NCBI RefSeq assembly: GCF_000003815.2
Contig: NC_049995.1
Span: 12,166,061 to 12,230,060, forward strand
DNA: 64,000 nt
DNA from: Branchiostoma floridae
Taxonomy: Eukaryota > Chordata > Leptocardii > Amphioxiformes > Branchiostomatidae
Reading direction: 5' to 3'
The notes beneath the pieces were generated by a model. The model searched no databases. It saw only the letters and a program-made list of their open reading frames with translations, and was not told the origin of the DNA. The position numbers and the translations under genes are program-made. Shown here piece by piece: positions 1 through 64,000 of this stretch (its first letter is position 1; each line of letters starts with the position of its first letter).

Positions 1-3000
1 AAAGTTAACGTTTTTTCGCAACGTTGGCATTGAAAAATCGCTACAGGAAAAAAAAAATCTGGTACATTTCATCCCACAAATGTTATGGGCCCAACACGTG
101 GACTTTTGTGTAGGGTTATGTTGTGTAAACTAGAATAAAGCAATGAACACATGAATTGGGAAGAAAGTAGAGGAGCACGGCCGGCATGACATTAATTCCC
201 ATAGAGCGTAGTTTGCAGAACGGATCTTGGCATCAATAAATCATCAGAACAACTGCCAAATGTCTTTTGAATTTCTACCCGCAAAGATGTCATCCCCATA
301 TTTTGTGTATTTTTGGGTTTAACCCCAATAGTAAACCTACTATATCACAGTTACCAACACAAAGCACTCATGGATGATATAAACACTGACACTAATTGTT
401 CTCAGGTCACCCATAAAAAAATGTGAAAAATTGATTAAAAAAATCACCAAAATCAAATTCAAATGTCCCAAACAATATTTTCTATAGATAACAGGCATAT
501 ATTGTGCAGTTGTTAACCTTAGAGGGGTGAAATGCACTCCCGAAGATGGCATACTTATGTCTGCAATACAGCCTATATAGTAGAATGCCCAGCTGGTACC
601 ACCTGCAGTCTCGTTCTGGTGCCATGACCCCGGATGACCCCGGAAATCCAACATGGCCACCACAACTGGAATTAACTCTATTTACAGATATTGTGACTTA
701 CAATCATTGGAAATCCATCCTAAAAACATCTAGTAGTACTTACATGCCTTCATCAATGATTTACGTATAGAAATTCATTGTTTTCATATGAAAGTGAAAT
801 TGCACTAACTATCTGTAATTCAGCACCAAGGACAGGTCTACCATGCAGTTACTTTTATATACAGTACTGATAGTTTTAGCTATTCAGATATTAGACTTTC
901 TTTGGAATATCAAAACAAAGTATCATCAATTTACCAGGATCGGCTTCAGGCTCTTCAATTTCTTGGTCTGCTGTTTCTTCTACTAATTATATGAAAGGGT
1001 TGGGAAAAGAAGACAACTTTCCTTACAAGCTCTGCTAGCCCATCATTTGTTGTATTCATATGCAGTTAGCAGGACAAATTGACAGTAAGTGGACAGTATG
1101 CTGTACAGTGAGAAATTTACGTAGAGGTGTATAACATCATGCACATTTTGTCAATGATACAAAGTCAAACAATCACTGGATATACAATATGGTGTATGTA
1201 CGTACAACTTTCTTCATATTGCCTTTACTTCAACAAGAACACAATTGTATGCCATGGATACACTTCCAAAGCAAAACATTGTTTCTCCACGAAAACGTGA
1301 AACAAAGTACAAAAGCGCTTAACTAATCTAAGTTCTGAAAGGAAGTCTTCATTGACATTTATTACAAGAGGATTAATATCAAGTTACCCTGATGTGAGGA
1401 GTAGACAGCCATACATTGTAGACAGAGTATTTTCCAGTGTTAGTAGATTATGGTGAGGGTGTTGATGTTCGTTGTATGTTCTTAGAGCAGGAAAAGATAG
1501 TCTCTTGTCTTGTACATGTTGTGACAAAGTCTGGGAAAGAAGGTATTCTGGGTATGATTAGGGTTTAATGTCCATGCACTGTATTAATTTTTCTGTAGCA
1601 AACTTGACTGTATCCAGAAACACCCATAGTAACACAGTAACAAGTAAAAGCCCAGTTGGATATTCATTATAATCATTTGTTGATAGAAAAACTTGTAGGT
1701 GTTAGCATTATTCTAAATATCCCTCTTGCAATGTGATTTTAGGGCACATAGTTTTTACTTTGTGTCTTAGGTTAACTGTTGTTTTTTAGGTAAAAACAAA
1801 AGAGAAATGACATAAACCATTGGGTTCCTTGTTAAACTTTATTTGCAATGTAAATCCACCTTAGTTTCAGAACAGCAGTTTGAAGCAAATTTTTCTCCAA
1901 TTTGTATTTGTATTTGCCACAACTACAGCATCAGGGCTGGGATGTAGCCTTTGGTTGGTTGTCCTGTGCTCCCAGTGCAACCAACAGGCTGGTTGTACCT
2001 GCAGAAGGTTGCCCATGGAAAGCATTATTATAAGCAACCAAAGACCAACCCCTGCTTGAAACTGACGTAGTATTTACTATCACTATGTACGTAGTACACA
2101 CATCTACATTTTGCTTACAAGAGTCTGGTTGAAGTCTTTGCAAAGGCAACTGTGACAGCACCATTTTGATCAAACATCTATGACACACGTTTGGTTTATG
2201 AGTCCGTAAAACAGGCCACAAACTTATGGGCAATGTCATTAGGCATTGACAATTGGTTTAAAAGAATTACAACACAAATCACGGTGGTCAAATACGGGCT
2301 CAAAATCTCCCATGTCTAGCCGAATTCGAACCTTCTTCGATGATGTTCCATCTGACGTAATTCGAACGGAACCCGTGTTCTATTTAGGTCATCTGCGGTC
2401 ATTGCAGGTAAAACCGTGCTTTCTGGCATTTTCCTCCCAACTAACTTGAATCAGGCGGAAAATATAGTTTTTAACCAATATAAACAATTTTCTGGACATT
2501 ACATCTATGCTTTCACTTTGTTTGGAACCTGTAATATGTAACGAAGCTACTGGCGTTTTTGTTGGTGACCTTGAATATCATAAGTGTTGTTTACACCGGT
2601 ATCAATAACACCCTCCCGCTCTCCGTGTGGCATGACATGCGTGCAAACATCGTTTAAGATCTCCACCAAGAATAGTCCAACATAACTCATTGACGGCTCA
2701 AAATGACCGCAACGGTTTTCCCGAGATTTCTGTTTTTGGGATTTTTAAAAAATGCCTTAGATTTTGAATTATTGGTAATTAAGTGCGAAAAATGCCATTT
2801 TTACGCATATTTTTGACTGTAACTTTGCTTAAAATTAAAAATTAAAAAATCCCCAAAACAGAAAGTTTTAATTTTATTTGCCTCTCAGATGACGAAAAAT
2901 ATAAAAATCGAGAATTTGCCATGGCACTTGCGGCCCATCTTATGGAGAGTATGGTCAAATTGAAGGCCTTCCTAGAAACAGTAAAAAATCGTCTTTGGAA

Positions 3001-6000
3001 GCAAAATCGAAACGAAACAACTATCTCAATTCAAACGGGAAGATTCAAACTATCTAAAATTGCGAATTTAATCTTATTTTAAATACATTTTCCCTGTCAT
3101 AACATCTTGTTTATTTTGAAATATTTTACGGTTAGCAAATAGTAGGCCTCTTGTAACCCGATACTCTTTCGAACTCGCATAGCAACGGGAAAGAATACCC
3201 TAGCAACCGACCGCCGTGAATACACAAGCAAAACCGCTTAGTAACGAAAACTGACGGAGGACGTGGACAAGTGGCATAAGGTGATCCTTGCTGAACTGAT
3301 CATGTCCTCAACAGACAGATTTTGAATGAAAAACACAGGTACAGGATACAAAATAAGGTAGCTGACAGCTATGTGAGACCTTGTTCTTCGTTCCAGTCTT
3401 CTGACTACACAACTTTTCGAGGATGCTTCTTATTCATTTGTAATTTCCCTTGTTATTGCATCTGCCGATGCCGCCTCAGTCAGCTCTTCTTTCTGAGTAA
3501 TATCAATGAGAATTGTGCCTCGATGCATTCTTTCTTTCATTTTATCCCCTTCAATGCGTCCTAATATAAGTTCAAAAGATCCCCATAATTTGTACCATTT
3601 CCATTATTCCTCCTTTCTGAAGTATTTACACTAGTTAAGACCTAAACTCTAAAATTTGTTTGACTCAACTAGTTATTACATGTTTTATCACATTCTAAAA
3701 TGAAGAACTAACTGCTTACAAAGACAACTACAAAAATATCATAATCTGCTTCCTATAAAAAGAGTAAGGCAAACAATTTTATACTGTTACAATTTTTTTT
3801 TTAACCTAAGAAAAGATACACATGAAACAATTTCTTGTTGAGTTCCCTTGACTAGTACTACACACAATCTACAGTACCTTAACTAAAGTTTTGTTTTCAA
3901 TATGAAAAAGATTACTTCAGAAGAATCAACAATCTATTTCTAACATGTTTGTTTTTCATTCTCTATTGCCTAAAAAACAATTATATTCCAAAATCTACAT
4001 GTAGGCATTTTAGATCTATTTTGTTAAATTGGTTATCAATGTAACTACCTTTAAATACAATTTTTTATGTATGTTATTGTATGTATGTGCATAGGCCAGG
4101 AACTGTTCTTTTTTAGATACATTTTTATTGTTGCCTTCAGTCCAATAGCTGACTAAATATTGTCACATATTTACAAGTTTGAAAAAACAAAAGTCACAAA
4201 TCATTGCATAAAACTATTTTCTGTATTTTTACAGTGAATTTTGGCTAAGCTACTCTGAAGAACACTATCTAACTGTCAGATTCGACACTAGTATTAGACA
4301 CTGCAGAAAAAATTAATACATCTAAAAAACTAAGACAGCATTGCATGTAAGATGTGCCTCCTGGAAACAACATAGGGTAAGGCCCATGTCATATATGGAG
4401 CAGGCTATGAAGAAATGCCCCTCTTAGAACGTTCCTTTGTCATATATCACGAATCCACCGTTCCAGCATTCCCGACGTCAAGCATCCTTCCACACAGGCG
4501 CAACCCCTGGGGACTGTCCTCTGCTATCAGTCAAGGGTCGGAGGTTAGGAGTCAGAGGTTGGCTCAGGAGTTGAAGGTCAGGGTTCAGAGGTTGTCTCAA
4601 GGTTGGGAGGTCAAGGGTTAGAGTTGCCTCATGCTCCTGTTGGTTGAAAAAGGAACTTGGTGCAGCAGCTTGGCGGTAATGCAGATTTCGTATAGTTATG
4701 TAGACACGGTTGTGTTTTCCAAGGCTTGGAGTTGGATCGTCTACCATGATGCACCACTCCAAATCTCGCATGCAGCCGGTACATGCTTGGTCCATGCAGC
4801 GGCAACGTCAAGACAAACAGAACAGGTTTTGCCCATCACAAACCTGGAATATTGCCACTCAGATTTCACGCACCGCAAAGAATAACTATTCTTCGTAGTA
4901 TACTATGGAGTTGCCTTAGAACTCGCAAAAAAACTCCATAAGTCCAAAGTCCCACCTCAATCACACTGGAGTTTGCATATGCCTGAGCCACTATAACAAT
5001 GACTGGATGCAAAATTAAATTGTCTCCAGATGTGACAGACAGAAAGTTAGACCAATGCAAACTGTTTGTTTGATGACATTAGATTGATCATTGAGCATCT
5101 TCATTTTCGTTATTGAAGTTATTCTTAGCACTAATTTGGGTTCAGAGGTATTTTTCAAGCAACAATAAAATCTTAATTCTTAAGACTATGCAGTATATTA
5201 TAACAAAGCAGATATCACACACCACACACTAAAAATTAAATAGCTCCTTGTTCATTCAGTTCACAATGCACAATCCACTACAAGCACCATACACCTTTAG
5301 TACAAGTTTATATGACCACAAACATTTTTATTGAAAAATGACTGTCTCTAAATGATTCTTCTGCATGCCTTACTTTGTCTCTTTCTGTCTTTCTTTTTTG
5401 TTGCTGAATCTGTTTTCAGAACACACAAACAAATGTTACATTTATTACCTTCTGCAAACACATAACTGTTGGTAGTGTGTAACATCAGAAGTATTAGAAC
5501 TTAAAGGCATTGCTCTCAAGTAAAATAAAATTCCAAAAAGACTACCGCTAAAGAGTGAGGATTAACTGTTACAATTTCATTTCACAAATTTGTTTCTTGT
5601 TGTACATTTAACTTAGTCTAGTAGTAGGCATATTTCTGTGTTATATGCTACATGTAAACCTGTATGAATAGATTCTATTTGTAGACGAGTCCTGAATATT
5701 ACAATCTGGAGTTTAGGTACATGTACCAATGATGTTAAATGCTTGTCTACTTGACTTGAATGTAAGCTCCTTGAAATATTTTTTATAACATTCAAGTTCT
5801 TAGATTTTTGTTTTGCCTTCCAAAGTTGTTCTTCGGAAGGACTAGTACTTAATTGTAGACTTTTAGATAATAATTAGCAGTTTCACTTTTACAGAATGAA
5901 TGAAGACAAGGAAAGACGTGGAATATGGAGAAATTGAGGAACGAAGGAATGAATGAATGGCTAAGAGACAGCATGACAATGAATAGGACAGTCGAGAGTC

Positions 6001-6085
6001 AGGAATTACGAGAGTCAAGAATGATTCGTACAGTATTATAGTTTTTGTTATCTTCTTTGGAAACATACAGAAGTTGAGGACTTAC
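1..6085. other. Left flank, no supported gene
   Basis: This AT-rich stretch shows no open frame with convincing coding character on either strand. It lies downstream (3') of the last exon I can support in the minus-strand triadin-like gene, so it may hold that gene's 3' UTR, a further intron or intergenic DNA. A degenerate direct repeat built from GGTCAGAGGTT-like and GGTTCAGAGGTT-like words lies at about 4528-4620. The one possible coding piece is a short plus-strand exon at 2312-2407, listed separately. Confidence 0.5.
2312..2407 (+). CDS. Possible small first exon of an unknown plus-strand gene
   Basis: An ATG opens a 32-codon frame that ends exactly at a CAG followed by GTAAAA, a plausible splice donor in phase 0. 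The predicted peptide begins MSSRIRTFFDDV and ends HLRSLQ; its composition looks coding, but I do not recognise it. I found no clear downstream exon on the same strand, and the piece lies opposite the 3' side of the minus-strand triadin-like gene. It could equally be a chance open frame. Confidence 0.2.
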
Positions 6086-9000
6086 CTTTCTCTTCTGCTG
6101 GTGGTGCTGTAAAAAAAAAGAAAAAGGTGTTATGATCTCAAAAGTCAAAGTACAATAGAATTGTAATTCTAAGTAGAAATCTACACTGACTGACCGTCCT
6201 CTGGACCACAGATACAGTGTAAGTTTCATAGACGTGGCCTGTCTTCAAATTCAACCACTCATAATTCTGCTCAGGACATATTCTGGTACTCACCACTTTT
6301 GTTTCCAGTAATTTCACATCATAACCTAAGAAGAATAAAGCTTTTACCACAAGCTGTCTTGGGCAACATGGCGATATCACAGATCATAGATCTTTAAACT
6401 ACACTGTGCCTATGTTGCACAGATATTTCAAAAGCTTGACTCAAATTTAACCCAGGTCTGTACTTCTATTTCCTCAAGAGATTTTGTAAAATTTGTACTG
6501 TAATATTTATTTGTCCTGATAATCTACTAGTAATACAGAACAGAATGAAAACTAAACACACTAAGCGAAATATCAAAATGAATCACATACAATAACAATA
6601 TGAACATATGGATAACCTTGTCTGAGTAAATGTGCTACCACCACATGCAGACCCACACTCCGGACGATAAACCATTACAACTTTCTGTGAAAACACATCT
6701 ACCTACAAATTGTACAGGCTTAAACAACATGAAGCATGCTTTGGTGGTATAATTTTAATCTATACAAGATACCTACACCAGGATTCAGATGAATGACAAC
6801 TTAACACAATGATCCTTATGACCTTATGGCAGGAAAAAACTATAGACGGCTACATGTAATTCACTGCCTCTAAAAAGCTGAATTCCTCGCAAATGAAGAC
6901 AAAACCACAATCCTTTTAAAATCAAATGAATCAAATGCTTTGAATTAGTGTACATAAAAAAAAAATATGTACCCATTGAGAATACCAGGACACCACAATG
7001 ATATACCTATTGAGAGTACCAGGACAGATCACCCTATACATACATGTACATGCACATGGACAACTGAGCTACATATGGGGTAATGGACAGTGTAAACAAC
7101 ACTGAACTTGCACATGCAGCTTGCAAGTCTTACTTTTCTTGACTGACAGTTCATCCTGCAACAAGGTGACATTCAAGGGAAGAACTACACCCTGGGCATC
7201 GGGAGGGGCAGCAGCCTTGTCTAATGCTTAAATTAAATCAGTCAAAAGGAAGGCATCTATATTACAACAATATCATTATCATAAACTGAATTGACAATCT
7301 ACACTGACTGGAACAAAATGCAGGATCTGAACTAGGGCGCAATGCAGACTGCTAAACTTCAGAATTATAATTAATAATGTAATAATCAAATAATACCCCC
7401 GGTAAGTTAGTTGTATGGATTGAAAACATTACCTAAAGACAACAGAGCACAATGACTGTCTAGGACACTTAAATGTGCAAACCACAAACAGTTTATAGAC
7501 AAAACATAATTCCACATTTTTTCTCCTTTTAGGCTGTATATTAAGAACTCCAAACATGAACAGACAGAATGAAACTAAATAATGACACTGCTTTAACCCG
7601 TTTAAGACCAACATATGATAGCAGCCACATGAAAAGAAGTCACCAAAAGACTTCTAACACTCAACAGCATGCAATGTAGTAATAACTAATACATATAAGT
7701 CACGATCTAGGACAGGACTGTATTAGGACCACAATTACATCAGGCACTGGCACTGCTGCTACTGTACCTATACATGCAAAGCTGGTATGATATAGCAAAG
7801 GGCAGTATACACTCTAAAGTTGGGGTCAGCTATACTACTACCGATACAGGATGTACAATGTATGTGAACATGACAGCCAAATGGAGGCCACATGTACGCA
7901 AGTCTGTCCCAACTTACAGTTCCTGACCACTGGCTGAAGGTGGATGTTAATAGGGATGGTGACGTGAAAGAGAGAGGCTGTAGGTGCATGTACATGTGAG
8001 AAGGAGTAATGTACATTTAGTGTTAACGCTAGTTCACCTTTATCCATGAGATAACCTATATCCGTTGTTTTGAAAATGGATGGTGGTTCCAAATTGCAAT
8101 ATTTTCAAAATATTGCAATTTAAAGCTACCGTCCGCCAACTATCCCTAAATACCATATCTTGGAAAACAAACAGATATAGGTTATCTGTGGATCATAAAG
8201 GTGAACTACCGTTAGCACTAATTAAATTTCAAGGTACATGTACATTAATCTGAATCAGATACATGTACAATACTATTAGATATGTCATGCATATTGGCAA
8301 TCTATCAAGCTTTGAATCTTACACTACAAAATGTAGGTTACATGATTTTCTACAGTGGATGTACATGTTCAAAAGAAGCATTAACTTAATGCAATTTGCA
8401 TGTGTGATGCAACTGTTTGGTTAAACTAAAGATAAAATAAAGCATTAGAAATCTCTACACCTAGATACAATGGCAGCTACGAGTAGAGCAAACATGTAGA
8501 AAAAAACCTACGACACAAGAAAACTATACTACAAACTACACAAGAGGTCAGGGTTCAAAGTTCAGGTCTTACATTCCTTCTCTACATTTTCCTTTTCTGA
8601 ATCTTGACCTTTAACCTCTGTGGTTGCTGGCGCTGGAACATTTGCTGTATCTGTGACTTTATTTAATGGAAGAAGGAAAAAAAACAAGAACCTTAAATAA
8701 TTATCTAGTTCCTATCTAATGGACAAGAAGACCACACAGATGATGAAATGACTGTGTGACGGTATGATTGCCCAAACCCAGCGTCCAACAAGGTTATATG
8801 ACTTGGTTCAATTTACATGAATGACACCCCACCTATAAAAAGGTTACAGAAACTTTTAATGCCAAATCAAAGGTACGCTAATTTTGTAATTCACTGAGGT
8901 AAGCTAAGAAAATGTGTCCTTTGAGATGTCTAACTTGTACCAGCTTACAACTCAGTGACACAGAACTTCACAAATTCAAAATGGTAATTCAGGTAAAAAT

Positions 9001-12000
9001 GGTAATTACTGTCTCTCTTGGCTTGGCTATGATGTATAATGATGATAACATTCAAGAGGAGTCATGAGGGTATAATGAGGAAAGTATTCTAAACATATCA
9101 TGCAGCATTATAAAGCTTGTCGTGAAAAACTTTAACAATTACTAGTACCTTGAACACTCCTACATAGAAAAACAAATGATTCCAATTCAACAAGTAACTG
9201 ACCACAACTTAAAGTTAGTTTTTCATACAATCCTCATGCAATTGCAAGCTAAGGGACACAAAAACGTTTCAAAATTGTACATGCTCTGAAATAAGTTAAA
9301 AAGACTGCAAAACCAAGCAAAAATATATAATTTAAACACTTCAGGTATCCATGAGTTCAAGACATTCTTAGAAAAAAAACCTTGACAACATCGTTTTGAA
9401 TATGGCTACCTTAAGGGTACCTGGCATTTGATGCAAAATTTTACAATGTGCGGTCTACAACTAGGGTGAAAGAGTCATGGAAGTGTGGTGTGAGGACTAG
9501 CAAACTGCTGCCTACCCCTGTGTCAGGGATCCCAGCAGCAGTATAATCAAATACTGGAAACTACTTTCTATAAACTAAGTAGCAGTCAAGCCACAACAGT
9601 TATAAGTGCCATCCATGCTTTGCAAAAACAAAACTCTTTTCTTGCACTGTGAGAACTGTTGTTAAGTTAGTTTCAGCGAAAAAAATCCAATCTCACACTT
9701 CACTTCAAGCAGTATACCTTCTTCCTTCGGCTTGGAGTACTGCTCTAAGCTAACTTTCTTGGCTCGAGGCTTGACCTGTGGTGGGGGAGGGCGCACTGCT
9801 TTCGCGATCTTAGGCTCAGCTACAACTTTCTTTATCACAACTGGTTTCACTTTCCTCACTTTGGGTTTCTGCCCTGCCAGTTTCTTTGGCTTGAGTTTGT
9901 AGGGCGGTTCTTTGGGTACCCGTTTTGGCTTGAGCTTGTACGAAGGAGCTTTCTTTTCAGGTGGTGTGGGTTCTTCTTTTGGTGGTTCTTCTACAGGTTT
10001 GGGCTTTTCTTCCTTAACCTTCTTAGACGGTTTTTCTATTCTCTTGAGGGGCATATGTCTGTGTTTCTCTGTTGGCTTAGTTTTTTCCACAGGTGCTTTT
10101 TCTGTAACTTTTTCTTTAGGCACTTCTTTGGCAGCTTCTTTAACTTTTTCAGGCGCTGTTGGCTGTATTCTCTTGAGCGGCATGTGTCTGTGTTTCTCTG
10201 CAGGTTTAGCTTTTTTCACTGGTTCTTTTTGTTCAACTTTTTTGTCTTCTTTAGGCATTTCTTTCACGGTTTCTGTCGCTTTCTCTGGCTGTTTTGGCTC
10301 TATTCTCTTCAGTGGTACATGTCTGTGTTTCGCTGGTTTTGCTTCGACATGTTCCTCTTTTGCAACTTTGACTTCTTCTTTAGGTGGTTCTTTCACAGTT
10401 TTTGGCTTCTTTTCTTCAACTTTTTCAGGCGGAGCTGGTGCTATTCTCTTCAGCGGCACATGTCTGTGTTTCGCAGCTTGCTTTGCTTCTTTGACAGGCT
10501 TCTCTACAGTTTTTGGTTTCTCTTTTGGTGCTTCTACTTTCTTCTCTGCTGGCGGAATCCTTTTCAGCGGCACATGCTTTGCGCGTGGCGGTGTTTTTGC
10601 TTCCTTGACGGGTTTTTTAGCCTCTGCTTTCAATGGTTTCTTCTCTGTGGCTGGTTTGACAGCCTTTGCTTTTTCAGGTTTTTCTATTTTTTTAGCTTCA
10701 GTTTTCTCTTCTATCTTCTTCGTTGGTTTGGCTTCTTTCTTTGTAGCAGGTTCTTTTACGGCTTTCTCTGGCCTTTTCTTGACTTGTGGTTCCACTGCTT
10801 TTGCAGTGGGTTTAGCGGTTGGCTTTTCCTTGACTTCTTTAGCAGCTGGCTTTTCCTTTACGGCAGGTTTTTCTTCTTTGATGGCAGGTTTTTCCTTCAC
10901 ATCTTTGGCTGGAGCTTTTTCCTCCTTGGGTGCAGGTTTTTCTTTTACTTCTATTGGTTTAGCTTCTTTGGTTGCAGGTTTTTCCTTTTCTTTCGGTTTG
11001 ACTTCTTTGGAAACAAGTTTTTCTTTTACTTCTGACAGCTTGGCTTTCTTCGGTGCTGGTTTTTCTTTTACTTCTTTAGGTTTGGCTTCCTTGGGTGCAG
11101 GTGCATCTTTTGCTTCTTTTGGCTTGGCTTCCTTGAGTGCAAGTTTTTCTTTTACTTCTGACAGTTTGGCTTTCTTGGGTGCAGGTTTTACTTCTTTCGG
11201 TGCAGCTTCTTTAGTTGCAGGTTTTTCTTGCTTGGAGGCAGGTTTGTCGTCTTTGTCAGCTGATTTTTCCTTGACGTCTATAGGAGCTGGTTTCTCTTTT
11301 GGAGCAGGTTTTTCCTTTGCCTCCTTGGTGGTGGTATCTTCTTTGGGAGTCAGTTCTTCTTTCTTTACTTCTTTTGGAGGAGGCTGTTCCTTCTTAGGAG
11401 CTGTTGTTTTTGTTTTGTTTCATTTTTGTTGAAAGATAGACAGACAGACAGACAGATAGACACAAACAAAAGATAAAGACAGAAGAAATCTTTGTGTCAT
11501 GAGCCAAGAGCTTAGCATTGACGTGCAATAATAGAAGACCCTCATTTCTCAGCCATGGTACTGTCAAATCCACTTTCAAGTCATATCCTCGTGCTTTCAA
11601 ACAGAACACCAGATAAGTTATAACCATCAACATGCTTCAGTCATGTTAAATTTTGCTTACTTCCTTTTCTTCATCAAACTTTCTAAATAAACCAAACAGC
11701 AACATCTACATGCACTGAATGGTGCAACTGCATACATTGTGTAAAAGGGGGTTCCAAATCTCGGATGATGCTATACTCTTCCTATCAATGACAGAATTTT
11801 GTCCATCTTTGAAAAAATATAAATTACTACATTACTAACTACGTATATCACGGGCCTACCAGCTCTTATGTCTTAATTGTAAACAGTCTTACTTGAACCT
11901 GCACACACAGTTTAAGCCATATGATTGTGTGCCTAATCAACAGTACAGATTATATACAAAATATTTAGTTACTCCTCTGAAGAAAAAAATGTCTCTATGC

Positions 12001-15000
12001 CTTATTATAACCTCTAAACACACAAACTATTTTGCACACCCACATCAAAATCCATCCTACAGTACATTCTACCTCCAGTTTGCTCCATAGATTGCTTCCA
12101 TTCAGGGTAATCTAGTTCCTGTCTCATTTTTCAGCATTATTTTGGGGGGATATTGAATACTCACAAAGCAGTGTAATGAGGATTGAACTTACAAATGTTG
12201 GTCTGAACACTGTTGCCATGCTCTCAAAGGGGTCAGAGTGTGCAACTTTGAGTTTGAGTTGATCAGCAGGGCTCTGGTATATGTTTACAAGAAATCTGTA
12301 AATGCTGTAATTGGTCCTCTTTTAAGCCAGCAAGCAAGAGGGCAGCTTGCCTGACCATATTGTGAGCTCTATTCTAGTCTAAAGAACTTTTTTTTGGGCA
12401 GCAATTTGAACGATATCTGCTTGTCACCAATCTCTGTCCAAAGTGATAAAGGAGATTTTTGGTTGAAAAATAGACATAACTCATCTGTAAATAGCAAATT
12501 TGGAAAGAGACAAAGATCATTGAGAGTACTAGAGTAATGCCTGATTTTAAATAGTCCCAGACCATTCAGCATTGAATCAATCAAAGAAGCAAACTGAAGT
12601 TAGAATAGGATAGATCCCATACAGGCTAGCTAAACTCTACACATCTATTCAAACAACTTGTACCTTCCTCTTTCTTAGACGGTTCCTTCTTATCTGGTTT
12701 CTCTGCCTCGGTTTGCGGGAGTTTTATCTTGACTTTCTTGGCTACAAGAGTAGAGAGGAGAGGTAAGGAGAGATGGAAAGAAAAGGAAAAAACAAAGACA
12801 GGACAAAACAAAACAAAATGACAGAGAGAAGAAGTTATATGTAAGTGTTGAAAGTTGTGGGATTGGCTGTGGGTAGATATTTGGGTTTTCTTCAACTACA
12901 CCATTGATCACCATACACCATTGACTACACGGTCGGTGATGTATGTATGTATGTATGTATGTATACAAAGTAATACCTTGTGTGTGCAATCAAAATGTTA
13001 CTGAATGCTATGTATAATATGATTATGATATGATATGATATGGTATGATTTAACATAATATATTAAATTTAGTGTATACATCAAATGAACTGTTGGATCT
13101 ATTCAATTTTGTATATGCATATAACTATATACAGTATTCTCTTTCAGGGCTCGAAATACTGGGTGCATGTGCACTCAGGTGCACCCAAAATTGGAACTGT
13201 GCACCCAATTTTTTTCAGTGGGTGCACAGGGTGCACCCAAATATTTTTTTAGGTTTATGTATGGAAAGACATCAAGTATACGTTATATTCTTGACATCTA
13301 AGTGTTAGAAAGATAATAAAAATGTCTGTCATGTTACTTGTTTAAGAATTTGATAGCTTGCCACTAACTTTTGTTACTAGGTTTTTTTTATATTCTACTT
13401 AAATTTAAGTGGTGCACCCAAAAATTTTTTGGTGCACCCAATTTTTTAAGCTGGGTGCACCAGTGCACCTAATCCCAAAAATGAATTTCGAGCCCTGCAG
13501 TATTCTCTCTCCATAAGTAATGCTCACGACAAAGCGTGATAGCTGATAGTCAAAGCAGCTTTGCATGGGCTCACTTAGAAAGGCAAGCACGCCGGTTCAC
13601 ACTCTGAAAAGTGTATTGAGCTCTTAGAACTTCTAAACATGGAAAATATCTGATAATTGATGATAAAGATTTCCTAATCAGCATAAATGTAAGCTGCCTT
13701 CCAGTGTTGTTACTCTGATAACTTAACCTCAGTATTCTGTAGTAATTATAAAAGCTTGCACAGAGAAGCAAGGGGGAGGGGGGCAACCTAGCGACAAGAC
13801 TTTGAAGCAGTGACCAGCTCTATGTATTTGTGACAAGCAAGCCTTGGCAAACTCTTTAGCTTGCTTCAAAGTAGGTCATAAGAACTATTAAGCCTACAGC
13901 AAGACAGACTCAAATATCTGGAGAGCAGAAACCATTTTCCATGTAATCTGACACCACAATGTACCTCTGTACCCCTGTACAGACTTGGACAGGTAAGGTT
14001 CTGTCTATGTAAATAGGGCTTCCTGTCCAGCTCAGGAATTGGGTCAGGAAAAGGTGTAGACAACACCGCTAGCTGCTGTTTTTAACAAGTGAAGCAGTGA
14101 GCCAAAAACTGGGTCAGTTTGTTCTACAAGCAGACAGTGTAAATCTCTAATCCTGCTGAAAAAAATCTACAATCTCAAACTACGTACAGGATGGGTTCTA
14201 GGAACATTTCTACATTTGATTTTGAGACCCTTCTTCCTTATGACCTTAGTAAGCTCTAAGTCCTACCCTGTGGTATTGAAAGGGTTGCAGAATAAGATAA
14301 AACTTGCCTATACTATTTACTTACAAAATGTACTAAAAGGCAGTATATGTTGATGAAGGTTAGAACTCTAGGTAGGACATTACACATGATGCAGAATAAA
14401 TCAAGCAATCAGATAAATTTTCTTAAGAGTCAGAGGTCCCAGATTCACATGTATCATTCTTAGTCACTGATAAATGTTCACAGGGGATATTATCTACAGT
14501 ATCTGACTCTTTAGAGAATTCATCCTGATGCTTGATATGTTTGTAAAATTACACAATTTACACATACATGTATGTAATAGGCATCATGTTCTAAGGCCTA
14601 GTACAAATTTGGAAAGACACATGAAATTTGGAAAATGTGTTTTACTGTGCATGTGGGAGGTCAAAGTTGAAGGCCCCTAACAAATAGATTGTTCTTGTCT
14701 TTACCATACTTGATGCTGTGTACAAAAGTGCTATGTTTATGTCTCAAGGGCCTTCAACTTTGACATATTACCCACAATGCACCTCAATAGGCATGTGCAG
14801 TTTAGACCATTATCATGCTTTTTTCTCTTGTAGTTCTGGAGTAAATTTGACTCATGAAATAAATTCCATGTGTCTTTCCAAATCAAATCTAAACACACCC
14901 CTAGTATTGTATTACATCTTACCTTCTTTCTTAGGTTCCGGTATGATCTCTTCTGCTTTCTTCAGTTCCTCTTCAGGCAATTTCTCAGCCACCGGCACTT

Positions 15001-18000
15001 CACCGTAGGAGATCTCAGGTTCCAGACCCCGCTCCGTTATTCTGGCTGTGGGAGAAACACAGAAAACTAGGCTGAAAACATGCAGCCTGAAAATACTAAA
15101 ATCAGCCCCAAAATGCTAAAATCAGCCTGCAAACACTCAAAATCAGCCCAGAGTCTATGTTTTCATGCATGATTGGGTTGGGGCTTGGATTTGGCCATTG
15201 GAGACAACAGAATTGGTCACAAGACCGTTTTTTTCGTGTTAGACCGGTCCAGAAAAAACAAACCTAAAAGCAATCAGAGGACCAAATGTTGGTGCGATTG
15301 AAAAATGAACATATTAAACCAGTAGGCGTTTACATGTTTGGGGGCTTACCAATAAAAATAAATACCAAGAGCGAAGTAGAGGAGAGCTGTTTTACCAAGC
15401 TTCTACAGTCAAACTTGGGTCTAAAACAGAGGCAGTTAGCGTTGCTTACATGACTCAGATAGGAATTTAAAACTGAATGTCAGATACTCCACCAAGCAGA
15501 ATACAGTTCACAGATAATCACAGACCTGGACCTGATCCTCTGGACCTGGACTGTACTTGTACCTGTATTTTCTGTACTGGTCCCCATCCCAAGTCCTTAC
15601 CAATGATGCCCTTGTAGTCCACCAGTTCCAGTTTGACCACGACCACCGTTCCCCACACAGCCACCACGGCCACCACTTACATCCAAAATCCGGTCTACTG
15701 ATTTTTTAGGTCCATTTTCCCGGACAGGTCTTGTACGGTTTTGTACCCCTACTTACCAATGATGCCCTTGTAGTCCACCAGTTCCAGTTTGACCACGACC
15801 ACCGTTCCCCACACAGCCACCACGGCCACCACTAGCATCCACACCAGGAACGCTGACGGCTTCTCATCTTTACCCCCCTTCTTGGTTCCATTCACTGCTG
15901 GGGAGACAAAAACAGACACAAAAGTAGGTGTTAATCTGGCTCCTTTCCAATAATAGATATCGGGAACCTTTCCTCCCACCCAGTTCTACGAATGGAGAGG
16001 TGCACATCTTATATAAGAGAGTGACCACACCAGGAACGCCGACGGCTTCTCATCTTTACCCCCCTTCTTAGTTCCATTCACTGCTGGGGAGGGGGAAACA
16101 GGTACAAATGTACATGTTAGTCGTGAAGTATTTTGCAGTGGTTAAAGTTTGTGATTTTCGCACCGATTTAACAATTAATGTACACTGTCTTGCATAACAT
16201 AATACATGACATGATAATGGTTTTTCTTTTGCGAATAAGATCTTTTCTCACCTATTGCAAAAGTAAGCTCCCACAAACTTAAAGTGATTAGGAGAGGACA
16301 ATAAAATATAAGAAAAGATACTACAATCATTCCAAAATAAACATGAATTTTTTTCCAGATCTTTGTTCTTTCAAATCTTTTTTTTTTCAGTTTTTTTTTC
16401 AGATTTATTGGGCAGACCTTGCCTTTTGAGGTACTTTTCATATTGTTTGCAATTTTGTGTTTACATCGGAATTTCTATCCTCATGTCACCTTTTACCCAT
16501 CACATACAATAAATACACTTATCTTTCAATTAACTTAATTTCAAAGTGGGAGGTAAAAAGTAGTTTTTGCGGTGTTGAAAATAGGATTAAGTGGTAGATA
16601 TAGCAAATACTGTAATTCACTTTATGTTCACGGTAGCAAAATTTCGCGGTGTGAGAAAAAATTAAGTGTTAACGGCACTCTATGTTCGCGGTGGCGGCGG
16701 TTCACCAAAAGAAAGTCGGCCTGTTTCGGCCGTGATTTGATGACAGCGCACGGAACGCAACAGGGCCAATGACCCCTGATATGTCGCAATCACATTTGCC
16801 GCATAGGCTGACGGGATACCCACGCCAAACACAAGCGACGCGGGCGCCATTTTGAAATATTTTCGGCGTGAAAGACGGCGCTAAGTTTTAAACTTTCAGC
16901 GTAATTTGTGGACACAAATTGTACACAAATTGTACACAAGAAGGTGAAGAGTTTATCTCTCCGATATTTACAGTAGTTCCAACTCAGAATTATGAAACGA
17001 ACGTCTTTTTTTCGGCATGTAAGCGGAGTTTTGTTTGCCACGTTTCTAGTCATAAAAATTTCCCCGCTATTATTGTTGTGAATCTTAGTTGCTGTAATTC
17101 CATAGCCATTACTTGTATTTGTAAAGACCGGTACTACTCAGTTTTATTTTTTGTTCTGTTTTTAACTTGTAGAAATCTAGTTAAACTATGATAATGTACT
17201 AAGTAGATTGTTATCGCAGCCATGTCACGGCGTGTACGTAAGTTTTGTTAGTAAACAAAGCCGATATGTTTCTTTTTCCTCCGGTCGCCGGTGGCACATT
17301 TCTATACAATAATGACTCCCTGTATCGTATATGTGTTGAATCAACTTTTATTTTTACAACATACTGGTATTTCAGTAAATTCGCTGGTTTATTTGTACTC
17401 ATCACCTGAAATTCCGCGACTTTGTTGAAAATTCCTTTGTCTAACGCTTGGCTTGGGTACCGCCATTTTGTAACATTTTTTTTATGTATCGCTAGCTGTA
17501 GTTGTACAAATATACGAGTCATTTTTTGTACTAGTACTAGTACTTTCAGTGATGATCCTGTAGTAATTCCTTGCTTGAATAGCACTGTAGTAGTTTTTTA
17601 GTTTGTAAATGTACACATGCTGCCTGCTAGCGGCGATGTAAACAAAATAGCGGTTTATGTTATCGTAACGTAAACATGAACATAAGTAAAAGAAATGACA
17701 CAATTTTGTGCTTGTAGAATAAATGTTTTATTTCTTGAGGAGAATTTGTGTTTGAGTTGTTATTGTGGCGATCGTTGCGTGTTGAAAGTGTGTTGTGTGA
17801 ATGGATAAGACATTCGTAACGTACTAGTAAGTACTAGTTCTAAGTACTTGGATGGTAGCGGAGAAGGGGGAGGGGGGCGAAAGACGAATGATTTTTTAAC
17901 GGCAATGATAACTTCGCGGCACAGACGTCACCGTGAAAACCGTGAACATAAAGTTACCGTTAATAAAACAGGAATTACAGTATTATGTACTGTCAACTAA

Positions 18001-21000
18001 GCCCTATGTAGTCATTCTGGTCAGAAAGCTATCTGACCCCCCATGGGTATAAAACTTGCCTAACCCCCCTTAATGTAAATAGACTAATCCTAGCTGATAC
18101 TACCAGTAGGAGTCAACGACCTTTTGATGCAAAGACCAGGTTTTCTGGGACACTGTCAGATTCTTTGACCCAGTTTTTCCCTCACATGTGGCACAATGCA
18201 CACTTTGTTTGCCCAGTTGGCAATTTTGTGTGTTTGTTCTAGATAAGCATGGTAGACATTGTCTGCAACAAATATGAGCATACATACAACAAATATGGCA
18301 TATCAAAGGCATTACTAATCGGTGTTTGTCCATTCTAAATGAGGATAAAACATGAGTGTATACTGCAAATCTGAAAATTGTTACAGTGCTCACATTACCT
18401 AACCTTTGCCAAGATGGTTATCTTTTTGGCAGCATTGTCTGTGAGTTAGACACACACACTACTCTAGGGGTGGGTACAGGTACCGGTATCAGTACAGTAG
18501 CAGTATTGGTACAGTGTCCTGGTACAAAATGTTTTGTTTTTAATTGTTGGACCAGTCCAGATAAAACGGACATCAACAAAAAATCAGCAGACCAGATTTT
18601 GGACCCCCTACTGGCTTCTTATGGTACTGCAGCAGAACTTCCGGCTTTGATATCTTGTGATCTGGACAAGTAATACGTGCAGTGCAACTTGCAATGTACT
18701 GAAATAACATCTGATATATTTGGTAAGCTAGTCTAAGCAACAGATCTCCAAGCGCAATTCTACGACAAATAACTTCAAAGTGTCCAGATAGCTCAGAAGA
18801 AGTGATACACACTTTTTGGTAAAAAAAATAAGAGTATCAGTTTTTATCCATTCACTTGACAAAGCCTAAAGGGCCCTACAAAAATAAGCCTCTAAAAATA
18901 GCCTGCTCCCATATGTAGCTGGTAAGATGAGAGATGCCTTCTTTTCCAATAAGAAACCATACGTACATAGACCCTTTGCCAAATCTGTGAGCTTCCCAAA
19001 AATTGTTCCAAATTCGTTCTAATAATTTTCTACACAGTTGGAATGTTAGACGCCCTCCCATTTTGTAATGAAAAAGTGATATTCTTTTGAAAATTTCTGG
19101 ATATGGGCTTGGTTGTTTAAACAAAGTCTTCAATGTACATGTGCAAGAAGTTAAAACACTTATTCATTTCTCGGTTCACAATAACAAAACATCACTGGTC
19201 GAATAGATGTAGTACATAACATTAACAATTAATTATGACAAATGATTATCCTTGCAATTCATATGAAGTTTTTATTGAAATTTAATTTGCATTGAACTCT
19301 CATCATTTTATTTTTATAGAAAAGAACAATTTTTTACAGAAAATACAGAAACAATTCTATTCTAACATCTCAAATGTTCCCATTTATTTTTTACATCCAT
19401 TTTCTGAATCATGTGACACATTATGAACTCAATTGTCATGCAAAATGTTGTCTTGAAAAAAACAAGTCTGACAACTAGATGTCTGGACAAGTTCAAGCAT
19501 ACTGCTAAAGTCATGTTTCTATGGCAACGGCCTGCCATTTTAGCCTTCATCAAGGTTAAAGTAGAGGTCAAAGGGGGAGGGGGGTTTAGTACCAGCGACA
19601 TATCATACCATGATTATAACTAATAATAGAAACAGTTTTGTCATATATTCAAGTAGTCTAAACTATTTCTATTTGTTCTCAGTCTAAGACACAATCTCAT
19701 CAGGAATTAGAGCTGATGTGCTGGTATGTAACGTCCATTAATTAAACTGTCCTTATCAAAAATAGAACCCTATTCAAACCACAAACGTGCAGGTATGCTA
19801 GTGTGCCCATGTTGTACCCCCATGTACCATTGAGTACATAGAGAATATCTGTATCCCTAAACATTTTGATATATTTTACACTCATATATATATTTTAGGA
19901 ATATAGCAGAAGATTCTAAGATATCTTTAGATCAAACAATCATTAGAAGATACATGGAAATCTCAAAAGCATCATGGTTATCAGCGGATGTGCTATTTTC
20001 AGAGACAGTCATGGTGTTCTGGGATATACATGTGAACATGTATGCAATACTGAAGATCTGTCCGAGAATTTAGACCTTTGTAATAAAATCTGGACAAGAC
20101 AAAATACCGGTGCGTACTCACCCAAGACATCCATACTGGCTATACAATGTGCATTGATACAGCTGTTTGGGTCCGTATCTGTTAGTGGGTTACAGGCTGA
20201 CAAGGTCAGTACATGCTAGAGCCCACCCTACCATATATGTCCACCGCAGGATTGATATGATACCCGAAGGTCTTTGTGACGCTTAGGTCTATTTCTGAAC
20301 GTTGTCACGGAGGTTCTTTTCCAAGTTGGTTATATAAGAATGAATTGTAAGTGCAAATAGATGTGAGAAATTTGTGTGTTCTGTTCAGTGAGTGTTTGTG
20401 TATGATTGTACGATCCGTAAATAGCTTCAGTGAATAAACTGCTAGTTCTAAACTTGGATTTGGTGAGTAAATGCGATGTAATTTGGTTTGAAGCGGCATG
20501 CAAATCAGTGCATAATATGATATACCTTTTCTTTTGCAAAAAAGTCTCTTTGATATGATACTAAAATGCCTTTATCATATATTTCAAGATCAGAAGGATT
20601 TGATTTTGCAATACCATAAGGATAAAAGGAAGTGATCACTATGGTTTTTTTTTAAAAATTGGAACTGTTAAAACGAGTGGTTAGGGGAGTAGAACAACCA
20701 TTTTGAGGTCAGCACAAAAACTATGAACACAAAACCAATGCAGAAATTTCAACATTTACCGTATAAGTAGAGCTAGCAGCTTTCCTGTGTCCTGCTAAGA
20801 AGTCACTACAACCCTTACATGTACTACTAGTATTAGAAGCATGCACATTGTGAGGTTTAGAATACCAACAGTTAGCCAGGGATTGGAACCCACGACCCTA
20901 TGTTTCCAAAAAGAAAATAAAAACATTTCCTTTTTTGCCGCTGTGGATTTCATTAACATTCATTTTACAATACTGCTGTATACAACAAGATAAAAAATTT

Positions 21001-24000
21001 CCAAATTGCCAGTGTCTTTCTGTGTGGTGTATGTGTTTTGTAAACGCAAATGTAGTGATTATAACAAAACTACAGCAAGAGTATTTTGCGTGTTCTGTTT
21101 TCAAATAGCCCCCCTCCCCACTGTCCCCAGGGTCATAAAGTTAATGACCTGTGAAATTACAATGAGCTATCCACTCAATCATGGACAGCCCTCCCTGACC
21201 ACTCTCACCACATCGTAAATACATGTAATATTACCTGTTCAATGTAGTTCATTAAAAATTCAGTTGTACAATACTAGAATAGCATGAAAAACATATTGAC
21301 CAAACCAGTAACGCTAGTTCACTTTTATCCCCAGGGTAAACTATGCTATAAGTACAATACGTGTTTTTTAAAACATGGTATTTGGGGATATCAAGTCGAA
21401 AGACGATGGACTCATATTTTGGGCATTCAACAGCTTTTCCAAAATTTCCTTTCTTAAGTTGGAATTAAATAATATGTAAGTTGTAACAGAACAAGACATA
21501 CAAAAAATCTACTGTAAATGCATGAATTTTTACATGGATTTAGATTATCAATATGGCAGTAAAAGAAAGGTTCCATTATCATTGTGTTTTACAGAAGAAT
21601 TACTACTAGAAATGTCTTGGAGATGCATATTCCAGGTGTCATGATTTTTTGTGGGAGAGGACAATAATACAAGATTTTCAAAATCTAGAGCATATGGTCA
21701 CTTAACACAAAGTCCTCCAGCATGATTCTAATTTCCGAAAACTTATTGAAAGATCAAAACATCAAGGAGGTTGGTATTACCAAATACCACTGTTTCTTCA
21801 TTGTTAGATTACAACTCAAACAAATTGAGCAGAAAATCCGCTGTACTGAACAAGTTTGCAAACTCTGCTCTTTGCCTGGCAGTCTGGAATTGTGTTTGTC
21901 CAAGACACACAAATTTGGCTGGATAACTTTATACAAACACATGCTGTTCACACCAAGAGCTTTGTTCACACCAGGGAGGTTTAAAACCCCAGTTTTCACA
22001 CCAGGCATGTTTGCAAACTGTCTACTTATTATCACCTATTGCTCTACTAAACAAACAAAGGTGGGAAAAACAAAGAGAACCAAAACTGAGCACGGCTTGA
22101 TAATGATATGCAAAACTTCAAGGAAAACTTATTCATAATAATTATACAGTACAATAGTTCCAAATCTACCAGGGTTTTACACAAATCTAAATATGGATTA
22201 GTTGTCATCATTATAAGCTTACAATATGGATTAAGTAGGTTTAAGTTTTTTTAACTGTTCTATCTAGTGTCAATGGCCAAGTCAAGCTTTTGAATTTGAA
22301 CAGCCAAAAAAACTTTGTAGACCTGCTTGCATCAAATAAAAACAATGTATTATACAACTTATAAAAAGGCCATGGGGGCATAAAAGGGCATGGAATTATG
22401 TATTGTTATCTCAGAACAGTTGTATTCAGCTTGTCTTTGAAATCTCGTTTATGCCTTTGATTCTAGATATAAATGATAGTTCTTTTTTGTGGCCTTTTCA
22501 TTAATCAAATTCATGGATATCCCCTTTTCTTCTGTTCAGTTACAACATTGTGTCAAGGGGTTGGCACAATTAGGTCTTGATAATGCAAATGACATGCATC
22601 TTCTAAACTGTAACTGACCCCAGTAGCCAAGTAGGCTAATCTTTCTGGTTTATCTTGGCAAGAAGGTCACATCTGGACATTGGTAACTGTTACTTTGACA
22701 TTAGGCCAAAGCAATAAGTCTAACGGATGGCATCCTTGCTTCTGGCAGACTCCAATGCGATTATGTGAAAAAAATGTGGGAAAAGTGCATATGTCTGTTC
22801 AAGGAGGTTGAAAGAGGGGACCCTCTTTCAACCGCCTTGGTCTGTTATGTCTGTTATCAGTGACCTGTACCTAGCCCGTCGAGGCATGAATGTACAATAA
22901 AGGTCTTTCAATCAATCAATCAACAAAATTTTCTTGTCACTTCCAGAGGGAAGGAAATTTCTCGTTGTTGTTCATTTTCAAAAACTGTCAAAAATTACTT
23001 AATGCGTGTATAGATGTTATCCAAAGATATGACTTGCTGTGGCCGTAAGTAGCAAACTCAGCTTACACTTACAGGAAATGGAACTGGGCCATACTAGCTA
23101 AGGTCCTTTTGCAGATCACCAAACTCAGGGTAAAGCTGAGGGCAAAAAACACATTACCACATCTTTTTGTGGTACATGTGCAGGCTAGCATAGGTAAATT
23201 CATTTATTTCAAATTTTGTAAAGAAGTTTTATTTTGTGGTAGGACACTCACTCACTCACTCACTATCCATTGTTGACAGAAAGGAGATTTCATCAGAATC
23301 ACAACAAAATGAAAATTTCTGTTCTCTCAATTTTGTTCTTCCGATATCGTCCATCTTCTGAGAAATCTGACATGTTCTTTGACTGATTCGAGATGAAGAT
23401 TCGCCAGGCCTCCATCTGGGTGATTTGAAGGGAATCACCAATACCAGACAGAAGGATTGCATCATCGCATATGGGACATATTCAAGACTTATGCAGATAG
23501 CCTACATTGATTGCACAATGGATCATCACACATTTCTGTTATTGCACAGAACCCCCAAATCCTAAACCAGTGTGGTCCAGCGGGATAACTTTCCATCTAT
23601 TGTTGCACCAACAAAATACATGTATTCAGCACTATGCTGGCAAAAGAGGTGTGCAATCAAGCAGCTTCTACTGTAACTACAATAGTACATGTATATTGCC
23701 TCTTGCTCCTACTAGTACATTACTCAAAATCAAAGTTCTGTTTTCCCTGCACACACAGAGATCCGTAAAATGGCCCCTATATAAACAGCAGTGTGAAAAT
23801 CCAGGATGTCGTGAAAGGTTAGATCAGCAGGACACAACACTTTGTGGTCATAATCATCAACTTTGACACTTAGTGCTCCATCAGATTAATCGTATAGCAC
23901 ACTGCTCATTGCAACCATGAGAATATAACTTTTCGTTCTCAAGCATGCAAAAAACAACACATATACCCCCCCCCCCCCACACACACACACACAAGTGTAT

Positions 24001-24784
24001 GTGCTTGGCTACAAACACAACGAATTGAATGAATGAATATTGCAACCTTTTAAATAGATTAGCATAGAATTGTGTGCTCTTGATAAATTGAAATCATTTC
24101 CATCCAAAAATGAAAGACAGGAAAACAAGAGCATCTTTAAACGATGAAGACAAAACTATTTTTACACAACAAACATACAAACAGCACAATTTATTTTGAC
24201 CCTATAATAATAAACAAACTTTGCAACGAAAAATTTTTAACTTCCAGTTTCAATTACATTCCAAAACTTCAGAGCTACTTATTCAAATAATCGTAAGTCG
24301 TAAATTTGATTCATATTGAGCTCTCGGTCAAGTTTAAACGCTGCGGTCTAAATTATTGGAAATTGACACATGCAAAACACATACTGGGAATGCCAACGTA
24401 GCCATATTCGGGAGGGACCACGTCACGGGGGGATAACAAGAAATTCCAGCTGCCCAAAACCGTACAAACGTTATCAAAACCTCCACAAGGACACGAAAAT
24501 CATAATCACTATCTATAAATCACTGTCGGAAGCCCTTTGAAGCAACCTGTTTGACTAAAAAGAAAGTTTTCTTGTGTTAGGAAGAAGAAAAGGAGAAAAG
24601 GAAGGTTGTAAACTACCTACACAAATATGGTTTCGTCCAGTCTGCTGCCGCGTTTGCAAAGTCTCGATATACTAGTAACAGCCTACTTTTTATTTGCATA
24701 ACGCCTACCTTTGGATTTCTTGCCGTTCTTCGAGTCGGATTTCTCGACGATTCTCTTCCGCACTTGCTTCTCGTCTCCCGCCAT
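6086..24784 (-). CDS. Triadin/junctin/ASPH-like membrane protein, KEKE-rich (3' end not seen)
   Basis: Exons by splice-site and frame reading, minus strand: 24709-24784 (ATG at 24782-24784), 15757-15897, 14923-15045, 12664-12741, 9718-11400, 8573-8656, 7134-7220, 6086-6106. They give about 764 codons with no stop. After the first exon every exon is phase 1 at both ends, so each can be skipped or included without a frameshift. The N-terminus is short and basic. A single transmembrane segment lies at about residues 41-61, followed by a KLELVDYKG motif that matches the conserved FDLVDY region after the membrane segment in triadin, junctin and aspartyl beta-hydroxylase. The rest is Lys/Glu/Pro-rich, like the luminal KEKE region of triadin that binds calsequestrin. 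By family analogy it is a type II ER/SR membrane protein involved in calcium handling. No hydroxylase domain is visible in the window, so a long ASPH form would need exons beyond the left edge. Intron 1 is about 8.8 kb. Confidence 0.72.
8017..8221. mobile_element. Fold-back MITE, TTCACC family, copy A (205 bp)
   Basis: The ends are inverted repeats of about 50 bp. The left end begins TTAGTGTTAACGCTAG and the reverse complement of the right end begins TTAGTGCTAACGGTAG; both continue TTCACCTTTAT and then ATAACCTATATC. The middle holds a small palindrome, CAATATTTTCAAAATATTG. There is no coding capacity. Related copies lie at 21306-21400, 45657-45847 and 57176-57357. Confidence 0.75.
9718..11400 (-). 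CDS. Large Lys/Glu/Pro-rich exon with five HRHxPLKRI repeats
   Basis: This single open exon of 1683 nt (AG acceptor at 11401-11402, GT donor at 9716-9717) encodes 561 residues dominated by K, E, P and A. The N-terminal half is a run of KEKPAPKE-type repeats. The C-terminal half contains five copies of a decapeptide of the form (A/E)KHRH(V/M)PLKRI, the first lacking HR, ending near plus positions 10557, 10443, 10302, 10167 and 10038, so roughly every 38-47 residues. Two YKLKPK(R/K) repeats and a very basic tail follow. In triadin the KEKE stretch contacts calsequestrin and the ryanodine receptor; I infer a similar luminal scaffold. I do not recognise the decapeptide from any named family. The long open frame on the opposite strand is a shadow of this composition. 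Confidence 0.75.
11437..11465. repeat. GACA/GATA microsatellite
   Basis: A short run of GACA and GATA units lies in the intron about 40 bp upstream of the acceptor of the large Lys/Glu-rich exon. Confidence 0.8.
12938..12964. repeat. GTAT microsatellite
   Basis: A GTAT run of about six units lies in an intron of the triadin-like gene; a GATAT-type run (gatatgatatgatatg) follows at about 13028-13043. Confidence 0.8.
13143..13497. mobile_element. Fold-back element, GGGCTCGAAAT family
   Basis: The left end carries AGGGCTCGAAAT and the right end its inverse, ATTTCGAGCCCTG. Between them are many GGTGCACCCA-type words in both orientations, so the whole unit can fold back on itself. An 11-bp direct repeat, CAGTATTCTCT, lies at 13132-13142 and 13498-13508 and looks like an insertion duplication. 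It sits in an intron of the triadin-like gene and is non-coding. Confidence 0.7.
15205..15595. mobile_element. Diverged copy of the ACCGGTCC hAT-like MITE
   Basis: The sequence is collinear with the clean element at 55125-55567: AGACCGGTCCAGAAAAA near the left, GAGCGAAGTAGAG in the middle, GACCTGGACCTGAT near the right. The terminal repeats are eroded. Its right end abuts the broken transmembrane-exon copy at 15600, so it may mark the rearrangement breakpoint there. Confidence 0.6.
15600..15677 (-). pseudogene. Broken partial copy of the transmembrane exon (3' half)
   Basis: This stretch matches the 3' half of the transmembrane exon almost base for base, including its donor (GTAAGG here). 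Just upstream on the minus strand, where the intact exon reads TGGATGCTAGTG, this copy reads TGGATGTAAGTG. That puts a stop in frame, and homology ends there. It cannot substitute for the functional exon. Confidence 0.7.
15757..15897 (-). CDS. Transmembrane exon of the triadin-like gene
   Basis: This 141-nt exon encodes VNGTKKGGKDEKPSA, a 21-residue Val/Ala/Trp-rich hydrophobic helix and the KLELVDYKG motif. The acceptor carries two AGs three bases apart (CAGCAG), so a one-residue alternative splice is possible. The donor is GTAAGT. Partial copies of this exon flank it on both sides (15600-15677 and 16027-16092). The helix and the LVDY motif are the strongest evidence for placing the gene in the triadin/junctin/ASPH family. 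Confidence 0.75.
16027..16092 (-). pseudogene. Broken partial copy of the transmembrane exon (5' half)
   Basis: This copy matches the acceptor and the first half of the transmembrane exon, ending around the codons for PSAFLVW, with one or two substitutions. It lacks the hydrophobic helix. With the copy at 15600-15677 it suggests a tandem duplication of the exon followed by deletions, leaving one intact exon between two halves. Confidence 0.65.
16608..17982. mobile_element. Large non-autonomous DNA transposon (~1.4 kb) in intron 1
   Basis: The ends are inverted: TACTGTAATT at 16608-16617 and its reverse complement at 17973-17982. Both ends also contain CTTTATGTTCACGG and nearby words such as TTCGCGG and TTAACGG. 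The interior is locally richer in CpG than the flanks and holds no recognisable transposase; the longest internal frame (about 124 codons, minus) is not recognisable. It lies in intron 1 of the triadin-like gene. Confidence 0.6.
18405..18680. mobile_element. Interspersed repeat fragment (TTTGCCAAGATGG family)
   Basis: It starts with CCTTTGCCAAGATGGTTAT and ends with a block similar to 30825-30900 (GGGCCCCCTAGCGGCTT..GGTACTGCAGC..). In its middle (about 18468-18590) is a piece of the ACCGGT/CCAGTCCAG hAT-like MITE, so it appears to be a nested insertion. Confidence 0.5.
21306..21400. mobile_element. TTCACC-family MITE, copy B (left end only)
   Basis: It reads AACGCTAGTTCACTTTTATCC and then a GGGTAAACTATG block, matching the left end of copy A at 8017. 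No matching right end is seen, so it is truncated or decayed. Confidence 0.55.
22790..22925 (+). mobile_element. 3' end of a retroposon with (AATC)n tail
   Basis: A hairpin (AGGTTGAAAGAGGG / CCCTCTTTCAACC) is followed by GTACAATAAAGGTC and then TTTCAATCAATCAATCAAC. A tetranucleotide tail behind an AATAAAG word is typical of truncated non-LTR elements or SINEs. The family is not assigned. Confidence 0.5.
24709..24784 (-). CDS. First coding exon of the triadin-like gene
   Basis: It encodes 25 residues starting MAGDEKQVRKRIVEK and ends with one extra base before a GTAGG donor. It is rich in Lys, Arg and Ser, as expected for the short cytosolic tail of a type II membrane protein. The start was chosen because this is the only ATG-led frame that joins in phase with the transmembrane exon; longer frames overlapping here on the same strand do not. 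Confidence 0.6.
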
Positions 24785-25573
24785 AGTTTCTCGGGGTATT
24801 TGCCGCTTGGTGACTGCAGGAATCGAGGGGAATAAAACGATGACAACCCGCTACAGTACCACGTCGATTCGGAGGCTGGACCGTCTGCACTCGCGGGAAC
24901 TGCGAGATATCGCGAGATTTCAGAGCTGATCGGCGAGAGGAGTTTCTGTACTTTCACTTTTATCATTACGTGGCCGAGTCACCTACAGTTTTTAATTGGG
25001 GTATAGATAAATTACAAAAGCAGGACACCTTAACAGAAGAAACAAGAGTTTTTTTCCCACTGTTTTTTTTTTAACTTTAATATAGTAGAGAAGAAAGACA
25101 GAAATATTCTTACTTGGTCTTACTTCTCAAGCTACCTTACCTCAAGTTAAACCTCCTCGAACATGGGACCTCCGTTTAATAACATGCCTAAAGGAAAGAC
25201 GTCTTTTTCTACTTTCTTTCTTCTGTGCCATTTTGCTACGCACGAATAAGACTCTATAAGGTGAAAACTAACATTGAATGAACAAATACTAGTAGTAGTA
25301 GATATTGGGGTCATTTTTTAACTGGCATTTCAAACAGTTATAAGTCGTAGCGTCCCCTTGCGACCAGTTTGATTTTTACAGGAGCTAAACTATACAGCTC
25401 CTCAGTCGTTTGTAAGTGTATTGTTACTGTTTCAGTGGAAGTTGCATAGAATAACATTTGCAAGATACACGAAGCTAGGTTTCAAAATTAAAAATGGTTC
25501 TTCCTACAAACGTATATCATTTATATGGATAAGCATGCATTGACCCAAAAATACAACCAACAATATAAAAGAG

Positions 25574-25714
25574 ATGTCCGACTCAACAACATCTTACATC
25601 ACCACAGCCGGATCTTCGCTCACTCGTGGAGGACAGAGCTCGAGTGGAGAAGAAGAACCCATTGTGACCCGTGATGGCATCCCTGATGTAGTTAATGAAA
25701 GAAATGAAGCATAG
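25574..25714 (+). CDS. Small ORF of 46 codons, unknown
   Basis: An ATG eleven bases after the start of a TATAAAAG word opens a frame that begins MSDSTTSYITTAGSSLTRGG, is rich in Ser/Thr and Glu, and ends at TAG. Composition and codon use look coding compared with the flanks, yet the frame is short and I recognise no family. It lies downstream of the minus-strand mosaic gene, close to its likely poly(A) signal, so it could be a first exon, an orphan small ORF or chance. Confidence 0.2.
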   Translation: MSDSTTSYITTAGSSLTRGGQSSSGEEEPIVTRDGIPDVVNERNEA

Positions 25715-25735
25715 TCTTGAAGCGATACAAATGCT

Positions 25736-25741
25736 TTTATT
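25736..25741 (-). terminator. Candidate poly(A) signal, minus mosaic gene
   Basis: AATAAA on the minus strand, about 260 bases beyond the stop codon of the minus mosaic gene. Position only; no cleavage evidence. Confidence 0.4.
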
Positions 25742-25999
25742 ACAGTAAACTCTCTTCATATTGGATACTGAGTATGTGACATGTGTGTTTTATCCAGGTA
25801 ACGTCCTATTTTACTTCAGCCAAATGGATTGACCGGACGGATGAAATGGATTCCTTGGAGTTTGACCCTTTTTTTAATGATTATAAACATGACCCTTAAG
25901 CTTGTGACTGTCTGGTGGAGAAAAAAAATTCTAAGATTGAAATTGAAGTTAGTGCATTTTAACATGCTTTCCTATCGAGGACTGATTGCGGTATCAGCC

Positions 26000-28900
26000 C
26001 TACAGGTTCGGGTGGCAGGCGTAGCCAAACCCACGGACCGTACAGGACCAGCCGTCTTTACACGACTCTGGACCGCAAACAGATCGGTTACGATTTCTGC
26101 TGCTCACATTCAAAGCTGTGGATATACAGAAACACAGGTCAGTTTGAGGCAAACCAAAGTGGATATTAGACCGTTTGATCATAGAAAAGTTAAGTGTTTG
26201 AATTGAAGGATAAATGTATCTATCATGCACAACATTCAAGTTTGACATTGAAAGACACTTAGTGTCCTTATTACGCATTTCAGGTAACTTTGTTCAACTG
26301 TATTGTAATATTAATCTCCAAGCAGATCCTACAATGGCATAAGATAGTACCAAACTGGCTAAGGAGTGTAGTCAGCCAAGAGGTGTACATTTGCCATGTA
26401 AAATAATTAGCACATGGCTACAGGGTGGGGCAGCAACACCATTGTTGAATAGATCTAGAACTGCTCCTCCCTGTTTCAGTGAAGGCAGATCCCCGGTAGC
26501 CAAACACACTCCTAAGCCGGCTTCACTCCTCTGCCAGCTTTTGATACTATCTTATGCTACCGTAGGATCTGCTTGGTAGCCTAAAAAAATTACAAGAAAA
26601 AAAGATTATTCCTACCCACCGACCCTAATTTTTTCAGGACTAGTACTGAAACAGGAAATACAACATTGTTTTCCCTGGGCCTAGTCGAACACGGCAAAAA
26701 TTCCATTGACATAAGTATCAGTTAGATAAGCGACTAGGGTTGCATCATATCAGCTGAGGTTTAAAAGAATACCTTGAGGAAGGCAGGCGTAGTAACCGGG
26801 ATGATTCACGCACACATAGCCAGAGTTGCAGATGACTGTGTCGCACTCGTTCTTGTCTGGTATTGGAGAATCGTAATGACATTAATTAGATATACTTAAT
26901 ACATATTTCAAATTTACTCAATAAGTGAACATTGCAGCCTACTTTAACTCACCTGAATTCAACACCGCATTCAAAATCATTCAAAAGGTTTGTTTGCTAT
27001 CTTTTACCCTTTGAGAATTGTGGTACCCTTGCAATAGACTTTTTTTTACCAATAACATCATCCACATGGTAGATAGATAGCTTGATCTGTTTACCTCATT
27101 CTGAATGAACGCTGGTGGTCTTTCTGTCTTGTATAAAACGAAAACTTGGAAGTGAACTAAAACGTCAAAGTGACATTGAGTACTCCTACATTCTTTTGAA
27201 TGCGTAATAACATATCAACAAACCTGTAACAACGAATAAAAAACAAGGCTTAGTCAATCGGAAAAAAGTACGTTTTCTCAAGATACACGCAGTACGTCTT
27301 TTTGCGTTAAAAAGAAAGAGTGATTGGTTACCTGTTTCACAGTCATTTCCTTCCCATCCAGCCACGCATGCGCAGGTGTAAGAATCGGCCACGTCCGTGC
27401 AGGTCGCACCATGTAGACAAGGGGAAGAAGCACAGCCGACTTGCATATCTAGTTTTAAAAGTGGAGTAACACGACAGTAATTATTCTCTGGATGACTGAA
27501 GCTTAACAATTGAAACGTTTTAGACAGTGTTGGTGAATTAGATAATGGGTGTTTCCGTAAATAATTTCATCAGGTTGGTAAATACTCATATAATAAAGTT
27601 CTTCCAACACAACCAAGATGGTACTCACTTCCGACGTTTCGGTGTCTATCAGACACCATCATCAGGGTAAGAATGGCTGGATCTACCTCTCACTGCTACT
27701 TATAGCCGGTAGATCCAGCGGTTATGAACAGAGATGTGGGGGGATACAAACTGAGTCACGTTTGGGACAGCATTCTCACTGCTGCAGCGCCACCTACATG
27801 GGCTATAAGTAAAAGTGAGAATAAGATCCAGCCATTCTAACCCTGATGATGATGTTTGGTGACACTGAAACGTCGAAAGTGAGTACTATTATCTTTGGTG
27901 TGTTGGAAGAACTACTATATATATATATAATGGATGTTTGCTTACTCAAAGCACAGTTGTGTCCTCCCCATCCAGTCGCGCATGCGCACGAATAAGAGTT
28001 GGGCATGTCCGTGCAAACCCCGCCATTCAGACAAGGTGTGGAGGCGCACTCATCGACATCTGTAGGAGATAACAGACATTCATATCAGGGACAAAGTATC
28101 TGTATACATAGAATACAACACGGGGTAGTCCGGGGACGATCCGACCCACGGGAGGGCCGGGACCAAGAGCGATACGGAACACCCCGTGTTGTATTTTATT
28201 CATATCATGCAAATTTAAAGAAAGTCAAGTTTATCACAAAACAAGAGCAAACTTTTTACATTAATGTACATCACATCAGCAACTTATCCGTCTATTCGAC
28301 CAGAAGAACGAATTTTTCGTGACTGTAACCTATAAGGAACAACAAGATATTTTACCTGTGCATCTTACTCGAAGTCTAGGAAATGGCACCCATTGACTGC
28401 CGTCATACACCTCCCACACAGCCTCGGTCTGCTCAGGGTAGAGATGGATGTCGTTTGTCAGTAGACCACCCGAACTACCCCCCATTACATTGCCGACTAT
28501 CCATACATCGTAGGGTTCATAGAAGTAGAGGAAGTCATTGGTGGTGTCGCTGGAATACACGGGGCGGCCTTCGTTGATCTGGCTGGTCAGACTGTAGGTG
28601 GTCATGCGGTTTACTTGGTGGTGGACAGATCCAGAGATGGTGATTTGGCGACACTCTGCGAAGAGAACAAACTTAAACGTCTTAGCAAAGTATGTTACTT
28701 CGTGAATGTATTAGAAACTTGACCCATGTGTCTGAGATTAACAGAAAGTCATGAAATTTATTCGTAATTTCGAATGGATTTTCAGGCTTATGTGCTTGTA
28801 TCATATGCATGTTTACGCAGACATTCCTTTAAACAGGGCACACATTACCCAGTATGTAATCATAAATCCTTTAAGGTGAACTATTAAGCTGTTGAAGTTT

Positions 28901-31900
28901 TATTTCAATCTTCAAGCAGATCCTACGGTGACATAAGATAGTATCAAAAGCCGATGAAAGAGTGTTTATAGTAGTGTTTATTTGTTTATTTATTAGTCAC
29001 CCTAAGCCACTAGCCTGATCAAATCTCGCTTATATCAGCCTGCCTGACCAACATCCGCCGGCCTCCTAGAAGTGGAGAGGGTCCAGTTGCATCCCCGGAC
29101 AGCAGAGTTTGTGTTCCACAGACTACCCGGTGGCTAATGGACACATCTTGGCCGGCTACACTCCCTGACAAGCTTTCACTATCTCTATCTTATGCCACCG
29201 ATAAATATGCCTGGAGATTATTGTACTTGCTCCACATACCTGCACATGATGCTTTAACCGCAGGGAACGATACAGCAGAACCTGCCACAGCGAGTCGCCA
29301 TGTGCCTCGGATTTTATCCGGACTCATGGCGTTGTCGATAACATACATCCGGGCAGTGTTGCTCCCCACATAAGCTCCGACCATCCACATGGAGTTTTCG
29401 CCATGGTAGTACAGAAAGTAAGGATTCGAGTCACTCGAGTACACAGGACGTCCACTGTACACCTGGTGAGTCAGCGTGTAGTGGGTCATGTGCTCAATTT
29501 GTGCGGTAGTGGAGCCAGAAATGATGATGTGTGTGCAAGCTGTAAACAGAATCGGTAGGTTATAATCACAGTCATGCCTTCAAGTACCAGAGTTACCAGA
29601 CTTACCAACCTAGGATTGATGTGTTCAAAAATTCGTATTTCCCCAGAGCTATCGTAAAGTGGAATATGTTATGACCAGGCACAGTATACGTAGGGGCATC
29701 TTCTCTGGATAGTTTTAAAGAACACTTGCAGATAGATGTGTAAAAATTAGGTGTGACGGGTCGTTCAGTGTAATATAACCAGCTGCTGCCGCGCCGCGTG
29801 CCCGCGAAGCTGGTGTGTTACGCCGAAGGTATGTTATATTGATAAAGATACAGCTGTCATACAGGTTGTGACATTCATAAATCTCTTGTGCAGCTGGCGA
29901 GTCACCTTCTTTAGACTTGACGTACAGATTCAAAGCAATTTTTAAAAGAAAAAAAAAACTTTGCCTTAAGCTTATTTTGCAGTTGTCATCATTTGTGCTT
30001 CCTATTCTGCAGATATAATAATATGTAGAGGTATTTAAGCTGTTTGTATAGTCTTTGACTGAAATAATCAAATTTTGAAAGAAGTATACACACATTATCG
30101 TGCAATGTAAACACATACCTGATAAAGGTTACGAACCATAAATAAAACTAACCTGCGGTGCAGCAAACATCAGACGGTTCAAGTTCGAGTTGACTTGCTT
30201 CTGGACGGCAGCCTACAAAATAAGAACAAAGGGACACGACTATGAAGAAGTCATCAAATGATTAATTTTTTCATCCCTTCCACAGTTTAGTACCATTATA
30301 GTGATGCTTAGATAAAGATAGAGACACACAGATGTCTACTTAGACTGGTACCCGTAACTAACATAAAGGTTGTCCGATCTTAGAAGGCATACGACCCACC
30401 CTATGACATATTGACAATCAATCTGAGTAATTATCCATTCTAAAGTTTAGTGCGCTGTGCACATGTGATGGGGACTTACCTAGATCTGCCGGAAACAGGT
30501 CGTACTTTTTGTCCGCCCCCATGCGGTAGGAACCGGCATGACCGTTATACCAGTTGACTTGCCACCAGCCGGGATTGCTGGAACTCCCGGTCACTTGACC
30601 CAAATCAGCGGCCTGGTGAAGGAAACATGACCTTTACTAGGTGAATTGCACATTTATTATTACCTTTGCCAGAATGGCTAAGGTTATGTTTTGGGCTTGT
30701 GAGTCTGTGTGTCTGTGTGTCTGTGTGTCTGTCTGTTAACAGCATAACTCAAGAAGTCTTGGATGGATCCCGATAATATTTGGTAGGTGGGTAGGGGTCG
30801 GGAAAACGAAGGTCAAGTTCGATAATGGGCCCCCTAGCGGCTTGCTAAGGTACTGCAGCGGAAACTCAATTTTTTATATCTCGTGTTCTGGACATGCTGT
30901 GGTCATGATTTTTGAGTGGCAGATAGCCCACGGGGCAGAGAGTATGTGCTGTGAGTTTGGGCCCCCTAGCGGCTTTTTTGGTACTGCAGGCGCCGGTTTC
31001 CTTTCAAACTTTGGACGAGAATAACTCTGCAACGTGTTGACGGATCGTCATGATTTTTGGTATGTAGATAGAATGAGTGATGACTTACATAATGGTATAC
31101 TAATTATGCAAATCAACAGCTAATTTTCATAATTAATGAGGAAAATTTATAAAACCACTGCATTCCATGATAGGACTTTAAAACTTGTCCCATATGTAGC
31201 TGGGAAGGAGAGAAATGTCGATAGATATCAATTATGCAAATAATGGCCTCATTTGCATAATTAATGAGAAAATATGAACATGTTGGCGGATCATCATGCT
31301 TTTTGGTATGTTTTATATGTGGATAGACTAAGTGAAGACGTTCATAATAAGATGCTAATTAGGCAAATTAACAGCTAATTTGCATAATCAATGTGGGAAG
31401 TTTATAAATCTAATGTCTCTCCTTACCTCTGCTCGGGCGTATCTTATTGACAGCTGCAGGTGCCAGGCAAGTAGATCAAGCTAGCAGGCTGACCCAGCCT
31501 TGCCCCCTGCCCCCTGGGTGCCAATCACTTTTACCGACTAGAGTAGACTTATGTTGACGGAAAACTGGGGAGGATAGGTTGATCCCATGTGTTTTAAACT
31601 TCTGCAGTTTTGTTAATAGTTATTTCCATGACAAATGGAGATATAGTTTGGAGTGTGCCTGTGTGTTTGTGTTTCCGGGTCATCTTCCACCTGCAATGTG
31701 ACCTTACAGTACCAACGTCCTTGCTACTCTCGAGTATCAGGTTGCTCAGAGCCACTGTTATCAAGATAACGTCAGGCCAGTCCAATTCAATGTTTTGGTT
31801 GACAGATTCTATTTTTCTGAATTTCAGAAAAATTGTATCTCAGCTCTAGACTACCAAAATGAAATCGTCTTAGCACAAGCATTTGCTTGCAGTCTTGCAC

Positions 31901-33867
31901 TCATAGAGGTGTGACTTAATCAAATAACATATATGATTATATGTAATGAGTAGCATACTTATGTCTACAGACATCTTTCTACATAACAAACCTGGTTCAT
32001 TTGGCAAAGGTATGATTTCGTCGAACTCTAGTTTAGAACTTATTATGTAGGTATTCCAAACTCTTGTAGGTGATCATAGCTCTGTGCTCATCTGCGCATA
32101 TTTACCTCCATGAAATGTCATGGAATGGAGGTTATATTTTCTGTTACGTGTCTCTGTCTGTGTAGATGATTACTCAAGAACGGCTGGATGGATTGGTTTC
32201 ATACTTGTTGTGTTGGTGGGGTGTGATGAAAGCTCGAATCGATGAGATTTTGGGCGCCGTATCTGTCGTTATAATTGATGTAATAATATCAAAAATCACC
32301 CCTATATGTGAGATATATTGGTACAGGCATCGTGCTTTATGTGTTTGTTAATGGGCTTAGCTCCAAGCAGATGGTGACAGCTGTTTGGGGGTGTCTCTGT
32401 CTGTATACAAGATTACTCAAGAATGGCTGGATGGATTGGTTTCATACTTGTTGTGTTGGTGAGGTGTAATGAAAGCTCGAATCGATGAGATTTGGGGCGC
32501 CGTATCTGTCGTTATAATCGATGTAATAATATCAAAAATCACCCCTATATCTGCGATATATTGGAACAGGCATCATGCTTTAAGTGTTTGTTAATGGGCT
32601 TTGCTCCAAGCAGATACCCATAACAGTAATATCCATTACTCTTAAATACAACCGACCATCAACATACATAACATCCACAAAAAGCAATGAATATTTCATG
32701 GAGGTATGAGGTCCCCGAACTCTAGTTATATTTGTATATACTGCACTCACAGACTACATAGACGAGATAGAGACTATAGAAAAACAAAAACAACTTCCAA
32801 CAAGAAAATATGTTATATCGTTATCTACCATGATGAGGTATAATTATATATAGTTCCACTTGTCAACAAATCTAGAAGTACTGCATTGTAAAAATTGGTG
32901 CTTATAAATGATACTAGAACACAACTTGATTGACATGCATGTTTCGCCGCGTTAACACTCTATACCCGTATTGCTGACTTGGTACTGAACATAGCACCAT
33001 CTTCCTGCTTTAGTTACACGTGCCTTTACCCAACAACATTGGAGTAATCACGTGCGTAATTGCAAGATTCTATTCTAGTATTTGCTTTTATGGAAACGTT
33101 CTTGTCCTTTATTTGTTTCCAAATTAAAACGTCTGCTTGGGCCGTCTTACACGTGACATGCAATCCTTAGTGTGCCAGTTAACGAGAGAGGGTTGAGAAG
33201 GAAGTGCGCACCCCGGGCCCTCCTTCACCTTAAAAAAGTCACATGCAGGCCAGGCAGACAGCGACTAACTGTCTGCCTACCATTGCCTTCCAAGACAGAT
33301 GGATGCCAACAACAAAACATAACTGGTCACACGCCGAGCATTTTGCCTACAGCATAAAAAAACTGACATTACCTGGTCATCGGTGATGCTGATGCCAGGA
33401 TCCACACTCATGCCTGGCCGCATCAGATCAGCCAGCTGCTGGCATGTCTGTACCGCTGGGCAGAGAATAGTCTTTTGGTGTCATATATAAGTATTTGCTA
33501 ACGTCTCATTCTAATAAAGAAGGCAAATGAAATCTAAGCGTAAAGATTCGTCCTCAGTCAGAGGCCGCCAGCTTCATGTGGCTGAACAGGTATATTAAAA
33601 GGCATTTCTTTCTTGTCAATTGTCCTTAACACGTCGCACTCATGTGGAACTGTATACGTTGGAAGCCAAACACTAGTTTCTGCTAAGTTAAAAAACGCCT
33701 TGAAATGCAATTTATCTACTGCTAGAGAGATCAGAATGTGTACTAACGACACAACTTAAATTGCCCGCTATAGTGTAAGAAGTAGTAGTTGGTAACTTAC
33801 GTCGTGCGGCATGTACCCCGCACACACAGCACAGCGCCAACGTGACCGCGCACAGCATGTTTGCCAT
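26000..33867 (-). CDS. Secreted mosaic protein: MIB/HERC2-like, two unnamed modules, EGFs (457 aa)
   Basis: Ten exons read in frame: 33801-33867 (ATG at 33865-33867), 33373-33455, 30480-30612, 30153-30212, 29240-29539, 28356-28655, 27946-28059, 27332-27448, 26773-26856, 26000-26115 (TAG at 26000-26002). They sum to 1374 nt, 457 residues plus stop. Order: signal peptide ([13 protein letters not shown], cleavage likely after residue 20); a MIB/HERC2-like segment about 33-90 ending in [20 protein letters not shown]; a Cys-containing linker; two ~100-aa modules (115-214, 215-314) each on a 300-nt exon; two EGF domains (315-391, the first starting DVDEC, calcium-binding type); and two four-Cys units with spacing C-x4-C-x5-C-x8-C (392-457). 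Each junction has AG/GT. No enzyme domain is present, so a secreted adhesion or binding role is only an inference. It is the inverted paralogue of the gene at 34760-45641 but lacks the protease. Confidence 0.78.
26314..26580. mobile_element. Fold-back MITE, AAGCAGATCCTAC family
   Basis: The left end CCAAGCAGATCCTAC..GGCATAAGATAGTA is mirrored at the right end (..TACTATCTTATGC..GTAGGATCTGCTTGG). The inverted ends are about 45 bp. It lies in the last intron of the minus mosaic gene. Further copies or fragments lie at 28905-29221, 41667-41712 and, by internal homology, 46390-46680. Confidence 0.7.
27598..27912. mobile_element. Fold-back MITE, ACGTTTC family (315 bp)
   Basis: Perfect 13-bp ends GTTCTTCCAACAC / GTGTTGGAAGAAC, with inner similarity continuing about 120 bp on each side (GACGTTTCGGTGTC..ATCATCAGGGT..AGAATGGCTGGATC). 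It lies between two EGF exons of the minus mosaic gene. Confidence 0.8.
28098..28205. repeat. Fold-back repeat, AATACAACACGGGG
   Basis: GAATACAACACGGGG at the left is mirrored by CCCCGTGTTGTATTTTATTC at the right, with a GC-rich loop. Probably a small MITE. It lies in the intron between module 2 and the first EGF exon of the minus gene. Confidence 0.6.
28356..28655 (-). CDS. Module 2 exon (~100-aa unnamed domain), minus copy
   Basis: A 300-nt exon, phase 1-1, with [36 protein letters not shown], a LYPEQ..AVW block and a terminal C. It is closer to the plus-strand module 2 than to module 1, so the two modules had separated before the inverted duplication. Confidence 0.75.
28905..29221. mobile_element. 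AAGCAGATCCTAC-family MITE ending 20 bp from an exon
   Basis: Left end TTCAAGCAGATCCTACGG..CATAAGATAGTA; right end ATCTTATGCC..CTGGAGATTA. The right end stops about 20 bp before the donor of the module-1 exon (29240). The interior shares CTAGCCTGAT and CAGACTA words with 46462-46560. Confidence 0.6.
29240..29539 (-). CDS. Module 1 exon (~100-aa unnamed domain), minus copy
   Basis: A 300-nt exon, phase 1-1. Conserved landmarks: C at the start, [39 protein letters not shown], a SPD.IRGTWRL block and a C near the end. It is 300 nt in all four occurrences in this window (here, 28356-28655, 37027-37326, 41354-41653). I know of similar unnamed modules in marine invertebrate proteins but cannot give a family name. 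Confidence 0.75.
30657..31430. mobile_element. Interspersed repeat, TTTGCCAGAATGG family
   Basis: It begins ACCTTTGCCAGAATGGC followed by a GTGTGTCT run. It contains two similar blocks about 260 bp apart (around 31070-31140 and 31330-31395, each with an ATGAT..TTTTGGTATGT word, a CTAATT.GCAAAT word and AACAGCTAATTT). Non-coding. It lies in the long second intron of the minus mosaic gene and has no counterpart in the plus copy, so it inserted after the duplication. Confidence 0.55.
32103..32706. mobile_element. MITE with 14-bp ends and two internal tandem units (604 bp)
   Basis: TACCTCCATGAAAT at 32103-32116 is exactly inverted at 32693-32706. Inside are two tandem units about 243 bp apart (starting near 32149 and 32392), each with TGTCTCTGTCTGT, ACTCAAGAA.GGCTGGATGG, GCTCGAATCGATGAG and GCTCCAAGCAGAT. 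The plus paralogue continues without interruption at the matching intron position, so the insertion is specific to this arm. Confidence 0.8.
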
Positions 33868-33974
33868 CACTCTGACATGTATGCATGTATGCTACCACTG
33901 CCTCTTAGAGCTACATCTCCTGACTTTATATTTAACACCCAGTGACTCAGGTCTCTGCCAGGTGGCCTGCTTCC
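33786..33974 (-). repeat. Left arm of near-identical promoter/exon-1 inverted repeat
   Basis: 189 bp that match 34661-34841 in reverse complement, with one 8-bp insertion (an extra CATACATG) and two substitutions. It covers the TGACTCA and TATA elements, the 5' leader, the whole signal-peptide exon and the first 15 bp of intron 1. Confidence 0.9.
33924..33930 (-). promoter_or_regulatory. TATA box of minus mosaic gene
   Basis: TATAAAG on the minus strand, about 57 bp upstream of the ATG, conserved exactly in the opposite arm. A TGAGTCA (AP-1/TRE type) lies at 33943-33949, about 12 bp further upstream. Confidence 0.6.
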
Positions 33975-34660
33975 CTGCAAATAGCTTTATTTAAAATGTT
34001 GTTGTTTGATATCTGAAGGTAGTTTAATCAGATCATCCGGAAAGATGTGGCTTATCAGCAAAAAAATACGCGAATCCCACCTGCGCGAATTACCAGAAGA
34101 CAAGTGTTTATATTCTCATCAGTTCAGAAATAGAATATGTCACGATCTTAGCATGAAAGTTCATCTGTGTTGGTAAATTACAATTATCAGGGTCAATGTA
34201 ATTTGATAGGGCCATGTTGATTTCATTACATGGATGACATTCGCGCGCGCATCAGTTTTCGACCATATTGTAAATCGTACAAGGCACCTGTAAAATGAGC
34301 AAATATATAGTGTAGATTGAAAAAAAAGTATCGGAAAATAGATAGTTAATGTCATAGAATGCCCAAAATAAATATAAAATCAAAGAATAAGATGTGAAAG
34401 ACCAAAAATGAAAAATCTTTTGTCAGTAGGGAACGGTAAGAGATCCCGGCCACTACTATCGCCCGACCCAACCTCTGATTGGAGAATAGGTTTCACTTGC
34501 CACGCGCATAGCTTGAGGGTCGAGTTGTATTCTATTTTTGAGCTGTTGGGAATAAACGCACCTTGTTTTACTGATAAGACACATCTTTCCGGACGATTAC
34601 TAAATAACCGACGGATCAACAAAAAACATCTTAAAAACAACTATAATAAGCTTTTCGCGT
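33975..34660. promoter_or_regulatory. Divergent intergenic spacer of the inverted pair
   Basis: About 690 bp between the two near-identical promoter arms. Similarity between the two sides fades quickly inward (AAAGCTT/AGCTTT-type words remain). It should hold the shared upstream control region of both genes. The open frames here on both strands look like chance. Confidence 0.5.
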
Positions 34661-34685
34661 GGAAGCAGGCCACCTGGCAGAGACC

Positions 34686-34692
34686 TGAGTCA
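34686..34692 (+). promoter_or_regulatory. TGAGTCA (AP-1/TRE-type) site
   Basis: A perfect TGAGTCA 12 bp upstream of the TATA box and present in both arms. AP-1/bZIP binding is a known meaning of this word; use here is inferred. Confidence 0.45.
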
Positions 34693-34704
34693 CTGGGTGT
34701 TAAA

Positions 34705-34711
34705 TATAAAG
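34705..34711 (+). promoter_or_regulatory. TATA box of plus mosaic gene
   Basis: TATAAAG in the context TTAAATATAAAGTCAGG, 48 bp before the ATG at 34760. Identical in the other arm. Confidence 0.6.
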
Positions 34712-34759
34712 TCAGGAGATGTAGCTCCTAGAGGCAGTGGTAGCATACATGTCAGAGTG

Positions 34760-37700
34760 ATGGCAAACATGCTGTGCGCGGTCACGTTGGCGCTGTGCTG
34801 TGTGTGCGGGGTACATGCCGCACGACGTAAGTTACCAACTACGATGTCTATAATGTTTTTATGCTATAGAGGACCATATAGCGGGCAATTTTTACTTTGA
34901 TCTGTCAAGCCGTAGATACATACCTTTCACGGCGTTTTAGAACTTAGCAAAAACTAGTATTTTGCTTCAAAAATATATTTCAACAAGCATCACGGCATTG
35001 TTCATATCAATGTTGCACTCGACGGTAGCTAGCTAACAAACTTGTCTTAGTTTACCAAAGGTCTTACAATGATATCCGAATAACCCTGTCAAGAGCAAAC
35101 ATGAGCAATGTATCAACTTTGATATCGTGCAATGTCGTATGTGAACCTAGAAATTACAAAGTTCCAAAAGTATGCTTACAGCTTTTGGCGTATAAATAAA
35201 ATTGGTTAAGATTTATTCCTCGCTATCACCAATTCCGTCTACAACTGCCCTTGTATTGAAAGCCTGGTGCGGTTATGAATTCAAGGAGAAAAAAGGACCA
35301 ACAGCCAAATGGATAAGAAAGAAACGCATTTTCAGCCACGGACTAAGGACGAATCGTTACGATTAGATTTAGTTAGTAATTACTTCCTGTATAAGAAGGT
35401 GGCGTTAGAAAATACAGTTGTAATGTGGTATGGGGGACAGAGACGTTCGGAAGGAGAGAGTGGACGTGGTCCGGGCAAGCAGCCCGCGACGATGATGAAT
35501 ATGACACCAAAACACTGTTCTCTGCCCAGCGGTACAGACATGCCAGCAGCTGGCTGATCTGATGCGAGTAAACCTGAATGTGGATCGTGGCCTGAGCATC
35601 ACCGATGACCAGGTAATGTCAGATGCATACATGTCTGGGCGCAGACAAACTGCTCGTGTGACAACTCTGTTTTAATTTTGGAACAAAAGACATGTAGTAA
35701 GTATCCTTCATGTATCCTTCATAAGTATGACAAGAAAAGATAAAGCAAATACTGGAATAGTATCCTGCAATTGCACTTGATAATTACTCCAATGTTGTTC
35801 TGATGGGTATAGAGTGTTTACTCGGCGAAACATGCATGTCAATCAAATGAAAGCTTTATAGCTCCAATATAAGTATCATAAGCACTACCTTTTATTACAA
35901 TACAGTACTTCTAGATTAGTCGACAAGTGGAACTATATCATTATGCCTCATCATATGGTAGATCACGATATTACATATTTTCTTGTTGGAGATTTTTTTT
36001 AATGTTTGGTTTACAAGAATCGTGTGGTATTTTTTAGTCTCTATCTCATCTATGTTATTTGTGTCTATGGGGGCTGTATATACAAATATGGCACATGAGC
36101 ATAGAGCCATGATCACCTACAAGAGTTTGGAATACCTACACATAGACACATTACAAGTAAGTAGTGTTCACTAGGAGGTCAAGGGATAGGTGAGATGAGG
36201 TGAGAGATTGTTAAATGTATCCATAACTAAATACATGTGCGAACAGCCTAGTAAAGATCCTGTTCCCTCCGCCACGCCGCTGATCTGGGCACCGTGGCGG
36301 GCAGCTCGAGCAATCCCGGCTGGTGGCAAGTCAACTGGTATAACGGTCATGCCGGTTCCTACCGCATGGGGGCGGACAAAAAGTACGACCTGTTTCCGGC
36401 AGACCTAGGTAAGTTCCCATCACAGGCACAAAAAAACTTTAGACTTAGTAATCACTCAGATAGACTGTAAATATGTCATTGGGTGGGTCATATGCTCGGA
36501 CGAACCTTATGTTAGTTACGTGAAGTTACCAGCCAAGGGAATCGAAATCTGTATCTATCTCTATCTAAGCATCACTACGCTAAGTGACTGTGGAAGGAAG
36601 AAAAAAATTAATCAGTTAATGACTTCTTCACAGTCTTGTCCCTTTGTTCTTATTTTGTAGGCTGCCGTCCAGAAGCAAGTCAACTCGAACTTGAACCGTC
36701 TGATGTCTGCTGCACCGCAGGTTAGTTTTATTTATGGTTTGTTATCTCTATCCTAAAAGGTTTGTATACGTCTTTCAAAAGCTGATTATAATTATTCCAG
36801 TCAAAGAGTATACAAACAGCTCAAATACATGTACCTCTACATATGATTATGTCCGCAGAACACGAGGGTAAATCGTAACGAAGCACAAATGATGACAACT
36901 GCAAAATATCTTAAAGGCAAACTTATTTTTTTATTTTGAAATTACTTTGGATCTGTACGTAACGGTAAACCCTAAAGAAGGTGACTCGCTGAACAAGATG
37001 TCACAACTTACCGATTATGTTCACAGCTTGCACACACATCATCATTTCTGGCTCCACCACCGCACAAACTGATCGGATGACCCACTACACGCTGACTCAC
37101 CAGGTGTACAGTGGACGTCCCGTATACACCAGCGACTCGAGATCTGACTTTCTGTACTACCATGGTGACTTCAACATGTGGATGGTCGGACCCTATGTGG
37201 GGAGCGCCACTACCGGGATGTATGTGAGTGACAGAGCCATGAGTCCGGATCAAATCCGAGGCATATGGCGACTCGCAGTGGGCAGTGTGGCTACTTTCTT
37301 CCCCTCTGTAAAAGCATCATGTGCAGGTATGTGGAGCAATATGGATGACAAAAGAGAAGAATTTGGCCAAATAGGGACAAATACGTTGTCATGGGACCTC
37401 GGTCAGTTATTCTGCAGTCTATCCGGCTATCACGCCAGTCCGTCAGTTCACTGATAGGCGAACTAACTCCTACTAGTCTTTTATTTCTAACTTATCCAAA
37501 GTCTCCTATTTGGACGTATACAGCATGAGTCTGAAACTCACCTGCCTAGTAGGCTTGCTACTTGTCGCACTTTCCAGCGCCTTGAGTTGCAGAAATCATC
37601 AGTCAGAACCACCTCTCATCGGTCGTTTCGTCCCCTAATCTGAGACGGCCTCTAGGTGGGGGGACAGCAGGGCGAACGTCTTCACTCTGCTTCTCTGCAA

Positions 37701-40700
37701 CTCTTGAACTGACTACTACTCCTTGGTTCCCCACTTCTGGTCTTTCCTCTTGACCCACAGCCAAAAGCTGCATCTCTCCACTTCTTCGGATAACGCCTTC
37801 ACTAACTGTTTGTGACTGAGTGAGAGTTCTCTACAGAGGCGTGTGATGGATGTTCCTACGAATCCCCTGCATCCTACCTCTACTGGGTATAACAACGCCC
37901 TCCAACTGTTCTCTACACACTGTTGTACTAGGTCTTGATATTTGAGCTTTTTCCTCTCAAACGCAGCCTGAACANNNNNNNNNNNNNNNNNNNNNNNNNN
38001 NNNNNNNNNNNNNNNNNNNNNNNNNNNNNNNNNNNNNNNNNNNNNNNNNNNNNNNNNNNNNNNNNNNNNNNNNNNNNNNNNNNNNNNNNNNNNNNNNNNN
38101 NNNNNNNNNNNNNNNNNNNNNNNNNNNNNNNNNNNNNNNNNNNNNNNNNNNNNNNNNNNNNNNNNNNNNNNNNNNNNNNNNNNNNNNNNNNNNNNNNNNN
38201 NNNNNNNNNNNNNNNNNNNNNNNNNNNNNNNNNNNNNNNNNNNNNNNNNNNNNNNNNNNNNNNNNNNNNNNNNNNNNNNNNNNNNNNNNNNNNNNNNNNN
38301 NNNNNNNNNNNNNNNNNNNNNNNNNNNNNNNNNNNNNNNNNNNNNNNNNNNNNNNNNNNNNNNNNNNNNNNNNNNNNNNTCCTTTGAGTACATCTGCTTA
38401 GGTTCTTGGACATGGGAGAATATCGTAGGCTGCCCTTATAAGAAAACTTAATCTGTGGTCTGGTTTGTCCCACATGTTTTTCCACGTTAACTTTCTGTCC
38501 ACTGTGCTCTCCCAGTTAATCCAGGCTCCCTGCTGGTGTTGACCAACAACCTTTACTTTCCTCTCTTCTTCCATCATTCTCTTCACCTCATCCACTACCA
38601 GTTGTTTCTTTTCTCGCTGGGTGGCCTTGTCCCATCTCAGGGTTCTCTCGCCCCATCCAAGACCACACCTCCCCTGCTGTACAGCTCCTACTATATCTCT
38701 ATGCTTGAGCCTGCTGACAGCTTGGTCGATCACTCCGTCTGGATTCCACTTTCTCCCTGTTTTCTGCCCTCTGTAGGCTGCTCTAACTGCGTTGTCCTGC
38801 GACCACTTCAGCTCTAAAGCCGTCCGCACTTTCTCCAACTTGTATTCCTCTGTAATGGAGGTAATCGGAAGGGTCAGTTTGTTCCTCCCGGCTAATGCGG
38901 TCCTAGACAGACAACGTGGAACCCCCAACCACTTCCTTACGAACGAGTTTGCTTTTCCTTCGACTTGGTCGGCTGTTGAGAGGGGTATATCATACATCTT
39001 CATGGGCCATTTGAGTCTTGGTATCAGGACACTCTGTAGACACCACACTTTCAGTTTGCCCGGTAGCTCACACTTGTCTATCGCCCTTAGGCCTTCCACT
39101 GCTTGTTTCACCAGCTCTTGTCCTCGCTTGGTGTCAGCTATGTCGCTTGTGTAAAGCCGTCCCAGGCTTTTAACAGGTTCCTGTTGGATTGTGGGAATGT
39201 CTTGGTTATTTATTGAGAAAACTCTGTTGCTGATTTTCCCTTTCCTTAGTGACAGACTTCTGGATTTGCTGGGTTTAAATCTCATCCGCGCCCAATCTGT
39301 TAACTCTTCTAACCTCTGCAGTACTCGTCTGGTACACGGGGCAGTCCTAAGAATGCTGGTTACATCATCCATAAAAGCCCTGAGTGGCGGAAGTCTTTGT
39401 CCTGAAGGCAGTTTTATTCCACCTGCCGCTTGCCTTGCACCTATGAGGAATATTTCAAAACCCAGAACAAAAAGGAGAGGTGAGATGGTGCAACCCATTG
39501 CTATTCCCTTTTCCAACTGTTGCCATCCTGTAGTGAACTGTGGTGTGGTTACACTAACTCTGAAGTCCTGGAAGTAGTTCTGAATCATGGTTCTAATGGT
39601 CTCTGGCACCCAGAAGAAGTTCAGTGCATAATGGATTACGCTGTGCGGTACTGCCCCATATGCATTGGTGAGATCTAACCACACTACGTGCAAGTCCTCC
39701 TTTTGGCGTCTTGCCATCTGAATCTGTTGCCAAATCGTGCTTGCATGTTCGATGCATCCAGGAAAGGCTGGAACCCCTGGCTTCTGGACTTCAGTGTCAA
39801 TGTNNNNNNNNNNNNNNNNNNNNNNNNNNNNNNNNNNNNNNNNNNNNNNNNNNNNNNNNNNNNNNNNNNNNNNNNNNNNNNNNNNNNNNNNNNNNNNNNN
39901 NNNTTGGCGAGCAGGTAGGTTATCATCCGCTTTGTTAAGATGGAGAAGAACAGCTTTCCCTCTACATTCAACAGTGATATATTTCGGAACTGCTTGATGT
40001 CTGTAGAAACTTTCTCCTTTGGGATCAGTACTCCTCCTGCTCTTCTCCAAGCACTAGGGATACACTGTTTCTTCCATGCAACTCTAAAAAGCTTCCAGAG
40101 CAGTCTCACAACCTTTGGACACTTCTTGTATATCTGATAGGACACACCGTTTGGCCCTGGTGCTGAACCAGCCCTCGCTTTCTTGACAGCCGTCTCCAAC
40201 TCGCTCCACCTGGGGAGGGATACATCAAAGGGTATTTCGGGTTCAGTTGGTCTGGGTACGTAACCTGGCGACCCCAACTCTTCATCTCTCTGGGGATCGC
40301 TGTACGTTTGTTTGAGATGCAACTCCAAATCTTCCCTAGAAATCTGAAGAGAGCCTCCCTTCTTTTCCTCAAGCAAGTTTCTAGCAAACTTGTATGGGTT
40401 TTTGAAGAATTGGTTTCTCTCTTTTGCTTTCCTTTTACGCTTCCTTCTGAGTCTCTCGGCTCTCCTAAGGCTTTTCAACTTCGATTTAATCTCTTCCCAT
40501 AACGGCTCTAGACCTTCCTTCTCTTCTTGCTTTGCTTTACGCCATCTCTTCCTCAACTGGCGACGTCTGCGGACCAATATTGCAATCTCTCTCTCTCTGC
40601 GACTCGTCTGTTTTTCGCGGGCCTCTTTTCCCTCCTTCTTGTACGTGCCGAACCTTTCGCTGCAGTAACTGTACACTAAGTTGCCGAACTGGTTAAGTTT

Positions 40701-43700
40701 CCTCTCTACGTCGCCTTTCAGCCCCTGCTCGAGGATCTGATGTAAATCGTCATCTAACTTCTCCCATTCCTCCTTGTTGTTCGCCCTTGGCCACTTAATT
40801 TTCTCTTTCCTCTCTGGGGCTGGTTCTTGTGGACTAGGAGTTGCCCCTGCTACTACTACTATTACTATAAGCCAGGCGGGAGTCTGGTAGAGACTATAGC
40901 ATTAACTTCCCAATGCAGCCTAGTTCGTGTAGGCCGTGTAATATTTACAATCTAGTAATTTGCAGAGCCTGTTATTTCATCCTTTTATATAGCCTGGGTA
41001 CCATCCGGATAGTAGTCGCTCCTTATAATGTTTGCTTCTGTAGAGAAGCGACTGTATATAGTGTATGATAAAAGTCGGAGCAAGAAGCGACTGTATACAG
41101 TGTATAATAAACGTCGGATCAAACTACTATCCGAATGGTACTCAGGCTTCCTTGTACAGTCTTCATGTAAGGAAAAAAAGATATTCTAAAAACTAATTTC
41201 AAATATCGAATAGATTTGTATTACTTTGTGCTTGCGTCTGGTGAATCACAGACACATACTCCACTTGTGACAAGTCACGTGAATTGCATTATCTATAAAG
41301 TGATTCATGAGGACGATTTTTGTTAAGGTTTAAGTTTTATTCATCTTTTTCAGAGTGTCGTCAAATCACTATCTCTGGATCCAGCCACTCTCAAGAGGCC
41401 GCCATGACCACCTACAGTCTGACTGACGCCATCAGTGATGACCGCCCCGTGTACTCTAGTGACACGTCACCAGACTTTCTCTACTTCTACGAACCCTTCG
41501 ATGAGTGGATGGTTGGCCCTACTGTTGGGAGCGGTTTCCGTGGTCTAACGACAGACGACATCCACCTCTACCCTGAACAGATCGAGGCTGTGTGGAAACT
41601 GTGGGACGGGAGTGCGTGGGTGCCATTTCCCAGAGTTCTAGCAGAATGCACCGGTATGCTTGGCAAGCTTTGATACTACTAAGTATTTTGTAGGATCTGC
41701 TTGGAGATTAGTTAATGACCTATCTGTTCTTCGGTGCATATTGTGTCATAACGCCTGGTCCTTTGCTGTAAGCACCTAATGAATAACTTGTCCCTAATAT
41801 GAATATCTCTAAACTTCTACAGATATCGATGACTGCGCCTCCACTCCTTGTCTGAATGGCGGAGTTTGCACCGACCAGCACAACTCCTACTCGTGCTCAT
41901 GTGCGGCTGGATGGCAAGGAGACAACTGTGAAATAAGTATATGTAAGTAAACAACCAGTAGACAACAGACGCTATCTACAGTATCTACAGCTTCATTGTG
42001 CATTGTGCAAATCCCCCTAGCTTTTTTTTTTGACAAACACAATGAACAGTTAGGCTTAACGCTTCATTCTAAGGACTGCAACCCTTTCCATTCGCGTGCA
42101 AGTCGAGTGAGCTACACAGCTGGAATTTGAACTCACGGCTTTTTGGTTCACAGGCAGGGTCACTAACAAATTGACTACGCATATTTTCAAAGTGTTCATG
42201 CAGACATATAATCAATGTGTTACTGTTGTCTTCAGAAGCATTTTTTTAGTCCATTTATGTTTCTTCCATTACATTTTTCAAACAAGCTTTACAGGTCAAC
42301 TGTGCTTCGACTCCTTGCCAACATGGCGGGGTTTGCACGGACGTGGCCGATTCGTACACCTGCACATGCACCGCTGGATGGGAAGGGAACGAGTGTGAAG
42401 TGGGTGAGTAATAACCTTTTGTCGTATACCAATGCTGTGATCAATGGGAAATGTACTTAGTCTAACAGTTGACCAATTATCTTACTTTCTGCGAACTAAA
42501 GTTTCTGCGTTATTCTTAGGCTCATTGTTGTCGAGCCGTGCAGGATATACTAGTTTCGTCTGTACTCCTATGGAAACCAACTGGCTGGTTACATTATATT
42601 GCTCTATGGACATTTTAACGAGAGACTAGTGGTATCGTTTACGTGAACTTAGAACAAGCAATGTCTAAGATAGGGCTGTATGGAGTATCAATTATGTACT
42701 TAAGCCTAGTCCAGACCTCTGGTCGATAATGTATGTATTTTAGGCTCAGTTTCCTACTACTTAATGCCTTTTCATCACTTCCACACCAGATAAGAATGAG
42801 TGTGACACAGTCATCTGCAACTCCGGCTATGAGTGCGTGAATCATCCTGGTTACTACGTCTGTCTTCCATATGGTAATATATGATTATCATCTGGAGAAA
42901 CATTTTCGGTTATTACTGCATCTCTTATGTGTTAATGATTTTAACAAACATATAAATCCATGTTTATCAAGGTAAAATCTGTGTCAAGTGAAATGTATTT
43001 TCCTCAAAGATTACGTCTGCTATGTTGGAAGCTCTTTTTTAATTAAGAATTTAACCACATGTAGATCTATTGAATTTGAAAAACATTAACTACAGGTGGT
43101 ATCTCACTGCATTTGAGGCACCGATGCGGGTGCGGTACTGCGGGGTTCGTTCACTGCGGCACTGTTGTGTTTTGGTCGATTTTCTTACAATTTAGATATT
43201 GCGTAATACGTAAAAGCATAACTTAGAAGACAACAAAATACACAAAACGTAAGAAAATTCGTTTTATATCTCTGAAATTCGTTGAGTAATCTTTTGAACC
43301 CCGCAGTGCCGCACTGGTGTCCCAAGTTCAGTGAGATACCACCTTTACCGATCTGCTTGCTGTTACGTTCCACCACTTGAAGGTTTCAACGGAACAGCGT
43401 CCACTTCTGACGAGTGCGGGATCCCCTCGATTCCGCCCGCTGCCACTGGGAAGATCCATGGAGGTGTCGAGTCGACTGCCTTCTCCTGGCCTTGGCAGGT
43501 CAGCCTTCGTCTGGTCAACGCTGGCGGGATCCACGTCTGTGGCGGCTCGCTCATCTCCGACCAGTGGGTCCTTACAGCAGCACACTGTTTGGACGAGTAA
43601 GTGCTACCTGAACTATTTTTCGAACATCCGTGAATAGGTTCATCCGGTTGGTACGTCACTGAATAAAGATACTCTTTTTACACAACCATTGCTTTATTCT

Positions 43701-45641
43701 CACCAACGTTTCGGTCAGTTCTCTGGACGATTCTAACAGGTTCACATTGTACTGCAGGGCAGGTGTCACTGCTCATAGTTCAGATGTGATCATAATGTGA
43801 ACCAATCAGAATTGCCCTGAAGAAGATGGTGGTCACCGAAACGTTGGTGAGAATAAAGCAATGGTTGTGTAAAAAGAGTCTCTTTATTCTATTTTTCAAA
43901 CAAGTGTTTGTGACTATGATTAATTAACTTAACTCTGCTTCAATATCGATGCATCAGTCCCCACGGCTAGCATTTTGATATTGAAAGGTAAGCTCTTTGT
44001 TGGGAAGTGACGGAAGTCGGAAGCAGTGTCTCTTGGTCTTAGCAAAGTGTTGGTGAGGCTCTGAATGTGTGTTACAAGAAATGAATGTAAATGAGGGCTT
44101 AACAGGAACACAAAAATCATAAAACAATACGTTATCAGCAAAGTTATCAACATCAAAATGCCGGCCGAAAAAGGATGTTGAAGATACCTGTGTCCAAACA
44201 CTATAGGGCTAATCAAATTTTCATTTTGAACTCCAGAGGGAATGAGCACACAACCCACTGGAAAGTCAAGCTCGGGCTCCACGATGTGGACGGTACGGCT
44301 GAACAGCAGAGACAAGTCATCAAGCTCATCATGCACGAGCAGTTCTCTGCCGTCCCTCACACGTACAACGACGTCGCCCTGCTGAAACTGGACCATCCCG
44401 TGACCATCACACAGAAGGTCAGCCCTATCTGCTTGCCGACCGGCCCGACGCCAATCAATACTGATTGCTACATAACCGGCTGGGGTGCCACTGCGCTCGA
44501 TTCACAAGGTGATTTTCTTAAGGTGCACTCTCACTGCACTTGCATCAAGCTTGCGTCACTGCGTCACTGTTTTGTTATTTTCTCCATTGTTTTATAATTT
44601 AGATATTGCGTAATATCTAAAAGTATGACTTAGAAGATGACAAAATACACAAAAGGTAAGGGAGGAGTCATGCAGGGTGAGAGTTTGTCGGCCTGGTTCT
44701 CACCCTGCATTACTCATTTCCAGAGTCCTTATGTAAGGTCCTCGTCGGGAATACCTGCCTTGGCTGCCGAACAAATTCTCTGCCAGTCCTGCTAAAAGAT
44801 CCTAAAAGTCTGGCTTCCAGGGTAACAGTGTACTTGTTATATTATTATCGTAAAAATATCAAACTGTTCTCCAAAACTGGGGGTCAATATAGGCGACTTC
44901 TTAAAACTTTTGACCCATTGCTGACGTCACACACGAGACAAATCACGAGTTCAGAGCAATATTAGGTCAGCAATTTGAATAATGAAACCGTATGACATTG
45001 TCAGGAGACAACAGACTGTATTGCATCGACATGCACTGCTAGTTATAGCCTGCTAAAGGGTTTTTGGGATCATCTATCTTTAACAAGATTTTTCCATATA
45101 CCACGTCTTAACTTTCTAAAGGTGACAACATAATGGCGACAACATTGCAGCAAACCCGAGTATCGATCAAGGACGACAGCTACTGTTCCGCTCATTGGAT
45201 AATCAGCTATTACCCAGAGAGCATGCTCTGTGCCGAACAAGCGGGAGTAAGTGGTTGTGAGGTATGTCGTTATACTTGTGGGGCACAAAGGGAATTTTGA
45301 GCAAAGTCTGTAAAAAAGGGACAATTCTCTTTAACTCTGATACACACATGTCATGGTGACTCTATATGAATGTGTTTGTCCAGTGAGACCGAGTGTCCAT
45401 GTGGGTCTATATGAATGTGTTGTGAGACGTTCTTATCCCATATTTCCGATGTTACGTCTGTGATTTGCAGGGAGATTCTGGAGGCCCTATGGCCTGTCCA
45501 TCTGCTGACCTGTCCACCTGGGAACTGACCGGTATAATCAGTTGGGGTGAGAATCCGTGTGGCGCCCACGTCAAACCGGGGATCTTCACCAGGGTACACA
45601 GCTTCGTGGGCTGGATCAACGACAAAATGGCCACCAACTGA
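34760..45641 (+). CDS. Secreted mosaic serine protease: MIB/HERC2-like, two modules, EGFs, chymotrypsin-like (684 aa)
   Basis: Thirteen exons: 34760-34826, 35530-35612, 36276-36408, 36661-36720, 37027-37326, 41354-41653, 41823-41936, 42287-42403, 42790-42873, 43383-43596, 44237-44508, 45122-45261, 45471-45641 (TGA). Sum 2055 nt, in frame. The first nine match the minus paralogue exon for exon in length and phase. The last four encode an S1 protease: activation site GK|IHGG at about 443/444, catalytic His487 (TAAHC), Asp536 (NDVALL), Ser631 (GDSGGP). The residue equivalent to chymotrypsin 189 is Ser (VSGCEGDSGG), which predicts chymotrypsin-like rather than trypsin-like cleavage. It should be a secreted zymogen. 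Problem: the acceptor of the third exon reads CCAC instead of CCAG, with no in-phase substitute nearby that keeps the MIB/HERC2-like segment, so the normal transcript may be impaired. Intron 5 carries a retrotransposon with an assembly gap. Confidence 0.72.
36276..36408 (+). CDS. MIB/HERC2-like exon with lost splice acceptor
   Basis: The 133-nt frame is intact and almost identical at protein level to the minus exon 30480-30612 ([20 protein letters not shown] then [12 protein letters not shown]). The NPGWW..V.W.NG..SYRMG...KYDL pattern fits the MIB/HERC2 domain, otherwise typical of intracellular ubiquitin ligases. At the 5' edge the minus copy has CACCAG before GCCGCTGAT; this copy has CGCCAC before GCCGCTGAT, so the invariant AG is gone. 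Skipping the exon would shift the frame. Confidence 0.65.
37027..37326 (+). CDS. Module 1 exon, plus copy
   Basis: 300 nt, phase 1-1. It carries [59 protein letters not shown] and a final C. It matches 29240-29539 closely. Confidence 0.78.
37975..38379. other. Assembly gap (405 N)
   Basis: Run of N inside the retrotransposon, at the expected position of its endonuclease-like region. Reading frames that cross it mean nothing. Confidence 1.
39804..39903. other. Assembly gap (100 N)
   Basis: Exactly 100 N, a conventional placeholder, inside the reverse transcriptase between the FRNISLLN and GCIEHAS motifs. The frame changes across it, so the true length is not 100. Confidence 1.
40991..41148. 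mobile_element. Fold-back MITE with internal tandem pair
   Basis: The left end AGCCTGGGTACCATCCGG is mirrored at the right end (CCGAATGGTACTCAGGCT). Inside is a tandem pair of about 39 bp starting AGAAGCGACTGTATA. It lies between the retrotransposon and the module-2 exon of the protease gene. Confidence 0.75.
41354..41653 (+). CDS. Module 2 exon, plus copy
   Basis: 300 nt, phase 1-1, with [62 protein letters not shown] and a final C. Fourteen bases into the next intron a fragment of the AAGCAGATCCTAC MITE begins (about 41667-41712). Confidence 0.78.
41823..42873 (+). CDS. EGF exons (three) of the plus mosaic gene
   Basis: Exon 41823-41936 encodes a calcium-binding-type EGF ([21 protein letters not shown]-like pattern ending CEI). 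Exon 42287-42403 encodes a second EGF ([27 protein letters not shown]). Its in-phase acceptor is AACAAG|CTTT, while a second AG eight bases later would break the frame. Exon 42790-42873 encodes a short four-Cys unit, [20 protein letters not shown]. All are phase 1-1. Confidence 0.75.
42060..42175 (-). repeat. Possible tRNA-derived SINE remnant
   Basis: On the minus strand the words GTGAGTTCAAATTCC (B-box-like) and a preceding ACCCTGCCTGTGAACC look like a degraded tRNA head. No full cloverleaf could be drawn by eye. Confidence 0.25.
43094..43344. mobile_element. Fold-back MITE, GGTGGTATCTCACTG family (251 bp)
   Basis: AGGTGGTATCTCACTG at 43094-43109 is exactly inverted at 43329-43344, with inner similarity including GTGCGG.ACTGCGGGGTTC. 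It ends only 38 bp before the first protease exon (43383). A decayed relative lies at about 44519-44660 in a later intron of the same gene (shared AATTTAGATATTGCGTAATA and ACAAAATACACAAAA). Confidence 0.8.
43383..45641 (+). CDS. Chymotrypsin-like protease domain exons
   Basis: Four exons: 43383-43596 (linker, activation site, catalytic His), 44237-44508 (catalytic Asp, GWGAT), 45122-45261 (to VSGCE) and 45471-45641 (GDSGGP to the stop). Inside the third exon, GGA is followed by GTAAGT at a codon boundary. Use of that donor would keep the frame but remove VSGCE, including the Cys that pairs in the S1 pocket. The minus paralogue has no match to any of these exons. Confidence 0.75.
43661..43889. 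mobile_element. Fold-back MITE, CAACGTTTCGGT family (229 bp)
   Basis: Inverted ends of about 60-75 bp: left GAATAAAGATACTCTTTTTA, then ACACAACCATTGC and CACCAACGTTTCGGT; the right end is the mirror image with few changes. It lies between the first two protease exons. The ACGTTTCGGT core is shared with the MITE at 27598. Confidence 0.8.
44670..44710. repeat. Perfect 13-bp hairpin
   Basis: ATGCAGGGTGAGA and TCTCACCCTGCAT are separated by 15 bp, in an intron of the protease gene right after a decayed MITE. Confidence 0.7.
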
Positions 45642-45656
45642 TCTAGCTGTTAACAC

Positions 45657-45847
45657 TTAACGCAAGTTCACCTTTGTCCGCGGGGTAACCTATATCCATT
45701 GTTTTAAAAAAACAGGGTGTGTAGGTGGGTGGTAGTTGTTAACAGCAATATACTGAAAATATTGCAATTGGAAACCAACGTCCGTCAACGTGACATCAAA
45801 AGCAACGGATATAGGTTACCCAACGGATAAAGATGAACTTGCATTAC
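45657..45847. mobile_element. TTCACC-family MITE, copy C, in 3' UTR
   Basis: TTAACGCAAGTTCACC on the left is mirrored by GATGAACTTGCATTA on the right, with the GGTAACCTATATCC block on both sides. It starts 16 bp after the protease stop codon and ends before a possible poly(A) signal (AATAAA at 45868-45873), so the 3' UTR probably consists mainly of this element. Confidence 0.7.
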
Positions 45848-45867
45848 CATCCTCTGTTGAGTTCGTG

Positions 45868-45873
45868 AATAAA
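45868..45873 (+). terminator. Candidate poly(A) signal, plus mosaic gene
   Basis: AATAAA about 227 bp after the stop codon, just past the MITE in the 3' UTR. Another AATAAA is near 46113. Confidence 0.4.
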
Positions 45874-46194
45874 AAGAAAGGAAAAACAACACATGAGATC
45901 ATTGAAGCCTTCTTGTCAGACTTGTTATTTCTATATACTTGTATAAAGAAAGTACCATCGCAGCATAGGAAAATCACATCGTAATACTGCAAGTAAACGT
46001 AGACGGTAATTTGTTAAGAAATTACTATAGTGATTTATTTTGGTAATTGAAAAACAGAATACTGTGATTTTAAATATATTTGAGACAACTGTGTAATATA
46101 GTGATATCTATGAATAAAGAATGATTTTAATAAAAAATATCACCGGTAGAACACTCAGAAACATACCTTCTCCCAACGTAGCGGTCAGCCGGTT

Positions 46195-46325
46195 TGCATG
46201 ATATGGTTTGTACGTATCACATAACATTCGTGCGTATTACACAAAGTTCGTACGTTTTCGCATAGTGATTCGTGCGTATCACAAAAGATACGTACGAATT
46301 TCATAAGGTTCGTGCAAATGCTTCG
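46195..46325. repeat. Degenerate tandem repeat, TTCGTACGTATCACA
   Basis: Five or six imperfect units of about 20-24 bp, with TTCGT(A/G)CGTATCACA or its close variants; one unit is inverted (GATACGTACGAA). It lies between the protease gene and MCM3. Confidence 0.65.
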
Positions 46326-46389
46326 GCACCCCTGGTATGCTAACTTGGCAAAAAATCATTTTACGACATTGTGAGTGTAACACGATATA

Positions 46390-47230
46390 TTTCCTAGCCT
46401 CCACCAGGCTTCCCTATCAAAAAGGGCAACGTTTAATACAGATAGAATTCGGCACACAATCGACTAGCCTGATTTAATCGCGCTTCTCAGGCCCGTCGTA
46501 ATTGCCGCGCGGGTAGGAGGCTACAAGCTCCGGATGGCGGAGTTTGCGTTACACAGACTAACAATCGACTAGGAGAGTCAGTCCACGACATTCCGGACAA
46601 TACAAACCCTGGTTGCAAAACTCCCCTGGCAAGTCATTATCCCTACTTGCCAGCGTAGTAGAGACTAATAACTTAGTATTAAATTTATTTTGAGAGCAAG
46701 ATAAAGCATGTTGAAAGTGCATGCGACTTTTTCCCGCCAAATGGGTTAAAGGCTATCAGACGATTCTATTAAAAAGGGGACAATTAAAACAAGAACAGTA
46801 TTCGGAATCCAAAAAAAGCAAATTATAAGCATCTCGTATTATACGGAAAATGCAATAACATAAAATATTAGATATGGAATATCTTACAACTGCAAATAGT
46901 TACGCAGATTATTGTCGTTTTGGGACTTAAATAAGAAATGAAATTGCGAATACGTCTACTTGTTATAATGGTACAGTCTGTTCACATGGTTTAAATGGCG
47001 CCAAGTGTTAGTATTCCTACGATAGGGGTGTCGGTAATATCTGTTATTACCTAAAGACGTTTACTCTGATATAATTGACAAATTGTTTAGTTTTGTGAAT
47101 ACATATATTGTAATATGATCTTAAAACTATGTATTAGCTAACTTATGAACAATGATACTCGAATTAAGTACAAAATCTATACTGAGGACCCCTAACCTTG
47201 CACGAGTCGCACAATCCAACTGATCAGCTG
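46390..47230. other. Intergenic DNA between protease gene and MCM3
   Basis: 46390-46680 shares internal words with the AAGCAGATCCTAC MITE family (CGACTAGCCTGATT, CACAGACTA). The rest is AT-rich with no supported gene, up to the MCM3 promoter. Confidence 0.45.
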
Positions 47231-47235
47231 ACCAG

Positions 47236-47246
47236 TTTGGCGCGAA
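47236..47246 (+). promoter_or_regulatory. E2F-type site in the MCM3 promoter
   Basis: TTTGGCGCGAA matches the E2F consensus TTTSGCGC and lies 100 bp upstream of the MCM3 start. E2F control of MCM genes at G1/S is established in animals; here it is inferred from the site alone. Confidence 0.65.
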
Positions 47247-47335
47247 GTCTGCTGGCCTTTACAGAGTCGAACTGTGCACTGTGCTAGATTTTGTGCTACG
47301 TTTCAGCTAAAAAAATCACACATTTCGAGAACAAC

Positions 47336-59688
<12,353 letters not shown>

Positions 59689-59971
59689 ATATTTAGGACG
59701 GGTCAGTCATACTCGTTTGAATTCTTGTGTTGAATTTTCAGCGCATTGGACAAAATGATGGACAACAACCAAGTCATGCTGTCGGATGAAACCATCTTCC
59801 TCATTTAAATATTCGGGATGGGTCAGTTGAACTCATTTGAATTCTTGTGATGTCTCTACATGATTATTCAGATAACATTCCAGAAGTTTCAAAAACTAAA
59901 GAATTGTAACCATCCAAAATCATGTGAGGAATTACAACCTGTTAGTTGTAAAATGTGGTGGGAAATTGTAA

Positions 59972-59977
59972 AATAAA
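59972..59977 (+). terminator. Candidate MCM3 poly(A) signal
   Basis: AATAAA 284 bp after the stop codon, beyond the duplicated segment. Confidence 0.4.
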
Positions 59978-60821
59978 ACAAGGGATACAAAAATAGAAGT
60001 TTAAGGCAGATATGAAATTCCTTCATTATTGTATGATATTGGTCAAAGCCAGGGCAAACAAACTTGGGACATGTTATTGTAGGACTTCATGTTTGACTAG
60101 TCTCACTTGTGCATGACTGTGTTTGCCTCATCCGTTTGCGTCACCTTGTTTACGTCACTGTTGTTTGCCGAGCGAGATCACTTCCAAGTCTTAACAAACT
60201 TCATTGACATGTTTTGACTCCTCTGTATTGTTCCCTACACTTTGGTACGGCAATGTTTCCGTCTGCTTCTCCCCTGGAATGTAAACATTGACTCATACTC
60301 TTCCAAAACATTTCCTAAAGCTATTTGTAGAAATCCTTTGGAGTTATAGGAGTGGAAGAAAATTCAATGTCTGTAAAAGGGGAGTATATGAATGGTTAGA
60401 TCGCTTTACTCTGACAAGCATGTACGTCCATGCACCATTCTTGGGGTGCACATTGATAGCATCACATACAGTGTATATTGTTCGCTTCGGGAAGAAAACC
60501 AGTAGTTAGCCCTATATAGCTTGTTATATTGCTAAGGATTGCATTTGTGTGGATTGTATTTTCAGATATTGTCATATTGCTACCATGGGGTCGCTTTTTT
60601 GTATTTGAATTTGGGACAGATTTCTATAAGAAAACTAGAAAGGCCGACATTTGCTTGAGAGCAAATACAGCATATTTCAGCCATCTCCCTCCCCATGCAA
60701 CAGTGTTGGAGTGTTGCAACAGTAGACAGTTCTAAAATCACCCATGTGTGAAAACGGAACACTTCTGCTTAAAAATCACTTTTACTAAGCACAGTTTAGT
60801 CCAAAAAGGAATCTTAAAAAA

Positions 60822-61360
60822 ATACCCCGTGCAAGAATGGACTCTTTCAGTGCACCCCATTGGAGTTTTCACAATAGACCAGTCTAGAAATGCTCCCGCT
60901 GAAAACATGGCCTTTGAATCAGAAACCCAGTTCAAAATTAGACTCAGCAAAAGAGTCCCCCCGTGCATGAAAAGGTAAAATAGACCAGTCTAAAAACACT
61001 TCAATCTGCTAGAAATAAAATTTTGAATCATCACCCATCCATCCTGAATTTGAAAAAATCCCCCTCCGTCCAAGAATGGACACTTCCTGTGATACCCCTA
61101 TGTAAAATGGACCAGTGCAAAAATACATCCTCTAAAATAGGACCTTGACATAGTCATGGAAGTCCAAAAATTATTCCTTTTGTAAAAATGCCCCCCCTCC
61201 GTGCAAGAATGGACTATTCCATCATATCCCATGTAAAATTGCAAAATAGACCAGTCCAAAAATACTCCCACTAAAAGACTTTACATAATCATTGGTCCAA
61301 ATATGAATTTAAAAATAAAAATTAACCCCTCCGTGCAGGAATGGACTCTTCCAGATATAT
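60822..61360. repeat. Degenerate tandem array, ~106-135 bp units
   Basis: Five units marked by CCGTGCAAGAATGGACTC-like words near 60826, 60961, 61067, 61199 and 61333, most also with AGACCAGTCCAAAAATACTCCC-like words. No coding content. Confidence 0.65.
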
Positions 61361-61479
61361 ACAGGCTCGCTGATTGGCTGCCGTAACCTACTCAGAATAT
61401 TAAATCAACCTACACGAAAGGTTGCCAAATAGGTCTTGTATAGACATGTACACGTGCAGATTGCAGGTGGAGGGTCAAC

Positions 61480-62040
61480 GACCTTGAGGTCATTGACCTC
61501 TCTGGCCATTTGAAAATGACCACAAAATCCCAAAATATATCATTTTGAAGTGGTTTATGCCAAAAATTATACATAGGTCATTTGGATAAATATCAAGAGC
61601 ACCCCTTTACCAAATTTCAGGTCATTTGGTTGTGAAACGGGGGTACAGGAGCCAAAAATGTCCTATTTTTGACAAAAAATGGCCAAAAAATCGCAAAATT
61701 AAGCATTTTGTTGTACTGTATGCCCAAATTGTTGTTGAATCCATGTGCGCATATGTAAAGGGCACTCCTATACAAAAATTTAGGTCATTTGGTTGTGAAA
61801 CGAGGGTACAGGAGCCAAAAATATCCTTTTTTGTAAAAAAAATGACCAAAAGTCACAAAATTAAGCAATTTCTTGTACCATATTCCAAAACTGTTATTGA
61901 ATCTATGTGGGCATATTATTAAAGCATCTCTTTACCAAATTTTAGGTCATTCGACTGTAATACCAGGGTACAGGGAGCCAAAATATACATAAAAATTGCC
62001 AAAAACCTCAATAAAATCATTTTAAAGGCAGATATGAAAA
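61480..62040. repeat. Tandem array, ~162-bp unit
   Basis: Units marked by AGGTCATTTGGTTGTGAAAC at 61619, 61782 and (diverged) 61944, so a spacing of 163 and 162 bp. Each unit also has GGGTACAGGAGCCAAAAAT and a TTGTACC or TTGTACT block. About three and a half copies. Confidence 0.8.
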
Positions 62041-62179
62041 AAATGAAAAAAACGTCTAAGGGTATTAGCCCACTCTACCTTTGTGCGAAATTTCAAGTCA
62101 TTCGGTCCAGGAACGACAGAGATAACGTGTTCCGAAGATTTGACAGGAGAAAGAAGAAAGAAGAAACATTACGAATACA

Positions 62180-62216
62180 ATATATTTCACCATACCTATG
62201 GTATGGCTGAAATATA
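62180..62216. repeat. Hairpin ATATTTCACCATACC / GGTATGGCTGAAATAT
   Basis: A near-perfect inverted repeat at the end of the 162-bp array, after an AGAAGAAAGAAGAAAC stretch. It looks like the terminal structure of a repeat family. Confidence 0.6.
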
Positions 62217-63440
62217 ATAAGCAGTAATAATTCAAAATAATGCCCTGTTTATTTAGTGTGAGATACTGTGTTTAACTATAGTAGAATAATGGAATGTCTG
62301 CAATTTGCCTTGTCCTTAAGAAGATATTAGTAAGAAAAGCTTAAGATAGCTTTGCTTAGTGTTCATAACACAAGCAAAGTAGTCAGAATATACTGTTATA
62401 TTAGTTGATGCAAGTTCGTTATTGTGCTTTATCGTCATATACACTACCTGTCCTTATTGTAACATTCATGACTCATACAGCTGTCAGCATGGCATTTATT
62501 AAAAATGCACAAACAAAAATACATGCAAGCAGTGTCTCAATGTTTTGTCATAAGTTACCACAACAGTCTTATAATATACAACACTCAAGACAATTATTAA
62601 CTACAGCAGCTTTTTGGACGGATGGCTTTAAAGTAGAACGAAAAGTTTTAACTCCAAGTTTGAGCAGCAACCTTGCAAAAAAAGATAATCGTTTTTGGCG
62701 ACGCCTCAGAGGTGGGCCTGATGATATAAAAACCGTTTAGCTTTGCTTTGGTGTTAAAATTCTCATTTGAAATTCATAATCTGATGTTTATACACATTGT
62801 TTATATCAAAGTATACCGTGCTATGTTTCCTGGGTGACCAACATAGCAGCCATGGTTTGAAACCTTATATACATGTTTGTGATATCTCAAATCTCATTTG
62901 CATATTTGTGATGAAGACAGGTGCCCTTTGATGAACCTTTATGGAGGCACTTAATTTTTAAAACCTCATGCTTGAGTGTAACATTTCTTATGTGTGTATT
63001 TCCAACATACGTATGTAATAAAAAGTCACATTGTATCTCCCGCATTTCAAAATAAAATTGCTATAAACGTACAACTTCACCGCTCAAGTGAAACAAAAAA
63101 CTGACAACATAGCAACGAAATTCGCCAAGCAAAGCTTAAAACATGCATGCATTCTACAAGCAAACACATGACTATCATCTTTGTAGATCTCTATATATTT
63201 ACATATCTGCCTTTTCAGGTTCTGAAGTTCTCAATACTTTGCTTCTCATATAATCTCTTTAAGGTCAAGGCCAATGAGACACAACTAAAGCACGTCTGGA
63301 CATGCCACATTTATCAATTTGTATGCAGAATTCGTTTGACGTTTCATAAAACATAGCCTTGCCATAAATAGATTTGGGACCAGTTCCAGACTGGTCTTGG
63401 ACCAATACAAGTGCCGTCAACTCAATTGTACCAGGAACCT
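62217..63440. other. Intergenic, no supported gene
   Basis: AT-rich. The one longer plus-strand frame (62405-62740, 111 codons) has no recognisable domain, its codon use matches the background, and no splice context stands out. Confidence 0.45.
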
Positions 63441-63658
63441 TAGCCTCCATAGCAGGCTCCCTGGGCCGTTTTTTCGTCGTTTTGGGGTCATAAAATACAC
63501 TTAATGGCCGTTTCTTGCACTGGGTCTCTTATACTGGCGGCCTGTAGAAATATAGCAGTCCGAGCGACCAAGTACAAAAAGAAATGACCAGCAAAAGCTT
63601 ACTGTATTATGAGTCAAAAAAAGACGAAAAAGGCCCAGAGAGCCTGCTATGGAGGCTA
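63441..63658. mobile_element. Fold-back MITE, TAGCCTCCATAGCAGGCT family (218 bp)
   Basis: TAGCCTCCATAGCAGGCTC on the left is mirrored by GAGCCTGCTATGGAGGCTA on the right. Similarity continues inward through CTGGGCC and TTTTTCGTC for about 40 bp. Non-coding. Confidence 0.85.
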
Positions 63659-64000
63659 TAGCTATGCCTACAGATTCTGCGGGTACCTAAGACCACCACA
63701 TTGAAGACAAGAAAACAGTGAATGAGAGTTCTTAAATGTAGCATAGGTAATCCACAAATTGTGCACACTTTAGATAATCCAGGTGGTCAACGCACTTGTT
63801 CAACGTGGTTGTCTTAGAATTGTGAGAGTTCATGTAATCAAATTCTCTGCTGAGATGTACATTAAACGGCAAGCTGGACGGATAACATATTTCCTGGACG
63901 GATAGCCCTTTTATTTACAAGTATCTTATAGCATATGACTAATATCTAAACACATACTACCTCACGATTTAAAAGTTCTTTTTACACTTAAAATATTAAA

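Follow-up and report, generated by a model that had tools for sequence, protein, structure and literature searches.

Among the closest described parallels to the locus reported here is phase-1 exon shuffling onto S1 proteases, reportedly the subject of Patthy's work. The candidate chimera, which we call gene P, resembles those cases in its symmetric 1-1 exons, in the phase-1 intron through which the protease enters and in its overall plan, a predicted secreted mosaic with the protease at the C terminus. It departs from them in that the duplicate (gene M), an ancestral-type relative and a donor-like family are all found in one genome. The enzyme itself would be at home among the chymotrypsinogen- and prostasin-like S1 proteases: it has the full domain, the catalytic triad and an activation site, with cysteines where they are expected (by inspection). 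Unlike those proteases, however, it carries an arm of EGF units and of LD, our label for an unnamed 100-amino-acid domain encoded by each of two 300-nt exons. To our knowledge, neither LD nor the MIB/HERC2-like unit of the same gene is a unit of any described protease, and a limited search of the open-licence literature found no description of the M or P architecture.

Lancelets are a contentious place to look for new domain combinations. Exon shuffling and domain gain in these animals were surveyed by Huang et al. 2014 (PMC4284660), whose estimate is that lancelets gain more than 10 new domain pairs per million years. The reply of Banyai and Patthy was that mistaken gene predictions may account for much of this gain (PMC4967905). 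Another lancelet system, the amphioxus VCBP cluster, shares with our locus inverted repeats, haplotype variation, suggested conversion and secreted gene products; it differs in encoding V and chitin-binding domains, and protease capture goes unmentioned in the available portion of that paper (PMC2632668).

The window (the whole 64,000-nucleotide stretch that was analysed, C17:12166061-12230060) contains two divergent genes. M runs on the minus strand from 33867 to 26000 and P on the plus strand from 34760 to 45641, so that their start codons, at 33867 and 34760, lie about 0.9 kb apart. Genome-wide searches covered 513 Mb in 431 contigs, including contig C3, which figures prominently below. The parts of the locus are as follows.

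33922..33938, minus strand: TATA-like stretch upstream of M, identical to the P copy
33801..33867, minus strand: M exon 1, predicted signal peptide, 67 nt (gene model), zero differences from P exon 1
33373..33455, minus strand: M exon 2, 83 nt, AG/GT borders
30480..30612, minus strand: M exon 3, MIB/HERC2-like unit, 133 nt, AG acceptor; PF06701 at 26.9 bits, cut-off 33.5
30153..30212, minus strand: M exon 4, three Cys, 60 nt (gene model)
29240..29539, minus strand: M exon 5, LD copy 1, 300 nt (gene model); no Pfam match up to E 0.1
28356..28655, minus strand: M exon 6, LD copy 2, 300 nt (gene model); no Pfam match up to E 0.1
27946..28059, minus strand: M exon 7, EGF (PF00008), 114 nt
27332..27448, minus strand: M exon 8, EGF, 117 nt (gene model)
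26773..26856, minus strand: M exon 9, short four-Cys unit, 84 nt; EGF_CA at 20.0 bits, cut-off 27
26000..26115, minus strand: M terminal exon, four-Cys unit and stop, 116 nt (gene model), homologues on C3
34697..34713, plus strand: TATA-like stretch upstream of P, identical to the M copy
34760..34826, plus strand: P exon 1, predicted signal peptide, 67 nt (gene model)
35530..35612, plus strand: P exon 2, 83 nt (gene model)
36276..36408, plus strand: P exon 3 homologue, MIB/HERC2-like, 133 nt; acceptor AC, as against AG in M and the C3 gene
36661..36720, plus strand: P exon 4, 60 nt (gene model)
37027..37326, plus strand: P exon 5, LD copy 1, 300 nt (gene model)
38380..40901, minus strand: reverse-transcriptase element within P intron 5, of approximate extent, adjoining and broken by N gaps 37975-38379 and 39804-39903
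41354..41653, plus strand: P exon 6, LD copy 2, 300 nt (gene model)
41823..41942, plus strand: P exon 7, EGF, 120 nt, or 114 with the upstream donor (gene model)
42287..42403, plus strand: P exon 8, EGF, 117 nt (gene model)
42790..42873, plus strand: P exon 9, short four-Cys unit, 84 nt (gene model)
43091..43347, no strand assigned: MITE-like element of a common family in P intron 9, bounded by terminal inverted repeats
43383..43596, plus strand: P exon 10, linker, activation site and His-bearing protease part, 214 nt; nearest relatives on C3
43661..43889, no strand assigned: second inverted-repeat element, in P intron 10, with 55-nt arms 98% complementary
44237..44508, plus strand: P exon 11, Asp-bearing protease part, 272 nt (prostasin alignment)
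45122..45261, plus strand: P exon 12, 140 nt (gene model)
45471..45641, plus strand: P exon 13, Ser-bearing protease part and stop, 171 nt (gene model), AATAAA at 45868

The initial annotation had read the region as a head-to-head inverted duplication, and comparison of the window with its own opposite strand bears this out: nine inverted blocks of at least 60 nt pair 26778-34066 with 34563-42868 at 77.7 to 90.5% identity. The gene models likewise agree with its claim of nine exons equal in length and phase on the two strands (67, 83, 133, 60, 300, 300, 114, 117 and 84 nt), P exon 7 being 114 or 120 nt according to which of two in-frame donors is chosen. Exon 1 starts in phase 0, exon 2 in phase 1, exon 3 in phase 0 and exons 4 to 9 in phase 1. 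The intron similarity that it noted is real, but the intervals it quoted (32940-33060 with 35780-35860) only partly coincide with the block found in intron 2, 32786-32967 with 35805-36000. The TATA-like stretch upstream of M (33922-33938) is identical to its copy upstream of P (34697-34713). Beyond exon 9 the resemblance stops. The best local DNA score between the arms there is 27; 60 shuffles average 26.7 and reach 31 at most. M and P part in intron 9. The two endings are as the initial annotation described them, a four-Cys unit in M (the 116-nt exon with its stop) and a chymotrypsin-like domain in P. Absent from it were the AC acceptor of P exon 3, the identity runs in exons 1 to 5, the N gaps, the reverse-transcriptase element and a third gene.

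What the shared arm is made of can be named only in part. The product of M has two EGF units above the Pfam cut-off; EGF-like matches score 52.4 and 46.1 bits against 21.5 for PF00008. Exon 3 and its homologues score 26.9 (M exon 3), 26.4, 23.2 and 22.5 bits against PF06701, below the cut-off of 33.5, so we term the unit MIB/HERC2-like and no more. A genome search with PF06701 returned eight matches, with the M, P and C3 exons not among them; exon 3 as the query matched M, P and C3 strongly and two of those eight places weakly (E 4.3e-4 and 7.4e-4). The two LD copies of M, searched on their own, had no Pfam match up to E 0.1, and an LD profile found nothing convincing in the PDB. Its predicted model is all-beta, of moderate confidence (pLDDT 74.6), and has no confident structural neighbour. 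LD is nonetheless a large family in this genome, with 61 exon matches (all 68 candidates scored) falling into 41 clusters, 20 of which hold at least two exons. When 16 LD loci of about 3.3 kb were scanned, a further exon of the present gene (exon 4) accompanied the LD exons only on C3.

The four-Cys units are harder still to place. By inspection, the cysteine spacing of the M terminal exon, C-x4-C-x5-C-x8-C, is that of exon 9. At the DNA level exon 9 and the terminal exon have no clear likeness, M exon 9 scoring 11 (6.2% of shuffles) and P exon 9 scoring 10 (20%). In Pfam up to E 10, exon 9 matched EGF_CA alone, below its cut-off, and the terminal exon matched nothing; the follistatin-type identity that we had suspected from the spacing was unlisted at that threshold, and we dropped it. 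Some 1.2 kb past the M stop, an open frame begins that by eye resembles another gene.

The four last exons of P (10 to 13) are a different matter, for together they encode what by sequence is an intact chymotrypsin-like (S1) protease domain. It matches PF00089 (Trypsin) over positions 1-220 of 220 with E 9.8e-57 and 192.7 bits, against a cut-off of 20.6. Aligned to prostasin, the catalytic His, Asp and Ser are all present, in TAAHC, NDVALL and GDSGGP. The translated exons also contain a GK-IHGG activation site, at which the precursor would be cut, and the ECG and PICLP cysteines, which would bond. Opposite the Asp of the prostasin specificity pocket (position 189, which bears on substrate preference) P has Ser, and the substitution suggests a chymotrypsin-like preference.

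Was this domain gained by P or lost by M? The initial annotation had left both open, and the answer lies mostly on C3. The LD exons nearest to those of M and P outside the window are at C3:403328 and, adjoining it, C3:402188. They belong to a gene whose exons run from C3:406029 down to 397239 (within an examined stretch of C3:393000-408500) and whose exons 2, 3, 4, 5, 6, 7 and 9 measure 86, 130, 60, 300, 300, 114 and 84 nt, exons 2 and 3 being 3 nt off their M and P lengths. The comparison covered exon 2 onward, exon 1 having no model; exon 8 was unseen in the examined stretch, which has an assembly gap between exons 6 and 7. The last exon of this gene, 116 nt long, has four Cys and the stop, and the four protease exons found no match up to E 0.5 in the gene or in the 4.2 kb beyond, to C3:393000. 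Searched through the genome up to E 1, the terminal exon gave five matches. One is M; the other four all lie on C3, clearly at C3:397245 and C3:387895 and weakly at two further places (E 0.36 and 0.47). The second C3 gene, at C3:387895, again has exon 9 followed by the terminal exon. Since the first C3 gene has the same exon series, a four-Cys end and no protease match, the ancestral state was most likely the four-Cys end, for which P would have substituted the protease. Gain is thus the half of the earlier proposal that is supported; that it was recent is poorly supported, the M/P dS being 0.35 for all exons together and between 0.35 and 0.73 for exons 6 to 9. The initial annotation's description of the gene as adhesion-type is conjectural.

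The relationships among the three genes are mostly, if untidily, in keeping with this. Summed over seven exons, informative DNA sites unite M and P 190 times, P and C3 75 times and M and C3 64 times, counts that assume an even rate and in which conversion between M and P inflates their agreement in exons 2-5. Outside the conversion zone, in exons 6, 7 and 9, the corresponding counts are 70, 43 and 44. M with P leads in six of the seven exons, narrowly in exon 7 (19 vs 16). Exon 6 is the dissenter, with 35 sites for M and C3, 28 for M and P and 25 for P and C3. Protein sites are closer: P and C3 share 10, M and C3 nine and M and P eight in exon 6, and in exon 7 P and C3 share eight vs five for M and P. 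A tree of 22 LD exons joins M and P in copy 1 (93/94) and M and C3, weakly, in copy 2 (86/75), with a bootstrap that had not converged.

M and P have drifted a long way apart, but not uniformly. Overall dS is 0.35 and dN 0.14. By exon, dS is 0, 0.085, 0.30, 0.075 and 0.29 in exons 1 to 5 and 0.58, 0.35, 0.73 and 0.50 in exons 6 to 9. In exon 2, amino-acid change exceeds silent change (dN 0.15, dS 0.085, from few sites). Reported heterozygosity in amphioxus is 3.2-4.2% (PMC12500494), and the Chinese lancelet has an SNP polymorphism of 4.39% (PMC4284660). M/P dS is roughly at least ten times the heterozygosity, a comparison of measures that differ in kind, and on that ground the two are paralogues and unlikely to be alleles.

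Superimposed on this divergence are long stretches of perfect identity. In the segments around exons 1 to 5 the longest identical runs are 100 (plus one of 67), 49, 95, 70 and 44 nt; none of 2000 column shuffles reached those of exons 1 to 4, and a fraction of 0.0035 reached that of exon 5. The intron-2 block and the exon 6 to 9 segments contain no identical run of 25 nt or more. Constraint is an unlikely explanation in exons 3 and 4, because their dS against C3 is 1.25 to 3.0 (few sites) and because several runs extend into the 5' flank or an intron. Long identical runs confined to the exons near the mirror axis instead point to gene conversion between M and P there. Their 44 to 100 nt are of the order of the allelic conversion tracts of B. 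floridae, which average 99 bp (PMC12500494).

Two blemishes in P need to be faced. One is exon 3, which is preceded by AC in P and by AG in M and the C3 gene. If the strong exon-3 donor is kept, the sole in-frame acceptor among those tested leaves an exon of 25 nt; 15 donor/acceptor pairs do preserve the frame, each with a donor other than the strong one or with exon 3 cut to 25 nt. P is therefore either damaged here or spliced in some other way, and the splicing drawn for exon 3 is probably wrong. The simplest solution would be to skip exons 2 and 3 together (216 nt), which leaves the frame intact and brings exon 4 directly after the signal peptide. The other blemish is in the assembly. N gaps at 37975-38379 and 39804-39903 both fall between P exons 5 and 6, so the link between these exons crosses two gaps and calls for caution, although each half is gap-free: 26000 to 37974 (M and P exons 1-5) and 39904 to the end of P. 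The reverse-transcriptase element sits among them. Its piece at 38398-39803 matches RVT_1 with E 3.2e-13; the piece past the second gap has no Pfam match, and its assignment to the element was made by eye. The gaps also coincide with the rise in divergence seen in exons 6 to 9.

Where might the protease have come from? Exon 10 has 71 matches in the genome (all 121 candidates scored), and the best outside the window, C3:20983164 and C3:20975373, are on the same strand and 67% identical to it. They belong to two neighbouring genes (C3:20.97-20.99 Mb) that by eye have LDL-receptor-A-like units ahead of the protease. Compared directly, these proteases are 69 and 71% identical to P in the first protease exon; the second, compared for the first gene, is 66% identical. 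By inspection, the donor after the first protease exon is the same as in P. They differ upstream, where P has LD and EGF units and the first of them has two LDL-receptor-A-like units at 19.9 and 16.9 bits, below the cut-off of 24.1. Near the start of that gene's protease exon, six of 10 AG sites, including the five nearest, would leave phase 1 and four phase 2. In P, exons 4-9 are symmetric 1-1 and exon 10 enters in phase 1, which places the junction in a phase-1 intron, as expected of exon shuffling; also as expected, relatives exist without the module (the C3 gene), as do relatives of the module elsewhere (the LDL-receptor-A-like proteases). With exon 10's nearest relatives in two neighbouring C3 genes, the comparison suggests that the P module came from the LDL-receptor-A-like protease family by phase-1 exon shuffling.

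Other LD genes were compared with protease exons by position alone: the 61 LD exons and 71 exon-10 matches come within 60 kb of each other only here, at four LD exons, of which only P's two share the strand of the protease. A genome search with the Trypsin profile gave at least 154 matches (150 of 368 candidates scored), and these were compared with LD positions by eye. We also considered that the duplicate had landed in front of an older local protease gene. The window has no LDL-receptor-A-like relic better than E 0.34, and neither protein found a match up to E 1e-3 in 200 kb of flank; on these results such a landing looks the same as a move of the protease exons, and we set it aside. The MITE-like element in intron 9 was rejected as the cause of the swap. 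A first look at its family gave 4065 genome candidates, and the 40 that were scored (its own place included) were all near full length at 84-100%; a family this common proves nothing, and its position in intron 9 is perhaps chance.

Four other accounts of the locus deserve a hearing. An unlikely one, though it must be taken seriously, is that we are looking at two neighbouring genes, that P ends at or soon after exon 9, that a separate protease begins with an unrecognised first exon and that the chimera is an artefact of annotation. Errors of this type are documented in lancelets, where ESTs argue against a Lectin_C/fn2 fusion (PMC4967905). If left unspliced, P exon 9 reads through to a stop after G-N-I, there are seven candidate first exons (including one of 22 residues at 42733), and the broken exon-3 acceptor would sit comfortably with such an error. 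Yet the stretch from exon 9 to exon 10 contains neither AATAAA nor ATTAAA, the acceptor of exon 10 is an AG that gives the correct phase, hydrophobicity among the seven candidates peaks at 2.08 vs 2.64 for the real signal peptide, and 42860-47500 has no relic of a terminal four-Cys exon better than E 0.20. The same AC acceptor might mark P as a decaying pseudogene, which we think improbable: all its other acceptors are AG and its donors GT, the frame is open and survives the skipping of exons 2 and 3, the catalytic residues are intact, and dN against C3 is no higher for P (0.22) than for M (0.25).

We regard mis-assembly as highly unlikely, whether the arms are alleles (the condition under which the initial annotation would have been overturned) or P exons 6-13 come from a different locus and were misjoined to this one across the retroelement. 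The two N gaps and the higher silent divergence beyond them invite the thought, and the VCBP locus of B. floridae did have artefactual duplicates in an early assembly (PMC2632668). Against it are the two gap-free halves, the second of which includes the junction of exons 9 and 10, and a dS of 0.35 to 0.73 in exons 6-9, far above a heterozygosity of 3.2-4.2%. An orphaned half is not evident either, since strong matches to exon 3 number just three genome-wide, those of M, P and C3, and what appears by eye to be one reverse-transcriptase element stands on both sides of the 100-N gap. As for an ancestral protease lost from M after the inversion, we find it scarcely credible. It would work with P branching outside M and C3, as exon 6 weakly hints, but M and P share the most DNA sites in the other six exons, if narrowly in exon 7, and their exons 9 are 89% alike and each 74% identical to that of the second C3 gene. 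In M and in both C3 genes, three genes in two locations, exon 9 is followed by the terminal exon, the best protease-exon match in 24000-26780 of M has E 0.29, and an apparent next gene starts about 1.2 kb past the M stop.

We therefore return to what we consider the probable history, a head-to-head duplication in which the terminal exon of P was replaced by a protease module, M kept the ancestral end and conversion followed. The ancestor would have been a secreted mosaic with a signal peptide, a MIB/HERC2-like unit, a Cys-rich exon, two LD units, EGF units, a four-Cys exon and a terminal four-Cys exon. Once it had duplicated head to head, P would have exchanged its terminal exon, through phase-1 intron 9, for a four-exon module from a relative of the LDL-receptor-A-like protease family, while M retained its four-Cys end. 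Near the mirror axis the arms would have gone on exchanging short tracts by conversion as the distal exons drifted apart. Given splicing across intron 9, the product of P would be a secreted zymogen, cleaved after the Lys of ATGK-IHGG. In chymotrypsinogen, the Cys1-Cys122 bond holds the A chain. By analogy, a bond of this type between the ECG and PICLP cysteines may tether the P protease to its LD/EGF arm. Because the protease would stay tied to it, the arm could direct the enzyme to a ligand that M binds without cutting, a shared ligand that we propose from the build of the two proteins alone. M would then be a non-enzymatic partner with a similar arm. One step further (and here we would bet against ourselves), the pair might be a two-product device in which mirrored, identical core promoters drive a recognition-only M and a recognition-plus-protease P, with conversion near the axis keeping promoters and N-terminal arms matched as the ends differ.

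Exon shuffling is a process already known in lancelets, and our chimera is still an unproven proposal drawn from genome sequence. What the locus offers is a compact test of the dispute over lancelet domain gain, with a gap-free junction between exons 9 and 10 at its centre. It also offers runs of 44 to 100 identical nt between inverted paralogues and an unnamed 100-amino-acid domain with 61 exon matches. Its value lies in having an ancestral-type gene, a candidate chimera and donor-like relatives together in one genome, a well-dissected case of a known process.

Introns of the inverted pair carry repetitive DNA, in M (the minus-strand gene with a four-Cys terminal exon) and in P, its plus-strand mirror copy with the S1 protease end:

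window 32148-32615, a 225-nt direct repeat, 94% identical, within intron 2 of M (from self-comparison of the window)
window 38380-40901, minus strand, reverse-transcriptase element, inside P intron 5

A 100-N gap divides the element in P intron 5; the piece preceding it matches RVT_1 (3.2e-13), and Pfam returned no match in the piece following it. Downstream of M, on the minus strand at about 24709-24784 of the window, an open frame sets in (MAGDEKQVRKRIVEKSDSKNGKKSK as read by eye) that resembles the 5' end of the gene that follows.

Elsewhere in the genome, on the contig C3, the reverse strand of C3:387700-389700 holds, from position 3 to about 500 of that stretch, an open frame with two repeats, each starting RRQYGC and finishing FPGKR, with basic sites on both sides. 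This frame, upstream of the C3 gene in which a four-Cys terminal exon accompanies exon 9, gives the impression of a neuropeptide precursor. On contig C9, five pairs of LD exons, which code for the 100-residue domain without a name found twice in each of M and P, lie in a 58-kb tandem array (C9:23398269-23456228), a local expansion of this domain.
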